This document shows positions 1 to 64,000 of a stretch of DNA of 64,000 nucleotides, in pieces. The notes beneath the pieces are model-generated. The model searched no databases, was not told where the DNA came from, and saw only the letters and a list, made by a program, of their open reading frames with translations. Position numbers and translations under genes: made by a program. Origin of the DNA: an uncultured Ignavibacteriota bacterium (GTDB taxonomy: Bacteria; Bacteroidota; Ignavibacteria; UBA10030; UBA8401); NCBI GenBank assembly GCA_903884005.1, contig CAISDA010000020.1, forward strand, positions 1 to 64,000. Reading direction: 5' to 3'. Numbering within the stretch: the first letter of the stretch is position 1; each line of letters starts with the position of its first letter.

Positions 1-274
1 AACATATGTACTCGTTGCGATTATGCGAAAAAAACTGAACAGCAAATTATCGCTCTACACAATTCTACAAATATTGAGTGTGTCTTTATTTGAGAAAACC
101 CTTATTTCTCAACTACTTACGGAGATACCACTGCAAATTGAGACTTCATCAGATGATAACCAGTTGTATTTATTCGACTTATAACCGGACACTACTGTTC
201 GTGAACAGTTGTTTAAAAAAGGTATTATACAGAACATCCCGCGAGCCAATTTGGTTCACCAACGTCCCGGCACG
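1..274. other. AT-rich left edge without a supported gene
   Basis: This stretch lies downstream of the minus-strand NYN gene and is more AT-rich than the genes that follow. The open frame crossing it on the plus strand is antisense to the NYN gene and has no recognisable protein features. I see no RNA gene or clear terminator here. Confidence 0.5.
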
Positions 275-742
275 CTATTCGCCGAAGAGCCGCAGCCATT
301 CATCCACCTGCGACTTCGAGAGCGAAGACTGCTCCTTTTCCTCGCCCGCAGTGTCGGTTTCGAACAGAAGGTTGGCAAAATATTTTGACGTGTGCGTAGT
401 GCACGCGCAGACGCGCGCGAAATTGAGGATCTCGTGGTCCGACGAGATGATGACGAGCCACGACCGGTTCGGGGCGTGTTCGATGAGCGCCTTGATCTTG
501 TCGTCGGCAGACAGAGGCGCCGCATACACGACGTGAATGGGCGCGCGCGATGCCGTAAAATCCTCGGCAGGCTTCACGCCGTCGAAGACGATCGTGCCGC
601 GGAATTTTTTCCGGTGCGTGAGCCGCGCCACATGGTCGATCAGCGATTCGCGCGCCTGCGCGGCGTCGCGCAGCAGAAGCTTTTTGAGCGATGGGATGGC
701 ATGAATGAGATTGTACCCATCGATAATATAATGCTGCAGCAT
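275..742 (-). CDS. NYN domain protein, YacP-like RNase
   Basis: A 155-residue protein of the NYN/PIN-like nuclease fold; YacP/Rae1-like members cut RNA, in some species on the ribosome. The fold is supported by the N-terminal DGYN motif (D8-N11), a second acidic motif VFDG around D54, SADD at 79-82 and SSD at 100-102, which together would form the metal-binding acidic pocket. The length matches compact YacP-like proteins. The start ATG at 742 lies just after the stop of the SDR gene, so the two are probably co-transcribed, with this gene second. RNase activity is inferred from family membership; the exact RNA substrate is unknown. Confidence 0.8.
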   Translation of the reverse strand: MLQHYIIDGYNLIHAIPSLKKLLLRDAAQARESLIDHVARLTHRKKFRGTIVFDGVKPAEDFTASRAPIHVVYAAPLSADDKIKALIEHAPNRSWLVIISSDHEILNFARVCACTTHTSKYFANLLFETDTAGEEKEQSSLSKSQVDEWLRLFGE

Positions 743-744
743 GA

Positions 745-1515
745 TTACCGCCTGTGCACGAGAGTCGGCCCGGACTGATCGGTCGGCATCACGACGAGGT
801 TCAGAATGTTCACATGCTGCGGACGCGTGGCGATGAAACCCACCAGGTCCGCAATATCGTCGCCGGTCAACGGCGTCATTCCTTTATACGACGCATCGGC
901 GCGTTCCTTGTCGCCGTGGAAACGAACGGTGCTGAACTCGGTATCGACCAGCCCGGGTGCCACCACGCTCACGCGTATGGGAGTGCCGAGCGTGTCCATT
1001 TTTATGCCTTCGGTCAGCGCCTGCACAGCGAATTTTGTGGCGCAGTAGACATTGCCCTTCGCATAGACCGAGACCCCTGCGACGGAACCGATATTGATGA
1101 TGTGCCCCTCGCTGCGGGTGATCATGCCAGGCAGCAGCATGCGCGTCACATACAATAGGCCCTTCACGTTCGTGTCGATCATCTCTTCCCAATCCTCCAC
1201 AACGCCGTCCTGCAGCGTCGAGAGTCCCCGTGCGAGCCCGGCGTTGTTGACGAGCACGGAAATATTCCTCCATGCCTCCGGCGGTTCCGTGAATGCCTGT
1301 TCGACGTTCTTTCGGCTCCGTACATCGAGTGTGATACAATGCACCTCTGCGCCGTATTTTTTTACGAGATCGTCCGCCACGCGCGCGAGACGATCGGTCC
1401 GGCGTGCACACAGCAGCAGCCTGGCCCCCATCTGTGCGAAGACGGCGGCGCATGACGCGCCGATGCCGCTGGACGCGCCCGTGATGCACACCACTTTATT
1501 CTTTAATGAAACCAT
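745..1515 (-). CDS. Short-chain dehydrogenase/reductase (SDR)
   Basis: A 256-residue classical SDR oxidoreductase using NAD(P)H. The cofactor motif TGASSGIG is at 12-19, NNAG at 90-93, and the catalytic set N116, S144, Y157 and K161 (YCATK) is complete. The nearest general type is the YdfG/serine-3-dehydrogenase-like group acting on small hydroxy acids or aldehydes, but the substrate cannot be read from sequence. An AGGAG ribosome site precedes the ATG at 1515. It is the first gene of a two-gene minus-strand unit with the NYN nuclease. The function class is secure; the pathway is unknown. Confidence 0.9.
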   Translation of the reverse strand: MVSLKNKVVCITGASSGIGASCAAVFAQMGARLLLCARRTDRLARVADDLVKKYGAEVHCITLDVRSRKNVEQAFTEPPEAWRNISVLVNNAGLARGLSTLQDGVVEDWEEMIDTNVKGLLYVTRMLLPGMITRSEGHIINIGSVAGVSVYAKGNVYCATKFAVQALTEGIKMDTLGTPIRVSVVAPGLVDTEFSTVRFHGDKERADASYKGMTPLTGDDIADLVGFIATRPQHVNILNLVVMPTDQSGPTLVHRR

Positions 1516-1564
1516 GTGTGACTCCTGAATTTTTTAAAAAAAATATATACCGCCGTCGCGTGTG

Positions 1565-2665
1565 TTATTCGCCGCTCCTGTAGGCGATGCCGACCGGGGA
1601 ATATCGAATCGTCATCCCCGCGATCAGTTGTGCGCCTTTCCCGATGCTCACGAAAAGTCCGGGAGACACGGGCCCGATGTGGATGACGCCAGGGTAGATA
1701 TTTGCTTTCACTTGTTCGTTCATGCGTTCCGAGACGATCACCGATGCCAGCAGCGAATTTTCCCGGTCGTAAAAAACGCCGCCGATGAGTCCCATGTCGA
1801 TGGACACCGTGCGTGCGCCATTGCGCGAATCGACCGTTCGCAGCGATTTGGCAACGAAGCCGCCTCCGACGGAAATACAATCATGTTCGCCGCGCAGAAA
1901 CGAGAGCCCCAGCATTCCGCTGTCGCCGAAATAATAAAACACACTTGTCGTCGGGGCGAACGGAATCTTGTATTTCATGACGAAATTTTGCCCGTGGTTT
2001 TCTATCGTGTTGAACGCGGGGTTGTAGGCGATCTGGCCCGACCATTCGGTCAACTGGAACGTGCGGCTGAAAAATTCGGCAACCGCATCCGATGAAAACA
2101 GGAGCACGCCCCCGAGATCGAACAGGTAGACATCGGCAATCGGATCCACGTTCGGCCCCACGTAACCGTCGTTTTCGACCGATTCATTCACAAAATGATA
2201 CGCCGCAATCGTAAGCCCGGTGAACAGCGACGGCAGCGGAACCTCGTGGGCGATATACCATTCGTGTATCATGCGGCTTTCCATGCCGCCGCCTATCAAA
2301 TGCAGCGTATAATTCGGAAAATACTGCGCCTGATCGATCTTCAGGCTCATGGGAATGACCTCGTTGCCGAGAAATCGATTCCATCCGTACTTCTCGATCT
2401 GCGTGAAGGGGTCTATCAGATTGTCCCAGAGATTTTTTGCGCCTGTGCCGAACTTGATCGTCGAGAGGTCGCGCGAATGCGTCGCGGACTGGAGTATGTC
2501 CAACCCGCCGTTGATGATGAGTGTCGCGGGATTGTAAAGCGATTCGGATCCGTACGTGCGGCCGTGGTAGAACAACGGCTCAGCCTGCTGTGCATCGAGC
2601 CGCGCACCGGCCGCCAGAAAGAGCAGACAGAACGCCGCGAGCCGGCATCGGAGATTCCAGCGCAT
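1565..2665 (-). CDS. Exported protein of unknown function
   Basis: I do not recognise the family. The frame is open from a GTG at 2692, which overlaps the stop of the upstream receiver gene, but the internal ATG at 2665 gives a textbook signal peptide: positive MRWNLRCR, a hydrophobic core, then cleavage near LDA-QQ. I therefore place the start there, giving 366 residues. The mature part has an HEWYIAHE segment with histidine/glutamate pairs, a hydrophobic stretch near the middle, and a C-terminal half rich in alternating beta-strand-like, glycine-rich segments that could be an outer-membrane barrel. It is the last gene of a three-gene minus-strand unit after the NFACT and receiver-DHp genes. 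No enzyme activity is proposed. Confidence 0.7.
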   Translation of the reverse strand: MRWNLRCRLAAFCLLFLAAGARLDAQQAEPLFYHGRTYGSESLYNPATLIINGGLDILQSATHSRDLSTIKFGTGAKNLWDNLIDPFTQIEKYGWNRFLGNEVIPMSLKIDQAQYFPNYTLHLIGGGMESRMIHEWYIAHEVPLPSLFTGLTIAAYHFVNESVENDGYVGPNVDPIADVYLFDLGGVLLFSSDAVAEFFSRTFQLTEWSGQIAYNPAFNTIENHGQNFVMKYKIPFAPTTSVFYYFGDSGMLGLSFLRGEHDCISVGGGFVAKSLRTVDSRNGARTVSIDMGLIGGVFYDRENSLLASVIVSERMNEQVKANIYPGVIHIGPVSPGLFVSIGKGAQLIAGMTIRYSPVGIAYRSGE

Positions 2666-2688
2666 GTGGTGTCGCGGTATACACGCCG

Positions 2689-3348
2689 TCACGTGAGATC
2701 GATCATGTCGACGCGCGAGTCGTGAAGATACGGTTTAAAATGCGGATCGGAGAGCGAGCAGAGCTTTTTGACGATCTCCGCCACACGCCTCCCGTTGGCA
2801 AGACATGTTTCGATGTCTTTGGGAAGTTCATTCATGTTCTGTGCATGAAGCCGTTTGTTCATGACCTGGAGCGTGAGCATCATGATGCCGAGCGGATTGT
2901 TGATCTCATGCCCGATGGTGACGGCCAGTTCCGTGATGGCGCGCTGATGCTGATACGCCATCAGTTCCTTTTGCAGCGCCGTGATGCGAACGCCCACGTT
3001 GATCCGTGCGAGCAGTTCCTTGTCCTGGAACGGCTTGGCAAGATAATCGTCGGCGCCTTCGTTCATGCTGCTGATCTTGTCGTCCTGCTTGTCGCGCGCC
3101 GTGAGAAAAATAAAATAGCTGAAACGGAGACGACTGTCCGCCTTGATCTTGTGGCACAGTTCGATGCCGTCGATGTTCGGCATCATCCAGTCGGACACGA
3201 TCACATCGGGAAGGTGCTCCTGCGCCAGCGTAAACGCTTCCGCCCCGTCGACGGCGGAGATCACGGTGTATCCCTGTCCGGTCAATCGCTTCTTCAAATA
3301 CAGACGAATAAATTCGTCGTCGTCCGCCACCAATATCGTTGCCGCCAT
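2689..3348 (-). CDS. Response regulator with DHp-like helices and no ATPase domain
   Basis: A 219-residue cytoplasmic signalling protein. Residues 1-120 are a CheY-like receiver with acidic pocket D9-D11, phospho-acceptor D53, T83 and K105. Residues 125-205 look like a histidine-kinase dimerisation and phosphotransfer helix pair: TIGHEINNPLGIMML puts a histidine at 147 in the usual H-box. No N, G1 or G2 ATP-binding boxes follow; the protein simply ends. It therefore cannot autophosphorylate like a normal kinase. It may be a phosphotransfer adaptor, a phosphatase or a dimeric regulator. The gene starts 9 bases after the NFACT stop and its stop overlaps the possible GTG of the next gene. A second protein of this design is at 19576-20334. 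Confidence 0.85.
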   Translation of the reverse strand: MAATILVADDDEFIRLYLKKRLTGQGYTVISAVDGAEAFTLAQEHLPDVIVSDWMMPNIDGIELCHKIKADSRLRFSYFIFLTARDKQDDKISSMNEGADDYLAKPFQDKELLARINVGVRITALQKELMAYQHQRAITELAVTIGHEINNPLGIMMLTLQVMNKRLHAQNMNELPKDIETCLANGRRVAEIVKKLCSLSDPHFKPYLHDSRVDMIDLT

Positions 3349-3357
3349 GAGATGCTT

Positions 3358-5055
3358 TCAAGATAGATGAAGGTCGTCGGGAAGCTTCGGTTCCGCGAAA
3401 ATGACCTTTTCCCGGTCGAGGGTGACCGTTCCCGCCGGCACGCCTCTTGGTTTGCGCACAAATTTTTTTTCGGTCATGGCCACCGGCACTGCCGATGCGT
3501 TTTTCATCTTGCTGTAATAGGCGGCGATCGATGCAGCCTGATGGATCGCTTTTTTCGACGGCACTCCGTGCCCGCTGGCGATCTTCAGGACCACATGCGA
3601 CCCGCTGGAGCCGCGCGCGTGAAACCAGAGATCGTTCGGTTTTGCATAGCGCGTTGTCAGGAGGTCGTTGTTTTCGCTGCTCTTTCCCGCCAGCACCTGG
3701 AATCCGCCGTCGACTGTAAAAATGCGAAATGGAGGAAGCTGTTCACGTTCTGTGTCTGTCATGTATCCCAACAATTTCAATGTGCCGCCTGCGCGCGCGC
3801 GGAACGATTTCAGATCGTCGCGCATGCGGATGGCGTCGAGTTCGGCCAGCAATGGACGAAGCGCGGTGCAATGGTCCGTCAACGACGAGCGCCGGTCGAT
3901 GGATTCGCTGCGCGCTGCCTTCGCGTGCTTCGCCTTCGAATAATACCGCTCTGCATTCTGCGCAGGCGCAAGCGAAGGATCAAGCGCGATCGTATGCGGA
4001 GCATCCGTCATAAAATCGTTCAACACAATGGACGTCATGCCTTTTCTCACGTCATGAAGATGCGCCATCAAGAGCGTGCCGAATGTTTCATACTCGTCGA
4101 CGCGATTGTGCCGTGTGGCATCGTCGTCCATTTTCTCAAGCGTGCGTTCGCACCGCGTCAGGTCCTTCTGCATCCACGACCGAAGCGAGTTTCGGTCGCT
4201 GTCGAATTCCTCCCGTGCGCGCGACGACCCGATAAAGCGGCGTATGCCTTCGGAGCAATCGCCGTATACTTCCTCGCGGAACAACGATCTCGAGTGCAGC
4301 GGAAAAAGTGAAAAGCACACCGGCCGCCGCTCGTCCCAATAGATACGTGATTGACGTTCAGTACTACAATCTAACAAATCCGTGACTCTGTGTAAAGACG
4401 AATCGTGCAATCGTTTGAGATTTTCATCGGAGATCGAACCGGGAGCGGCGCCGGGCAGAATGTCCGCCTCCAGCAGCAGTTCTTCGGCAACGGTTGTGCC
4501 GAGCACGGGCACGGCGGTCTTGAGCGCAGTCAGGACGGACGGCTTCTGTGCCGAGCGGAATGCAGCGGTGAACTCATGAAGTGCCCCGACGCGCAGTGCC
4601 GCATCGAGGGGGAGGGGGACAAGAGGCGCGGCGTCCGCCCGGTTCTCGACGCGGTCCCTGCCGCCCAGGAAGCACTGTGCGGGGCGGCCGTCTGATGCAT
4701 ACGCGATCACGTTTGCCTTTACGCCGAAGAATTCTGCGCGCAGCTCTGAGCCGTCGGTGAATTGAAGGCTCACCACCCGGTCCATGCCGTCGCACACCGC
4801 ACCCGAGAGCGTTTTGCCGCAAAAATCGGAAAAAATGTCGGCCGCATTCTGCCGTGCGCGATGCTTTCCGTCCGTGGTATAGATGGCGTTTTCACCCGGG
4901 ACGCAGGAAATGACGATGGTCGTCGTCCATGGGTCGGCCAGTGCGATGGAAAGACGCCGCTTTTCCTGCGTATAAATTTCAGCCACCGACGCGCCGGTAC
5001 AGCCGGTATCGATGGACCGTGCTACGTGCAGAATCGTAAAATAGTTTGAAATCAT
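3358..5055 (-). CDS. NFACT family protein (RqcH/FbpA-like)
   Basis: A 565-residue protein of the Rqc2/RqcH/FbpA family. Family members bind obstructed 50S subunits and add alanine tails to stalled nascent chains in ribosome quality control; some Gram-positive members act as fibronectin-binding proteins. The N-terminal NFACT-N region is followed by a central helical, charged coiled-coil region (roughly 290-420) and a C-terminal NFACT-R domain, recognised by NDLWFHARGSSGSHVVLK near residue 470 and the KFVRKPRGVPAG segment near the end. The frame is open from 5163, but MISNYFTIL at 5055 is the natural family N-terminus and leaves a proper divergent promoter region. Two DnaA boxes lie upstream. 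A role in ribosome rescue is inferred from the family. Confidence 0.88.
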   Translation of the reverse strand: MISNYFTILHVARSIDTGCTGASVAEIYTQEKRRLSIALADPWTTTIVISCVPGENAIYTTDGKHRARQNAADIFSDFCGKTLSGAVCDGMDRVVSLQFTDGSELRAEFFGVKANVIAYASDGRPAQCFLGGRDRVENRADAAPLVPLPLDAALRVGALHEFTAAFRSAQKPSVLTALKTAVPVLGTTVAEELLLEADILPGAAPGSISDENLKRLHDSSLHRVTDLLDCSTERQSRIYWDERRPVCFSLFPLHSRSLFREEVYGDCSEGIRRFIGSSRAREEFDSDRNSLRSWMQKDLTRCERTLEKMDDDATRHNRVDEYETFGTLLMAHLHDVRKGMTSIVLNDFMTDAPHTIALDPSLAPAQNAERYYSKAKHAKAARSESIDRRSSLTDHCTALRPLLAELDAIRMRDDLKSFRARAGGTLKLLGYMTDTEREQLPPFRIFTVDGGFQVLAGKSSENNDLLTTRYAKPNDLWFHARGSSGSHVVLKIASGHGVPSKKAIHQAASIAAYYSKMKNASAVPVAMTEKKFVRKPRGVPAGTVTLDREKVIFAEPKLPDDLHLS

Positions 5056-5062
5056 GCGATGG

Positions 5063-5071
5063 TTATCCACA
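5063..5071 (+). promoter_or_regulatory. Perfect DnaA box TTATCCACA
   Basis: The nine-base consensus DnaA binding site is present without mismatch, a few bases upstream of the NFACT start codon. It pairs with a second perfect box in the opposite orientation at 5118-5126, 46 bases away. DnaA binding itself is inferred. Confidence 0.6.
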
Positions 5072-5079
5072 TTCCTGCT

Positions 5080-5110
5080 GAAATATACGAAATTTGCCCC
5101 GTATTCAAAA
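5080..5110 (-). promoter_or_regulatory. Candidate promoter of the NFACT unit
   Basis: Read on the minus strand, TTTTG (5110-5106) is followed after 18 bases by TATATTTC (5087-5080), close to the Bacteroidota -33/-7 pattern TTTG and TAnnTTTG. It would start transcription about 20 bases before the NFACT ATG, with one DnaA box in the leader. Spacing is slightly shorter than at other candidates in this window. Confidence 0.3.
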
Positions 5111-5117
5111 CCCGGCG

Positions 5118-5126
5118 TGTGGATAA
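5118..5126 (-). promoter_or_regulatory. Second perfect DnaA box (inverted)
   Basis: TGTGGATAA on the plus strand is the exact complement of the DnaA consensus TTATCCACA. It lies between the NFACT promoter candidate and the yicC promoter candidate. Confidence 0.6.
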
Positions 5127-5156
5127 CTTGGTGAAAAACGTGGGGAGAACTTTCAC

Positions 5157-5187
5157 TTGTCAATCATGCCGAATTTTCGTATTTTTC
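5157..5187 (+). promoter_or_regulatory. Candidate promoter of yicC-gmk-rpoZ
   Basis: TTG at 5157-5159 and TATTTTTC at 5180-5187 are separated by 20 bases, which fits the Bacteroidota type TTG-N20-TAnnTTTG. The predicted start point is about 25 bases before the yicC ATG at 5218. Confidence 0.35.
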
Positions 5188-5217
5188 AAGATACAAGAAT
5201 CGGAGCCAAGAATCACC

Positions 5218-6099
5218 ATGATAGAAAGCATGACGGGATACGGGCGTGGAGAATCTGCCCGCAACGGGATCGTTTTCACAGTCGAACTGAGAAGCGTCAA
5301 TAACAGATTTTTAGAGATATCGTCCCGTTTGCCGCGGAGCCTGTCCTTCCGCGAGAACGAAATCAAGGAGATCATCCGCTCGAAGATCAACCGCGGCAAG
5401 ATCACGGTGAACGTGACGGAGCAAAAGGAATCCGACGGCGCGCCGCTAGGGATCAATACGGCCGCGGCCAAATCGTACTACTCGCTCTTGAATCAGTTGC
5501 GCAAAACGGTCAAGATCAAAGAAACGGTGAAGCTTGAACATCTCATTCATTTTTCAGAGATCTTCGAATCGAACGTCAGCGAGGAAGAAGAGAATGCGGT
5601 CGAGTGGGCAGTCTTCGAACAGGCGCTCCGCGACGCCGTCGCATCGCTGAAAACTATGCGCTCGAAGGAAGGCGAGGAACTGAGCAAGGACCTCATCGCC
5701 CGCATTGCGCAGATCGATGTTCGCCTGGGCGAAGTGGAGCGCTTATCGAAAGAGCGCATCCCTGAAGAGCGGGTGCGTTTGAGCGAACGGATCGCCCAGC
5801 TCGTTGAGGACCCGAAAATCATCAATATGCAGCGGCTCGAACTTGAGATCGCGCTCCTGGCCGACAAATGGGACGTCACGGAAGAATGCGTCCGCTTTCA
5901 TAGTCATAATAAATTTTTCCTCGAGGCGCTTCGCATTACCGATGCGGCGGGGCGGAAGCTGAATTTCCTGATACAGGAAATGAATCGCGAAGCCAATACG
6001 ATCGGATCGAAATGCACCGACGTCGTCATCGCGCATCACGTGGTGGAAATAAAAGAAGAATTGGAAAAGATTCGGGAACAACTGCAGAACATCGAATGA
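5218..6099 (+). CDS. yicC: YicC/YloC family endoribonuclease
   Basis: A 293-residue protein with the family N-terminus MIESMTGYGRGE and the diagnostic C-terminal DUF1732 segment QEMNREANTIGSK followed by a helical tail. In E. coli YicC is reported as an RNase involved in small-RNA turnover. The open frame begins earlier at 5059, but the conserved N-terminus fixes the ATG at 5218, preceded by a GGAG about 12 bases away. The stop overlaps the gmk start (ATGA), and rpoZ and coaBC follow, an order common in many bacteria. No key region is missing. Confidence 0.93.
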   Translation: MIESMTGYGRGESARNGIVFTVELRSVNNRFLEISSRLPRSLSFRENEIKEIIRSKINRGKITVNVTEQKESDGAPLGINTAAAKSYYSLLNQLRKTVKIKETVKLEHLIHFSEIFESNVSEEEENAVEWAVFEQALRDAVASLKTMRSKEGEELSKDLIARIAQIDVRLGEVERLSKERIPEERVRLSERIAQLVEDPKIINMQRLELEIALLADKWDVTEECVRFHSHNKFFLEALRITDAAGRKLNFLIQEMNREANTIGSKCTDVVIAHHVVEIKEELEKIREQLQNIE

Positions 6100-6662
6100 G
6101 CGCGCCGAAACTGCTTGTCTTTGCCTCGCCAAGCGGCGGAGGGAAAACATCGATCATCAAGGCGCTGCTCGAGCGGCATCCGGAGTTTCAGTTTTCAGTA
6201 TCGGCCACGACCAGGGCCATGCGTCCCGGCGAAACCGACGGCAGCGATTATTGTTATCTCACCCGGGAGCGATTTGAAGAGCTCATCAGTGCGGGCGACC
6301 TTGTGGAGCACGAACAGCTGTACGGTAATTATTACGGCACGCTCAAGAGCGAAACGGACCGCGCACTGAACGCGGGCGCGTCCATGGTGTTCGATATCGA
6401 CGTGCGCGGCGGACTGGCCATCAAGGCCATGTACGGCGCACGGGCGGTGCTCATGTTTATCGCGCCTCCAAGCATCGAAGTGTTGGAAGAGCGCCTGCGC
6501 GGCCGCGGCACCGAAGACGAAGCAACGGTGCGCCGCCGCATGGAGCGCACGGCGATGGAGATGGAGATGGGAAAACAATTTGACTTTACCGTCGTCAATG
6601 ATGACCTTGCGAAGGCCATCGACGATGTCGACGCACTTATCATGAAACAGCTGTCCCAGTAA
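6096..6662 (+). CDS. gmk: Guanylate kinase
   Basis: A 188-residue enzyme converting GMP and ATP to GDP and ADP, needed for GTP, dGTP and ppGpp supply. The P-loop SPSGGGKT lies at 11-18; the first glycine of the usual GPSGxGKS is serine here. The GMP-binding stretch includes SATTRAMRPGETDGSDYCYLT with the conserved arginines, YGNYYGT, and the lid region with LRGRGTEDEATVRRRM. The start overlaps the yicC stop in an ATGA, implying translational coupling; an upstream extension to 6012 in this frame lies inside yicC and is not used. rpoZ follows 16 bases downstream. Confidence 0.95.
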   Translation: MSAPKLLVFASPSGGGKTSIIKALLERHPEFQFSVSATTRAMRPGETDGSDYCYLTRERFEELISAGDLVEHEQLYGNYYGTLKSETDRALNAGASMVFDIDVRGGLAIKAMYGARAVLMFIAPPSIEVLEERLRGRGTEDEATVRRRMERTAMEMEMGKQFDFTVVNDDLAKAIDDVDALIMKQLSQ

Positions 6663-6678
6663 CACTAACGAGGATGCT

Positions 6679-6990
6679 ATGCCCATAAAGCCAATTGAAA
6701 TTTCGGTGATGGAATCGAAGGCCGCGAACATCTACGAGGCGATTGTCGTCCTGTCGAAACGCGCACGCCAGATCAACGAAGAAACGAAACTCGAATTCAG
6801 CCAAAGGGTTGAAACGATCCAGGCGCTTGCGCCCACGGTCAATGCCGAAGAAGAAGAAACGGAATTGAATCCGGATCAACTCAAGATCAGCCTCGAATTC
6901 GAAAAGCGTCCGAAACCGACCGAAGAGGCCATTGCCGAACTGATGTCCGATCAATTGGAACACCGGTATAAAGACACGGAAGCGAAGTAA
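6679..6990 (+). CDS. rpoZ: RNA polymerase omega subunit
   Basis: A 103-residue omega/Rpb6-like subunit that helps assemble the beta-prime subunit of RNA polymerase. The core signature is ANIYEAIVVLSKRARQINEE in the first 40 residues, followed by a variable acidic tail, as often in Bacteroidota-type omega proteins. An AACGAGGATGCT ribosome-site region precedes the ATG. The position right after gmk and before coaBC matches the widespread gmk-rpoZ-coaBC order and supports the call for this short protein. Confidence 0.88.
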   Translation: MPIKPIEISVMESKAANIYEAIVVLSKRARQINEETKLEFSQRVETIQALAPTVNAEEEETELNPDQLKISLEFEKRPKPTEEAIAELMSDQLEHRYKDTEAK

Positions 6991-7015
6991 CTCGTTGTCG
7001 TAGCATCGGCGCGCA

Positions 7016-7061
7016 TGTAGGGCGAGATGTTCTCTCGCCCGCTCAAGCGAAGCGGTGCAAG
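7016..7061 (-). repeat. Dispersed palindromic repeat, family A
   Basis: The core AGGGCGAGAT-GTTC-TCTCGCCC can fold into a hairpin and is followed by GCTCAAGCGAAGCGGTGCAAG, which matches, in reverse orientation, the repeats at 18081-18140 and 31047-31100. It sits in the 187-base gap between rpoZ and coaBC, which holds no other feature I can support. Confidence 0.7.
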
Positions 7062-7177
7062 TTTCGGTATAACTGCTTAAGAGCGCCGTCCGTTCGCTTC
7101 GCACAGACTGACGGTCGAGGCGATGTCATGGGTGTGATGCGTGTCTCCAGTGCTAATCATTCACCACGAGGCGTTGT

Positions 7178-8416
7178 ATGTTGACCGGAAAAAAAATTCT
7201 CATCGGTGTCTGCGGCGGCATTTCGGCATACAAAATGTGCAGCGTCGTGCGGCTCCTGAAAAAAGCGGGAGCCGACGTCCGCGTTCTCATGACACGCTCC
7301 GCGACGGAATTCGTTGCGCCGATAACATTCTCCACGCTGTCACAGGAAGAAGTGACCGTGTCTCTGTGGCCCGATACCGGCCATGAATCCACATCGGCTG
7401 GCGTGCGCCATATCACGCTTGGCCTCTGGGCCGATGTTATGATCGTCGCTCCTGCCACCGCGAACACCATCGCAAAGCTCACACACGGACTTGCCGACAA
7501 CGCGCTGACATCAACTGCGCTCGCGCTGCGCTGCCCGCTGATCGTCGCTCCGGCCATGGATATGGACATGTATGAACACCCCGCCACGCAGGAAAATTGC
7601 GCGACGCTCAGGCGGCGCGGTGTGTTCATTCTTCCGCCCGAACACGGCGCGCTCGCAAGCGGATTATCCGGTGCGGGCCGATTGCCCGAACCGGAAGCCA
7701 TCGTGGAATACCTGACCTCCGTTCTTCTGCCGCTCGAATGCGATCTCCAGGGCAGGAAGATACTCATCTCCGCGGGGCCCACGTACGAACCGATCGATCC
7801 CGTTCGGTTCATCGGCAACCGGTCCTCTGGAAAAATGGGATTCGCGCTTGCCAAATGTGCGGCGCGGCGCGGCGCCATTGTCACGCTTGTCAGCGGCCCT
7901 GTTGCCCTGCATACTCCTCCGGCCGTCACGCGCATCGATGTGGAAACGGCCGCTGAAATGCATGATGCGGTGTTGCAACAGTACCGGACGAACGAGATCG
8001 TCATTATGGCCGCGGCCGTGGCCGACTATACGCCGGGAACCGTCGAGCCGACAAAGATCAAAAAACAGAAAAGCGGCACGGAACTCATTCTGGAACTAAG
8101 ATCGACCACCGACATCCTGAAAGAATTGGGGGCCGAAAAACACGGCATCGTCGTCGGCTTCGCACTCGAGACCGATAACGAACTCCATCACGCCCAGGAA
8201 AAATTGCGGAAGAAGAACTGCGACATGATCGTGCTCAACAGCGTGCGCGACGAAGGCGCCGGCTTCGGCACCGATACGAATGTTGTGACGCTTGTGTTTC
8301 GCGACGGGAAGACCGAACCGCTGCCGAAAATGTCGAAGGACAATGCCGCAGAAAAAATTTTAGATGCGGTTGTGCACTTGATGAAAAGCGGCGGCACCAC
8401 GCCGCATGCAGTGTAG
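7178..8416 (+). CDS. coaBC: Bifunctional CoaBC (phosphopantothenoylcysteine synthase/decarboxylase)
   Basis: A 412-residue fusion enzyme making 4'-phosphopantetheine on the way to coenzyme A. The N-terminal flavoprotein decarboxylase (about 1-185) starts KILIGVCGGISAYK and contains APATANTIAKLTHGLADN and the substrate segment APAMDMDMYEHP, with D where many enzymes have PXMN. The C-terminal synthetase (about 190-400) starts RKILISAGPTYEPIDPVR and carries the strand-exchange segment FIGNRSSGKMG plus the AAVADYTP loop. The length is typical. A GGCGTTGT stretch before the ATG at 7178 is not a strong ribosome site. A family A repeat separates it from rpoZ. Confidence 0.95.
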   Translation: MLTGKKILIGVCGGISAYKMCSVVRLLKKAGADVRVLMTRSATEFVAPITFSTLSQEEVTVSLWPDTGHESTSAGVRHITLGLWADVMIVAPATANTIAKLTHGLADNALTSTALALRCPLIVAPAMDMDMYEHPATQENCATLRRRGVFILPPEHGALASGLSGAGRLPEPEAIVEYLTSVLLPLECDLQGRKILISAGPTYEPIDPVRFIGNRSSGKMGFALAKCAARRGAIVTLVSGPVALHTPPAVTRIDVETAAEMHDAVLQQYRTNEIVIMAAAVADYTPGTVEPTKIKKQKSGTELILELRSTTDILKELGAEKHGIVVGFALETDNELHHAQEKLRKKNCDMIVLNSVRDEGAGFGTDTNVVTLVFRDGKTEPLPKMSKDNAAEKILDAVVHLMKSGGTTPHAV

Positions 8417-8467
8417 GTTCTCGTCTTGACAAAGCCAAGAATCTTCATGCATATGACATTAGTATTT

Positions 8468-8553
8468 TGTCATTCTGAGCGCAAGCGAAGAATCTTGCAT
8501 CGTGTGTGCAGCCGGCAAGATTCTTCAGTCGCTCAAGCTCCTTCAGAATGACA
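8468..8553. repeat. Inverted dispersed repeat, family B
   Basis: The left arm TGTCATTCTGAGCGCAAGCG with GAAGAATCTTGC is mirrored by GGCAAGATTCTTC and CTCCTTCAGAATGACA. The arms are imperfectly complementary around a short loop. A second copy is at 16044-16164 and a half copy near 24733. Repeats of this look are known from many genomes; here they fill the gap between coaBC and the glycosylase gene. Confidence 0.7.
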
Positions 8554-8597
8554 GGGACAATAGATTGCGCTGAGTGCGTGCGTAGAAAGTACTGATA

Positions 8598-9470
8598 ATG
8601 CCGAATGACGATATCGATCTTCGTGAGGGTCTTGCAGCCCTGACGGCTGCGGAACAATTTTTGCGTCAGCAGCAGGGTCTCTATGGAAATATCATTTACC
8701 ACTCTCCGGTGTTCGTGAATGCCGCAACGGCGTCATATGTTGCGCCTGCCGAAGACCGGATACAACCAGCACAGTCCGTGCACGAGACGCCGTTGACGAC
8801 ATCGAACACACGCGCCTCCGGAACACCGTACGCGGCTGCGGCAGCCGAGACAGTGGGTGCTCCGGTGAAGCAGACGGCGCCCGCGGTGCATGAACCGTGG
8901 CTCGACGCCACGGCGCTCTCCGGGCTGAATGCGGCGATCTGCGGCTGCCTGAAATGTGCGCTGGGAGCGACACGCACGAAATTCGTGTTCGGCTCTGGCA
9001 ATCCCGACGCGGGCGCCATGGTGATCGGCGAAGCGCCCGGTGCCGACGAGGATGCGCAAGGAGTCCCCTTCGTTGGGCGGGCCGGACAGCTGCTCACGAA
9101 AATACTCGAGGCTGTCAACTTCGCGCGCGAGGACGTCTTCATCGCGAATATTTTGAAATGCCGGCCGCCGGACAACCGCCGTCCCACGCCCGCCGAAGTC
9201 GCGTTGTGCGAACCGTACTTGTGGAAGCAGATCGAAGTGTTGAAACCCAGGATCATCCTGTGCCTCGGACTCACGGCGGCGCAGACGCTCTTGAAATCGA
9301 ACGCCTCGCTCGGCGCGCTGCGCGAATCGGTTCAGACCTACCGCGGCATTCCCTTGATCGTGACATACCACCCGGCCGCCCTGCTTCGGAATCCGAATTG
9401 GAAACGGCCGACGTGGGAGGATGTACAAAAATTCAGGAAAATGTACGACGACATTATTGCAACAGGATAA
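8598..9470 (+). CDS. Type-4 uracil-DNA glycosylase
   Basis: A 290-residue DNA repair enzyme of UDG family 4, which removes uracil from DNA and carries a 4Fe-4S cluster. Cluster cysteines are C117 and C120 (CLKC) with two more in [12 protein letters not shown] and ALCEPYL. The active-site motif [20 protein letters not shown] and the C-terminal YHPAALLR motif are both present. The N-terminal ~100 residues are an alanine/proline-rich low-complexity extension before the catalytic domain, a common feature of this family. dnaB starts 3 bases after the stop, so the two are likely co-transcribed, tying repair to replication. Confidence 0.93.
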
Positions 9471-9472
9471 CC

Positions 9473-10888
9473 ATGCAGGACGGACATCAGGTTCACACCA
9501 CAGCCCAGGCGGAAGGACGCGTTCCGCCGCAGGCCATGGACATTGAAATGGCAGTGCTCGGCGCGATGCTGCTCGAAAAAAATGCGATCGCCCGCGCGCT
9601 CGAAATTCTGGACGACACCGTTTTTTATAAGCCGGCGCACCAGAAAATATTCAAGGCGGTCATCGGCCTTTTCGAAAAAAACGAGGCTGTGGATTCGATC
9701 ACGCTTGCCGAAGAGCTGCGCCGCAAAGGCGAGCTCGACCAGATCGGCGGACCGATGTACCTCTCCGACCTCACGATGCGCGTCACATCGGCGGCGAACA
9801 TCGAATATCACGCGAAGATCGTGCTCGAAAAATCGCTCCTCCGCAACCTCATCAGCGCGAGTTCCGAAATCTCGTCGCGCGCGTTCAACGAAGCCGAAGA
9901 TGCGCTCGACCTGCTCGATGAAGCGGAACAGAAGATCTTTAAGATCTCCGAAAAGAGACTGAAGAAAAGTTTTGTGTCGATGAGCGACGCTGTCGTCTCG
10001 ACAATGGAAATGCTTGAAAGCATACACGGCTCGAACGGCGGCGTCACCGGCGTGCCGGCCGGATTCCCCCGGCTCGACAATCTCACCGGGGGCTTTCAGA
10101 AGTCCGATCTTATCATCATTGCTGCCCGCCCTTCGATGGGAAAAACGGCATTCGTGCTCTCCGTGGCCCGCAATGCCGCCGTCGATCACGGCGTTCCCGT
10201 GGGCTTTTTCAGCCTCGAAATGTCGGCACAGCAATTGGTGCTCCGCCTCATTTGCGCTGAAGCGCGCGTCGACGCCCACAGCGTCCGCACCGGCCGCCTG
10301 CCCGAGGACCAATGGCGCCAATTGAGCGAGCGCATCGGCAAGCTCTATGCCGCCAAGATCTTTATCGACGACACGCCGGCCTTGGGAATTCTGGAACTCC
10401 GCGCCAAAGCCCGCCGGCTGAAGGTGGAACACAATGTCGGCATGATCATCGTCGATTACCTCCAGCTAATGCAGGGACCGAAATCCTCGCAGAGCCGCGA
10501 ACAGGAAATTTCCCACATCTCCCGCTCGATGAAGGCGCTGGCAAAAGAATTGAACATCCCCGTGCTGGCATTGTCGCAGTTGAACCGGTCGCTCGAAGCC
10601 AGGCCCGACAAGCGCCCCATGCTGTCGGATCTTCGCGAATCGGGCGCCATCGAACAGGATGCCGACGTCGTGATCTTCGTGCACCGGCCTGAAAAATACG
10701 GACTGCAAAAGGACGACAATTCGTCGGCTGAAGGCATCGCCGAAATCATCATCGGCAAGCAGCGTAACGGCCCGACCGACCAGATCGAGCTGGCATTCAT
10801 CAAACAGTACGCGCGGTTCGACAACCTTGCCATGCCTTCGTTCGACAACTATGCTCCTCCCATCGGCAGCGACGAACCGGGTTTTTAA
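9473..10888 (+). CDS. dnaB: Replicative DNA helicase DnaB
   Basis: A 471-residue hexameric 5'-3' helicase unwinding DNA at the replication fork. The N-terminal primase-interacting domain (PPQAMDIEMAVLGAMLLE) is followed by the RecA-like ATPase with Walker A ARPSMGKTAF, the Walker B stretch MIIVDYLQLM, and the SQLNRSLEARPDKRPMLSDL segment ending in the arginine-finger region. The length is typical and no intein is present. The frame is open far upstream inside the glycosylase gene; the ATG at 9473 starts MQDGHQ and fits the family N-terminus. Confidence 0.96.
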   Translation: MQDGHQVHTTAQAEGRVPPQAMDIEMAVLGAMLLEKNAIARALEILDDTVFYKPAHQKIFKAVIGLFEKNEAVDSITLAEELRRKGELDQIGGPMYLSDLTMRVTSAANIEYHAKIVLEKSLLRNLISASSEISSRAFNEAEDALDLLDEAEQKIFKISEKRLKKSFVSMSDAVVSTMEMLESIHGSNGGVTGVPAGFPRLDNLTGGFQKSDLIIIAARPSMGKTAFVLSVARNAAVDHGVPVGFFSLEMSAQQLVLRLICAEARVDAHSVRTGRLPEDQWRQLSERIGKLYAAKIFIDDTPALGILELRAKARRLKVEHNVGMIIVDYLQLMQGPKSSQSREQEISHISRSMKALAKELNIPVLALSQLNRSLEARPDKRPMLSDLRESGAIEQDADVVIFVHRPEKYGLQKDDNSSAEGIAEIIIGKQRNGPTDQIELAFIKQYARFDNLAMPSFDNYAPPIGSDEPGF

Positions 10889-10945
10889 AATAACGCGCGC
10901 ACGGCACATCAACCGTGCGCGAACAGTGTGTGAAAGGGAACAACG

Positions 10946-11845
10946 ATGGATCGCAGAAAATTTTTAAGCGCCGCGGCGCTTGCCGCACTCGCGCCGCTGG
11001 CGGCGCGCACGTCCTATGCGAAATCGATGGATATGCTCTTGCAGATCGATGACGATGAAAAAATTTGCATGTCGAAATTCGAATTTTCCCTCGCCAAAAA
11101 ATTGTCCGACCGTCCGATCAATGAAGTGATGATCGAGATCGGAAAAACATTCATCGGCACCGAGTACGTGGGGCATGTGCTCGAATCCGACGGCGACGAA
11201 AAGCTTGTCGTGAATATGCGCGCGCTGGACTGTGTCTCGTTCTACGAAAACTGCCTCGTGCTGGCGCGCTGCGTGAAACTGAAAAAATATACGTTCGACG
11301 AATACAAGCGCCAGCTCACGTTCGTGCGCTATCGCGGGGGCGTCATCAACGGGTATCCGAGCCGCCTGCACTATACGACCGACTATTGGTTCGATAACGA
11401 GAAGAAGGGAGTGCTGAAGGTCGTCACGGCGGACATTGCCGACGACAAGAACCTGCAGCCGATTCCCAAGCCCATCAATTTTATGTCGACGCACCGCGCA
11501 TCGTACAAGCAGCTGGCGAACGACGCGTTCTACGAGGAGATCAAAAAACAGGAAGACGCGATCAACGCGCGCAACCTTGTCTTTCTGCCAAAGGGGAACG
11601 TGCACATGTTTGCCGACAAGATCGAAACCGGCAGCCTCATCGGCATCACGACGAACATGAAGGGCATGGACATCAAACATACCGGCGTCGCGATACGCAT
11701 GGAGAACGGCGATCTGCATTTCATGCATGCGCCGATCACCGGGGCCAAAGTGCAGATCACGCCGACCACGCTGCACGACTACCTCGCAAAATTCAAGGAC
11801 GATACCGGCATCATCATCGCGCGGCCGCTCGAGCCGAAAGCCTGA
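10946..11845 (+). CDS. Tat-exported DUF1460 amidase-like protein
   Basis: A 299-residue protein of the DUF1460 group, whose structures resemble NlpC/P60 cysteine peptidases acting on cell-wall peptides. The N-terminus MDRRKFLSAAALAALA is a twin-arginine signal, so export is probably in folded form. The likely catalytic cysteine is C96 in LDCVSFYENC and the histidine H245 in KHTGVAIR. Peptidoglycan-fragment amidase activity is inferred from family structure. A GC-rich hairpin (10896-10921) separates it from dnaB, and a GGGAAC ribosome site precedes the ATG. Confidence 0.85.
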   Translation: MDRRKFLSAAALAALAPLAARTSYAKSMDMLLQIDDDEKICMSKFEFSLAKKLSDRPINEVMIEIGKTFIGTEYVGHVLESDGDEKLVVNMRALDCVSFYENCLVLARCVKLKKYTFDEYKRQLTFVRYRGGVINGYPSRLHYTTDYWFDNEKKGVLKVVTADIADDKNLQPIPKPINFMSTHRASYKQLANDAFYEEIKKQEDAINARNLVFLPKGNVHMFADKIETGSLIGITTNMKGMDIKHTGVAIRMENGDLHFMHAPITGAKVQITPTTLHDYLAKFKDDTGIIIARPLEPKA

Positions 11846-11928
11846 TACATCGGCCGGCGAAGTATGGTGCGCGAACAGATTGTTGCAGGGCGGCATGTAT
11901 GTCGCCTGGGAATCCGGGCGTTCTGCGT

Positions 11929-13644
11929 TCACTCCAGGTTCGTTGCGACAACGGCGACGGCTTTCAGCGCGCGCAGCACTCCGCCCCGCACATCCAGCGC
12001 CTCGACGAACACAATATACATGCCCATCCGTACGCGCGTGTTCGAATCGTCCCTCCCGTTCCAGATGATTGTGCCTGCAGACGCGGCGGGTTCGTTGTTG
12101 GCCAGTGTCCGGACGAGCCGCCCGGCTGTATCATAGATGCGCACGCGCAGGGCGGGGGCCGCCGACGGAAGCGCATAGGCGATCCCCAAAAAATCCTCGA
12201 TGCCGTCATTGTTCGGCGAGAACGGATTCGGCGACAACACGAGCGACGCGTCGGCCGGAACCGCCGACGTAAAGATCGAGTTCTGCACGCCCGGGGTGCC
12301 GCCGCGCGCGGCAACCGACGTGCTCCAATTGCGCGGATCGGCGCCCGAAAGCAGTGGATTGATGCGCTCAAGGGATTTTCCCGCGGTCGTGCATTTGGGG
12401 AGATGCCACGAGGGAGAGTAGCGCACGCTGTCGACGGTCGCTCCCGACGGATCGAAGAGGATCACATCATCGCCCGAGTTGTTGAGCCCGAGCGAGGGGA
12501 CGACGATCACGTTCGCCGTTTCACCCGGACTCACATTCATCATGTCGATGACCGAAGAATCCGTCGCGATGACGCACAGCGAGTACGGCGGCACGGTGTG
12601 GGACGAGCGCGGCAGCGGAATGGTGACACGGTTTTTCACGGTGCCCGATGCATCGCCCATGTTCCAGGTGCCCAGGTCAATGGTTGCAGCGCTGCGATTG
12701 TAGAGTTCCACATACTCCGGAGCACCCGCGCGCGGTTCATACATGATCTCGTTGATCACAAGGGCGTGGGCGGGGGTTCGGACGGCGAGGACCGCGGCGG
12801 CGGCATTATTGGATGTGTCCTCATCCGCCGGCAGCGACAAGCGGAAGCCGAGTCTGTGTATGCCTCCGTCGATGCGGGGGTACGTCAGAGTGACAGCGAA
12901 CGAATCACCTGCGGCGAAGAAATGTGTGAACGCTGTGTCCGCAATGTGCCTGCCGAGCGTCGAATCGATCATCGCGAGTGCGCACGCATACTCGCCTGCA
13001 TCCGCCTTGTTGCGCACCGTCAGCGTGCACGGCACATCATCCCCCGCGGTAACAAGCGGCGTCACCGCGGGTGCGGCATCGAGTGCCAGGTCCGCGCTCT
13101 TCTGCACTGAAATTTGAATATCGTCGATGCGGAGCGTTCCGGTGGCGCCAGTGCCGTTGCCGAGCGTGCGCCAGCGGAACCGCACGAGCGATTGTCCGTT
13201 CACCGATGCCGGCAGCGCAAGCACACGGCGGATATAGGACGAAGAACTTGCAAGCAGCAGCGTATCGGAAAAGGGCGTCCACGACGATGAATCATCGCGC
13301 ACGGAGGCTTCAACGAGCATCCCCGCGGTGAACGAAGCGGAACGGCGTTCGTAGAATTCAACCGAGGAGGCGACTCTGCCGCTGAACGACAGCATCGGCG
13401 AAACGAGACACTGCCCGATGCGGGCATCGGTCGAGAGCGCGGCCAGCGGCGCCGAGAGCGGCGTGGCGGATGATGTGGTGAAGTCTCCCGTCGACGACCG
13501 CGCCTTTGTGGTCGTCCATCCGGCGGGCAGCAACGGAACGCGCGCCGTATCGAACGTTTCCCGATACGGGAACACCTGCTGTGCGAGTGTGTGTGCCGGG
13601 ATCACTCCGAGGCACAGGAGAACTGCCGCAATGCATGCTTTCAT
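11929..13644 (-). CDS. Secreted lamin-tail-domain protein with C-terminal sorting-like domain
   Basis: A 571-residue exported protein. The ATG at 13644 starts the signal peptide MKACIAAVLLCLGVIPAHT; the open frame extends to 13797 but only upstream of this natural start. The middle holds a CARDB/Ig-like region (about 200-300), then a lamin tail domain beginning LVINEIMYEPRAGAPEYVEL (about 305-440). The last ~100 residues, beginning LSPNPFSPNNDGIEDFLG and ending with the RMGMYIVFVEALD strand, resemble FlgD-Ig/T9SS C-terminal domains. A surface or extracellular structural role is likely; no catalytic motif is seen. It is convergent with the DUF1460 gene and divergent from the VanZ gene. Confidence 0.8.
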   Translation of the reverse strand: MKACIAAVLLCLGVIPAHTLAQQVFPYRETFDTARVPLLPAGWTTTKARSSTGDFTTSSATPLSAPLAALSTDARIGQCLVSPMLSFSGRVASSVEFYERRSASFTAGMLVEASVRDDSSSWTPFSDTLLLASSSSYIRRVLALPASVNGQSLVRFRWRTLGNGTGATGTLRIDDIQISVQKSADLALDAAPAVTPLVTAGDDVPCTLTVRNKADAGEYACALAMIDSTLGRHIADTAFTHFFAAGDSFAVTLTYPRIDGGIHRLGFRLSLPADEDTSNNAAAAVLAVRTPAHALVINEIMYEPRAGAPEYVELYNRSAATIDLGTWNMGDASGTVKNRVTIPLPRSSHTVPPYSLCVIATDSSVIDMMNVSPGETANVIVVPSLGLNNSGDDVILFDPSGATVDSVRYSPSWHLPKCTTAGKSLERINPLLSGADPRNWSTSVAARGGTPGVQNSIFTSAVPADASLVLSPNPFSPNNDGIEDFLGIAYALPSAAPALRVRIYDTAGRLVRTLANNEPAASAGTIIWNGRDDSNTRVRMGMYIVFVEALDVRGGVLRALKAVAVVATNLE

Positions 13645-13949
13645 GCTATCCCCCTCATGAAGTGCGTAACCAAGCGCAAAATAAATGAAATGAACCCGAG
13701 ATGCAACACCGAGGTGCGCCGGGCAGAACGCCTTGGCCAAAACACCTCGGCGAAAAAAACTCGGCGAAAAAACCTCGGACAGAGGGTCCTGTTCCATTCA
13801 GGTGCGAGACATCGATGACGGTCCGTGTGCGGTACTGCTGTTGAAAAAAAAACCTGCCGCTCTGCCGTGCTGCGGCCGTGCTGCGGCTTGAATGTGACGG
13901 CATTCTTCTGTATCATTTATGGAGAATCCAACAATTCACACCGGATGCC
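13645..13949. other. Divergent intergenic region with short direct repeats
   Basis: This 305-base gap separates two divergent genes. It holds a short tandem run of CTCGGCGAAAAAA-like units at 13745-13779 and a CGTGCTGCGGC doublet near 13867-13886. No gene or RNA is evident; it must contain the promoters of both flanking genes, which I cannot place. Confidence 0.5.
13745..13779. repeat. Short tandem repeat CTCGGCGAAAAAA
   Basis: Two and a half units of CTCGGCGAAAAA(A)A occur in a row, the last truncated to CCTCGGAC. They could be an operator or slippage product upstream of the LTD gene. Confidence 0.5.
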
Positions 13950-15050
13950 ATGCGCACACATCAGACTCCATTTCAACGATACCCGCTGCGCTTCCTGCTC
14001 TGCTGTGTGCTCTGTTTCTATATCCTGACGCTGTACCCGTATAACTTTCGGCAGAACAATAATGCGGTCTTCTCGGTCGGCCTTTCTCTGACGTCGCCCG
14101 GAACCGGATATACAACGCACCCTCACGAGGCGCTGGCGCAATTATATCAGTTCACGATACTGCTCCACCTCTCGCCCGAGACCGACGATTTGGGCCGCAC
14201 GGGGCGCATCTTCAGCTCGGCAAAAGACTTCTACTCCCAGAATTTTGCGATTTCCCAAGTACGCAACACGCTCACTATCCAATTGTTCAGCCGCGATTCG
14301 CGGCACTATAACGAAGTGACGATCCCCGACGTGTTCAGGACGAAAGATCCGCTCTGGATAGCCATTACGTTCACTGGCGACATTCTCCGCTGCTATGTGA
14401 ACGGGGTCAAGAAATCGGAACGCAAAACAGGCCCCATGGCCCTGACACAGTGGGATGCCGCCGATCCTCTCGTCGTCGGCACGGACCCTAATGGATTGCT
14501 GCAGTGGGAAGGAATACTGCATACGGTGGCGATCCTCGACCGGTCGTGCACGGAGACAGAATTGCAGAGGCCGGTCTTGATTTTTAAAAAATATTCTTCT
14601 ATCATTCACTACGAGTTCGATCAGGGGAGGACGCTTTATGTCCGATCGAGCGGTACGGACGCCGATTCGCTTTACGTGCCGGCGCTGTATCAGCCATACA
14701 GCAAGGTAACACTGTTCGATACATTTCACTTTTTGGGGAAGCAGCGGCTCTCTGTCCGAGACATCGCTGCTAATATTTTGTTTTTCCTTCCGGTTGGTTT
14801 TTTTTCAACGTTATTTTTTGGTCGTGGCGTAAATACTAAGGCTGCCATCATCACGCTTTCGGTGATCATGGGCATGTCGCTTAGTGTCAGTGCAGAAGTT
14901 CTTCAAATATTTTTACCCAGCCGCTATTCCAGCATGATCGACGTGCTCAGCAATACGATGGGAACGGCGTTCGGCGCAATAGCGGGTCTTATTCATTCAA
15001 ACAAAGGAATGCATGATGACCAGCGGCGAAATGTTGAAGATCGATCCTGA
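13950..15050 (+). CDS. LamG-like domain fused to VanZ-type membrane domain
   Basis: A 366-residue membrane protein. After an N-terminal membrane segment (LRFLLCCVLCFYILTLYPY) comes a LamG/concanavalin-like beta domain (about 45-220; NGVKKSERKTGP and GTDPNGLLQWEGILHTVAILD are typical strands). The C-terminal VanZ region (about 265-355) has DIAANILFFLPVGF, a hydrophobic helix and the SAEVLQIFLPSRYSSMIDVL signature with conserved E and D. VanZ-like domains occur in antibiotic-resistance loci and in polysaccharide clusters; the LamG part suggests glycan binding outside the membrane. The start ATG at 13950 is chosen over an upstream GTG. The coding end overlaps nadE by 38 bases. Confidence 0.82.
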   Translation: MRTHQTPFQRYPLRFLLCCVLCFYILTLYPYNFRQNNNAVFSVGLSLTSPGTGYTTHPHEALAQLYQFTILLHLSPETDDLGRTGRIFSSAKDFYSQNFAISQVRNTLTIQLFSRDSRHYNEVTIPDVFRTKDPLWIAITFTGDILRCYVNGVKKSERKTGPMALTQWDAADPLVVGTDPNGLLQWEGILHTVAILDRSCTETELQRPVLIFKKYSSIIHYEFDQGRTLYVRSSGTDADSLYVPALYQPYSKVTLFDTFHFLGKQRLSVRDIAANILFFLPVGFFSTLFFGRGVNTKAAIITLSVIMGMSLSVSAEVLQIFLPSRYSSMIDVLSNTMGTAFGAIAGLIHSNKGMHDDQRRNVEDRS

Positions 15051-16032
15051 ACAGGAGATCGAAAAAATCGCGCACGTGATACGCAAGACGGTGCGGACCA
15101 CGATGCGGCGCCGCGGCGCCGTGGTGGGCGTATCCGGCGGGATTGACAGCGCCGTCTGCGCAGCGCTCTCCGTGCGTGCGCTCGGCAGCGGCAACGTGCT
15201 GGCGCTTCTGATGCCCGAGCGCGACTCATCGGCGATCTCGAAACGCCTCGGCCTGGAATTGGCCGACACATTTTCCATCCCGTGCGTCGAAGAAAATATC
15301 ACGCCGATCCTCGAAGGCGCACGCTGCTACGAACGCCAGCTCGAAGCGATCAGGCATGTGTTCCCCGACTACGGCGAAGGATGGAAAAACAAAATCATCC
15401 TTCCATCCATCCTCGACGGCGACCGATTGAACGTGTCGCGCCTGACCGTGCAGACGCCCGAAGGGGAATACAGGACAGAGCGTCTGCCGATGAACCAGTA
15501 TTGCCAGCTCGTGGCTGCGACGAATTTTAAACAGCGCATCCGCACGATGATGGAATATTACCACGCCGACCGGCTCAATTACGCCGTGTGCGGCACGCCG
15601 AACCGGCTCGAATACGATCAGGGGTTCTTCGTGAAGGGCGGCGACGGACTCGCCGATTATAAACCCATCGCTCATCTCTATAAAACCCAGGTCTATGCGC
15701 TGGCGCGCGCCCTTGGCGTGCCCGAGGGCATTTGTTCGCGCACTCCGACCACCGATACGTATTCGCTCGAGCAGACACAGGAAGAATTTTATTTCGCCCT
15801 GCCGTACGAAAAAATGGATGCCTGTCTGTACTCGTTCAACCATGCTCTCGCTCCCGAGACTGTCGCCGCGTCTCTGGGATTGACCGCCGACCAGGTCATG
15901 CGGGTCTACAACGATATCGAGGCGAAACGGCGCGCGACACTGCCGCTTCATCTTCCGGCGCTGACGATGGAAACAGTGGATCCCATTGCAGCGATGATCG
16001 ACGATAGTAAAAAAAACAACTACTCAGCATAA
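15013..16032 (+). CDS. NAD+ synthase (NadE)-like enzyme
   Basis: A 339-residue NadE-type ATP pyrophosphatase with P-loop VSGGIDSAVCAAL near residue 40 and the GTPNRLEYDQGFFVKGGDGLAD region that binds the dinucleotide. There is no glutaminase (nitrilase) domain, so it would be ammonia-dependent. An insert of about 60 residues between the P-loop half and the GTPNR half (LEAIRHVFPDYGEGWKNKII and following) makes it longer than the usual ~275-residue bacterial NadE. It starts inside the VanZ gene and precedes an acyl carrier protein and an acyl-CoA ligase. In that setting it may amidate or adenylate a glycan or lipid precursor instead of making NAD; either is possible. AAAGGA precedes the ATGATG start. 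Confidence 0.8.
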   Translation: MMTSGEMLKIDPEQEIEKIAHVIRKTVRTTMRRRGAVVGVSGGIDSAVCAALSVRALGSGNVLALLMPERDSSAISKRLGLELADTFSIPCVEENITPILEGARCYERQLEAIRHVFPDYGEGWKNKIILPSILDGDRLNVSRLTVQTPEGEYRTERLPMNQYCQLVAATNFKQRIRTMMEYYHADRLNYAVCGTPNRLEYDQGFFVKGGDGLADYKPIAHLYKTQVYALARALGVPEGICSRTPTTDTYSLEQTQEEFYFALPYEKMDACLYSFNHALAPETVAASLGLTADQVMRVYNDIEAKRRATLPLHLPALTMETVDPIAAMIDDSKKNNYSA

Positions 16033-16043
16033 TCATTAGTCCC

Positions 16044-16164
16044 TGTCATTCTGAGGGAGCTCGAGCGACCGAAGAATCTAAAAAGCATCAACAGCGGGGA
16101 ACATGAATTTATTGCTGCATGTATCAATCACTGTTTTAGATCCTTCGCTTCGCTCAGGATGACA
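16044..16164. repeat. Inverted dispersed repeat, family B
   Basis: TGTCATTCTGAGGGAGCTCG plus GAAGAATCTAAAA on the left is mirrored by TTTTAGATCCTTCGCTTCGC and TCAGGATGACA on the right, around a ~55-base spacer. This MITE-like inverted structure follows the nadE stop and could act as a transcription stop for the cluster upstream half. Confidence 0.7.
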
Positions 16165-16246
16165 ATGATTTGGTGCGCACTGTGTAGGTAAGTAAAAAAA
16201 ATAATAGAAGTTCTCTTCAGTGTTCACGAGAATGGGGGGAAAGAGT

Positions 16247-16507
16247 ATGGCACAGATCGATGTTCGCGACCAGGTCCATCAATTCATCCGGGACAATTTT
16301 ATATTCGACGACACCAAGACCGTCGACGGGCAGACATCGCTGCTCGGATCGGGCATTGTCGACTCGACCGGCATTCTGGAACTCATCGGATTTCTTGAAT
16401 CACAGTATAGCCTGAAGTTCAACGACAACGAACTCATCGGTGAAAACTTCGATTCGATCGACAAAATCACCGCGTTTTTGGAAACAAAAATGGACGGCCA
16501 TCACTAA
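16247..16507 (+). CDS. Acyl carrier protein
   Basis: An 86-residue phosphopantetheine-binding carrier. S40 in GIVDSTGILELIGFLE is the attachment serine, and the acidic helix after it is typical. The open frame begins at 16220, but the ATG at 16247 (MAQIDVRDQV) has a strong GGGGGAAAG ribosome site directly upstream. It is not the fatty-acid AcpP of the fab operon; the setting between a NadE-like enzyme and an acyl-CoA ligase-like enzyme suggests a dedicated carrier that receives an adenylated acid. The ligase gene follows after 41 bases. Confidence 0.88.
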   Translation: MAQIDVRDQVHQFIRDNFIFDDTKTVDGQTSLLGSGIVDSTGILELIGFLESQYSLKFNDNELIGENFDSIDKITAFLETKMDGHH

Positions 16508-16548
16508 GTGCGTCCTGCGCCACGAGACCAAAGAAGGAGGCGTCCTTT

Positions 16549-18060
16549 ATGCTGATCCACGAATATCTTTCACAGACGGCAGCACGGTTTCCCGAAAAAA
16601 TTGCGGTGGTCTGCGCAAAGCATCGCATCTCGTATGGCACGCTCAACCTGCGCGCGAAAAATTTTGCCGCCTTCCTGCTCACGCAGGAGCTTGAAAAAGG
16701 GGACAGGGTCGCAGTGTTTATCGACAGCACCATCGACGCCGTCGTCGCGATCTTCGGCGTCCTGCAGGCCGGCGGATGTCTCGTCATCGTCAATCCCTCG
16801 ACACATCCGGACCGTCTCGGGTTCATTGTGAACGATGCCGGCGCCAAATTTATCGTCGCCGCCGCCGAAAAAATAGCGGCCGTGAAACAAGCGTGCATGC
16901 AGTGCGCCGTGCCTCCCGGTCTTATCCTGACAGGCCAGTTCGACGCCGATGAATCGTGTGCCGGTTTTGAGCAGGCGTGCACGACGGAACTGCCGTTCGC
17001 ACCGCCGAAGATCATCGATGAGGATCTTGCCGCCATCATTTACACGTCCGGATCGACAGGCAAGCCCAAGGGCGTCACGCATCTCCACAGGACGATCGAT
17101 GCCGTCGTCGACACTGTCTCGGGCTATCTGGAACATACCACCGATGACGTCATACTCGGGGTGTTGCCGCTTTCCTCCAGCTACGGACTGCTGCAGGTGC
17201 TGGTGACCTTCTTCACCGGCGGGCGCATCATTCTCGAACGCGGTTTCGGATATCCATACGAGGTCATCCAGAGGATGAAGGATGAAGGCGTCACGGGGTT
17301 TGCGGGCGCGCCGACGGTGTTCGCGATCATTCTCCGGCTCGAAGGCCTTGAGCGTGAAGACTTTTCGCGGCTTCGCTACATCACGAATGCGGCTGCGGCG
17401 ATGCCTCCGGCATTCATCCCGCAGCTGCGAAAAATATTCCCGTCAACAAAAATATATTTGATGCACGGCCTCACCGAATGCCTTCGCACAACGTATTTGC
17501 CGCCGGAGGAGATAGACGCGAAGCCGACCTCCGTCGGGTCCGGTATGAAGAATGTTGAACTCTGGCTCGAAGACGCCGCCGGGAACCGCGTGCCCGCCGG
17601 ACACGTGGGAGAGATGATGGTGCGCGGCTCGAACATCATGCAGGGATACTGGAACGATCCCGATGCAACGGCGAAAGTACTCAAGCCCGGACGGTATCCG
17701 TGGGAAAAAACGCTCCGCACAAGGGATCTCTTCATGACCGACGACGAAGGCTATTTCCATTTCGTGGCGCGCGAGGATGAACTCATCAAGAGCCGTGGAG
17801 AAAAAGTGAGCCCGGTCGAGGTGGAGGATGTGCTCTACAGGCTCGAGGCGGTGCTCGAAACGCGCGTGATCGGCGTTCCCGACGCTGTGCTGGGACAGGC
17901 GATTCGTGCGGAGATCGTGCTCAAGGAACATCACACGCTGAGCGTGCAGGAAGTGAAATCGCATTGCCGAAAAAATATGGAAGATTTTAAAGTGCCGCAG
18001 CACATCGAATTTGTCGCATCCCTCCCGAAGACGCAGGGGGGGAAGATCAAACGGACGTAG
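16549..18060 (+). CDS. AMP-dependent acyl-CoA ligase-like synthetase
   Basis: A 503-residue ANL-superfamily adenylating enzyme. The A3 ATP-binding motif IIYTSGSTGKPKG is near 164-176, LMHGLTECLR matches A5, the A8 hinge region is REDELIKSRGEKVSP near 410-425, and the A10 lysine is in KTQGGKIKRT at the very end. It adenylates a carboxylic acid and passes it to CoA or, by context, to the carrier protein encoded just upstream. Enzymes of this type occur in exopolysaccharide/exosortase-type clusters. The start at 16549 has an AAGGAGG site, and the substrate is unknown. Confidence 0.9.
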   Translation: MLIHEYLSQTAARFPEKIAVVCAKHRISYGTLNLRAKNFAAFLLTQELEKGDRVAVFIDSTIDAVVAIFGVLQAGGCLVIVNPSTHPDRLGFIVNDAGAKFIVAAAEKIAAVKQACMQCAVPPGLILTGQFDADESCAGFEQACTTELPFAPPKIIDEDLAAIIYTSGSTGKPKGVTHLHRTIDAVVDTVSGYLEHTTDDVILGVLPLSSSYGLLQVLVTFFTGGRIILERGFGYPYEVIQRMKDEGVTGFAGAPTVFAIILRLEGLEREDFSRLRYITNAAAAMPPAFIPQLRKIFPSTKIYLMHGLTECLRTTYLPPEEIDAKPTSVGSGMKNVELWLEDAAGNRVPAGHVGEMMVRGSNIMQGYWNDPDATAKVLKPGRYPWEKTLRTRDLFMTDDEGYFHFVAREDELIKSRGEKVSPVEVEDVLYRLEAVLETRVIGVPDAVLGQAIRAEIVLKEHHTLSVQEVKSHCRKNMEDFKVPQHIEFVASLPKTQGGKIKRT

Positions 18061-18399
18061 CGCTTTCCCCTCTTAAGGAACTCACAAAAACATGCACCGC
18101 TTCGCTCGAGCGGGCGAGATACCATCTCGCCCGCTCGCGATATGGCATTTCGCCCTGCACGTGCGGTACAGGTGTCATCGCGCGCTGCCGCCGCGAGGCC
18201 GTTCGTTGTCGACGATCAATGAGTGCTGCCAATGCAAATTTCGATCTCTGAGAGTGATTTAGCCTGAATTATTCACGAAAATACCGTATCATAGAGTGGT
18301 ATTCCAAAGACAATACATTCAGCACGTGCCGCTGAACAAGGCACTCATTCAGAATGACGATCATGCGAGCGCATACGATGTCATACACAGGGAGAACCG
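18061..18399. other. Intergenic region with repeat
   Basis: This 339-base gap holds a full-length family A repeat (18081-18140) and a short relic of family B (TCATTCAGAATGACGAT, about 18347-18363). Between them I see no gene, RNA or clear terminator. Confidence 0.5.
18081..18140 (+). repeat. Dispersed palindromic repeat, family A, long form
   Basis: CTCACAAAAACATGCACCGC then TTCGCTCGAGCGGGCGAGAT-ACC-ATCTCGCCCGCTCG. The first part matches the copy at 31047-31100 almost base for base, defining a unit of at least 55 bases whose end is a strong hairpin. Confidence 0.75.
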
Positions 18400-19566
18400 T
18401 TGGGAAAAAAAATATCGATCATTCTTGGCACACGACCGGAAGCAATAAAACTCGCCCCACTTATTCTTGCACTGAAACACACCGCCTCGTTTACGGTTGA
18501 AGTATGCGTGACCGCACAGCATCGGCAGATGTTGGACCAGGTGCTCACCATCTTCAACATCGTTCCCGATGTTGATCTCGACCTGATGAAGCCGAACCAG
18601 ACACTGGCATCGCTCACCTCGGACGCCATCCGTGCGGTTGACGGCTACATTCGGGATTCGAAGCCCGACATGGTGCTCGTGCAGGGCGACACCACAACCG
18701 TGTTCGCCGCCTCACTCGCCGCGTTCTATCAGAAGATCCCTGTCGGCCATGTTGAAGCCGGACTGCGCACGGGAAATAAGTATTCGCCATTTCCGGAAGA
18801 GGTCAATCGATTGATCACCTCCAGACTGGCGGAGCTGCATTTTGCACCGACCATTGCGGCACAGACGAATCTGGCTGCTGAAAACATCGCCGGCAAGGAC
18901 ATCTTTGTCACCGGCAATACCGTCATCGACGCCCTGCTCATGGTGACCGAAAAAATTTCCAATGCTGTTCCCGATATCCCCGGATTGCCCGCGGAACTTT
19001 TCACTGGAACCGACAGGCGGAAAATTGTCCTGATTACCGGCCACAGAAGGGAAAATTTCGGCGAAGGATTTTTCACGATCTGCCGCGCGATCGCACGGCT
19101 TGCCGAACGGTTCACGGACGTGGCGTTTGTGTATCCGGTGCACCTCAACCCGAATGTTCAGTCGCCGGTGTATTCGATGCTCTCGGGCAAGGAGAACATA
19201 TATCTCATCGCCCCCGTCAGTTATGTACCGTTCGTCGCGCTCATGCGCCGCGCAACGGTGATCTTGACGGATTCAGGAGGAGTGCAGGAGGAAGCGCCGA
19301 GCCTGGGGAGGCCGGTATTGGTGATGAGAGACACAACCGAGCGCCCTGAAGCCGTCAGCGCCGGAACAGCGAAGCTGGTCGGGACCGACGAAGACCTCAT
19401 CGTGTCCTCAACAGCCAGGCTCCTGGAGGATCCTTCGGAGTATGACCGCATGGTGAACGCTGTGAATCCGTACGGCGACGGCAAGGCGGCCGAACGCATC
19501 GTCGGTATTCTGTCGCATTATTTTTACGGCACAGCGCTGCCTGAACCGTTTGTTGCAGGAAGCTGA
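18400..19566 (+). CDS. wecB: UDP-N-acetylglucosamine 2-epimerase (non-hydrolysing)
   Basis: A 388-residue enzyme interconverting UDP-GlcNAc and UDP-ManNAc for envelope glycans. Recognised by ILGTRPEAIKLAPLI at the N-terminus, VQGDTTTVFAASLAAFY, HVEAGLRTGNKYSPFPEEVNR, and the substrate-binding DSGGVQEEAPSLGRPVLVMRD. The start is a TTG with a well-placed GGAGAA at 18391; the nearby ATG at 18378 is out of frame. It follows the NadE/ACP/ligase genes and is consistent with an envelope polysaccharide or lipid-linked glycan function for the whole stretch. Confidence 0.93.
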   Translation: MGKKISIILGTRPEAIKLAPLILALKHTASFTVEVCVTAQHRQMLDQVLTIFNIVPDVDLDLMKPNQTLASLTSDAIRAVDGYIRDSKPDMVLVQGDTTTVFAASLAAFYQKIPVGHVEAGLRTGNKYSPFPEEVNRLITSRLAELHFAPTIAAQTNLAAENIAGKDIFVTGNTVIDALLMVTEKISNAVPDIPGLPAELFTGTDRRKIVLITGHRRENFGEGFFTICRAIARLAERFTDVAFVYPVHLNPNVQSPVYSMLSGKENIYLIAPVSYVPFVALMRRATVILTDSGGVQEEAPSLGRPVLVMRDTTERPEAVSAGTAKLVGTDEDLIVSSTARLLEDPSEYDRMVNAVNPYGDGKAAERIVGILSHYFYGTALPEPFVAGS

Positions 19567-19575
19567 CCGGACCGC

Positions 19576-20334
19576 TTATCGGGCCATCGTGTCGTGATGC
19601 TCGCGCAACAGAGACTCGATCTTGTGCTGCATTTCGGCTTCGAGGGCCCGCGTATCTTCAACTCCTTTGAACCGCTCATACATCAGGGTCGAGAGTTCAA
19701 CGAGGGATTTGCTGATCAGGGAAATGAGATTGTACTCCTGCTTCATTTCAACGTTTGCCTTATCGAAATATTCTTTGCCTTCGGTGTTGATGAACGTTTC
19801 CATTTCGTGGCCGCGCTCATCGATGTTGAGAGAGATCACCGACAGGTTCGTATTTACGATATGCGCGATCGACGCCACCGTATCGCGGAGCATTTCAAGC
19901 GAGGGGCGCTGCAGCGCCTGTTCTTTCTCCAGGAGTGCGCGTGATGTCCGTTCTTTCCGGAACAAGTACCGCTCGTAGACTCCATCGATAATGACGGGCA
20001 CATGGTGGTATTCGAAATAATCCTTTCTGATGTAATCGTATGCGCCGAGTCTCATCGCCTCGGCCGCCACGTTTTCCATTTCCGGGCCGGTCAGGAGCAC
20101 GACGGGGACGTCGTTTTTTTGATCGTGAATCCACTCCAGCACGCGCAGTCCGGTCATCTCCGGCATGGCGTGATCGAGCAGTACAATGTCGTATCGGGTG
20201 TGTGCAAGGAGTCCCATCGACTCTGCGCCGGAGGCGCACACATCGACAACATACCCCTGTGTTGTCAGTGTCTGCTGAAATGTGCGGCGAAACGATTCTT
20301 CGTCGTCTATTAAAAGCAGATGAAGTGCAGGCAT
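19576..20334 (-). CDS. Response regulator with DHp-like helical output
   Basis: A 252-residue signalling protein. The receiver (1-125) has D54 as phospho-acceptor, D10-D11 and K104 in the expected places. The C-terminal half (130-252) is fully helical and includes ASIAHIVNTNLSVISLNID, which resembles the H-box of kinases with H158 as the candidate histidine, but no ATP-binding domain follows. It is the same architecture as the protein at 2689-3348. The start ATG at 20334 is chosen because the receiver begins there; the upstream extension is not conserved. It lies just downstream of the large PAS kinase on the same strand, and that kinase is its likely partner. Confidence 0.82.
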   Translation of the reverse strand: MPALHLLLIDDEESFRRTFQQTLTTQGYVVDVCASGAESMGLLAHTRYDIVLLDHAMPEMTGLRVLEWIHDQKNDVPVVLLTGPEMENVAAEAMRLGAYDYIRKDYFEYHHVPVIIDGVYERYLFRKERTSRALLEKEQALQRPSLEMLRDTVASIAHIVNTNLSVISLNIDERGHEMETFINTEGKEYFDKANVEMKQEYNLISLISKSLVELSTLMYERFKGVEDTRALEAEMQHKIESLLREHHDTMAR

Positions 20335-20414
20335 GATCGGTGGTGTCCTTGTCAGTGATTGCATGAGTAGTGCAATAATATACAGATTCGCGCCGGTGAG
20401 CAAATTAGAAAATT

Positions 20415-23400
20415 CTAATGCACATTAGAACTTTCTAATGGAAGCCGATCGGGCGTTCCCTGTTGTCGTGTCTGCTCTTCGCCGCCCGCAACGGCCGTCG
20501 TATCGAGGGGCAGCGTGATGAAAAACGATGTTCCTGTTCCCGGCGTACTGTCCACGGAAATCGTGCCGCGGTGAAGTTCAACGATCCATTTGACAAGCGT
20601 CAACCCCAGGCCGACGCCGTCGGTTTTATAGAGATCTTCCCCTGCGCGGAAATACGCATCGAAGATCCTCGCGATCTTATCAGGCGGTATGCCTTCGCCC
20701 GTATCCTCGAAATACATCCTGATGACGGATTCGTCCACCGTATAGCCGAAGCGGATCTGACGGTGCGGCGGCGTATGCTTGAGCGCGTTATCCAGAAGGT
20801 TGAAGAGCACCTGTCTGAGCCGGGGTACATCGGCGGAAACAAACGCCATCGGGTACTGTTTCAGGACGACCTCGATTTGCTTCGGACGGGCCAAAAACAA
20901 CGCCTCGTCGTAAAATTCCTTGATCACTTCGTGCAGCGGCGTGCGCGCCAACCGCAGTTCAAACGTTCCCGCCTGCATCTTGCTCAGGTTCAGCAGGTCG
21001 CCTACGATATTGGCCAGGCTCAACATTTCATCGTACACTCCCGCAATGGTTTCGCGTAATTTCTTCGGCGTGATCCCCGGCGTGAGGGCGTTTTCGAGCT
21101 GGTTGCGTATGATCGCAAGCGGTGTGCGGAGCTCGTGCGCGGCGAGCGTTGAAAATTTTAACGCGTTGGTCATCGACGTGAGCAGCGCGGCTTCGGCTTC
21201 TTTGCGCACCGTGATGTTGCGTGCCGAGACGAAAAAATATTCGGTGTCGCCGAATTCCATACGGTTGATCGTCGCCTCGGCCGGAATTTCCTCGCCGTTC
21301 TTTGTGAGCGCCGTGACGTCCGCTATGAACGACGACTCTCCGCGGCGCTCGCAGTCGTGCCATTGTTCCCACAGTTGTTCGATCGAGGCTCGCGGAGCGA
21401 TGTCGGTGATCGACAGCGTCATGAGCTCGTCCCGGGCATACCCGAGCTGTTTGCACGCCGCACGGTTCACATACATGAACACTCCCGTGTTGCTGATCCA
21501 AAAAACGGCGTCGCTCGCGTGATCGACCGAAAACTGTGTCAGCTGCAGCGCAAGTTCCGCGCGTTTGCGTTCGGTAATGTCCTGAAGGATGCCTTCAAAG
21601 TGCGCGATGCCTCCGTCCGCATCGCGGACGATCTTCAGCCGGTTGCTTACCCATCGGGTTTCTCCGGACTTGCACATGATGCGAAAATCTTCGTGCGGCC
21701 GATGCCCGCCGCGCACGGTTGTGTCGGAGATCGAATCGAGCACGAGCGGCAGATCGTCCGGATGGACCACCGAGGGAAATGAAACGGCGCCGCTCATGAA
21801 TTCGTTTTGCGTATAGCCGAAGAGTGAAATATTATTCGAGACATATTCGACCGGCAGCGCGTGCATCGGCCTCCAGATGAAGATGATCGTATCGGTGTTC
21901 TCGATGACGAGGTTTGCGCGGCGCATCTGCTCAATCGAACGCCGGCGGTCGGTGACGTCCCGGTTGATGCCGACCAGCCCGATGATCGCGCCTTGCGCGT
22001 CATGGAGCGGATACTTGGACACAAGGATCGATCGTTCGAGCCATCCGGTGTAATGGTGATGCGTGTCCCTTTCCACATTGAGCATGGGAATGCTGGTTGC
22101 GATCATGCGCTGCTCATCGCGTAACGTCTGCTGCGATTCGGCCGTGCCGAAAATGTCCGGATCGGTTTTTCCGAGCAGGTCGTCGATGTCCGATGCTCCG
22201 CACATACGGATCGATGTCTGATTGGCCAGAATGATCCTGCACTGTTTGTCCTTTACATAGACCTCGTCGGGAATGGCTTCGATGATCGTGCGCAGCAGGT
22301 TCCGTTCCTTCGAGAGCTCCTCTTCGGCGTGCTTTCGTTCCGTGAAATCGAACGCAACGCCCAGTGTGCCAGTAATGGCGCCCTGCGTATCGCGCAGGGG
22401 CTCCACATGTGCTTCGAAGGTGTGCCCCCCGATTGTTATCTCATAATTGACTGATTCGCCGAGCAGTGCACGCCGGTGCGCCGCGATCGGCGCAGAGCGG
22501 GAATCGTCCGTGTTGAAAAATTCCTGAATGGCCAGGCCGTCAAGCTGATGCGGGGCCACGCCTATCGATGCGAATCCGAGGCCCTGCGTCGAGGTGAAAT
22601 GCAGCGTCCAATCCGTTGTCCATACCTGCGCGGGCAGCTGTGTCATCAGCAGCCGGTAGCGCTCTTCGCTCCGTCGCAGCGCGTCCTCCGCGCGCTTGCG
22701 TGCGGTTGTATCGCGCATGATGACCGTCACCAACGGCTTGCCGTCTTCGTCGGTCTTCGAAACGGACGCCTCGAACGCGAATCCTTCGCCCGAGCCGCGC
22801 ACGCCTCTCGCGTTGGCCATCATGCCGGAAAGCCGGCGGACATCGTCCGCGCTTCCTGCGAATGGCGTCGCAGTCGCGGTGTCTCCACCGGCGATGAGCG
22901 ACGGCACGAACGCACCCAGGTGCCGGCCGAGTGCTTCCGTCCCTGAACATTCGAACATCCGTTCCGCCGCGGCGTTGAAGAGCACAATGCGGAACCCCTC
23001 GTCGATGGTGACGATCGCATCCATCGCCGATTGAATGATGCCGGCCAACCGGTCCCGGCTGCTGCGTGTGCGCTCTTGTGCGTCATGCCGCGCCGTAATA
23101 TCCCGGACTCCGAACACCGCGCCGGCGGGTTCACCGGTCGAACTCCTGATGCATGTGCAATCCGATTCCAGCCTTAGATACCGGCCGTTGCGGTGACGGC
23201 ATCGGAATTCGAATGAACTCCGCCCCTGGTGCGCGCATGCTTCCTCGATCTTGGCCTTGACGTGGTCGACATCGTCGGGATGAGCGTACTGCAGGAACCG
23301 TGTTGCGATCAATTCGCCGGTGTCGTACCCGAGCACGTGCGTATACGACGGGCTCACATACGTGAAGACCCCCTCGGCATCGGTCTGGCTTACCATGCCC

Positions 23401-23831
23401 GGCATGGTGTCTGTGATCAAACGCAGCCGGCGCTCATTGTGTTTGAGCGTCTTCTCCATGCCGTGCTTGTACAGCGCGACCTCGATGGTCGCGTGAAGCT
23501 CTTTGGGATCGAACGGCTGCAACAGGTAGCCGTACGGGCCGGTTTCCTTGGCACGCTGAATGGTCAATTCATCGGAAAAAGCGGAGAGAAAGATCACGGG
23601 AATGTCGTACCGGTGCATGACCTCGTCGGCCGTTTCAATGCCGTCGACCCGTCCATGCAATTTGATATCCATCAGGACCAGATCGGGAGGAGATGCTATA
23701 ACCGCGCTCAGCGCCGTGTCGGCAGAGCTCGCGATCCCGGACACGTCGTACCCGAAACCGCGCAGAGCGGACTCGATTTTTTTTGCGACGCTGGGATCAT
23801 GTTCGACGATGAGAATGTGAGCGCGCTCCAT
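20415..23831 (-). CDS. Receiver-PAS6 sensor histidine kinase
   Basis: A 1138-residue cytoplasmic kinase without membrane segments or signal peptide. Order: receiver (1-125, D55), then six PAS/PAC units starting near 133, 262, 388, 508, 636 and 762, then the HisKA H-box LAAHELRTPLAIIRNQLENA near 905-965 and a HATPase_c domain to about 1115 with GEGIPPDKIARIFDAYFR and GVGLGLTLVKWIVELH. The many PAS domains suggest internal redox, small-molecule or light sensing. It sits between the OmpR-type regulator (upstream) and the receiver-DHp protein (downstream), so a three-gene phosphorelay is likely. The last bases before the stop are near the start of the next gene, 80 bases away. Confidence 0.93.
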   Translation of the reverse strand: MERAHILIVEHDPSVAKKIESALRGFGYDVSGIASSADTALSAVIASPPDLVLMDIKLHGRVDGIETADEVMHRYDIPVIFLSAFSDELTIQRAKETGPYGYLLQPFDPKELHATIEVALYKHGMEKTLKHNERRLRLITDTMPGMVSQTDAEGVFTYVSPSYTHVLGYDTGELIATRFLQYAHPDDVDHVKAKIEEACAHQGRSSFEFRCRHRNGRYLRLESDCTCIRSSTGEPAGAVFGVRDITARHDAQERTRSSRDRLAGIIQSAMDAIVTIDEGFRIVLFNAAAERMFECSGTEALGRHLGAFVPSLIAGGDTATATPFAGSADDVRRLSGMMANARGVRGSGEGFAFEASVSKTDEDGKPLVTVIMRDTTARKRAEDALRRSEERYRLLMTQLPAQVWTTDWTLHFTSTQGLGFASIGVAPHQLDGLAIQEFFNTDDSRSAPIAAHRRALLGESVNYEITIGGHTFEAHVEPLRDTQGAITGTLGVAFDFTERKHAEEELSKERNLLRTIIEAIPDEVYVKDKQCRIILANQTSIRMCGASDIDDLLGKTDPDIFGTAESQQTLRDEQRMIATSIPMLNVERDTHHHYTGWLERSILVSKYPLHDAQGAIIGLVGINRDVTDRRRSIEQMRRANLVIENTDTIIFIWRPMHALPVEYVSNNISLFGYTQNEFMSGAVSFPSVVHPDDLPLVLDSISDTTVRGGHRPHEDFRIMCKSGETRWVSNRLKIVRDADGGIAHFEGILQDITERKRAELALQLTQFSVDHASDAVFWISNTGVFMYVNRAACKQLGYARDELMTLSITDIAPRASIEQLWEQWHDCERRGESSFIADVTALTKNGEEIPAEATINRMEFGDTEYFFVSARNITVRKEAEAALLTSMTNALKFSTLAAHELRTPLAIIRNQLENALTPGITPKKLRETIAGVYDEMLSLANIVGDLLNLSKMQAGTFELRLARTPLHEVIKEFYDEALFLARPKQIEVVLKQYPMAFVSADVPRLRQVLFNLLDNALKHTPPHRQIRFGYTVDESVIRMYFEDTGEGIPPDKIARIFDAYFRAGEDLYKTDGVGLGLTLVKWIVELHRGTISVDSTPGTGTSFFITLPLDTTAVAGGEEQTRQQGTPDRLPLESSNVH

Positions 23832-23861
23832 GAGAGGGCTTCCGTCGTTAGTGCTTCATTA

Positions 23862-23888
23862 TGAGGGCGGGATGTCGTCTCGCTCTGT
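23862..23888. repeat. Degenerate family A palindrome
   Basis: TGAGGGCGGGATGTCGTCTCGC is a divergent copy of GGGCGAGAT-N4-ATCTCGCCC in the gap between the PAS kinase and the OmpR-type regulator. Confidence 0.5.
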
Positions 23889-23914
23889 ATCGCCGCGATA
23901 ACAGTACGGTCGTG

Positions 23915-24613
23915 CTACTCTTCTTTAATGATGAACCCTTCGCCGCGCACCGTATGGATCAATTTTTTCGGATATTCCTTGTCGATCGAATCGCGGAGAT
24001 AACTCATGTACACATCGACGATGTTCGTGCCCGTCTCGAATTTGTATCCCCATACCTGCTCGGCGATCCGCTTGCGCGTGAGTATCGTATTTTTATTGCG
24101 CAGAAAAAATTCGAGCAGCGAGAATTCCGTTTGCGTCAGCGTGATCACTTTTTCGTTTCTTTTAACGACCCGCTTGATCACATCCATCGTGAGATCACCC
24201 GCCTGCAGGATGCTCGTGCGGATCATTCCCGAACGCCGCATGATCGCCTGAATGCGCGCGAAGAGTTCTCCCGAGTCGAACGGCTTCGTCAGATAATCGT
24301 CGGCACCGATCTCCAGGCCCTGTATCCTGTCGTCGATCCCGTCCCGCGCGGAGAGTATGAGCACGGGCGTGTTGTACGATTGCGCGCGAAGGTCGCGCAG
24401 CACATCGATGCCCGACTTGAGGGGCAGATTAAGATCCAGCAGTACCAGATGAAATTCCCGCGATGTGACCATTTGCGATGCGCTGACACCGTCGTAGGCG
24501 ATCTCCACATCGTAGCCCGCTCTCACGAGCTGGCGTTCGACAGATCGCGCCAGCCGTTTCTCATCCTCCACCAGCAGGATGGAGATGTTCAGTTTAACGG
24601 GTGCGTTTGCCAT
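23915..24613 (-). CDS. OmpR/PhoB-family response regulator
   Basis: A 232-residue DNA-binding response regulator. Receiver domain to about 125 with D17-D19-type pocket (VEDEKR), phospho-acceptor D60 in LLDLNLP and K110 in GADDYLTKPF; winged-helix output from about 135 with TLTQTEFSLLEFFLRN and the recognition helix segment NIVDVYMSYLRDSID. The start at 24613 is chosen over one 9 bases upstream because GGGGA sits at the right distance and the protein then has the usual ~230-residue length. It heads the minus-strand block with the six-PAS kinase and is its most likely transcriptional output. Confidence 0.93.
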   Translation of the reverse strand: MANAPVKLNISILLVEDEKRLARSVERQLVRAGYDVEIAYDGVSASQMVTSREFHLVLLDLNLPLKSGIDVLRDLRAQSYNTPVLILSARDGIDDRIQGLEIGADDYLTKPFDSGELFARIQAIMRRSGMIRTSILQAGDLTMDVIKRVVKRNEKVITLTQTEFSLLEFFLRNKNTILTRKRIAEQVWGYKFETGTNIVDVYMSYLRDSIDKEYPKKLIHTVRGEGFIIKEE

Positions 24614-25028
24614 GCCATTCATTCCCCATAGAAGAAAGGTGTCGCCTCGACCGTCTCGTCCCCAATCCACCATCTACAGAGATGATAATAAAGTTGAACA
24701 CCAAAAACAAGTCGCGCCGAAAGATTCGACCCCCTCGAGCTCCTTCAGAATGACTGGGCTTGCAGAGTCTGCGAATGATGTCATTAAGAGCGCGAAGGGA
24801 GAACTCCCGTGCATGCCGTCCATCACGCGAACATGCCGCTTATCACACATAAATGCCATCCATCACTCTCTTGTGCGTGTTCATCTCAAATAGGTTGCCG
24901 CCATGCACGGTTCCGCGTATTTTATAGACATCACCATCATCATCTGCCGGCCGCCGCATAGCCGCGATGCTGTTATTTTGAAAAATATTTGTGTACACTC
25001 CAGCAGCGCCGCACACGCGGCATCGACT
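24614..25028. other. Divergent gap with a half family B repeat
   Basis: This 415-base gap lies between the divergent OmpR-type gene and the propeller kinase gene. It holds a half copy of family B (CTCGAGCTCCTTCAGAATGAC, about 24732-24752) and small direct repeats of GCCATCCATCAC type at 24816-24865. No gene is supported; frames in it are short or extend the kinase ORF upstream of its signal peptide. Confidence 0.5.
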
Positions 25029-28000
25029 ATGAAAACACTACTCTCTATTTATTTGTCGTGCCTCGGCGCAGGCATCCTCTTTGCGCACGCCTCAGACGGA
25101 TTCGGGCTCGATCCGTCCAAGGAACTGTACCAGTACAGCCACCGCATCTGGCAGAAGAAGGACGGACTGCCGCAGAATTCCGTGCACGCGATCGTGCAGA
25201 CGCGCGACGGCTACCTCTGGTTTGCAACGGACGAAGGCCTCGCCCGTTTCGACGGTCTCCAATTCCGCGTCTATACTACGCGCACCACTCCCCAATTTAA
25301 AAACAATCAGGTCCGTTCCCTGTGCGAAGCGCAGGACGGCACGCTCTGGATCGGTTTTACCGACGGCGGCATCGTGTCCTTTGCGTCCGGCATCTTCACA
25401 CGGTTCACCAAGGAGCCGTCATTCCTCAACACCACCGTGTGGAATATTTTCAAGGACCATTCGAATACGCTCTGGTTCTCTTCGCCTGTGGGCGTGCTGC
25501 ACGTTGTGCCCTCGGATTCCACTCATGTGCTTCTGAACGAAGCGTCGGGTCTGCCGTACATGAGCGTGACGAGTGTGGCCGAAGATTCCTCCGGCACGAT
25601 CATGGCGTGCACAAAATTCGGCATCTCGATGCTGCGCAACGGGCGCTTCGTACAATACCCGTCCATGGCGCATCCGGCCAGAGGTTTGTTCCGAGACAGC
25701 GGCGGAACGATGCGGTTCATCGCCGGGTACAATAGCATCGCTCAACTGAACCGCGACAGTTCCGTCTCGTACTCGGGGGCGAAGGAACGTTTTCACACAA
25801 CCACCGTCCTCACGCTGTTCCGGGACCGCGCCGGAACGCTGTGGATCGGAACGGGCGGCATGGGGCTCTTTCGGTACGCAATGGGAAAATATAGTTCGTT
25901 CTCAGCCGAAGACGGATTATCCAGCACGTTTGCCGAAACGTTCTTCGAGGACAGGGAAGGCAACCTGTGGGTCGGCACAACCGGCGGGGGACTGAACAGA
26001 TTCACCAATACAAAATTCACGACATATCTTCCGTCCGCCAGCCCGGCGATGGTCTGGTCTGTCTATCAGGACCAGAACGGTGCGATCTGGGGAGGCGGAG
26101 AACCGTCGTTGCTGCTGCGATTGGAAAAAAGAAAATTCGTTCCCGCATTTGTCAAAGGGCCGTCCTTCACGAGCGCGCCGACCGCGATCCTGCACGACAG
26201 ATCGGACGTGCTCTGGGCCGGCACACGGTCGGGCCTGTACCGGATCCCCGCGTGGCGCAAAAGCGTGCTGACATCGGCCGACTACACTTATAAGGAATTC
26301 GGCCCGGTGAACGCCATCATGGAAGATCGCAGGGGAGATGTGTGGGTCGGGACGCTCTGGCACGGACTTCAGCGCTATCGCAACGGCAAGCACCAACCGT
26401 GGACGACAAAAGACAGCCTGAAATTTTCGGATGTCTGCGTTGTCTCTGAAGACCGCCGCGGCGATCTCTGGGTGGGCACATCGTCGCACGGTGTGGCGCG
26501 CCTGCATGACGGGAAATTTGTCGTCTATGATTCTTCGAACGGGATGCCGTCTCTTCACGTCATGGCCATTCATGAAGATGCGGAGGGCATGGTCTGGTTC
26601 GGTACGCTCAACGGCGGACTCGTCCGGTGGAATGGAAAAAAATTCACGAAGCTGTCATACGCACAGAACATGTTCGACGAAACCATTTTTTCAATACAAG
26701 AAGACAGCCTCGGCTGTCTCTGGATGAGTTCCAATAACGGCGTCTTCCGCGTTGCAAAAAAAATACTGAACGATGCCGCGGACGGGACCATCGCCTCCAT
26801 TGTGTTCGACGCATACGGCATGAGCAACGGCATGAGAAGCGATGAATGCAACGGAGGGTTCGGCAATGCAGGCGTCACCTCAACCGACGGCACCATGTGG
26901 TTTCCCACAACGGTGGGATACGTAATGGTCGATCCGCAGTCGCTGCCCGTGAACCGCGTTCCGCCCTCGGTGGCGATCGAACTCTTCAGTGCCGATAAAA
27001 AAACGGTCGCGCCGTCACCGCGCGCAGAGATCGATCCGGGCGCGGGCGTGCTCGAGTTCACCTATGCCGGACTCAGTTTTACCGCTTCGGATAAAGTCCG
27101 CTTCAAAGTGCTGCTCGAAGGATTCGACGCCGAATGGATCGATGTCGGCACGCGCCGGTTCGTTTCGTATACAAACATTCCTCCCGGCTCCTATCGCTTT
27201 CGCGTGATCGCCGCCAACAGCGACGGCGTGTGGAACGACACGGGCGCTGCGCTCGCCTTCACGCTGCTCCCGCATTTTTACCAAACGTACTGGTTCTACA
27301 TCCTGTGTTTCGCCGCCATCGCCTTGTCGGGCGCCGTCGCACACAAGGTCTATCGGAGGTCGAAGGACCGCACGCTGATCGCATCGCGCCGTCAGGCGCA
27401 GCTCGAGGCCCGGCTGAAGGAATCCCAGCTGCTTTCGCTTTCGATGCAGCTGCAGCCGCATTTCCTCTTTAACACGCTCAACTCCATCTCCTCGCTGATG
27501 CATTTCGACGTGGACCGCGCCGACAGCATGATCGCGCATCTCGGCCAGTTGCTGCGCATCTCGCTCGACCGGATGAGGCGGCAGGAAGTGCCCCTGCGCC
27601 AGGAGCTCGAATTTCTTGAAAGCTATCTTTGCATCGAACAGTCCCGGCTTGGCGACCGGCTCACCGTTATACGGAATATCGAGGAAGCGGCCCTTCCGGC
27701 GCTCGTGCCGAGCATGGTGTGGCAGCCGCTCGTTGAAAACGCGATCAAGCACGGGATCGCACCGCGCAAAACAGGCGGTGTGCTCACGCTCGGCGCCCGG
27801 CGCATCGGCACGGATCTGGAACTCACCATACACGACAATGGAGAGGGAATGGGACGCTCGGTGCCGACATCCTCGAACGGCGTCGGCATCAGGAATACCA
27901 TGGAGCGCCTCGAGTTGCTCTACCCTAGCAGCCACGAGATCCTGTTCGCGGATAATTCCGAGGGCGGCGTGACTGTAACTTTGCGGATCCCATTCCGTAA

Positions 28001-28073
28001 TGAAGAGTATGAAACCGATGATCCCACAGAAGAAAGCCGATCAGTCGCTGCGCGTTATCCTTATCGACGATGA
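25029..28073 (+). CDS. Two-component propeller sensor, LytS-type histidine kinase
   Basis: A 1014-residue inner-membrane sensor kinase. The ATG at 25029 opens a signal peptide (MKTLLSIYLSCLGAGILFAH). The periplasmic part is two seven-bladed propellers made of Reg_prop repeats such as QTRDGYLWFATDEGLARFDG and EDRRGDVWVGTLWHGLQRY (about 30-650), followed by a Y_Y_Y domain (about 680-755, SYTNIPPGSYRFRVIAANSD). A transmembrane helix follows (FYILCFAAIALSGAV). The cytoplasmic kinase is of His_kinase (LytS) type: QLQPHFLFNTLNSISSL with the phospho-histidine, then a HATPase domain with NGVGIRNTMERLELLY. The design is that of Bacteroidota hybrid regulators of polysaccharide sensing. It overlaps the downstream LytTR regulator gene by 74 bases. 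Confidence 0.93.
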   Translation: MKTLLSIYLSCLGAGILFAHASDGFGLDPSKELYQYSHRIWQKKDGLPQNSVHAIVQTRDGYLWFATDEGLARFDGLQFRVYTTRTTPQFKNNQVRSLCEAQDGTLWIGFTDGGIVSFASGIFTRFTKEPSFLNTTVWNIFKDHSNTLWFSSPVGVLHVVPSDSTHVLLNEASGLPYMSVTSVAEDSSGTIMACTKFGISMLRNGRFVQYPSMAHPARGLFRDSGGTMRFIAGYNSIAQLNRDSSVSYSGAKERFHTTTVLTLFRDRAGTLWIGTGGMGLFRYAMGKYSSFSAEDGLSSTFAETFFEDREGNLWVGTTGGGLNRFTNTKFTTYLPSASPAMVWSVYQDQNGAIWGGGEPSLLLRLEKRKFVPAFVKGPSFTSAPTAILHDRSDVLWAGTRSGLYRIPAWRKSVLTSADYTYKEFGPVNAIMEDRRGDVWVGTLWHGLQRYRNGKHQPWTTKDSLKFSDVCVVSEDRRGDLWVGTSSHGVARLHDGKFVVYDSSNGMPSLHVMAIHEDAEGMVWFGTLNGGLVRWNGKKFTKLSYAQNMFDETIFSIQEDSLGCLWMSSNNGVFRVAKKILNDAADGTIASIVFDAYGMSNGMRSDECNGGFGNAGVTSTDGTMWFPTTVGYVMVDPQSLPVNRVPPSVAIELFSADKKTVAPSPRAEIDPGAGVLEFTYAGLSFTASDKVRFKVLLEGFDAEWIDVGTRRFVSYTNIPPGSYRFRVIAANSDGVWNDTGAALAFTLLPHFYQTYWFYILCFAAIALSGAVAHKVYRRSKDRTLIASRRQAQLEARLKESQLLSLSMQLQPHFLFNTLNSISSLMHFDVDRADSMIAHLGQLLRISLDRMRRQEVPLRQELEFLESYLCIEQSRLGDRLTVIRNIEEAALPALVPSMVWQPLVENAIKHGIAPRKTGGVLTLGARRIGTDLELTIHDNGEGMGRSVPTSSNGVGIRNTMERLELLYPSSHEILFADNSEGGVTVTLRIPFRNEEYETDDPTEESRSVAARYPYRR

Positions 28074-28809
28074 ACCGCTCGCACTGCAAAAACTCCGTCT
28101 CTTCATAAAAAAGGAAGGGGACATCGAGATCGTCGATGAATGCATGAACGGACAGGATGCGATTGTTTCTATTCGCACGCACGCGCCGGACCTGATCTTT
28201 CTCGACATACAAATGCCGGAGATGAATGGATTCGCCATGCTTCGCGAATTGAATGCGGAGGAAATGCCGAGCGTTATTTTTACGACGGCATACGACGAGT
28301 ACGCACTCAAGGCCTTCGACGTGCATGCGCTCGACTATCTCCTGAAGCCGTTCGACCGCGCCAGATTCTCGCAGGCGCTCGTTCATGCCCGGGAGCATCT
28401 CAAGCCGCCCCTGACCGACGCGGTGCAGGATCAGTTGCGCTCTCTCCTCGATGTCGCCCCCCAATCGCCGCTTGGGGCCGACAGGCTGATGATCAAGACA
28501 GACGGCAAGGTGGTGTTCGTGAAGAAGGACGATATAGACTGGCTTGAAGCCGCGGGCAACTACATCAAGCTGCATTGCGGCGCGGACACGCACATGCTGC
28601 GCGAGACCATGAACAGCATCCTCACACAGCTCGACGCGTCGAAATTCCTGCGCATTCATCGCGCCACCATCGTGAACATCGAACGGGTCAAGGAAATGCA
28701 TCCCTGGTTCAACGGGGAATATAAGATCATCCTTACCACCAACGCCCAGCTCGTGATGAGCCGCGGCTGCCACGAGCAGTTCACCCGTACATTCGGCAAA
28801 CCGCTGTAA
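28000..28809 (+). CDS. LytTR-family response regulator
   Basis: A 269-residue regulator with receiver (D69 in LIFLDIQMPEMNG; K near 110 in LDYLLKPFDRARF) and a C-terminal LytTR DNA-binding domain (about 165-265) containing VKKDDIDWLEAAGNYIKLHC and the conserved FLRIHRATIVNIERVKEM. It is the natural partner of the LytS-type propeller kinase, whose coding end it overlaps in another frame. Three in-frame ATGs (28000, 28009, 28018) are possible starts; I keep the longest, but none has a strong ribosome site, as expected for a translationally coupled overlap. Confidence 0.93.
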   Translation: MKSMKPMIPQKKADQSLRVILIDDEPLALQKLRLFIKKEGDIEIVDECMNGQDAIVSIRTHAPDLIFLDIQMPEMNGFAMLRELNAEEMPSVIFTTAYDEYALKAFDVHALDYLLKPFDRARFSQALVHAREHLKPPLTDAVQDQLRSLLDVAPQSPLGADRLMIKTDGKVVFVKKDDIDWLEAAGNYIKLHCGADTHMLRETMNSILTQLDASKFLRIHRATIVNIERVKEMHPWFNGEYKIILTTNAQLVMSRGCHEQFTRTFGKPL

Positions 28810-28817
28810 CTGAATTG

Positions 28818-28868
28818 TTGTAGGGCGAAATTTATCTCGCCCTGTACGAGCTAAAGCTCATCCTACAT
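28818..28868. repeat. Dispersed palindromic repeat, family A
   Basis: TGTAGGGCGAAATTTATCTC followed by GCCCTGTACGAGCTAAAGCT and CATCCTACA. The outer ends TGTAGG/CCTACA are also inverted, giving a nested hairpin in the gap before glnA. Confidence 0.65.
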
Positions 28869-28897
28869 GCACCACATACGCCGCCGAGTATTTTCAT

Positions 28898-28924
28898 CGT
28901 AGGGCGAGATGGTATCCCGCCCCT
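28898..28924. repeat. Dispersed palindromic repeat, family A
   Basis: CGTAGGGCGAGATGGTATCC ending CGCCCC; a second copy in the same gap, 30 bases after the first. One mismatch interrupts the palindrome. Confidence 0.65.
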
Positions 28925-28961
28925 GAGACGGAAGCGTATCTGTGGCGTTGCATCCTTCCTC

Positions 28962-28992
28962 TTGTATCCTTCAAGAAATGTTCCTATGTTTA
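28962..28992 (+). promoter_or_regulatory. Candidate promoter of glnA
   Basis: TTG at 28962-28964, a 20-base spacer and TATGTTTA at 28985-28992 fit the Bacteroidota pattern. The predicted start point is about 35 bases before the glnA ATG. Confidence 0.4.
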
Positions 28993-29032
28993 CAGCACTT
29001 CATAATTCCCCATAAAAATATCAGGGCACACT

Positions 29033-30412
29033 ATGTCTGAAAGTCTACTCGCGTCGTGCAACACGCTCATCGCGAAACACGCCATCGAAATGGTCGATCT
29101 GAAATGCATCGATCTCATCGGCCGCCTGCATCACATCACGCTTCCGGTCTTTCCGGGCATACTCACGAAGCTTGTCGCCGAAGGCGTCGGCTTCGACGGA
29201 TCGAGCTACGGATTTCAAAAAGTCGAGAACAGCGACATGATCATGATTCCGGACCTGAGCACGGCGGTCGTCGACCCGTTCCGCGACATGCCCACGCTCA
29301 GCTTCTACGCGAACATCGTCCTTACCGATGAAGCACGGTCGCCGTTCGTGCAGGACGGGCGACATCTTGCGAAGCTTGCCTCCACGCTGCTCGAAAAATA
29401 CACGGGCGCCGACACGATCCTGTGGGGGCCCGAGTTCGAGTTCTATATTTTCTCCCGCGTCAAATTCGATACGCGCACCTCGTCCGCCTTTTACGAGGTC
29501 GAGCACGCCGAAGAGTTCTACAAGAACGCCTATCACGCCGCCAATCCGTTCGACGTTTACGACGACTTCCGCGACGAGGCGTCGAAACTCCTCAAGCAGT
29601 TCGGCATACGCGTGAAGTACCATCATCACGAAGCCGGCGAGCGCGGGCAGCAGGAGATCGAAACGTACTTCGAAAATCTGCTGACCACCGCGGACAACAT
29701 CGTCACCGCGAAGTATGCGCTCTTCAATCTTGCGCGGCAGAAGAATCTGTTCATCACATTCATGCCCAAGCCCATGTATCATCAGGCGGGGAACGGCATG
29801 CACCTGCATCTCTACCTCACGAAGAACGGCAAAAACATGTTCTATCAGAAGGGAGAGTACGGGAACATCAACCAGCTCGGCCGGTACTTTATCGGCGGCA
29901 TGCTCAAACACGGGCCGGCACTGTCTGCGTTCACCAATCCGTCCACGAATTCGTATAAGCGGCTGGTGCCCGGCTTCGAGGCGCCGGTGGCGCTTACGTA
30001 CGGCCAGGCCAACCGCGCATCGGCCATACGCATTCCATCGTATGTCATCAATCCCGAAGAAACGCGCTTCGAGTATCGTCCGCCCGATGCAACGGCGAAT
30101 CCGTATCTCTGCCTCACGGCAATGCTGCTGGCGGGCATCGACGGCGTTGTCAACAAGATCGATCCGGTAGCCGAAGGATACGGTCCCGTCGATCAGCTGC
30201 CGCAGGGCGCCGCCAAGGATGCTGTGCATTTTTTGCCGCGCAACCTGACGGAGGCGCTCGACGCGCTTGCGCTCGACAACGAATTTTTGCGCCGCGACGG
30301 CCTCTTCACCGATGCGCTGTTGAATCAGTGGGTCAAAGTGAAAGAAGAGGAGATCAAGGCGATCGGGACCATGCCGCATCCGTTCGAATACACGATGTAC
30401 TTCAATTTGTAG
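29033..30412 (+). CDS. glnA: Glutamine synthetase (type I)
   Basis: A 459-residue enzyme making glutamine from glutamate, ammonia and ATP. The beta-grasp N-terminus holds [18 protein letters not shown]; the catalytic domain holds [11 protein letters not shown], the glutamate and ATP site [12 protein letters not shown], the [18 protein letters not shown] signature and [27 protein letters not shown]. The E. coli adenylylation tyrosine motif NLYDLPPEE is replaced by PVDQLPQG, so control by adenylylation is unlikely; feedback inhibition is more probable. The last bases and stop codon overlap a family A repeat (TTTGTAGGGCGA). Confidence 0.95.
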
Positions 30413-30434
30413 GGCGAGATGTTATCTCGCCCCG
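30409..30434. repeat. Family A repeat overlapping the glnA stop
   Basis: TGTAGGGCGAGATGTTATCT then CGCCCC. The TAG inside the repeat start is the glnA stop codon, so the repeat begins at the very end of the gene. It may act as a hairpin protecting the mRNA 3' end. Confidence 0.7.
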
Positions 30435-30474
30435 CAGTCCCGCCCCCCGGGCGTATTGCGGCATTTTTTGACTC

Positions 30475-30505
30475 TTGCATTTTTATGCATAATCTTGTAT
30501 GTTGA
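30475..30505 (+). promoter_or_regulatory. Candidate promoter of ssb
   Basis: TTG at 30475-30477, exactly 20 bases, then TATGTTGA at 30498-30505. This is the same spacing as at glnA and prfA and leaves a leader of about 43 bases. Confidence 0.4.
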
Positions 30506-30554
30506 ACTACAATTTGGATGTGTATGCATCACACTAAACGGGGGGAGGTGCGCT

Positions 30555-30974
30555 ATGGCTCGAGGATTAAATAAAGTGACATTGATCGGGAATTTGGGAA
30601 AAGACCCCGAATTGAAATACACGAACAGCGGCGTCGCGGTCGCGACATTTTCGCTGGCAACGTCGGATTCCTGGAAAGATCAGGAAGGCAACATGCAGGA
30701 ACGCACCGAATGGCACAATATCGTGGCGTGGAGAAAACTTGCCGAAATCTGCGGCCAGTACCTGAAAAAGGGCAGCCAGGTCTATATTGAAGGCAAGATC
30801 CAAACGAGAAATTATCTGGACAAAGAGGGTGTCAAAAAATATATCACGGAAATCGTCGCAGACCAGCTTCTCATGCTGGGCGGCAGCGGTGGACGTCCCC
30901 AGGGCGAATCGAGCGACGCCGTTCCGATGCCGGAACCGTCGGCGCCTTCGAAGGATGAAGATCTTCCGTTCTAA
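30555..30974 (+). CDS. ssb: Single-stranded DNA-binding protein
   Basis: A 139-residue OB-fold protein coating single-stranded DNA in replication, repair and recombination. N-terminus [20 protein letters not shown], the [20 protein letters not shown] strand-helix and [17 protein letters not shown] are diagnostic; the acidic C-terminal tip SKDEDLPF is the docking tail for partner proteins. The frame extends upstream to 30456, but the ATG at 30555 has a strong GGGGGAGGTG ribosome site. A rho-independent terminator follows. Confidence 0.96.
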
Positions 30975-31004
30975 TGTTCTTATGGTACAGGCATCAGCAA
31001 TACT

Positions 31005-31039
31005 AATCGCCCCCAACGTCATCGGGGCGATTTTTTTTT
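31005..31039 (+). terminator. Rho-independent terminator after ssb
   Basis: AATCGCCCC and GGGGCGATT form a nine-pair stem around a ~9-base loop, immediately followed by a run of nine T (31031-31039). This is the clearest terminator in the window. Confidence 0.85.
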
Positions 31040-31046
31040 CTCGTCA

Positions 31047-31100
31047 CTCACAAAAATTTGCACCGTTTCGCTCGAGCGGGCGAGAGAACATCTCGCCCTG
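31047..31100 (+). repeat. Dispersed palindromic repeat, family A, long form
   Basis: CTCACAAAAATTTGCACCGT then TTCGCTCGAGCGGGCGAGAG-AAC-ATCTCGCCC. It is the best match to the copy at 18081-18140. It lies between the ssb terminator and the CorC-like gene. Confidence 0.75.
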
Positions 31101-31241
31101 CGTGCGCACCGATGCAACGGCAGCGAGTTACTTCGAAAAAAAAGTGCGCCGTTGGCGAACATGCCGCGCTCCTATGGAGCCGGTGCTGCCCGCCGCCCGA
31201 ATACCCGTTTTATTTCCGTCCTGAAATGTGTACATTGATGC

Positions 31242-32534
31242 ATGCCTCCTGAATTTTATCTCGACATCGCCGTGTTCGTCGTCCTGCTCTTCTGCTCCGC
31301 CTTTTTTTCCGGATCGGAAGTGGCGTTGTTCTCCCTCCAGCCGGCAATGATCGCACACATCGGCGGCGAAAAAAAACATGCGCTGCGCTACGTGTCCGTG
31401 CTTCTCGCGCATCCGCGCAGGCTGCTCATCACCATCCTCATCGGCAATACGCTCGTCAACACGGCGGCAGCGCTCATCACTGCCATCATGGCGGTGCAGC
31501 TGAGCTCGCATTTCCAATGGAACGAAACGATCGCCCTCGTCATACAGGTGATCGGGGTGACCTTCGTCATTATCGTGATGTCCGAATTGACGCCGAAGGT
31601 GCTGGCCTCCCGCTCTCCGTTGAGCGTTGCGCGCCGGGTCGCGCTTCCTCTCTATATCATAGCCAAACTCCTGACGCCCTTCATTGCGGCATTCGATGCG
31701 CTCATTAAAAAAGTGGAGCACCTCGCGTCGTACGGAAAAGGTAAAAGCGCGCTGGCCGCAGACGACATCAAGACACTGGTCGACGTGGGCAGCGAAGAAG
31801 GAGAGATCGACGACGAGGAACGCAGCATCATACACAGTCTTATCAATGCAAAAGACACGGTGGTGCGCGAAGTGATGACTCCACGCACGGAGATGGACGC
31901 CCTCGAGGAGGACGATGCGACGCTCGATGCGCTGATCGGCCTGATCGTCGAAAAGCGGCATTCGCGCATTCCCATCTACTCGGACTCGATAGACAATATA
32001 CGCGGCATCGTGTTCGCGAAAGAGCTCCTGCCCTTCCTTCATATCGGCACCGAACACGAGAAAAAGGCGTTTTCCCTCGGCAAATATCTTCGACAGCCTC
32101 TGTTTGTTCCCGAAAGCAAGAATATCGACGCGCTCCTGAGGGAGTTTCGCCAGAAGAAAACGCATGTCGCGATCGCCGTGGACGAATACGGCGGCACGGC
32201 CGGGATCGTGACGTTCCAGGACATTATCACGGGCATGGTGGGCGATGTGGGAGGTGAAATGGATGACAACGCCCAGCTGGCGCAGCAGATATCTCCCACG
32301 CGCTTCCGTTTCGATGCGGCGATCAGTTTGGACAAGGCGGGCGAAATGCTGGACACGGATCTGCACACAGAGGAATCGTTCGATACGCTTGGCGGATTGC
32401 TGCTGCACGTGTTTGGAAAAATTCCGCGCTCCGGAGAACAGGTGCAGTATCGCTCGATCACATTCACGATCCTCAGTGCCGCCAAAAATCGCATCAACAC
32501 CGTGATCGCCGAAAAAAACATCGACGCTGAATAA
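31242..32534 (+). CDS. HlyC/CorC family (DUF21-CBS) membrane protein
   Basis: A 430-residue inner-membrane protein of the CNNM/CorC (GldE-like) family, linked to Mg2+/Co2+ efflux or, in gliding Bacteroidota, to motility. The DUF21 membrane domain (1-190) has three to four hydrophobic helices, beginning DIAVFVVLLFCSAFFSGSEV. Two CBS domains follow (about 215-330: VMTPRTEMDAL and TFQDIITGMVGD), then a C-terminal CorC_HlyC domain (about 345-425: LGGLLLHVFGKIPRSGEQVQ). The ATG at 31242 fits the family N-terminus. It is followed 37 bases later by ggt. Confidence 0.93.
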   Translation: MPPEFYLDIAVFVVLLFCSAFFSGSEVALFSLQPAMIAHIGGEKKHALRYVSVLLAHPRRLLITILIGNTLVNTAAALITAIMAVQLSSHFQWNETIALVIQVIGVTFVIIVMSELTPKVLASRSPLSVARRVALPLYIIAKLLTPFIAAFDALIKKVEHLASYGKGKSALAADDIKTLVDVGSEEGEIDDEERSIIHSLINAKDTVVREVMTPRTEMDALEEDDATLDALIGLIVEKRHSRIPIYSDSIDNIRGIVFAKELLPFLHIGTEHEKKAFSLGKYLRQPLFVPESKNIDALLREFRQKKTHVAIAVDEYGGTAGIVTFQDIITGMVGDVGGEMDDNAQLAQQISPTRFRFDAAISLDKAGEMLDTDLHTEESFDTLGGLLLHVFGKIPRSGEQVQYRSITFTILSAAKNRINTVIAEKNIDAE

Positions 32535-32571
32535 TGTCTCTACTATTTTTTCATAACATAATTACGCTTCC

Positions 32572-34263
32572 ATGAAAAAAACCTTCCTCTTCTTGCTGCT
32601 CTCGTTCGTCCTTATGAATTTTGCCCCGGCGGCGCCGAACGCTCCCGTGCGCGTCTCTCACGGCATGGTTGTGGCGGCAGATCCCACGGCCGCACGCGTC
32701 GGGCAAAAAATATTGGAGCAGGGCGGCAACGCAATCGACGCCGCAGTGGCCACGGGCTTCGCGCTCGCGGTCACATATCCCGGCGCCGGCAATATCGGCG
32801 GGGGCGGATTCATGGTTATCCGCTTCGCCGACGGCCGCACCGCCGCAATCGATTATCGCGAGAAGGCGCCGGCAGCGGCCGCGCGCTCAATGTATCTGGA
32901 CAGCGCCGGAAATTTCATCCCGAAAAAAAGCACGTACGGACATCTGGCCTCTGGCGTGCCCGGCTCGGTCGCGGGCATGCTCGCAGCGCTCGAAAAATTC
33001 GGAACCATGAAGCGCGCAGCGGTCATGGCGCCCGCCATAGCGCTTGCCGCCGACGGATTTCCTCTGCACCGGAGTCTCGCCTCATCGCTTAAACATATGA
33101 TGTCCGAATTCGCAAAGTTTCCGGGCTCCGTGCGTTCGTTTACGAACAACGGCACCGCGTTCAGTGAAGGCGACGTGTGGAAGCAGCCCGACCTTGCACG
33201 CACGCTCGGCGTGATCGCTAAAAAAGGCAGGAACGGGTTTTATCGCGGAGAAGTCGCGCGCTTGCTCGTTGCCGAAATGAAGCGCGGCGCTGGGCTCATC
33301 ACGCACAGCGACCTTGAACACTATCAGCCCGTGTTCCGCGACGCAGTGCGCGGCACCTATCGCGGGTACGACGTGATTTCCATGCCGCCGCCGAGTTCCG
33401 GAGGCATCGCGCTCGTGCAGCTCCTGAACATGCTCGAGCCATACGATCTTCACTCGTTCGGCTGGAATTCGGCGAAGACCGTGCATCTCATGACCGAATC
33501 GATGCGCCGTGTCTATGCCGACCGCGCTGAATTTTTAGGCGATCCCGATTTTTATCGTGTGCCGCAGCGTGGGCTCCTGTCCAAGCGCTATGCGGACGAG
33601 CGTCGCGCCGACATCGATTCCATCCACGCATCACAGAGCGCGGCGATCTCTCACGGCACGCCTGCCGCACATGAATCCGAAGAGACCACGCACTATTCCG
33701 TGGCAGATAAGTTCGGCAACTGCGTGAGCGTGACCACAACGCTCAACGGCGGCTACGGCTCATGCGTGACGGTCGAAGGAGCCGGATTCCTCCTCAATAA
33801 TGAGATGGACGACTTCTCCGCAAAGCCCGGCACACCGAACGCATACGGACTCATCGGCAACGAAGCCAATGCCATCCAGCCCGGCAAGCGCATGCTTAGT
33901 TCAATGGCTCCCACGATACTGGTGAAGGATGGCGAACCCTTCATGGTCATCGGCTCTCCCGGAGGCTCCACTATTATAACGACCGTGCTGCAGGTGATCG
34001 TGAACGTCGTTGACTTCGGCATGAATATACAAGAAGCGGTCGATGCGCCGCGCATCCATCACCAATGGCTGCCGGACAAGCTGTACTATGAAAAAGGCGC
34101 ACTGACAACCGGCACGATCGATTCATTGCGCGGCATGGGCCACATCCTCGAACTTCGCGCCGGCACGCAGGGGCTGGCCGAAGGACTGCTGTTCGATCAC
34201 AAGAAAAAAACGATCGACGGCGCCAGCGACTCACGCGGTTACGGCGAAGCCGCCGGCTGGTAG
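32572..34263 (+). CDS. ggt: Gamma-glutamyltransferase
   Basis: A 563-residue secreted precursor that hydrolyses or transfers the gamma-glutamyl group of glutathione. After a signal peptide (MKKTFLFLLLSFVLMNF, 1-20), the large-subunit signature GGNAIDAAVATGFALAVTYPG and RFADGRTAAIDYREKAP lead to the autocatalytic cleavage site T372-T373-H374; T373 becomes the N-terminal nucleophile of the small subunit. GGYGSCVTVEGAGFLLNNEMDDF and SSMAPTILVKDGEPFMVIGSPGGS are the small-subunit signatures. Mature enzyme is expected in the periplasm. Length is standard. Confidence 0.96.
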   Translation: MKKTFLFLLLSFVLMNFAPAAPNAPVRVSHGMVVAADPTAARVGQKILEQGGNAIDAAVATGFALAVTYPGAGNIGGGGFMVIRFADGRTAAIDYREKAPAAAARSMYLDSAGNFIPKKSTYGHLASGVPGSVAGMLAALEKFGTMKRAAVMAPAIALAADGFPLHRSLASSLKHMMSEFAKFPGSVRSFTNNGTAFSEGDVWKQPDLARTLGVIAKKGRNGFYRGEVARLLVAEMKRGAGLITHSDLEHYQPVFRDAVRGTYRGYDVISMPPPSSGGIALVQLLNMLEPYDLHSFGWNSAKTVHLMTESMRRVYADRAEFLGDPDFYRVPQRGLLSKRYADERRADIDSIHASQSAAISHGTPAAHESEETTHYSVADKFGNCVSVTTTLNGGYGSCVTVEGAGFLLNNEMDDFSAKPGTPNAYGLIGNEANAIQPGKRMLSSMAPTILVKDGEPFMVIGSPGGSTIITTVLQVIVNVVDFGMNIQEAVDAPRIHHQWLPDKLYYEKGALTTGTIDSLRGMGHILELRAGTQGLAEGLLFDHKKKTIDGASDSRGYGEAAGW

Positions 34264-34289
34264 CTCTGGCACTGACATGGCTGGATGTT

Positions 34290-34320
34290 TTGCATCTTGG
34301 GAAGCGGAATGCTATATTTT
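34290..34320 (+). promoter_or_regulatory. Candidate promoter of prfA-tadA
   Basis: TTTG (34289-34292), a 20-base spacer and TATATTTT at 34313-34320 match the Bacteroidota -33/-7 pattern well. A perfect palindrome lies between this box and the prfA start. Confidence 0.4.
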
Positions 34321-34362
34321 AACAATGAAAAATATAGACATTGGTAATGAATACATATGGTG

Positions 34363-34402
34363 TATAACAATGGCACATAAAAATATATGTGCCATTGTTA
34401 TA
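34363..34402. promoter_or_regulatory. Perfect 17-bp inverted repeat upstream of prfA
   Basis: TATAACAATGGCACATA (34363-34379) is followed after six bases by its exact complement TATGTGCCATTGTTATA (34386-34402). It sits 25 bases before the prfA ATG and downstream of the candidate promoter, so it would be transcribed as a leader hairpin. No T-run follows, so a terminator is less likely than an operator or an mRNA structure. Confidence 0.75.
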
Positions 34403-34427
34403 AAAGCGACTTACAAAAGGATCGTGA

Positions 34428-35495
34428 ATGTTATTTGAACGTCTTGAAAAAATTAAACAGCGGTTTGCCGAGGTGACGCAGCTCATGAGCGAACCCGAAG
34501 TGATCGCCAACCAGGACCGGCAGCGTGAGCTCGGCCGCGAATACCACGAGTTGGCAGAGATCGTGAAGGCGTACGACACGTACAAAAAAATGTACGACGA
34601 TCTCGCCGCCAGCCGCACGCTGCTCGACACCGCAGGCGATGCCGAGTTGAAGGACATGGCGCTCACTGAGATCGCCGAGCTCGAAGCGACAATGCCTGCA
34701 GTCGAAGAAACGCTCAAGCAGCTGCTCATTCCGAAAGACCCGATCGATTCCAAGAACATCATCGTCGAGATACGCGGCGGCACCGGCGGCGAAGAGGCGG
34801 CACTGTTTGCAGCGGACCTGTACCGAATGTATACGCGGTACGCCGAGCGCAAGGGGTGGCGTGTTGACACGCTCGACTGGAACGAAACAGCCAAGGGAGG
34901 CTTCAAGGAGATCTCCTTTAGCGTGCAGGGAGAGGACGTCTACGGCGTGATGAAGTATGAAAGCGGCGTGCACCGCGTGCAGCGCGTGCCCGAGACTGAA
35001 ACGCAGGGACGCACGCATACATCCGCCGCGACCGTGGTCGTGCTGCCCGAGGTGGATGAAATAGAAGTGCACATCAATCCCGCCGATCTGCAGGTCGATA
35101 CGTTCCGCTCGGGCGGCAAGGGCGGGCAGAACGTGAACAAGGTCGAGACCGCGGTGCGCATCACGCACAAACCGACGGGCATCATTGTGGCATGCCAGCA
35201 GGAACGGTCGCAGTTTCAGAACAAGGAGCGCGCGTTGAAAATGCTGCGCGCTCAAATGTATGAACGAAAGCTCAACGAACAGACTGCCGGCGTCGCCGCT
35301 TCGCGCAAACTGCAGGCGGGCACGGGCGACCGCTCGGACAAGATCCGCACATATAATTTTCCGCAGAACCGCGTGACCGATCACCGCATCGGCCTCACGC
35401 TGTACAATCTTTCGGACATCATAGACGGGGATATCGGGTCTCTTATAGAGCAGATCCGCCTCGCCGACCGCGCCGCCAAACTTTTAGAACAATGA
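34428..35495 (+). CDS. prfA: Peptide chain release factor 1
   Basis: A 355-residue release factor reading UAA and UAG. The stop-codon recognition motif is P188-E189-T190 (the PxT of RF1; RF2 has SPF), and the peptidyl-hydrolysis motif GGQ is at 232-234 within [11 protein letters not shown]. The N-terminal helical domain and the C-terminal [17 protein letters not shown] segment are complete. No programmed frameshift is present, as expected for RF1. Its stop overlaps the tadA start (ATGA). Confidence 0.96.
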
Positions 35496-35950
35496 CAGAA
35501 CACGAACGATGGATGTCTCTCGCGCTTCGCGAGGCGGCGCACGCGTACGATCGGCACGAAGTGCCGGTCGGCGCGATCGTCGTGCACAATAACACCGTCA
35601 TCGGTAAAGGATACAATCAGGTGGAGCTGCTCAAGGACGCGACGGCTCATGCGGAGATGATCGCCATCACCGCCGCGCAGTCGCATCTCGATTCGAAATG
35701 GCTGAAGGACTGCTGTTTGTACGTAACAATGGAACCTTGTCCCATGTGCGCCGGGGCGATCGTGCTCTCACGCATTCCGGTGATCGTCTTCGGCTGCTAC
35801 GATCCGAAGATGGGCGCCTGCGGCAGTCTCTATACTATACCCGAAGACAAGCGCCTCAACCACCGTGCGCATGTGATCGCCGGCGTGTTGGACGCCGAAT
35901 CGGGATCGCTCCTCAAGGAATTTTTTAAGGGAAGACGGCCCGGCGCGTGA
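35492..35950 (+). CDS. tadA: tRNA adenosine(34) deaminase
   Basis: A 152-residue zinc deaminase that converts adenosine 34 of tRNA-Arg(ACG) to inosine. The zinc site is H53-A54-E55 with catalytic E55, plus C83 and C86 in [10 protein letters not shown]. The start overlaps the prfA stop in ATGA, so both translation-related genes are coupled. The substrate assignment is inferred from family size and the [14 protein letters not shown] segment typical of TadA; guanine deaminase is a less likely alternative. Confidence 0.93.
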
Positions 35951-36639
35951 GCCCCGAAACGCCGTGAATGTTCTGCATGTGCCCCCTTCACTCATAATGC
36001 AAACCATGCATGGCTCATGCGCAAATCGTGCATAACGGCGGTCCATAACCCCCATAAAAATTGATATTTAAGCGAAAATATATGGCACGAAGAATGCACC
36101 CCTTCAGGCGGTGCATGGCCGCACGATGCGTACGTTCACTCTCAACATTGTGCGATGCATGATGTTCCTGCGCCGAGGATGAGAGACTGTCATTGAAAAA
36201 ATATCGCGCCACAGGAATCCGACCCGGCGACAGATGGCGCTGCCGATTTGCCGATGTGATACAAAACACAACAATTGCATTAACTTCTTTTAACTTAGTA
36301 TTAGTTGACATTAGAGAACACTTTTTATAATTTCCTTTAATATTCTCACGAAATTTACATCTTTCAGGGGGCATGCTTCGAGTGCGTGGTGTCGTGCGGG
36401 GCGCCCACAGTCCGGCGGATCTCTATCGTAAAGAGTGTCTGCAGATGCCTGATCAGAACGCTTCCCCTATCCGGACCAGAGTCATTATATAATAGAAGCC
36501 GCCAGTCAATCGGTCTATTGGGTCCCAGTCGTCTCGTTGAATTTTCGTTCAAATTAATTTATTGTATTAATTTCAAATATGTCCTGTTTTCTCTAATATC
36601 CTGTAGGAATAATTTAATTAGGTACATTTTTTAAAATAC

Positions 36640-36668
36640 TTGACATAATAACCTATTGTCTTTATATT
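36640..36668 (+). promoter_or_regulatory. Consensus-like sigma-70 promoter
   Basis: TTGACA at 36640-36645, a 17-base spacer and TATATT at 36663-36668. This is an unusually perfect match to the E. coli-type promoter in a genome whose other promoters look Bacteroidota-like. It points towards the gene at 37102, which begins about 430 bases downstream. Confidence 0.4.
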
Positions 36669-36967
36669 AAACGCGTATCTTTGTGTATGGACTCATGATA
36701 CACCCTGATTCTTATTGTGCACGCAAGCCTTCTTAATTCAAAATGGCGCACGCGGTGGCGCACTTTTCCATGTACGCACCCGGTTGTGGCTCTCTGCTGT
36801 CCGAACCAGCGCACATTTTGTCAATGGATAATAAAGAGTAGTAAATTAGCATTACCATCACAACATAACGGCTGATTCTTTGAATGAACAAGCAATTTAA
36901 CAAAGATCAACAATGTTTTTCCACCAACACAAGGAGCGAACCGAATGAACAGATTGAACAATACTAG

Positions 36968-37001
36968 TTGATCAAAATGTTTTTACCCTTTCGTAAATTT
37001 G
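36968..37001 (+). promoter_or_regulatory. Candidate promoter of the 2235-residue protein gene
   Basis: TAAATTTG at 36994-37001 is an exact TAnnTTTG box. The nearest TTG is at 36968-36970, with a 23-base spacer, longer than in the other candidates. Leader length would be about 95 bases. Confidence 0.35.
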
Positions 37002-37101
37002 TTTTTTTGTTATACGAAGGGCAGTGATGAAGATTCGCAAAGAACGACTTTGTAACAAGGCTTCAAATCTCTTACTTAACTACCATAAACAGGAGTAACA
37101 A

Positions 37102-40100
37102 ATGAACTCTAAAAACATCTTTAAGATGGGTGCGGTTGTTTTCGTACTCTCTCTGATGTTGAGCTCTTTCGTTTTGGCAGGTACTCGCTACGTCAATAGT
37201 TCGAACGGCGATGACTTGCTCAATAACGGTCTGGCTCCAACCCAAACAGCAGTAGGTGTCGGCCCATACAAGACCATCGCAGTGGCGATCACAGCGGCGG
37301 CGGACGGTGATGTTATCAGCATTGCTGCTGGTGCATATGCCGAACTCGGCGCTGCGATTACTGTCAACAAGAGTGTCACGTTGATTTCAACGACATTTTT
37401 GTCCAGCAATACCGCTACAATTACTTACGGACTCATTATTAATGGTGCGGCTAAAACCATTAATCTTGGTCGTACAGCAGATGGAAGTTTACAGTTTGAT
37501 CTCGGAACAACGGCAACAGCCCTGGCCCTTACGGCCGGTACGTTGAATGTCGATACAAATACAACAATCGGAAGCGGTGCAACGATCACACGCACCAACG
37601 GTGTGTTGAGCGGATCGTTCACCACAACAAATGTTAACGTCACATACGGCGGTGCGACTGCGAATGTAACCGCAGGCACGGAACTTCCGTTGTCTCTTGG
37701 TACGGGTTCATTGACAGTGAGCAATACCGGATTCACCGTGACATTCCCGAATGCGATCACGACATCGGGCAGCATCACGCTGACCGTCGGTGGTGCGACA
37801 TTCAATGGCAATGTCACAGTTAATACCGGATCACTCACGAACAGCGGTGCGGGCACGCTTCGTATCGTTGGCAACGTCGCGATGAACGGCCTTGTTGCCG
37901 TGACATCGGGCAGCATTTTGAATACTGCTGCTGGTACCTTGCAGATTGATGGAACGGTTACAAATGATGCATTAGTTGGAAACATTCCTGGGGTGATCTG
38001 GAACACAAACCTTGGAACATTGACAGTCGGTGGATTAGCAACGTGGAAGATGTATGGTACGAACTTCGGTGCCACCGCGATTGCCAACACAAGCGGCGGC
38101 GCAGGAACAGTCACATTATCTGGCGGCGTCTCCTTCACGAAGGTCGCCGGTACGGCGGCTGCAGCTGGAGCTGCGAGTGCAACAGCAGCAATTATCAATA
38201 GCGGTTCAGGAACAATGACGATCGCTTCCCTTGCAGTCGTATCGGGAGCGGCACCGACCACAGTCTACACGCCTGTTGTTTCGGTGACGAACTCAACAAC
38301 CGGTACGTTGGCAATTAGTGGAACTGCCGCGGTTACAGGTACTGCGGTAAATACCGCGGCTGGAACATTGACGTTCGGTGGTTCTGCCGCAATTGCAGGA
38401 ACACTCACAAACACAGGCGCGGGAACGATCAACCTCACCGGCGGAACAACCACAGGTGCTGTGGCGAACGACGGCGGCGGCAATATCGTGATCCTTGCGA
38501 ACACAACATTCGCGGGCAACGTCAGCAACAATAACGCTGGCAGCGTGATTAAATTGAATGCGAATACATTGACGCTTTCAGCTGTTGGTGGAACGGTGAC
38601 AAACGCCGGCAACATCATTTCCACTTCGGCAGCTGCTGCAGGCAGCGGCGTTCTCTCGCTTTCGGGCGGCGCAACGATCAACAGCGGCGGTGGAATTCCT
38701 AATGTGACAGTTGGTGCCACATCGGTCATCGGTGCGGTTACAACTATTTGGGGTAATCTCACGATTACCGCAGGCACATTGACGATCAATGATGCAGGCA
38801 ACGCTTCATCAACCGTCAAGGGCAACATTGCTTTGAACGGCGGCGGACTCACACTCGGGACCGCGGGCGTCAATACTGACGGCAGTTACACACAGCCCGG
38901 CGGCACATTGACATTCGGTGTGCGTACAATGGCAGTAAAAGGCAACGTGACAATGACATCCGGCTCGGTTGTACCGGGAACCGGAACATTGTCCTTTGTG
39001 TCTGGAACAGCGGGTCAGTCATTTACAATGCTTCCTAATTTTGCATTGAATAATATGACGATCACAAGCCCTGGCCAGGTTGTTACATTGGCTGCATCGG
39101 TGATGATCCTGAATAATGTTACGATCGCTTCCGGTTCGCTCGACCTCGGCATGAACAACCTGCGTATGCAGGGTGCGGCCGGCACGTTTACCAATACGGG
39201 CGGATACACATCGACCGGCGGCGGAACGTTGATTTTTGAAGGTACAGGCGGCAACCCCACAATTACGGGTGCAGGTGTTTTCTCAAACATCGACATCCGT
39301 TTGGGCTCTGCCAATTACGTGACGATGGGTTCAGCGGTCACAGTTTCCGGTATCGTGTATTTACGATCCGGTGATATCGATCTGAACAGCAAGGCATTGA
39401 CACTGAATTCAACCCTGGTCAGGCCTGCGATCTATAAGAACACGCTTCCCGGTTTTGGAACTGCAAAGATCGTGGATCTTGGTGCCGGCGGAACAGTGTC
39501 GGTGACAACAGACTACGATTTGACATACTATGGCGGCGCAAACTGGCCTGGCGCAAGCTTCGGTTCAGAATGGGTTGCAGCGAAATTGCATAACCTGACA
39601 GTCGGTACTGGCGACGCAGGTAATGCATATACAGTTACACCCCCCGCTGGTGCAGTCACGATCACAGGCAACCTGACGGTCAATTCGAATCAGACGCTTA
39701 GCCTTGCGGCTGCCGGTACATTGACGGCAAGCGCGGCAAGTGCGGCACATTCGATCGTCGGCGCAATTACCAACGGTGCGCTTGTTGTGAGCGGAAATTC
39801 AGCCACAGTGACAGGCGTTTCTGGCGCTGTTGCAGTTGAGTTTGCATCTGTAAACGATCTCACACTGACCGGCACGGGCATCGGTGTGACAAATTTGAAG
39901 ATCGTCTCTGGAAATCTTGCGATTTCCGGCGCCGGTGCAAATGTCACCATGAATACGACCTCAGGCGTTGTGACTGGAAACATCACAGTTGCGATGACAT
40001 TGGTCACGGATGCGGCGACAGTCAACATTGCTTCGACCACGTCCACACACGGCGGCAACTTGGTAGTGACAAACGGTGCGCTGACCTATACGCGCGGTGC

Positions 40101-43100
40101 GGCTGCTCAGCAGAACATCGGCGGCACGGTCACATTGACGGCTGGCTCGCTTACACTTGGCAGCAGCGTTAATGTTACTGGCGCAACGTCCATTGTTGCT
40201 GGCAACCTGATCATGGGTGCGTTTAATTATACACAAAAAGGATCCGTTGCAACACCTGACTTCATTCGTACAGGTGCAGGCACGGTTACCGGCACAGGCA
40301 CGTTGGTATTTGACGCTACTGTTGCAGCAATCGACGTAACACCGGGCACGACTTTTGCGCCGGTTAACGTTACCTTCATCGGTGCTGCAAACGGAGTCAC
40401 GTTGAACGCAGCTATGGCAATTTCGGGTACCATTGTTAACACAAGCGGCATTACGACGCTTGGTGGCGACCTGACCTGGTCAGGAAGCACATTTACCTTC
40501 ACGGCTGGTTCATTTGCCACAACCGGAGGCGGTTTTGTGATCACGGGTGCAACCCCGACGATTACGGCTGCGGCCGCGGCCGCAATGTCAGTGGCAGGCG
40601 GTATCACGGTGAACTCAACGGGCGTGCTGAAACTTCGCTCGAGTGCAGAAGCAACACCTACACCGAGAACCTTTACATCTACCGGTGCATTCACACAGAC
40701 CGCGGGTGATGTCGATCTCGGCATCAACACGTTGGCTGTGACAGGCGCAAGCTTCACGCGCACTGCAGGCAACTGGGCCATGGGTACAGGCGTCTTGACG
40801 CTGAACTCAGCCGCTATCGCATTTGCACCCGGCGTTGGAATGTCAGTGAAGAACTTGACAATATCCAACACGATGACACTTGGCGGTACGAATGCGTTCA
40901 CGGTGACAGGCGGACTCTCGCTTGCCAACGCGCTCACACTTGGCACAGATGCCTTACTCACGATTGGCGACGGTGCAACAATTACTATGACCGCAGCCGC
41001 TGCAGTGCTTGACAAATTGCCCGCCTTCCCGGCAAGCAATAACTACAACGTCGTGTACAATGCAGCCATGACCACCGGAAAAGAACTCGGTGCAGTGGTG
41101 AACAACCTCACAACAACGGCAGCAGTAACATTGAATGCGGCTGAGACGGTGAACGGTACATTGGCGATCGGCGGCGGTACATTGCTGAATGCAACGGCAA
41201 AGAACGTGACGTTCGGACCCGGCGGCATCTTGGAAATGGACGCGGCAGGTGCTCTTACAATTGCAATCATTCCCCCGGCATCGGGTGTGTTGAACATCGT
41301 GTATAACGGTGTTACAGCAACATCGAGCTTCGATTGGCCGGCAACGGCTAACGTTGGTTCGGTCACGATCAAGGCAGCAACACAGTTACATGCCGATCGT
41401 ACGGTCCAGGGTACATTGACGTTAAACGGTGGCAGCTTGGATCTTGGCTTGGCGGCGGCACATACGCTGACAGTCCAGGGTGATGTTGTCGTAGCAAAAA
41501 CAGGCAACTTCTTCGCATCAACAACTGCAGGTAGCTACGTTGCGTTCGCCGGTGCCACAAACACGGCGTTCACACTGTTTGACAACCCGACAGCCGTTCC
41601 TGTAAATGTCAACATCAAAATCAACAAGACAAACAGCACGAATATGGTGACGCTTGGCGGCGGAAGCTTGAACTTCGCAACCAACTCTGCAACGCTGTAT
41701 TTTGCGAATGGTCTGTTGGCAACTGGCACGAACGTTATCACATTGAAACAATCAGTCTCTGGTGGACAGCCGGTGCAGGGCTTCGATCGTTCAGCAATTA
41801 CCGGAACGAATGAGAGCCATGTGTTCGGAAATGTCCGTAAATTCATCGATATTACTGCTCCTATTGCCATCAGCCGCGTTGAATTCCCGACGGGCTCTTC
41901 GGTAACAGCGCCGTTCTATCGTCCATTTGTTACCTATTTCAAGACAACACCACAGAACTCCATCAACATGACGGTCAACCATGTTGACACGCGTGCCAAT
42001 GGCTCAACCGGCTTCCCGATTGCGGTCACCGGCGGCCAGCCGATCACGAACTATCCGAACTTCTATTGGTTCGTACAGTCGGACATTTCGCTGAATCCTT
42101 CGTATCAGTTTGATATGGAAGCACAGGCAAAGGGTTATTCGGACTATGTGGCAAGTGACATTACAAATATCCGCTTTGTGCGCCGCGATTCAGGCAATGT
42201 GGCAAACAAGTGGATCCTTCAGGCCAGCGTCAATGGTGTCTATGACAACTCGACGTTATACGGCTTGGTCTGGCCCGCAGTGAAGGTGATCGATGCAACG
42301 GGTGGTATCACGTCGCAGGGTTCGATCTTTACCTATAGCCAGAGCAACAAACCTCCAATATTCACGGCTGCTCCCGGCAACATGAAAAGTACAGAAGCCG
42401 ATACGTTGAAAGTTACATTTACGTCCGTCGATCCTGACTTGAACCAAACATCAACATTGAGTTTGGTTGCTGCCCCGACAGGTGCGACACTCGTTGGTGG
42501 ACTCTTAACCTGGCCCATCGGCTATGATGCAGTTACTGCAGCTCAGGGAACGAAGACCTATTCGTTCACAGTCCGTGCAACAGACAATAGTGGTCTTGCC
42601 GCATTCCGCGACACGACTTTTATTGACACTGTGTATAACAAGGTCCGTCCGCCGCAGTTTGTTGCGAAACCGGCAACGTTCTCGGTAAAAGACAGCACGA
42701 ATTCACTTAGCTACACGTATACGGCAACTGATGTTGATGGCAATGCCGTAACATTCTCGCTTGCAGCAGGTTCACCGGCAGGAATGTCGATGACTGCAGT
42801 TGGATTGTTGACATGGACGCCGACATTTGTTCAGTCGTCGGCAGCCGGTATTGCATATCCGATTAAAGTATATGTTGCCGATGCATATAATGGAAAAGAT
42901 TCCGCTACAGCAGTTGTAACGGTTATCCGTAAACGCTTGAAGGGCGACATCAACGCTGATGGCGTTGCAGGCGGCACGGCAGATGCTACAATCGCATTGC
43001 GCGCAGCTGTTGGATTGAAGACCTTTACCATGCCAGCAGACACAATCGACTACTGGGCTGGTGATGTCTCTGGTGTCAACGGTGTTGGTGCATACGATGC

Positions 43101-43809
43101 GGCACTTATGCTGACCAAATTGTCTGGTGACAATACGGTCGTATTTGCACCGAAAATCGCTCAAGCCTTCAGTGGTTCGGTCGAATTCGGTAGTGCAGTA
43201 TCGGGTGGCAACTCAGTTTCAATCCCGGTGAAAGTAACAAATGCTGAAAATGTCACAGCGATCACATTCACTGTGAACGTTGATGCAAAGACTGCCACGT
43301 ACGAAGGCACGTCGACATCATTGCCGAAGGATTGGATCGTCGCGACATCAAATGTGGACGGTGTCGTTACGGTTGCAATGGCTGGCTTAACACCGGTCAA
43401 CTCGGGCAATGTTGCATCAGTCAACATCAGCTTGAAAGACAAAGCGGCACAGATCAGCCTCAGCGGTTCAGGTTTTGTGAACGAAGCTGCCAGCCAGACC
43501 TTGTCGCTTGAAAACGTTCGCTTGATCCCCAGCGAATACGCGTTGGATCAGAACTATCCTAACCCGTTCAATCCTTCGACGACCATTAAATATCAGCTGA
43601 CACAGGATTCGAAAGTTAATCTGACGATCTACAATTTACAGGGTCAGGTTGTTCGCACCTTGGTCAATGATAACGTTGCTGCAGGTTTCCAGAGCATTTC
43701 CTGGAACGGCAAGAACGAAATGGGACAGACGGTTGCAACTGGTATGTATGTGTATCGCATCCAAGCCGGTTCGTTCGTGTCTGTGAAAAAAATGCTTATG
43801 TTGAAGTAA
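37102..43809 (+). CDS. Giant secreted T9SS adhesin-like protein with dockerin- and cohesin-like modules
   Basis: A 2235-residue exported protein. Signal peptide 1-27; a right-handed beta-helix-type start (about 28-110, RYVNSSNGDD and GPYKTIAVAI); then over 1500 residues of threonine/glycine/alanine/valine-rich repeats without cysteine, likely an extended beta structure. Two Ig-like (He_PIG-type) domains span about 1746-1940, followed by a dockerin-like calcium segment (about 1945-2012: KGDINADGVAGGTADATIAL and DYWAGDVSGVNGVGAYDAAL), a cohesin-like beta domain (about 2020-2135) and the T9SS C-terminal domain (2145-2235: ALDQNYPNPFNPSTTIKY, GMYVYRIQAG). GGAG precedes the ATG. It is probably a cell-surface or extracellular scaffold protein. 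Confidence 0.9.
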   Translation: MNSKNIFKMGAVVFVLSLMLSSFVLAGTRYVNSSNGDDLLNNGLAPTQTAVGVGPYKTIAVAITAAADGDVISIAAGAYAELGAAITVNKSVTLISTTFLSSNTATITYGLIINGAAKTINLGRTADGSLQFDLGTTATALALTAGTLNVDTNTTIGSGATITRTNGVLSGSFTTTNVNVTYGGATANVTAGTELPLSLGTGSLTVSNTGFTVTFPNAITTSGSITLTVGGATFNGNVTVNTGSLTNSGAGTLRIVGNVAMNGLVAVTSGSILNTAAGTLQIDGTVTNDALVGNIPGVIWNTNLGTLTVGGLATWKMYGTNFGATAIANTSGGAGTVTLSGGVSFTKVAGTAAAAGAASATAAIINSGSGTMTIASLAVVSGAAPTTVYTPVVSVTNSTTGTLAISGTAAVTGTAVNTAAGTLTFGGSAAIAGTLTNTGAGTINLTGGTTTGAVANDGGGNIVILANTTFAGNVSNNNAGSVIKLNANTLTLSAVGGTVTNAGNIISTSAAAAGSGVLSLSGGATINSGGGIPNVTVGATSVIGAVTTIWGNLTITAGTLTINDAGNASSTVKGNIALNGGGLTLGTAGVNTDGSYTQPGGTLTFGVRTMAVKGNVTMTSGSVVPGTGTLSFVSGTAGQSFTMLPNFALNNMTITSPGQVVTLAASVMILNNVTIASGSLDLGMNNLRMQGAAGTFTNTGGYTSTGGGTLIFEGTGGNPTITGAGVFSNIDIRLGSANYVTMGSAVTVSGIVYLRSGDIDLNSKALTLNSTLVRPAIYKNTLPGFGTAKIVDLGAGGTVSVTTDYDLTYYGGANWPGASFGSEWVAAKLHNLTVGTGDAGNAYTVTPPAGAVTITGNLTVNSNQTLSLAAAGTLTASAASAAHSIVGAITNGALVVSGNSATVTGVSGAVAVEFASVNDLTLTGTGIGVTNLKIVSGNLAISGAGANVTMNTTSGVVTGNITVAMTLVTDAATVNIASTTSTHGGNLVVTNGALTYTRGAAAQQNIGGTVTLTAGSLTLGSSVNVTGATSIVAGNLIMGAFNYTQKGSVATPDFIRTGAGTVTGTGTLVFDATVAAIDVTPGTTFAPVNVTFIGAANGVTLNAAMAISGTIVNTSGITTLGGDLTWSGSTFTFTAGSFATTGGGFVITGATPTITAAAAAAMSVAGGITVNSTGVLKLRSSAEATPTPRTFTSTGAFTQTAGDVDLGINTLAVTGASFTRTAGNWAMGTGVLTLNSAAIAFAPGVGMSVKNLTISNTMTLGGTNAFTVTGGLSLANALTLGTDALLTIGDGATITMTAAAAVLDKLPAFPASNNYNVVYNAAMTTGKELGAVVNNLTTTAAVTLNAAETVNGTLAIGGGTLLNATAKNVTFGPGGILEMDAAGALTIAIIPPASGVLNIVYNGVTATSSFDWPATANVGSVTIKAATQLHADRTVQGTLTLNGGSLDLGLAAAHTLTVQGDVVVAKTGNFFASTTAGSYVAFAGATNTAFTLFDNPTAVPVNVNIKINKTNSTNMVTLGGGSLNFATNSATLYFANGLLATGTNVITLKQSVSGGQPVQGFDRSAITGTNESHVFGNVRKFIDITAPIAISRVEFPTGSSVTAPFYRPFVTYFKTTPQNSINMTVNHVDTRANGSTGFPIAVTGGQPITNYPNFYWFVQSDISLNPSYQFDMEAQAKGYSDYVASDITNIRFVRRDSGNVANKWILQASVNGVYDNSTLYGLVWPAVKVIDATGGITSQGSIFTYSQSNKPPIFTAAPGNMKSTEADTLKVTFTSVDPDLNQTSTLSLVAAPTGATLVGGLLTWPIGYDAVTAAQGTKTYSFTVRATDNSGLAAFRDTTFIDTVYNKVRPPQFVAKPATFSVKDSTNSLSYTYTATDVDGNAVTFSLAAGSPAGMSMTAVGLLTWTPTFVQSSAAGIAYPIKVYVADAYNGKDSATAVVTVIRKRLKGDINADGVAGGTADATIALRAAVGLKTFTMPADTIDYWAGDVSGVNGVGAYDAALMLTKLSGDNTVVFAPKIAQAFSGSVEFGSAVSGGNSVSIPVKVTNAENVTAITFTVNVDAKTATYEGTSTSLPKDWIVATSNVDGVVTVAMAGLTPVNSGNVASVNISLKDKAAQISLSGSGFVNEAASQTLSLENVRLIPSEYALDQNYPNPFNPSTTIKYQLTQDSKVNLTIYNLQGQVVRTLVNDNVAAGFQSISWNGKNEMGQTVATGMYVYRIQAGSFVSVKKMLMLK

Positions 43810-43824
43810 GGAATATCAAATAAT

Positions 43825-43856
43825 CTGCGGAGCGATTCGTCGCTCCGCAGTTTCTT
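43825..43856 (+). terminator. Terminator after the giant adhesin gene
   Basis: CTGCGGAGCGA and TCGCTCCGCAG form an 11-pair stem with a 4-base loop, followed by TTTCTT. This is a good intrinsic terminator. Confidence 0.75.
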
Positions 43857-43909
43857 ACAACCAACACTTAGCAGAGAAGTACTTTTTGAAAACTAAACAA
43901 GAGGCTAAA

Positions 43910-45646
43910 ATGCGAAACATCCATAAGCTGTTTAAGGCCGTCGTGTTTGTTTTCGGGATGCTCCTTTTGGCAGGCAGTATTGCTGAAGCGCAAATTGCTG
44001 TCAGCTTACCAACCGTTACGGGACCGGTGAACGTTACAAAGCTTGTCCCTATTTCGGTCGGCGCTATTACTGCCGGTCAGAACGTGAAGTCATTTTCGTT
44101 TACACTCACGTACGACCAGACGGCTGTGAATATTGATACTGTTGTGGTAACGGCAGGTATGTTGGCCAATGCGTTCGCGGGCAACATTGCCATTAACACA
44201 ACCGTGCCAGGAAAAATTACCGTTGCTGGAGCCGGTGCATCTGCGTTAGCGGGAGTTGGATCGTTCATTGGATTCAACATGAAACCGTTAAAAACAGGCA
44301 CATGGGCGCTCACGTTAACTTCGTTTACCTTTAACGATGGCGTGCCCGCGGTTACCATTACAAGCGGTGTATTTAATATTCCAGCTGTGTCTTTCAACAT
44401 ACCAGATACAACGGCTCGACAGCCGATCGGCGGTGCACTGTCGATTCCTGTTAAAACCGATGATTTAACAAGCAGCAACGTTAAAGCATATGTGTTCACT
44501 GTTACGTATAACCCTGCGCTCATTAATATCACAGATGTTTCAACCACAGGCACATTGTCTGCCGGTTGGTCTGTCGATAAAAACGTAGCAACACCCGGCA
44601 AGATCATTGTTTCGGGTGCCAATGCCGTAAAAATGAGCGGTAAAGGCGTAGTGATCAACCTTATCGGAACTGCTGTTGCAGGCGGTACTACTGCGCTTGC
44701 TCTGTCGAATGTCGTCCTCAACGACGGCACACCGGCAATCGGCACGATCGATGGCAGCATCGTCATTACGGTCAACGCGAAACCGACGTTTGCAGTGATA
44801 TCGCCGGTATCGAAAAACGAACTCGATACGGTGAAAATTGTTGTCAGCGCGACTGATTCGAATATATCCGATGTGTTGACGTACAGCGCGATTGGCTTGC
44901 CTGTCGGTGCAACGTTCACTGCAGCTACACGCACGTTCTCGTGGGTGCCAGCTCTGAAAACGGCCGGCAGCTATTCGGTGACGTTCGTTGTGACTGACGG
45001 ACAGTTGACGGATACCGCCAAGGCGGCAATCACTATCACAAAAAATAACTTGAAGCCCGTATTTGTCAGCAGGATTCCTGTGAACCAGGATTCAGTTCAG
45101 CTGAATTACAGCTTTAAGTTGAATTTTAAGGTTCTTGCGACAGATGCGAACGGCGACGCGTTAACATATACGTGGAAACTGAATAACGCCGTTGCAAAGA
45201 CAGGGACCGACAGCACATACGCACCTGTAGGCGTCTTTACGGCCCTCGGCCAGCAGAGAATCGTCTGTGTATTTTCAGACGGTGCACTCAGCGATTCGAG
45301 CGTGTGGACGTTCAACGTGGTGACGAAGTCAACTGCTGTTGAAAACATGGTTAGCGGTGTTCCGACCGAATTCTCATTGGGTCAGAACTACCCGAATCCT
45401 TTCAACCCTTCAACAACGATCAGCTTTGGTCTGCCGATGGCGGCGCCCGTTACACTCGAGATCTACAGCATTCTCGGTGCAAAAGTGCGCACGTTGATCA
45501 GCGGTTCAATGATGAGCGCTGCGTATCACAACGTTGCATGGGATGGAAAAAACGATGCGGGTTCGCAGGTAACAAGCGGTATGTATCTGTATCGCATCGT
45601 TGCCGACAAACATGTATCGACAATGAAAATGCTGTTGATGAAGTAA
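43910..45646 (+). CDS. T9SS protein with two cohesin-like and Ig-like domains
   Basis: A 578-residue exported protein. The ATG at 43910 (MRNIHKLFKAVVFVFGMLLL) has AGAGG at the right distance; the frame also runs upstream from a TTG at 43886. Two cohesin-like modules (about 30-155 and 160-290) share the pattern KSFSFTLTYDQTAVNIDTVV and KAYVFTVTYNPALINITDVS; two Ig-like modules follow (about 293-480) and the T9SS sorting domain ends it (FSLGQNYPNPFNPSTTISFG, about 490-578). The last 285 residues are nearly the same as those of the next gene, product of a recent duplication. Surface attachment or protein assembly is a likely role. Confidence 0.9.
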   Translation: MRNIHKLFKAVVFVFGMLLLAGSIAEAQIAVSLPTVTGPVNVTKLVPISVGAITAGQNVKSFSFTLTYDQTAVNIDTVVVTAGMLANAFAGNIAINTTVPGKITVAGAGASALAGVGSFIGFNMKPLKTGTWALTLTSFTFNDGVPAVTITSGVFNIPAVSFNIPDTTARQPIGGALSIPVKTDDLTSSNVKAYVFTVTYNPALINITDVSTTGTLSAGWSVDKNVATPGKIIVSGANAVKMSGKGVVINLIGTAVAGGTTALALSNVVLNDGTPAIGTIDGSIVITVNAKPTFAVISPVSKNELDTVKIVVSATDSNISDVLTYSAIGLPVGATFTAATRTFSWVPALKTAGSYSVTFVVTDGQLTDTAKAAITITKNNLKPVFVSRIPVNQDSVQLNYSFKLNFKVLATDANGDALTYTWKLNNAVAKTGTDSTYAPVGVFTALGQQRIVCVFSDGALSDSSVWTFNVVTKSTAVENMVSGVPTEFSLGQNYPNPFNPSTTISFGLPMAAPVTLEIYSILGAKVRTLISGSMMSAAYHNVAWDGKNDAGSQVTSGMYLYRIVADKHVSTMKMLLMK

Positions 45647-45670
45647 TCGTCACTACATAAAGTTTTTTAT

Positions 45671-45710
45671 ACGACAGGCGATCCGAATAGGGTCGCCTGT
45701 CGTGTTTATA
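45671..45710 (+). terminator. Terminator after the second T9SS gene
   Basis: ACGACAGGCGA and TCGCCTGTCGT make an 11-pair stem around 11 bases, followed by GTTTATA. The T-run is weak. Confidence 0.65.
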
Positions 45711-45884
45711 TGCGGACATGTGGCTTATTGAGAATGTAGAAATGTTAAAATTGAAATGAAGTATTATGAATTTATATGGGTAAATTGTATATTTCATCAT
45801 TGGCTTGATTATTGCTAAATTTCCATTGGCATCAAAAATAATAGTGATGAGTTGTTAGCTATTCATACATGAAAGGGTTCCACT

Positions 45885-48065
45885 ATGAAGCAAAAGTGTC
45901 TTGGCATACTGCTGGCATTCTCTCTGCTCATTGTACACATAACTGCACAGGCCGGATCGCTGCCGATCTCTGTAACGCTTCCGTCGCTTTCCATCGACCC
46001 TTCGCAAATTGGGCAAACAATAAATGTTCCGCTCACCATTAGCGATATTACAGGCCTCGAGGTCACCGGGTTTAATTTTAAGTTGACATACAACCGGTCG
46101 GTTGTTGAATATGTCGGGTACGACAAGGCGGGAACGTTATCCAGTGTACTCACTGGGTTTTACCCTTTTAACGACACGACTAATTCTTTGGTAGGCTTCG
46201 CAGTTGCCGGTACTGCTGCTATGTCGGGACAAGGGGTGTTAATCAATTTACAATTCAAAATACTAGCATTAGGTTCTTCCTCCCTCATTTTTCAAGATGA
46301 AAATGGAAATACGCTCATAAAAATCAATGATGTTATAAGCCCGATCATTAATACAGGCAGGATTAAAGTTGGAAATCACAAACCTACGATGACTGCGATT
46401 CTTCCGATCACCGCTGCTGAACGAGACACCGTGCGCTTCACTGCCGTTGGTACCGATCCAGACGTCGATTCTCTCGCGTATACGATGACGGGCGCTCCTT
46501 TAGGCGCAACATTGAATACAAAGACGGGAAAATTCCAGTGGTTACCTCCGTACGGAGCGAAAGGATCATATACGATCGCGGTCACGTGTACGGATCCAGG
46601 CGGACTGAGTGACGCGACGAACGCATCGATAACGATTTCAAAAAAAAACGTTAAGCCGTACTTGGCGGCGGTGACGCCCAAGTCTGTGACCGAACGAGAT
46701 ACGCTGAAGTTCACGATCACTGCGATTGACTCGAATGGCGACGCGATTACCTACGATCTGAAGCCGCTGCCAAGTAGTGCGTTGTTCAGTTCTACAACAG
46801 GAACCTTTACGTGGGCTCCCGATACGGGCTCATCCGGCGTGTTGCAAATGACGGCAGTGGCAAAGGATGTCGATAATGCCGCCGATACCGTGAAGTTTAC
46901 GATCACTGTCATTAAAAAAGATTTTACTCCCGCCATTCAAAAAATTACCGCAAAGTCTGTGATCGAAGCCGACACGCTGAAATTTACCGTGAGCGGTGCG
47001 GACGGATACGGCGAAAAAATCAAGTATTCGGCCTCCTCATTGCCCACAGGCGCAAAGCTGGACAGTGTCACCGGCAGCTTTATCTGGGTGCCGGCAATAG
47101 GGGCGGCCGGAAAATATTCCATTCTGTTTAAGGCAAGTGATCCGGGTGGACTGTTCGATACGACGACTGTCGTCGTCACCGTCGTAATGAAAAATGTCAA
47201 ACCCACATTCGCCGTTATTCCTGCCACGGCGAAAAATGAATTGGATACGGTAAAAATTATTGTGACCGCCACAGACCCGAACACCGGCGATGTGTTAACG
47301 TATACCGCAATAAGCACACCTTTGGGTTCATCCTTCACGGCGGCCACACGAACATTTCTGTGGGTGCCTGCGCTTAACACGGCTGGCGTCTATACGGTGA
47401 AGTTCATCGTGAGCGATGGCTTATTGACAGACACCGCGAATGCCGTTATCACGATCAGTAAGACAAATTTGAAACCGGTGTTTGTGAGCCGGATACCTGT
47501 GAACCAGGATTCAGTTCAACTCAACTACAGCTTTAAGTTGAACTATAAGGTGGCCGCAATAGATCCGAACCGGGACTCGTTGACCTATACGTGGAAATTG
47601 AACAATGTCGTTGCCAAAACAGGCAGAGACAGCACCTACGCACCGCAGGGCGTCTTCACAACACTCGGCACACAGAGAATTGTCTGTGTGTTCTCCGACG
47701 GCTCACTAAGCGATTCGACAGTGTGGACGTTTACAGTTGTGACTAAATCGACCGGTGTCAATTCCATGGCAAGCGGAGTCCCAACTGAATTTTCGTTGAA
47801 TCAGAATTATCCGAATCCATTCAACCCTTCCACAACGATCAGCTTTGGTCTGCCGATGGCGGCGCCGGTTACGCTCGAGATCTACAGCATACTCGGTGCT
47901 AAAGTGCGCACACTGGTGAGCGGTTCGATGATGAGTGCAGCGTACCATAGTATTGTGTGGGACGGGAAAAACGACGCGGGTTCACAGGTCACAAGCGGTA
48001 TGTATCTGTATCGTATCGTTGCGGATAACCACGTATCGACCATGAAGATGCTATTAATGAAATAA
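45885..48065 (+). CDS. T9SS protein with cohesin-like and five Ig-like domains
   Basis: A 726-residue exported protein: signal peptide 1-24, one cohesin-like module (about 25-165, TGFNFKLTYNRSVVEYVGYD), then five Ig-like/He_PIG repeats of about 90 residues, each starting with a version of ERDTVRFTAVGTDPDVDSL or ELDTVKIIVTATDPNTGD, and the T9SS domain from about 640 (FSLNQNYPNPFNPSTTISFG). The final 285 residues match the preceding gene almost completely. A GAAAGGGTTC stretch precedes the ATG. It is likely secreted to the surface by type IX secretion; the ligand is unknown. Confidence 0.9.
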   Translation: MKQKCLGILLAFSLLIVHITAQAGSLPISVTLPSLSIDPSQIGQTINVPLTISDITGLEVTGFNFKLTYNRSVVEYVGYDKAGTLSSVLTGFYPFNDTTNSLVGFAVAGTAAMSGQGVLINLQFKILALGSSSLIFQDENGNTLIKINDVISPIINTGRIKVGNHKPTMTAILPITAAERDTVRFTAVGTDPDVDSLAYTMTGAPLGATLNTKTGKFQWLPPYGAKGSYTIAVTCTDPGGLSDATNASITISKKNVKPYLAAVTPKSVTERDTLKFTITAIDSNGDAITYDLKPLPSSALFSSTTGTFTWAPDTGSSGVLQMTAVAKDVDNAADTVKFTITVIKKDFTPAIQKITAKSVIEADTLKFTVSGADGYGEKIKYSASSLPTGAKLDSVTGSFIWVPAIGAAGKYSILFKASDPGGLFDTTTVVVTVVMKNVKPTFAVIPATAKNELDTVKIIVTATDPNTGDVLTYTAISTPLGSSFTAATRTFLWVPALNTAGVYTVKFIVSDGLLTDTANAVITISKTNLKPVFVSRIPVNQDSVQLNYSFKLNYKVAAIDPNRDSLTYTWKLNNVVAKTGRDSTYAPQGVFTTLGTQRIVCVFSDGSLSDSTVWTFTVVTKSTGVNSMASGVPTEFSLNQNYPNPFNPSTTISFGLPMAAPVTLEIYSILGAKVRTLVSGSMMSAAYHSIVWDGKNDAGSQVTSGMYLYRIVADNHVSTMKMLLMK

Positions 48066-48094
48066 CGATGCAATAATTGGTTCAGACACACCTC

Positions 48095-48127
48095 GGGCGA
48101 TTAGAAATGATCGCCCGTCGTGTTTTA
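48095..48127 (+). terminator. Terminator after the third T9SS gene
   Basis: CGGGCGAT and ATCGCCCG make an eight-pair stem with an eight-base loop; TCGTGTTTTAAA follows. Confidence 0.65.
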
Positions 48128-48261
48128 AACCTTTGGTACCATGAAAATTGCTCATACGAGCCCTTCCTCTGAAATTTTTCAGGCAGTATCGTGTTGCCAC
48201 ACATCTTGCGCTGTGCGTAAAATATGGTTATATTATACTTCTTATAATCCAGTTCCGCCAT

Positions 48262-48335
48262 GGGCCCTTAGCTCAGTTGGTTAGAGCAGCTGACTCATAA
48301 TCAGCGGGTCGCAGGTTCAAGTCCTGCAGGGCCCA
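48262..48335 (+). tRNA. tRNA with CAU anticodon, probably tRNA-Ile2
   Basis: A complete 74-base cloverleaf: acceptor stem GGGCCCT/AGGGCCC, D-arm GCTC-AGTTGGTTA-GAGC, anticodon arm GCTGA-CTCATAA-TCAGC, variable GGGTC, T-arm GCAGG-TTCAAGT-CCTGC, discriminator A73. The anticodon is CAT (CAU). It lacks the initiator features (no 1-72 mismatch, no three G-C pairs in the anticodon stem), so it is either elongator tRNA-Met or the lysidine-modified tRNA-Ile reading AUA. The GGxCCCTTAGCTCAG start and CTCATAA loop are like those of known tRNA-Ile2, which I prefer. CCA is not encoded (CCC follows). Confidence 0.92.
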
Positions 48336-48340
48336 CCCTG

Positions 48341-48373
48341 AAATCGTCTTAATCTCTCTGGTTAAGGCGATTT
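48341..48373 (+). terminator. Hairpin downstream of the tRNA
   Basis: AAATCG-T-CTTAA and TTAAG-G-CGATTT form a stem with one mismatch around TCTCTCTGG. A strong T-run is missing, but it could mark the tRNA transcript end and also the 3' edge of the truncated gene next to it. Confidence 0.45.
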
Positions 48374-48622
48374 CGTGTGTACCGGCCGGTATCCATTTGA
48401 TAATGCTTCGACCAGCGGGCCTATGTGTTCGAGGTGCATGTCCGCAATAATATCCACATCCAACGTGGAGCGCATCACCCCATGCAACGATCTGGCAAAA
48501 GAACCCCCAACCGCGTACCCAATATCGAGACGTTCAAGTGTTCGAGTCACCAGCAGTGTGTTATGCGCTCTGCACGTAGTCGATGACGCAAATAATAAAA
48601 GTTCTTTTCGCCGACAGTGCAC
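48362..48622 (-). pseudogene. Truncated nucleotidyltransferase-like gene
   Basis: An 86-residue frame whose core LERLDIGYAVGGSFARSLHG followed by VMRSTLDVDIIAD is the GGSxxxxxHG and DxD-type motif of a nucleotidyltransferase (DUF6036/MNT-like) family, normally about 150-200 residues long. The similarity stops right after the HIGPLVEAL helix and the frame ends next to the tRNA-side hairpin, so the C-terminal half has been lost. The N-terminal 20 residues also look unlike the family. A remnant cut off by recombination next to a tRNA is the simplest reading. Confidence 0.6.
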
Positions 48623-48702
48623 TACAATCTTGCAGATTCCATATATTGTAATATTCGTATATTTAAAATGATGGGCTGTTCATCGTTACACGGAGAAATA
48701 CT

Positions 48703-50547
48703 ATGGAACTCGATCGGGTTGTTGTTGCTTCCTTCGGAAGCGAAATTGAGGCAGAGATCGCGAAAGGCCGTCTTGCATCCGAAGGCATTGCCGCCGTCAT
48801 TATGCTTGATGATGCCGGGGGTATGCTGCCTTCGCTGCAGAGCAATGCCGGAGTCACAATAATGGTTCCTAGGGAACATGAAGAAATTGCTCGCCGGCTC
48901 CTCGATGGATTGGCATTTACAATGGAAGACGGTCTGGTTAACCTGCCGGCATGGCAGGCTCTGAAAACTCATTACCTCAAGGCCAGTGAACAGCATCTTC
49001 GCGAGCTCTTCGCGGAAGATCCGAAGCGCGGCGAGACGATGACGGTCGATGCGCTTGGGATCTACTTCGATTATTCCAAGCATCGTATCACCTCCGAAAC
49101 ACTCGGTCTTCTTTTTCAATTAGCCGAAGAAGCCGGTCTCCGTACGCGAATCGATGCAATGTTCCGGGGCGATACAATCAATGTCACAGAGAATCGAGCC
49201 GTGCTGCATACGGCCCTGCGCGCTCCGGTAGGGCGATCGATCGTCGTGGACGGCAACGACGTGGTGCCACAGGTCCACGCCGTTCTCGACAAAATGAGTG
49301 ATTTTTCCACACGCGTACGGAACGGAGAGTGGAAGGGATACACCGGCAAAACGATCCGCACCATTGTGAATATCGGCATAGGCGGCTCGGACCTCGGCCC
49401 CGTGATGGCGTACGAGGCACTGCGGTACTACAGCCGGCGCGACTTGACGTTTCGCTTCGTCTCCAACGTGGATGGCACCGATTTTGCCGAGGCCACCCAT
49501 GACCTGGACGCGGAAGAGACGTTGTTCATTGTTGCATCCAAAACATTCACCACGCTGGAGACGATGACCAATGCGCACACCGCGCGCGACTGGGCCCTCA
49601 GGACATTGAAGCATCCCGACGCTGTCGCCAGGCATTTTGTGGCGGTCTCGACCAATGCAAAGGAAGTGGCGAAGTTCGGCATCGATACCGCAAACATGTT
49701 CGGATTCTGGGATTGGGTCGGCGGACGGTACTCCATGTGTTCGGCGATCGGCCTTTCAACGATGATCGCTATTGGCCCCGATAATTTTCGGGAGATGCTC
49801 GATGGGTTCCATCAGATGGACGAACATTTCCGCACGGCCCCGTTCGAGCGGAACCTGCCGGTGCTCATGGGATTGTTGGGTCTCTGGTATACGGATTTTT
49901 TTGACGCGGAGACGATCGCCGTTCTTCCCTATGAACAATACTTGAAGCGATTCCCGGCGTACCTTCAACAACTCACGATGGAGAGCAACGGCAAGCACGT
50001 CACACTCGACGGAAAAGAAGTCGACTATCAGACAGGGCCGATCTACTGGGGCGAACCGGGCACGAATGGCCAGCATTCGTTCTATCAACTCATTCATCAG
50101 GGCACGAAATTTATTCCCTGCGATTTCATCGGATTTATTGAGCCGCTTCATCCTCTCGGCCGTCATCACGATTTGCTATTGGCCAACATGATCGCCCAGG
50201 CCGAGGCGCTGGCCTTTGGAAAAACGTCCGAAGAGGTCGAGGCCGAGGGCGCTCCCGCGTGGCTCGTGCCGCACAAAACATTCGAGGGCAATCGGCCGTC
50301 CACAACGATTCTCATTGAACGGTTGACTCCGGGGGCGTTGGGCAAACTTGTCGCCTTATACGAACACAGCGTTTTCACTCAGGGCGCCATTTGGGATATT
50401 GATCCATTTGACCAATGGGGAGTCGAATTGGGGAAGGCGCTTGCCACACGGATCATTCCCGAACTCGAGAGCGGCACTGAAGCCGCACTCACTCACGATA
50501 GTTCAACGAACAGACTCATTAAAAAGTGCAGGAGATCGAAGGAGTGA
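48703..50547 (+). CDS. pgi: DUF2007 domain fused to glucose-6-phosphate isomerase
   Basis: A 614-residue protein. The first ~72 residues ([20 protein letters not shown] ... [20 protein letters not shown]) match the small DUF2007 module, annotated as a putative signal-transducing protein. From about 80 it is a phosphoglucose isomerase interconverting glucose-6-P and fructose-6-[38 protein letters not shown] and [20 protein letters not shown] are diagnostic and the length (about 540) is normal. The ATG at 48703 with GGAG upstream gives one continuous frame, so the fusion is not an annotation error. It is not in an obvious operon. Confidence 0.92.
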
Positions 50548-50650
50548 CCGCACAGAGATTGCAAGCGATCTACCGGAGCAACTCAAAGAATCGGACCACT
50601 GACTGTCGTATACTCATACGTCCCGATGGTATTTCTGAGTTGAAACAACA

Positions 50651-52993
50651 ATGACCATAACCAGATCGATGCTCTGCACCCTTCGTTGTGTCTGTGCTGC
50701 CTGTGTCGTGGTGCTGTCAACGGTGTGCGTATCCGCTCCTGCGCAAACGATCATGCTGTCTGGGAAAGTGACAGACAGCAGGACGCATCTTCCCGTTGAC
50801 GCCGCTGTGGTCTCGATGATCGAGACGCGCATTCGCTGCTGTACCGACACATCGGGTGGATTCCGCTTCATGCTCCCGGGGCCGGGACGTTGTACGATCG
50901 CCGTGCGGCGTATCGGATACGCCGCATGCGAGAGGATCGTGGCGGTCACGGGCGATGCCGGGATACTCATCGAATTATCGCCGGTCACCATTCAAACCGA
51001 TGAAGTGATCGTCCGCAGCACGCGACTTCAATCCGATATCACGACGAGCCCGATTCCTTTTTCGGTCGTGACGGCGGAAGAGATCGCTCTTCATCCGTCC
51101 CTTACCGTGCCCGACGTGATGAGATCGATCGCCGGTGTGAGTCTCGTCCGCGACGGTTCGTGGGAAACAGCCGTGTCCATTCGCGGCATGAGCCGTTCGA
51201 ACATTGTGATGCTGGTCGATAATACGCGCATTGAAACGGCGAACGATGTGGCCGGTGCGCTCTCGCTCGTGGATGTGCACGAGCTCGAACGCATTGAAAC
51301 CGTAAAGTCGCCCGGCTCGTCCATTTGGGGCACGGGCGGGCTCGGCGGAGTCGTCCATATGATGACGAAGCAGCCGTCGTTCAGCGAGACTCCCGATTCA
51401 CATCTTCAGCTCGACGAAGGCGTGTCGAGCGTGAACGGGTTGTTCTCCCATCACCTCGCATTCGATCATTCATCGCCGCGGATCGGATTCAGGCTCGGGC
51501 TCGGATACAGGAAGGCCGGGAACACGCAGACGCCCGACGGCGCGATTGTGAATTCGCAGTTTACGGATTTTACGCTCAGCGCTTCGGCGGGCGTGAAAAC
51601 GTTCAACGCGCAGATGCTGTGTATGTCGTACCAGCGTTCACAGGCCGAGGATGCCGGCATACCCGGCGGCGCTGCGTTCGCCGAGCAGGCCCGGGCGCGC
51701 TATACGCTGGCGCGCCGCGAAATGGCCGCCGCTGAATATACGATACCCGATGTCTCGCGCACGGTGGACCTGATGACGTTCCGCGTTTCACGTCAGTTGA
51801 TCACGCGCAATGTCGAGATCATACAGACTCCGGCGCTCACGCTGACGCCCCACGCCGTGCACGGCACGACAAGCGCACAAGCCGAAGCGCGCCTGCAGCC
51901 GCAGCCGGGCCTGACGCTCACAGCCGGAAGTGATGTCTGGCAGCGGTCGCTCGAGAGCCGCCGAGAGCGCGTGAATTCCGTGTCTCAAGAGACCATCGGA
52001 GAACGGCCCGTTCCCGCATCGTCGTTTCTGAGCGCCGGATCGTACATCCACGGAGTGTGGAAAATTTCTCCCGATCGTGTGACGCTCGATGCGGGTGCGC
52101 GATACGACTGGATCCGCGTCCACAACGAAACAACATTCAATCCCGAGTATGTCATCGAATCGGGCGGCATACCGGATAGGCAGCCTCCGGCGCAGATTCT
52201 GCTGTGGAACGAGCAAACGGTCTACAATCGTTCATGGAGCGCCGACGCCGGCATCACGTATGCGCTTTCGCCCGCAGCGGACATCTCGTGTCTCGTTGCG
52301 GCTGCGTTCCGCTCTCCATCGCTTGAAGAACGCTTCCAGTATATCGATCTGGGTTCATCGCTCCGCGTGGGCAATCCGCTGCTCAAGCCGGAACAAAGCA
52401 CGTCGCTGAATGCCGGCATCGGCATTCACGGCGGACGAACAGCTGTCAGGGCGGACTTCTTCATCAACAGGTTCGCCGATCTCGTCGCCGAGGTGCCGGG
52501 CCTGTTCGCCACACGCGCCGCGCTCATCAAGACAAATATCGGAGAAGCGCTGATGTATGGAGGCGAGATCGCAGGCGAGGTGCCATTGCTCGAGTGGGCG
52601 TATGCGCATTGCTCGCTCGCGTATGTGTATGGAGAGGACACGCGCGCCAATGCACCTCTTCCGCAGATCCCTCCGTTGACGGGAGTTGTGTCGCTGAATG
52701 CGGCCATACCGCGCGCGGGAATGGTCGCTGTCGGCGCCTCGTATGCGCTTCGGCAAGACCGGATCGCTGTGGGAGAGTCGGAGACTCCGGGGTATGTTGT
52801 TATCGATGTCGACTGCTCGAGCGGATCGCTCGGGCTGCCGTTTTTTTCCCATGCCGGTGCAGCATGCACGCTTCGGGGCGGGATCGGGAATGTATTCAAT
52901 GCATCATATCGGATTCATCTGAGCACGCTCCGCGGACTTGTCACGCGCGAGCCCGGCAGAAATCTTTACCTTTCAGCATCGGTCACCGTGTGA
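50651..52993 (+). CDS. TonB-dependent outer-membrane receptor
   Basis: A 780-residue receptor: signal peptide 1-31, carboxypeptidase-regulatory-like domain (about 35-115, GKVTDSRTHLPVDAAVVS), plug domain (about 130-235, SVSIRGMSRSNIVMLVDN-like segment and VKSPGSSIWGTGGLGGVVHM) and a 22-strand barrel (about 240-780) ending in an aromatic-alternating strand (GRNLYLSASVTV). Such receptors import siderophores, cobalamin or glycans with TonB energy. No partner SusD or cluster is nearby, so the substrate is open; iron or cobalamin is more likely than polysaccharide. Confidence 0.9.
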   Translation: MTITRSMLCTLRCVCAACVVVLSTVCVSAPAQTIMLSGKVTDSRTHLPVDAAVVSMIETRIRCCTDTSGGFRFMLPGPGRCTIAVRRIGYAACERIVAVTGDAGILIELSPVTIQTDEVIVRSTRLQSDITTSPIPFSVVTAEEIALHPSLTVPDVMRSIAGVSLVRDGSWETAVSIRGMSRSNIVMLVDNTRIETANDVAGALSLVDVHELERIETVKSPGSSIWGTGGLGGVVHMMTKQPSFSETPDSHLQLDEGVSSVNGLFSHHLAFDHSSPRIGFRLGLGYRKAGNTQTPDGAIVNSQFTDFTLSASAGVKTFNAQMLCMSYQRSQAEDAGIPGGAAFAEQARARYTLARREMAAAEYTIPDVSRTVDLMTFRVSRQLITRNVEIIQTPALTLTPHAVHGTTSAQAEARLQPQPGLTLTAGSDVWQRSLESRRERVNSVSQETIGERPVPASSFLSAGSYIHGVWKISPDRVTLDAGARYDWIRVHNETTFNPEYVIESGGIPDRQPPAQILLWNEQTVYNRSWSADAGITYALSPAADISCLVAAAFRSPSLEERFQYIDLGSSLRVGNPLLKPEQSTSLNAGIGIHGGRTAVRADFFINRFADLVAEVPGLFATRAALIKTNIGEALMYGGEIAGEVPLLEWAYAHCSLAYVYGEDTRANAPLPQIPPLTGVVSLNAAIPRAGMVAVGASYALRQDRIAVGESETPGYVVIDVDCSSGSLGLPFFSHAGAACTLRGGIGNVFNASYRIHLSTLRGLVTREPGRNLYLSASVTV

Positions 52994-53158
52994 TCGCTGC
53001 GGGGGGGAGCGGACCTTTATTCCGCACTGCGGTCGTTCGAATTTAGTATTTGCTCTACACCAATTATTGTACTACTATCGCATGCGTGCGCTGTCCGTGA
53101 TGCGGCCCCAGCCATGCTTGTGCACCGTGGATTCATTCATAGTACGGACAGGTTGATC

Positions 53159-54235
53159 ATGATTTCTTTGTATTGTCGTATCTTCGTCACGGGATGCCTA
53201 TCGTTGTTTCTTCTGTCCTGTGCACACATACCGGAGCGTTCAATGGCTATCGATGCAGCATTTCCCGGAACAACGCTCGCCAAATACGGGGTCGTGCTGC
53301 CAGTGGGCGGCAACGGCGATTGGGACGCAGGGATGGTTGAGTCGCCTGCCGTGTGGTACGATTCCTCCCGTTCGATGTATGGGATGGTCTATACCGGATA
53401 CGGCCGGACGGATACAACCAGACGCGGATATAAATTTGTGACAGGTCCGCGCGTCGGGCTGGCGTGGAGCACTGACCTCCTGCATTGGAAGAAAGATGCG
53501 AACAATCCGATCCTTTCAGGCAGCGGCGTCCCTCAATCCACAGACAGCCGCGGCGTATCGGGGCCATTCATGTGGAGTGAGCACGGAACGTACTATCTGT
53601 TTTATTTTGGCGTGACGGGTGCGGGGTACGAAAAAGGCACCAAGACGCTGAACGTTGCCACGTCGCACGATCTCTCGAGGTGGACGCGGTACGCGGGCAA
53701 TCCCATCATTGCTCCTTCAGGAACCGGATGGAGGTGCGATGCGATCTGGCATCCGAACATCGTGAAGCGCGGCGGCACGTACTACCTCTTTTTTAACGCA
53801 TCGGGTGTTGCAGGCGGAAAAGAGGAGGAGTTTATCGGGTATGCCGTTTCAGACGATCTCTTCCACTGGAACGTCGACGACGAACACTCGCCCATAGTGA
53901 CGGGAAGCGGTATCAAAGGAACGTGGGACGCGTCGGGCCGCGCAGGCGATCCTAGTGTGTTCAGCGCCGACCGCAAGTGGTATATGGCGTGGTACAGCTG
54001 GGACAAGAAGAATACATCCGACGGGCTCGCATGGACGAGCGATGAGGAATTCCCGCGCGGATGGAGAGTCTACGAACACAATCCCGTGCTCACCATCGGT
54101 GCACCCGGATCATACGACGCACAGCACGCAGGCAAGCCGTTCATTGTCCGAACGCGGGATACGCACTATCATTTTTACACTGCCGTTGCGCTCGATGAAA
54201 CGCGTCAGATCGCCGTTGCCCTCTCGCCCCGATAG
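53159..54235 (+). CDS. Lipoprotein with five-bladed propeller (GH43/GH117/GH130-like)
   Basis: A 358-residue exported protein. MISLYCRIFVTGCLSLFLLS-C21 gives a lipobox, so it is likely an outer-membrane lipoprotein. The rest has the recurrent strands of a five-bladed beta-propeller glycoside hydrolase: AWSTDLLHWKKDANNPIL, YYLFYFGVTGAGYEKGTKTL, SHDLSRWTRYAGNPIIAPSG, YYLFFNASGV and WYMAWYSWDKKN. Acidic residues suited for catalysis (E71-like in MVESPAVWYD, D in GDPSVF) are present. Arabinan, xylan or beta-mannoside activity cannot be told apart here. The start is at 53159 because the signal peptide begins there. Confidence 0.82.
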   Translation: MISLYCRIFVTGCLSLFLLSCAHIPERSMAIDAAFPGTTLAKYGVVLPVGGNGDWDAGMVESPAVWYDSSRSMYGMVYTGYGRTDTTRRGYKFVTGPRVGLAWSTDLLHWKKDANNPILSGSGVPQSTDSRGVSGPFMWSEHGTYYLFYFGVTGAGYEKGTKTLNVATSHDLSRWTRYAGNPIIAPSGTGWRCDAIWHPNIVKRGGTYYLFFNASGVAGGKEEEFIGYAVSDDLFHWNVDDEHSPIVTGSGIKGTWDASGRAGDPSVFSADRKWYMAWYSWDKKNTSDGLAWTSDEEFPRGWRVYEHNPVLTIGAPGSYDAQHAGKPFIVRTRDTHYHFYTAVALDETRQIAVALSPR

Positions 54236-54558
54236 CGTATGCAGAGCGGCAAGTCGGCGTCGGTTACGTTCCAAGTCCCCGCATTAATGTGGTCGGATTC
54301 CGGTGCACCCAGCACTAACCTGTGGTAAATATATGTGCACTGGTACCATGAAAATTCGTATATTTCTTGGAACGAGCGTGTGCGGAATATGGGCGAAATA
54401 ACCTCCCGCCCTGCAATGCTGATCCGACGGTCGTGTTTTCATTTACTTTAATCCCGGCGAACTGTTATGAATATTGACCATGGATTCACGTTTGCTTCTC
54501 GGTGTGCACTCCAAATGCTGTCATCAAGAGAATGCTTCCGTCGGTTGGAGCGGATGAA
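54236..54558. other. Intergenic region with repeat
   Basis: This 323-base gap holds a degenerate family A palindrome (54390-54413) and a 16-base stretch TGGTACCATGAAAATT (54341-54356) also found at 48134-48149. No gene is supported; a 17-codon frame starting with that ATG has no features. Confidence 0.5.
54390..54413. repeat. Degenerate family A palindrome
   Basis: TGGGCGAAATAACCTCCCGCCC is a diverged copy of the GGGCGAGAT-N-ATCTCGCCC core in the gap before the hybrid kinase. Confidence 0.5.
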
Positions 54559-57500
54559 ATGAAACTATTGCGTTTTGTGCTTCTTTTCACGGCGGTTCCC
54601 ATTGTCGTGTGTTCTGCCGCAGTCTCACAAAAATACCAGTCCACCGTGTATAACAATGAACGGGGACTCCCCAGTAATCTTATCAAGGCGATCATTCAGG
54701 ACTCTCTTGGCTTCATCTGGGTCGCCAGTGACGGCGGGCTCGCCAGGTTTGACGGCAGACAGTTCCTTTCTTTTCAAAGCGAATTGCCAAGCCCGTATGT
54801 CAAGAACCTCTTCGCCACCCATGCAGGCGAAATACTCGCAATAACCGACCTGGGTATCAGTTCGATCGGCATCGGCGCCAAAGACATGCAATTCACGATA
54901 AAGATTCCGGGAAATTCTCAGCCGTCGGACACCACTCTTTTTTACCCCAAATCGATGTATGAAGATTCGCGCGGCTCGCTCTGGATCAGCGAACCGAATG
55001 CTGTTGTGGAATATCGCAACAACAAATTTTCCCGTTTTTATTTTGAAGAAAAATATCGGGCCGATAGTTATGTCAGGTCATTCCAATTTATCGAGCATCC
55101 GTCGCTGGGTTTCATTGTCGTATCGGAAAGGGGATACATTTTTTCCTTTCAGCAGAAACAGAAAAAATTTGTTCCGGTGCAGGTGGCAAATACCGGCTTC
55201 TTAATTGACGCCGTGTTAAAGAGATCGAATGGAGACATCATTGTCGGTGGCAGTAAGGGAATCTTCCGTCTCGATGAAAACACACGGTCGCATTCATTCC
55301 GGTGGACGCTCATCCATTCGGTTCCCGGCGTTTCATCGCTTGTCGAAAACGACGAACATGGAGTGATCGTGGGAACGTGGCAAAATGGATTATACTATGT
55401 TTCCGATCGTAACGTTCTTCGGAAATATACGGAGCTTCCATTTTCCGTCATCAATAATTGTTATCTCGGGAAAGGGAAAGAGCTGTGGGTGTGTTCGGAC
55501 GACGCAATGGCGATCGTTCGAAAAACGGTTTTTTCCGACGTCCCCCTGGAGAGCAGCAATTTTTATGTCATGTCCATCACACAGTCCAAGGGTGAAATCA
55601 TAACAACCGAAGGCCATTCCGTTTTCCAACTTTCACAGGCGCGCGGAGTTGTCAGTAAAAAAAATATCTATAAAAAATCGGAAAGCCTGATGTTAAGTCT
55701 TGCGGTGTCGGGCGATACGATGTGGGTCGGGTATCGCGACGCGTTCATCACAAAACATACTCCCCGCGGGGTTGAGCGAATTCCGGTTCTGCTGAAAGGC
55801 AATCGCCTCATTAATTATATGTTTGTCGACAGTAAAGGGCGCGTCTGGTACTGCCAGGACGGCATGGAGGGGGCGGCGCGATTGCTTGGCGCCCGATCGA
55901 TCCATTACGATTCCACAAAAGGGATCACTTCTCATATCAACGTCATACGTCAGGCGCCCGACGGAAAAATTTATGCCGGGGGGGTCGGAGCAGGCGCGCA
56001 TCTGTTTGTGTATGACGAACACAAGGATGTGTTTGTCAATATCAGCGCACCAAACATTCCTCATGCGGCTTCCGCCTTTGTTGTCAATGATCTTGCGTTC
56101 ACTTATGACGACTGCATTTGGTTTGCGACAAATAGCGGAATATGGGCCTATCACAATGGACTGGCTGAAATTCAAAAAGACCTTGAAGAATACAAAAATG
56201 AGCCGTTCGTTTCGATCGCATCGGGTGCGGATCGCGACATCTGGATGGGGACAAACCATGGGATTCTGCAATACCATAATGGAGATATTTCGACGTTCGA
56301 TTCAAAGGATGGATTATCCAGTCTCACCATGTCGCCCCGTAGTTTAGTGGTGGACGGAAAAAAACGATTATGGGCAGGCACTGCGTATGGTATCTGTTCG
56401 TTTAACGACACATCGTTCACCATACAGAAAACACCGACACCCATATTTATTCGCTGCACGATCAATGAATTGGCGGTCAGCGCCGCCGGCACCAATTCGC
56501 AGTTTGGCCACGGGGCGTATTTTAGTGCAAACGTCGCATCGCTTTCCTATCCGGCCGAAAAGATTTTCTATCGGACGAGAATGCTTGGCGTCTCTTCCCA
56601 ATGGTCGAACGCTACGACACGCGATGAGTTTACCATCCCCCAATTGGAAGAAGGCACGTATTCGTTCCAGGTTGTCGCACAGCGGTCAGGCTGCTATGCC
56701 AGTGAACCGTTGACCTATACATTTACCATACAATCGCCCTGGTACAAGCGATGGTGGGCCGTGGGTGTGTATTGTCTTTTCGCTATTGCCGTACTGCTGT
56801 CGATAAAAAAACAACAAATATTCCAGGCCGAACGCAGGAAACTAAAAAAAGATCTCGCCCAAAGCGAATATAATTTTAGGACATTCTTCGAGTCCATGAC
56901 GGATATGATGGTCGTGGGCTCGCTCGATGGACGCGTGCTCTTTACCAATGCAGCCGTCACACGGACGCTGGGCTACAGCGGCGAGGAGCTCGCTGCGATG
57001 AATGTGCTGGAAGCGCATCCGGCGGACAAGCGCCGTGAAGCCAGGGCAATTTTAGCCTCGATGATCCGAGGCGAGAGGGAAATAAATTCCCTGCCGTTTG
57101 CACGCAAGGACGGGAGCATACTGCCGGTGGAGACGCGCATCTGGCTCGGACAGTGGAACGGCGCAGACTGTGTATTCGGTGTTTCCAAGAACATGAGTTC
57201 GGAGCAGGAGGCGCAGCAGCGCTTCGAGGTCTTGTTCCGCAACAATCCCGCATTGATGGCGCTTACCTCATTGCCCGACCGCCGGTTCGCGGATGTCAAC
57301 GATGCATTCACGAAGGTGCTTGGCTATTCCGGCTCCGAGGTCATCGGCAAGACCGCCGATGAATTCGGCCTCTTCGCACCCTCTGAAGAGCATTCCTCGA
57401 TCGCGGACAATGTGTCGGCCTATGGGCGCATTGCCGATGTCGAAATGCAACTCCGCTGCAAGGACGGCGTGATACTCGAAGGGCTCATGTCTGGTGAAAT

Positions 57501-59832
57501 CATCGTCATACAGGAGCGCCAATATTATTTAACCGTGATGACGGATATTACCGGTCTCAAGCAGGCCGAGGCGGCATTGCGCAATGCCAACAGCAATCTC
57601 CGCGAAACGACCGCACATGCGAACGAGATGGCCCTCCAGGCAGAGAAGGCCAGCACGGCCAAGAGCGAATTCCTGGCCAACATGAGCCACGAGATCAGAA
57701 CGCCGATGAACGGAGTGATCGGCATGGCCGGACTGCTCCTGGATACGGAACTGAACGCAGAGCAGATGAAATACGCCGAAGTCGTGCGCGCCAGCGGCGA
57801 ATCGCTGCTTGGATTGATCAACGACATTCTGGACTTCACGAAGATCGAGGCGAAGAAGTTGGACCTGGAGACGCTGGACTTCGACCTGTCTACCGTGCTG
57901 GACGACTTTGCCGCCGCACACGCCATGCGTGCTCAGGAAAAGGGTTTGGAATTGACATGCGTCGCGGAGCCGTCCGTTCCCATACTGCTGCGCGGCGACC
58001 CGGGCCGTCTTCGCCAGATCCTCACCAACCTGGCGGGCAATGCGATCAAGTTCACCAGTGCGGGCGAAGTGGCGGTTTGTGTTTCGCTGTCCGAAAAAAA
58101 TGAGCATGACGCACTCCTGCGCTTCTCGGTTCGTGATACCGGCATTGGCATAGCGAAGGAAAAAATCGATCTGCTCTTCAATAAATTCAGCCAGGTGGAT
58201 GCCTCGAACACGCGCGAATTTGGCGGCTCAGGCCTGGGCCTTGCCATTTCAAAGCAATTGGCCGAGCTGATGGGCGGCCAGATCGGCATGAGCAGCGAAA
58301 AAGGCGTAGGCTCGGAATTCTGGTTTACCGTACGTTTGGGCATACAAGCGGAAGGCGTGAGCGAGTCCGCCATACGGTATGGCGACCTCTCGGGCGTGCG
58401 TGCGTTGATCGTGGACGATAACAGCACCAACCGCGAGATCTTGATGAAGCGTCTGTCTTCATGGAACATGCGTCCTTCGGAGGTGGTGGACGGAACGGGT
58501 GCGCTCGCGTCTCTCTACCGGGCACTGGAAGAACAGGATGCCTTCCGGATCGCGGTGATCGACATGCACATGCCGGGGATGGACGGCGAGACGCTGGGCC
58601 GCACCATACAGTCGGACCCGCGCCTGGCTGATGTACGGATGGTGATGCTGACTTCGATGAGCGCACGCGGCGACACGCAGCGTTTACAGGAAATCGGTTT
58701 TGCGGCCTATGCGGCCAAGCCGATACGGCATCAGGAACTGAAGGCAGTGCTGTCTCAGGCGCTGGTGAGTGGGAACGGGACGGGGCCAACACTCCGGCCC
58801 ATTGTCACGCGCCACACGGCCGGCGAGACGCTGAACCAGTTCGCCGGCCGCTCCTTGCGCATACTCCTGGCAGAGGACAACATCATCAACCAACAGGTGG
58901 CGCTCGGCATCTTAAAAAAAATAGGCCTGCGCGCCGATGCCGTGGCCAACGGCGCCGAAGCCATAAAGGCTCTGCAGACACTGCCATATGATCTCGTGCT
59001 GATGGATGTGCAGATGCCGGTGATGGACGGCCTGCAGGCCACGCGTGTAATTCGGAATTGGAAAGTGGAACATGGGGAAGATGGTGTTCATGCGGGATCG
59101 TCTGTGATTGACCGCGTCTCTCGCATCCCCATTATTGCCATGACGGCACATGCCATGCAGGGCGACCGCGAGCGCTGTCTGGAATCGGGCATGAACGACT
59201 ATGTGACCAAGCCGGTTTCTCCCCGCACCTTAGCCGAAGTATTGGAGAAGTGGCTGCCCAGGGAACAGGATGCAAAAAAAACGAAACAGGACGCCGCGAA
59301 CACGCAACACGACGCCGCGAACACACAACACGACGCCGCGAACACGCAACACGACGCCGCGAACACACAACACGACGCCGCGAACACGCAACACGACGCC
59401 GCGAACACACAACACGACGCCGCGAACACACAACACGACGCCGCGAACACGGAACAAACAACCGCGGAGCACGCACTCCCGCTGACTGAGGCCATGTCTC
59501 ATCTTCCCATTTTCGACCGGGCCGGATTTATGGTACGGCTGATGGATGACAATGAGCTGGCGCACCTTGTGGCAGCCGGTTTTCTCGACGATATCCCCGC
59601 ACAGATCACCGTGTTGAAGGAATTTCTTGCGGCCGGCGATGCTTTGAGTGCCATGCGCCAGGCGCATGGCATCAAGGGAGCGGCGGGCAGCATGGGAGCG
59701 AATCGATTCATGAACGCGGCCTCGCTAATAGAGACAGAGGCGAAGGCCGGAAACCTGGACGCCGTCTCTGCAGGGATGGCCGATTTTGAAGCGCAGTTCG
59801 ATGCGCTGAAATCGGCGTTAGAAAATTTATAA
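54559..59832 (+). CDS. Hybrid propeller histidine kinase with two receivers and HPt
   Basis: A 1757-residue membrane hybrid kinase. The ATG at 54559, with GGAG eight bases before, opens a signal peptide ([18 protein letters not shown]). Order: Reg_prop propellers (about 30-640), Y_Y_Y (about 655-720), one transmembrane helix ([18 protein letters not shown]), PAS (about 780-890), PAS (about 900-1020), HisKA ([20 protein letters not shown] near 1040), HATPase (to about 1270), receiver 1 ([13 protein letters not shown]), receiver 2 ([20 protein letters not shown]), an eight-unit DAANTQH linker (about 1578-1633) and an HPt domain with H1703 in AHGIKGAAG. All steps of a phosphorelay are in one chain. 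Target regulators are probably the following genes. Confidence 0.94.
59290..59457 (+). repeat. Tandem 21-base repeat coding DAANTQH
   Basis: Eight consecutive 21-base units encode seven copies of DAANTQH and one DAANTEQ. The threonine codon alternates ACG, ACA along the units (g, a, g, a, g, a, a, g), so the run looks built from a 42-base pair of units by slippage. It separates the second receiver from the HPt domain. Recurrent frame-neutral length change is expected. Confidence 0.9.
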
Positions 59833-59881
59833 ATGAAAGAACCGCTACTGGCATTACTCATGAACACATGGACACAACCCT

Positions 59882-60505
59882 ATGAATATTTTGATCGCAG
59901 AAGATGATTTTACCAGCCGGATACTGCTGACAGGCATATTAAAAAAAGAAGGCCACGCGATAACGGCCGTGGTCAACGGTGCTGAGGCGTGGCACGCACT
60001 GCAGCAGCCGGGTGCGCCTTCGATGGTCATTCTCGACTGGATAATGCCGGAGATGGACGGGCCGGAGGTCGTGCGCTGTGTGCGTGCCATGCACACAGAT
60101 CGGCCGCCGTTCATCATCATGCTGACAAGCAAGGGTGAGAAGGTCGATATTATTGCCGGGCTTGAAGCGGGGGCCAACGACTACATGGCCAAGCCGCTCG
60201 ACCCTGGCGAACTTCGCGCCCGTATCAATGTCGGCCGGCGCATGCTCGAAATGCAGGACGTACTGGCCCGCAAGGTCGAGGAACTGCAGCAGGCGCTCAT
60301 CGAGATCAAGACCCTGCGGTGCATTGTGCCTGTTTGTGCAAACTGCAAAAATATCAAAGACGAACACGGACGCTGGAAACCGGTGGAGGCGTATGTCCGC
60401 GATCTCAGCGAAGCCGATTTAAGCCACGACATCTGCCCGGATTGTGCGAAGAAACTATATCCCAAATATTATATCGATGACGCGAAAAAAAATGAAATGA
60501 AGTAA
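59882..60505 (+). CDS. Receiver domain with C-terminal CxxC/CxxC module
   Basis: A 207-residue cytoplasmic protein. The receiver (1-125) has D8-D9, phospho-acceptor D52, and K in YMAKPLDPGELRAR. After a short coiled coil (LEMQDVLARKVEELQQALIE), the C-terminal module has CANC (about 156-159) and CPDC (about 188-191), with WKPVEAYVRDLSEADLSHDI between, the arrangement of a zinc-binding module often attached to receivers and PAS proteins. It has no DNA-binding output. It starts 49 bases after the giant hybrid kinase and is its probable receiver partner. Function of the C-terminal module is unknown. Confidence 0.88.
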   Translation: MNILIAEDDFTSRILLTGILKKEGHAITAVVNGAEAWHALQQPGAPSMVILDWIMPEMDGPEVVRCVRAMHTDRPPFIIMLTSKGEKVDIIAGLEAGANDYMAKPLDPGELRARINVGRRMLEMQDVLARKVEELQQALIEIKTLRCIVPVCANCKNIKDEHGRWKPVEAYVRDLSEADLSHDICPDCAKKLYPKYYIDDAKKNEMK

Positions 60506-60545
60506 CTGCATACCATGCGGCGATTGATGAGCGCGCAGACGAGGT

Positions 60546-61139
60546 ATGCGTTTGCGGGCGTTCAGATTTGACATGCTAGTAGAGCCCGTACGGCGCGCGG
60601 CCATGAACGGCTATGTGACCAAACCGGTTTCTCCCCGTGCATTGGCTGAAATGTTGAAGAAGTGGTTGTCCGGGGAACAGGACGTAGATCAATTGAAACA
60701 GGACTCCGAAAACATGGAACACGATGCCGGGCATATGCAGCACGACGCCGCACATGCGAAACAAAAAACCGTGGAGCTCGTACTCCCGCTGCATGAGATC
60801 TTGTCTTATCTTCCTATTTTCGACCGGGACGGATTCATTGACCGTTTGATCGATGACGAGGACCTGGCGCGCACGGTGGCAGCAGGTTTTCTCGACGACA
60901 TCCCCAGGCAGATCACCGTGTTGAAAGAATGTCTTGCGGCAGGCGATGCTTCGCGTGCTATACGCCAGGTGCAAGGCATCAAGGGGGCGGCGGGCAACAT
61001 GGGAGGAAATCGATTCATGAACGCGGCTTCCCAAATGGAGGCAGCGGTCAAGGCCGGCGATCTGGACATCGTCGCGCATAATATGGCCGACCTCGAAGCG
61101 CAGTTCGACGCGCTTAAATCGGCGTTGGAAAAATTGTAA
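60546..61139 (+). CDS. Decayed copy of receiver-end plus HPt of the hybrid kinase
   Basis: A 197-residue frame similar over most of its length to the end of the 1757-residue kinase: [22 protein letters not shown] (receiver tail), a worn heptad linker (EHDAGHMQHDAAHAKQ) and an HPt domain. The HPt H-box is altered: RQVQGIKGAAGN has Q143 where the parent has H1703 in [12 protein letters not shown]. Without that histidine phosphotransfer is not possible. The N-terminal 19 residues have no counterpart, and the true start may be the ATG at 60603. It is probably a pseudogene or a non-phosphorylatable regulator; it keeps an open frame and a stable length. Confidence 0.7.
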   Translation: MRLRAFRFDMLVEPVRRAAMNGYVTKPVSPRALAEMLKKWLSGEQDVDQLKQDSENMEHDAGHMQHDAAHAKQKTVELVLPLHEILSYLPIFDRDGFIDRLIDDEDLARTVAAGFLDDIPRQITVLKECLAAGDASRAIRQVQGIKGAAGNMGGNRFMNAASQMEAAVKAGDLDIVAHNMADLEAQFDALKSALEKL

Positions 61140-61308
61140 TTGATCGATCACATACTGGCATCGATCATACAACTTCTGCAGGCAAATACCACTACAGGCA
61201 AATAATTCATACGTCAGATTGCATATAGTTACGAATTGGATTACATTCGATAATGGGTAAATTGAGCCGCAATTGCTGTTTTCCGATATTTTTCAGTATT
61301 TGTCTATT

Positions 61309-63267
61309 ATGAATCCTACGCAAACGATCCTCCTTGTTGAAGACCAAACCGGCACAGTCAAGCTCGTTGCCCGGCAATTGCAACGCTTCGGCTACGACGT
61401 GGTCTCCGTCAGCACCGGTGAAGCGGCTGTTGACGTTGGCATACACGACGAGTCCATAGACCTCATTCTTATGGATATTCTCCTTGGCGAGGGCATCGAC
61501 GGCACTGAAGCCGCGAAACAGATCCTCGCCTCGCGGAATATTCCCATCGTCTTTCTCTCGTCCCATACCGAACGGGAAACAGTTGAAAAAGTGCGCGGCA
61601 TCACGCGCTACGGATACGTGCTGAAGAATTCCGATGAATTCATCCTTCAGTCGTCCATTGAAATGGCGTTTGAGTTGTTCGGAGCAAACATGCAATTGTT
61701 GACCGAACTCTCGGAACGCAAGCGGGCGGAAGAAGCCCTGCGTGAAAATGAAGACAAATATCGCGGGCTGGTCGAAAATTCTCCCGATGCCATCGCGATC
61801 TATGTCGATGGAATAATCGTCTTCGTCAACAACGAATGTGTCCGATTGATGGCAGCCAATACTACCGGTGAGCTGCTCGGCAAACCTGTGATGAAATTTG
61901 TTCATCCGGATGATCGAGCTCGTGTCATTCAACGGATGAAAGATGTGGCGGTGAACGCCAAATCGCTGCCGACGGAAGAAGAACGATTTATTCGCTTGGA
62001 CGGCACGATCGTGGATGTCGAGGTTAAAGCTATGGCGTTGACCTATGAACGGAAACCAGCCGTTCAACTCATCGTCCACGACATCACCGAACGCAAGCGG
62101 CTGGAGCAGCAGTTTTTTCAGGCGCAAAAAATGGAAGGACTTGGGACCCTGGCCGGGGGCATCGCTCACGACTTTAACAATATACTCGGCATCATCACGG
62201 GGCATGTGCAGCTCCTGGATCAAACACAGTGCAGTGCAGAGACGCTTCGCAGGCACGCCGGGGCAATTGGAAAAGCGGCTGACCGGGGCGCCGCGCTCGT
62301 CCAGCAGCTGCTCACATTCGCGCGTAAGAGCACCGCAACGCTCGAGCCGATACAGGTCAATGAAATCATTCAGGAATTGCACAGGCTCTTTACAGAAACC
62401 TTTCCAAAGGATATTGCCATTGTCGCAGATCTTGATCCGAACATCCCTTCGATCGTTGCCGATGGGTCGCAGATCCATCAGGTTATCTTGAATCTCTGCA
62501 TCAATGCGCGGGACGCCATGCCCAGCGGCGGAAGTCTGTTCTTGACGACCAATATTGTGCCCTCCGAGTCTCTCCATATGCATGCCTTCTCTGCCGGCGC
62601 TCGCCACTACGTTGAGATTATCGTTGCGGATACCGGCAGCGGGATGGACGAAGAGACGTGCAAAAAAATCTTCGAGCCGTTCTTCACAACGAAAGAACAG
62701 GGGAAGGGGACGGGGTTGGGACTGGCCGTGGTGTTTGGCATTGTGGAAAGCCACAAGGGATGCATCAATATCCGCAGTGACGTCGGCAAGGGAACCGCAT
62801 TTGAAATTTATTTTCCCATTCAAGAACGGTCGGATGATTTGCTTATCGACCAGCATGAAATACCCGCCGAGGTGCCGGGCGGCACTGAAACAGTGCTGCT
62901 GGTGGAAGATGAAGTGCTTCTCCTGGATATTGCCAGAAGCGCTCTTGAATCAAAAGGCTATACCGTGCTGACGGCAATTGACGGCGAAGACGCTATTGCT
63001 TTGTATGCAAGCCATCGGAATGAGATCCATATGGTGTTGTCCGATTTTGGATTGCCAAAATTCACCGGATATGAATTGTATAAAAAACTCGCTCTGCTGA
63101 ACCCGAACGTCCTGATGATCATCACCAGCGGCTTCCTCGAGCCGGGGATTCATGCCAGGATCTTTGAGGATGGAGTGAAAGCGTTCATCCAAAAGCCTTA
63201 CCGTCCGTATGAAGTGTTCCGCGCCATCCGTCGCGTGCTGGACGATGGAATGGAAAAAGCACCGTAA
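61309..63267 (+). CDS. Receiver-PAS-kinase-receiver hybrid histidine kinase
   Basis: A 652-residue cytoplasmic hybrid kinase. The ATG at 61309 (MNPTQTILLVEDQ) starts the first receiver (to about 120, LILMDILLGEGIDGTEAA); the upstream TTG at 61273 is less likely. A PAS domain (about 145-265) is followed by a HisKA of the GGIAHDFNNILGIITGHVQL type (His near 288), HATPase (about 385-510, ADTGSGMDEETCKKIFEPFF and GKGTGLGLAVVFGIVESHKG) and a C-terminal receiver (about 530-645, VLSDFGLPKFTGYEL). No membrane segment. It is the last intact gene of the second signalling block. Confidence 0.93.
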   Translation: MNPTQTILLVEDQTGTVKLVARQLQRFGYDVVSVSTGEAAVDVGIHDESIDLILMDILLGEGIDGTEAAKQILASRNIPIVFLSSHTERETVEKVRGITRYGYVLKNSDEFILQSSIEMAFELFGANMQLLTELSERKRAEEALRENEDKYRGLVENSPDAIAIYVDGIIVFVNNECVRLMAANTTGELLGKPVMKFVHPDDRARVIQRMKDVAVNAKSLPTEEERFIRLDGTIVDVEVKAMALTYERKPAVQLIVHDITERKRLEQQFFQAQKMEGLGTLAGGIAHDFNNILGIITGHVQLLDQTQCSAETLRRHAGAIGKAADRGAALVQQLLTFARKSTATLEPIQVNEIIQELHRLFTETFPKDIAIVADLDPNIPSIVADGSQIHQVILNLCINARDAMPSGGSLFLTTNIVPSESLHMHAFSAGARHYVEIIVADTGSGMDEETCKKIFEPFFTTKEQGKGTGLGLAVVFGIVESHKGCINIRSDVGKGTAFEIYFPIQERSDDLLIDQHEIPAEVPGGTETVLLVEDEVLLLDIARSALESKGYTVLTAIDGEDAIALYASHRNEIHMVLSDFGLPKFTGYELYKKLALLNPNVLMIITSGFLEPGIHARIFEDGVKAFIQKPYRPYEVFRAIRRVLDDGMEKAP

Positions 63268-63344
63268 CTAATACAATCACCGTGAATAAAGAAATGCAAA
63301 CGCCGCTTCGTCACTCCTTCGCCATAACCGTAGGAATGTTCTCC

Positions 63345-63790
63345 ATGAAAAAAATCGCCCTGCTTCTTTTGGTTGCCGTCAGTTGCGCCGTTGCACAGGA
63401 TGAGGCCCGCCTGCTCCGGTTTCCCGCCATTCACGGAGAGAACATTGTCTTCACCTATGCAGGTGACCTGTATTCGGTTCCATCTCGTGGAGGCGTCGCG
63501 CGAAAACTCACAAGCGACATCGGCATGGAAATGTTCGCCCGGTTTTCGCCGGACGGGAAGAAGATGGCATAGATCTACATCCGTACGCAGGACGGCACAT
63601 CCGAGCCGGTCCAGCTGACGACGAAATGCTCCTCTTGTTCGAACTCGACAAGCAGAAGGAAACAGAACTCGGCGATGTGAACGGCTATGAAGTGTCGGCG
63701 GATATGAAGAAAATGATCGTCGGTGCCGACGGTGCATATTCGATCATCGATCTTCCCACGGCGAAGCTCGAGCACGTTGAAAATTTATAA
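63345..63790 (+). pseudogene. Tricorn protease-like gene remnant (N-terminal and internal pieces)
   Basis: The first piece (ATG 63345 to TAG 63570) encodes a signal peptide (MKKIALLLLVAVSCAVA) and the start of a tricorn-type propeller (LRFPAIHGENIVFTYAGDLY, SRGGVARKLTSDIGMEMFAR), then stops in a TAG. The next bases, in a different frame, encode a mid-propeller piece (FELDKQKETELGDVNGYEVS, MKKMIVGADGAYSIIDLPTA) ending at a TAA (63788-63790). Tricorn-type proteins are about 1000 residues, so most of the gene, including the PDZ and S41 peptidase domains, is missing. The pieces are joined by deletion and frameshift. Confidence 0.7.
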
Positions 63791-63953
63791 TGTGATCGGA
63801 CAGATCGTTGCGACATTATTCAACGGCGAGATAGAAGCGGGGATTGAACATACGGAATTGTTCAATGCTGCATCGCTGTCAACGGGACTATACTTCAGTG
63901 TCCTCGACATCGCCGGGCAGCGGTTCGTTCTGAAAGTGTTATATTCTAAATAG
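63777..63953 (+). pseudogene. T9SS C-terminal sorting domain fragment
   Basis: From TTG at 63777 the frame reads LKIYNVIGQIVATLFNGEIE and ends STGLYFSVLDIAGQRFVLKV then LYSK with a stop at 63953. This is the second half of a T9SS type-A sorting domain, fused out of frame to the tricorn remnant. The NPFNPST start of the domain is missing. Confidence 0.7.
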
Positions 63954-64000
63954 GTATAGATATCCGCCGCAACGGAGGCGAGTGACTCGGGGCATACAAT

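Follow-up and report, generated by a model that had tools for sequence, protein, structure and literature searches.

A NadE-like protein, an acyl carrier protein, a VinN-like ligase and AsnB form a recurring gene set that may amidate carrier-bound acids

Introduction

Why does a gene of the NAD synthase family lie among genes for a membrane protein, an acyl carrier protein (ACP), an adenylating ligase and a sugar epimerase? The question is raised by a cluster in the 64,000-nucleotide stretch of DNA analysed here (the window), which comes from an uncultured Ignavibacteriota bacterium. An earlier note on this DNA had argued that a role in NAD synthesis fails to account for such neighbours, and had suggested an undescribed pathway modifying an envelope glycan or lipid, in which the ligase loads an acid on the carrier, the NadE-like enzyme amidates this acid or another precursor, and VanZ acts at the membrane.

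Results

All five open reading frames of the reported cluster are present on the + strand. Head to tail over positions 13950-19566, they encode a LamG-VanZ membrane protein (13950..15050, from the Met at 13950 in an ORF of 13878-15050; over-cut-off Pfam matches to VanZ, 48.8 bits, and Laminin_G_3, 44.6 bits), a NadE-like ATP-pyrophosphatase of the PRK00876 subfamily (15013..16032), an ACP (16247..16507; the ORF of 16220-16507 opens at GTG 16220, with 16247 the likely start), a stand-alone ANL adenylating ligase (16549..18060), and the UDP-GlcNAc 2-epimerase WecB (18400..19566; TIGR00236, 508 bits). The reading frames of the first two genes overlap.

The NadE-like protein scored 496.3 bits against NF002048/PRK00876 (curated cut-off 313) and thus belongs to this subfamily. 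As the earlier note had read from the translation, it has no glutaminase domain and carries an extra insert, which the alignment and an AF2 model (pLDDT 94.8) place at about residues 103-159 (15319..15489), some 57 residues in all. The insert is common to the whole subfamily and not peculiar to the window's genome, and its Cys105, Tyr106 and Lys127 are invariant in the 53 of 92 NadE-like rows that make up the alignment behind the model. The closest fold match is 3fiu (Z 29.9, rmsd 2.5 over 238 residues). As in canonical NadE, the ATP-pyrophosphatase fold and the SGGxDS loop are kept; in the window's protein the loop reads SGGIDS (residues 41-46, 15133..15150), and its S, G, G, D and S are invariant across NadE-like and canonical rows.

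The P2-loop differs. It reads PTTDT in the window's protein (residues 245-249, 15745..15759) and P[TS]A[DG]L in canonical NadE; Thr247 and Thr249 are present in 92 of 92 NadE-like sequences, whereas 17 of 17 canonical rows (16 from the window's genome and its relatives, one from E. coli) have Ala and Leu. In hsNadE, these Ala and Leu residues are described as touching the nicotinic moiety (PMC6946656), and the contacts were assigned to the NadE-like columns by motif spacing rather than superposition. Both P2-loop contacts to the nicotinic moiety of NaAD have thus been exchanged in the NadE-like proteins. NadE-like sequences also fall on a separate side of the tree from canonical NadE, in a quick tree with a very long E. 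coli branch.

A second, standard nadE, which the earlier note had proposed to look for, is present on another contig of the window's genome. Moreover, a further NAD synthase gene was found in 30 of 30 genomes checked that carry the NadE-like form, comprising 15 of 15 NadE-like-positive relatives and 15 of 15 genomes picked from 77 named contigs.

The neighbours of the NadE-like gene recur. In 91 loci fetched by this gene alone, among which rhizobial genomes are over-represented and from which L054, L055 and L077 are excluded as duplicates of L045, L043 and L051, an ANL ligase gene lies nearby in 86, an ACP gene in 81 and an asparagine synthase-type gene, asnB, in 82 (81 with AsnB above 90 bits), and all three occur together in 72; the HMMs used for ANL, ACP, AsnB, GNAT4 and the methyltransferase were built from the same loci that they count. 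Clustering instead of HMMs gave ANL in 83, ACP in 72, the AsnB cluster in 66 and NadE-like in 85 loci. Around canonical nadE in set-carrying genomes (15 control loci), ANL, ACP and AsnB were each found in none. The complete set occurs in seven phyla: besides S. meliloti, it is found in Planctomycetota, Myxococcota, Actinomycetota, Gemmatimonadota, Acidobacteriota and Bacteroidota.

Distribution across genomes follows the same pattern. Among relatives, set-type AsnB is present in 14 of 15 with the NadE-like gene and in 0 of 45 without it (Fisher p 9e-13, kinship ignored), and the tandem-GNAT acyltransferase GNAT4 in 9 of 15 and 0 of 45, respectively; of 100 genomes around G071, 34 have the NadE-like protein, and AsnB is found in exactly these 34. 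One of the relatives sets comprises the best 80 of 111 relatives. The two checks by which the earlier note could have failed, on a further nadE with its NaAD-site residues and on recurrence with ACP and ligase, thus both speak for it. Because a second nadE is present, the P2-loop is replaced, the set recurs and the canonical control lacks it, its statement that the neighbouring genes are not accounted for by NAD synthesis stands. We conclude that the NadE-like protein does not serve as the housekeeping NAD synthase.

Some loci are incomplete. Within the stretch examined, the ligase is missing from five and the ACP from 10 of the 91 loci, including five of six Acidobacteriota loci; L072, covered for 10 kb on both sides, is without ligase and ACP, and L132 is without ligase, ACP and AsnB. 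A fused or diverged ACP was detected in none of the 10 ACP-less loci, the five Acidobacteriota included, at E values up to 5. Most of these 10 loci have a ligase with a longer loop (see below), and the carrier may therefore not be universal to the set.

The proposed co-occurrence of NadE, ACP, ligase and VanZ holds across phyla for the first three and fails for VanZ. Of the 91 loci, three have a strong LamG-VanZ homologue next to the set, and the window's protein is one of two VanZ matches in its genome; WecB, the best of three wecB-family matches in the genome, adjoins the set in no locus other than those of the window and its congener (L045/L054). Thus VanZ and WecB are local additions and neither is core by the neighbour survey.

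The window's genome has the set at two separate loci. AsnB (G000:C2:81419-83404) lies away from the window, beside GNAT4 (both within G000:C2:80160-83404), and it does not adjoin the set in the congener either. As the genome's sole close AsnB homologue, and one that stands apart from the set, it might serve as the housekeeping asparagine synthase. GNAT4 and a HemK-type NPPY methyltransferase are additions to the set in some lineages. GNAT4 was seen in no group other than Pseudomonadota (counting Bosea) and the order of the window, its alignment leaving out 4 of 32 loci with no suitable start and, by choice, L125, L126 and L131; a second GNAT4 of the window's genome adjoins glycosyltransferase and deacetylase genes. 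For the methyltransferase, the one match in the window's genome is 33% identical and perhaps an ordinary PrmC, and we do not count it.

The window's ACP had no Pfam match, and against NCBIfam it had sub-cut-off matches only, the best being ACP_for_OlsHI (41.9 bits). We assign it as an ACP because of these weak matches, its V-D-S-T motif (16358-16369, + strand) and its place among the genes.

The ligase matches Pfam AMP-binding over cut-off, and its best NCBIfam match, TIGR03098, scored 428.7 bits, below the cut-off of 592. Its pocket segment is nearest VinN (74.7 bits, compared with 36.8 for the next family), and VinN is also nearest for the S. meliloti ligase. A nonribosomal peptide synthetase reading, suggested by the top PDB match (linear gramicidin synthase), was rejected, as that score sums two A domains and VinN clearly leads when the pocket segment is taken alone. 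Residues were counted in 85 ligases, including that of the window, after L067 and L133, whose ligases are short fragments, had been removed from the 86 loci. A short VinN-type loop with Arg is present in 69 of the 85, reading TECLR in the window (17473..17487), with Arg313 at the position of VinN Arg331; in the other 16 the loop is one residue longer, and there the comparison with VinN is weak. The position of VinN Asp230, which contacts the amino group, is Asp in 53 of the 85 and Ser211 in the window's ligase (LSSSYG, 17170..17187). Two coupled pocket types can be told apart, one with D or N at the Asp230 position and T or S at the Ser299 position, the other with S, T, G, V, C or I and Ala. 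Judged by Ser211, the acid may lack an amino group in the window's genome.

We compared the set with known systems. The S. meliloti pSymB operon asnB-ACP-ligase-nadE contains the same four families on one strand, with ACP, ligase and NadE-like genes adjacent as in the window; the window's genome differs in having AsnB at another site and in the additional LamG-VanZ and WecB genes. We take SMb20650 (ligase) and SMb20651 (ACP) to belong to this operon because of their pSymB location, the cotranscription of ACP and ligase and, in part, a 2009 abstract. For this pair, PMC7232532 describes the pSymB location and cotranscription, formation of the holo-ACP, and acylated ACP upon expression of the ligase in E. 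coli, which lends outside support to the idea that the ligase loads an acid on the carrier; according to the same source, fadD mutants given the ligase still failed to grow on oleate. Our literature search for published accounts of such a set in different phyla returned as relevant only papers on SMb20650/SMb20651, and it yielded no function for the operon; the pertinent passages of PMC9386255, PMC5686131, PMC6158461 and PMC10315480 are citations or an expression remark. In S. meliloti, the ligase and the ACP were already known as a pair.

The nearest solved pocket belongs to the VinN-VinL(-VinO) system of vicenistatin, in which a stand-alone ligase loads an aspartate-like acid on a discrete ACP; the window's ligase keeps the equivalent of Arg331 and differs at that of Asp230. 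After loading by VinN, VinO decarboxylates (PMC11284099). The set described here instead has two amidating enzymes with its ligase-ACP pair. The Dlt and Alm systems combine an adenylating ligase, a small carrier and transfer to an envelope polymer, a likeness in logic only, and neither is known to have amidotransferases. Their ligases are DltA and AlmE (PMC11253843). In the exosortase A system, ligase_PEP_1 (TIGR03098) is the best match of the ligase and the associated amidotransferase (TIGR03108) the second-best NCBIfam match of AsnB. We rejected an exosortase/PEP-CTERM context, since both matches are below cut-off and the window's genome has no match to exosortase PF09721, in a search that gave a match in only 1 of 14 control genomes.

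Polysaccharide-type neighbours were found in 47 of 91 loci and 0 of 15 controls, a comparison biased in favour of the set by HMMs built from the neighbours of these same loci; by HMM, such neighbours were absent from 12 of the 14 set loci in the order to which the window belongs.

Discussion

The reading that we favour, at slightly better than even chances, is that the set is a carrier-tethered amidation module for the decoration of envelope or exopolysaccharides. The module probably consists of AsnB, ACP, the ANL ligase and the NadE-like protein, and the window holds most of it. The reading builds on the gene content, the co-distribution, the separation of the NadE-like proteins from canonical NadE, the replacement of the nicotinate contacts and the VinN-like pocket. 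From these we infer the acid, the amidation step and the acceptor as follows. The ACP would be phosphopantetheinylated; the ligase would take a small dicarboxylic acid, often an aspartate-like one, activate one of its carboxyls by adenylation and join it to the ACP, so that the second carboxylate stays free. The NadE-like protein, presumably an ATP-pyrophosphatase that has lost its nicotinate contacts and our candidate for the amidotransferase of the carried acid, would adenylate this free carboxylate and then amidate it, with AsnB carrying out a glutamine-dependent amidation in the same pathway. Once amidated, the acyl group would be passed by GNAT4 or another acyltransferase to a precursor of the envelope or of an exopolysaccharide, at an amine or a hydroxyl; the NPPY enzyme, in the lineages that have it, would N-methylate the amide. 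Several points count against this reading: a single amide does not neatly explain two amidating enzymes in one set, and one of the 14 named control genomes has a match to NF002048 over its cut-off. The ligases with the longer loop, the loci short of ACP or ligase, the limited spread of GNAT4, the scarcity of polysaccharide-type neighbours in the window's order and the separate place of AsnB also weigh against it. The interpretation in the earlier note is partly borne out: its ligase-carrier step gains support from S. meliloti, its amidation of the carried acid is still putative, and VanZ is no core part.

More tentatively, and at well under even chances, we suggest that across the seven phyla a NadE-fold enzyme was diverted from NAD synthesis to amidate a carrier-bound dicarboxylic acid and, with AsnB and the VinN-like ligase, provides carboxamide acyl groups for extracellular polysaccharides, the two pocket types being amino-acid and non-amino-acid versions.

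Alternatively, the set could make a small secreted molecule, siderophore-like or a beta-amino-acid natural product, rather than decorate a polysaccharide. The ligase pocket resembles that of VinN, from a macrolactam pathway, and the ACP has a weak, sub-cut-off likeness to AsbD and AmcB; however, no PKS or NRPS family was found in the handful of neighbour representatives scanned with Pfam, and the polysaccharide-type neighbours also argue against this product, which we regard as unlikely.

It is quite unlikely that the final acceptor of the carrier-bound acyl group is a membrane lipid, of the ornithine-lipid-like or aminoacyl type, with GNAT4 as the lipid acyltransferase. The sub-cut-off match of the ACP to ACP_for_OlsHI, the resemblance of the GNAT4 model to N-myristoyltransferase (Z 20.7) and Eis (Z 19.8), and the membrane protein VanZ would fit such an end product. 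However, the failure to rescue fadD mutants on oleate reported in PMC7232532 makes a long-chain acid less likely, and the neighbour types modelled and found are glycan genes.

Finally, it is highly improbable that the NadE-like protein is an auxiliary NAD synthase travelling by chance with an ACP-ligase operon, as the shared fold, the retained ATP core and the NCBIfam subfamily name might suggest, given its swapped P2-loop, its own side of the tree, its strict association with AsnB and its frequent one with ACP and ligase, and the other NAD synthase gene in every genome checked. Compared with canonical NadE, the fold and ATP-pyrophosphatase core are alike, and the insert, the P2-loop, the neighbours and the patchy distribution set it apart; a nadE operon survey reports having found no alternative glutaminase partner, and in the passages considered says nothing of the present paralogue (PMC3376133).

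Returning to the amidation module, the name NAD(+) synthase given to the subfamily in NCBIfam and in the plasmid annotation is probably wrong. Our analysis offers a testable function for an orphan operon of the model symbiont S. meliloti and links this operon to the same set in six further phyla. If the proposal is true, carrier-tethered amidation would join the known bacterial ways of decorating surface polymers.

The NadE-like protein is distinct from housekeeping NadE

The five genes at 13950-19566 of the window, encoding a LamG-VanZ protein, the NadE-like protein (15013-16032), an acyl carrier protein (ACP), an ANL adenylating ligase and WecB, are all on the + strand. The LamG-VanZ and NadE-like frames overlap (15013 versus 15050), which suggests that both genes are on a single transcript. 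Between the NadE-like and ACP genes is a stretch resembling an inverted repeat (16046-16170; TCATTCTGAGG... and ...CTCAGGATGA), which has the look of a dispersed palindromic element. Two copies of the 10-mer TCATTCTGAG are present in the window (8470 and 16046), compared with 0.12 expected. Elsewhere in the window, a gene for an AmiA-like N-acetylmuramoyl-L-alanine amidase family protein (10946-11845) adjoins a gene on the opposite strand for a lamin-tail protein with a type IX sorting domain (11929-13797). Moreover, ORFs at 36015-48671 have a third-position GC of 0.39-0.55 compared with about 0.65-0.75 for most surrounding genes, and the products of three of these ORFs are secreted proteins carrying FlgD-like Ig, cohesin, Ig or type IX sorting domains.

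The earlier note held that NAD synthesis does not explain the neighbours of the NadE-like gene and, in agreement with this, contig C83 of the window's genome carries a separate, clearly canonical nadE (E 6e-78). At 496 bits (cut-off 313), the NadE-like protein falls in NCBIfam subfamily NF002048/PRK00876, and its ~57 additional residues are a trait of this whole subfamily. This form scored above the cut-off in 15 of 60 relatives, including the window's genome, and all 15 had a separate canonical NadE match. Similarly, another NAD synthase gene was present in 15/15 genomes that we picked from other lineages; in three of these it lies in a long frame and matched more weakly (E 1e-22 to 1e-29). 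A single branch with full SH-aLRT support divides the 92 NadE-like from the 17 canonical proteins in a tree of both groups. We conclude that the NadE-like protein is distinct from housekeeping NadE.

The AlphaFold model of the NadE-like protein is confident (pLDDT 94.8). Its closest structural matches are NadE structures, led by 3fiu (Z 29.9, rmsd 2.5 over 238 residues) with the second and third hits scoring equally, and the ATP-side motifs are largely unchanged relative to canonical NadE. Excerpted work on human NadE (PMC6946656) places Ala573 and Leu575 of the P2 loop in contact with both the AMP phosphate and the nicotinic moiety. The Ala and Leu equated with these residues by motif spacing are present in 17/17 canonical proteins; by contrast, Thr247 and Thr249 replace them in 92/92 NadE-like proteins. 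Cys105, Tyr106 and Lys127 in the insert are invariant in a 53-row NadE-like alignment. The natural reading of these sequences is that the NadE-like protein would be an intact ATP-pyrophosphatase with another carboxylate substrate.

The NadE-like gene recurs with an ACP, a ligase and AsnB

Loci were collected using only the NadE-like gene as query: 14 came from relatives and 80 from named genome contigs (the best 80 of 111), and removal of three duplicates left 91. Within the stretches covered, 86 encode an ANL ligase, 81 an ACP and 82 AsnB (81 of these above 90 bits), and all three are found together at 72. The tandem-GNAT acyltransferase GNAT4 is encoded at 32 loci, a HemK-type methyltransferase with an NPPY motif at 26 and a strong LamG-VanZ match at three. 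None of these six was detected at 15 control loci around canonical nadE in the same 15 genomes.

A complete set, with ANL ligase, ACP and AsnB alongside the NadE-like protein, was seen in seven phyla: 12/14 loci in the window's Bacteroidota order, 25/27 in Pseudomonadota, 13/16 in Myxococcota, 13/17 in Planctomycetota, 3/3 in Actinomycetota, 1/1 in Gemmatimonadota and 1/6 in Acidobacteriota, together with 4/5 loci without phylum assignment. The single Thermodesulfobacteriota and Latescibacterota loci have a partial set. At 5/6 Acidobacteriota loci no ACP was found, even in a lax search. L061, L062, L076 and L078 from this phylum encode the NadE-like protein, AsnB and a long-loop ligase with no detectable ACP, and in these four the set may work without a carrier or with CoA.

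Set-type AsnB (at least 764 bits; next best match 365) was present in 14/60 relatives and GNAT4 in 9/60, all of them NadE-like-positive (Fisher p 9e-13 and 3e-7, respectively, ignoring kinship of the genomes). In G058, the only NadE-like-positive relative without set-type AsnB, the contig ends just past the NadE-like gene, and an AsnB fragment of 38 bits starts at that end (L050). Among 100 genomes around that of S. meliloti (G071), 34 have the NadE-like gene and the identical 34 have AsnB; 31 of these are close relatives (NadE-like identity at least 88%).

The set is split in the window's genome

In the window's genome, AsnB is encoded elsewhere, at C2:81419-83404, where its gene and one for GNAT4 (C2:80160-81368) are arranged tail to tail. 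In G011, a genome of the same family, the NadE-like protein, AsnB, ACP, LamG-VanZ, GNAT4 and a ligase are encoded in a single cluster, which links the split pieces. A second GNAT4 gene, on contig C37, adjoins glycosyltransferase and polysaccharide deacetylase genes identified by HMM, and by eye its neighbours include a sugar transferase and further glycosyltransferases. This GNAT4 gene heads a polysaccharide-type cluster (C37:262-13700; L152) in which ATP-grasp-like genes were also noted by eye; a wecB-family gene lies further along C37, at 35903.

The modelled fold of GNAT4 is a tandem GNAT resembling those of N-myristoyltransferase and Eis (Z about 20, identity 7-12%), and would make the protein fit for acyl transfer. 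The methyltransferase belongs to the HemK family, with NPPY in 26/26, and by family name PrmC members methylate the amide nitrogen of glutamine; such an enzyme would suit an amide product. In a genome search, this methyltransferase seems to be missing from the window's genome.

The ligase pocket resembles that of VinN

For the pocket segment, the nearest solved structure is VinN, a ligase of the vicenistatin pathway, both for the S. meliloti ligase (112 bits; next family 54) and for the window ligase (74.7 bits; next family 36.8). VinN Arg331 binds the free carboxylate. Excerpts of PMC11253843 describe 3-methylaspartate or aspartate as the VinN substrate, bound as a beta-amino acid, with Asp230, Phe231, Ser299, Lys330 and Arg331 as key residues and a loop that is one residue short. 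Among 85 set ligases, from 84 loci plus the window, 69 have the short loop with Arg and 16 a loop longer by one residue; position 230 is Asp in 53/85. The residues at positions 230 and 299 covary in all 85: Asp/Asn pairs with Thr/Ser in 54 ligases, and other residues pair with Ala in 31. With Ser211, Ala281 and Arg313, the window ligase has the second pocket type, suggesting that its substrate may be a dicarboxylic acid that lacks the amino group.

Relation to earlier work and proposed function

By replicon and ligase-ACP cotranscription, asnB-ACP-ligase-nadE on S. meliloti pSymB matches SMb20650/SMb20651. The 2009 paper naming this ACP reportedly lists these four genes in its abstract. In the S. 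meliloti work, as excerpted, the ACP becomes acylated when the ligase is expressed in E. coli, and the ligase does not substitute for FadD (PMC7232532). Our literature search found no text giving the set a function or describing it across phyla.

Polysaccharide-type neighbours are present at 47/91 loci and 0/15 controls, a biased count, and at 2/14 loci in the window's order. In total, the earlier proposal, that the ligase loads an acid on the carrier and that this acid or another precursor is amidated by the NadE-like enzyme, is borne out in its core and is now narrower: the set is probably a carrier-tethered amidation module, with a putative acid, amidation and acceptor, for envelope or exopolysaccharide decoration.
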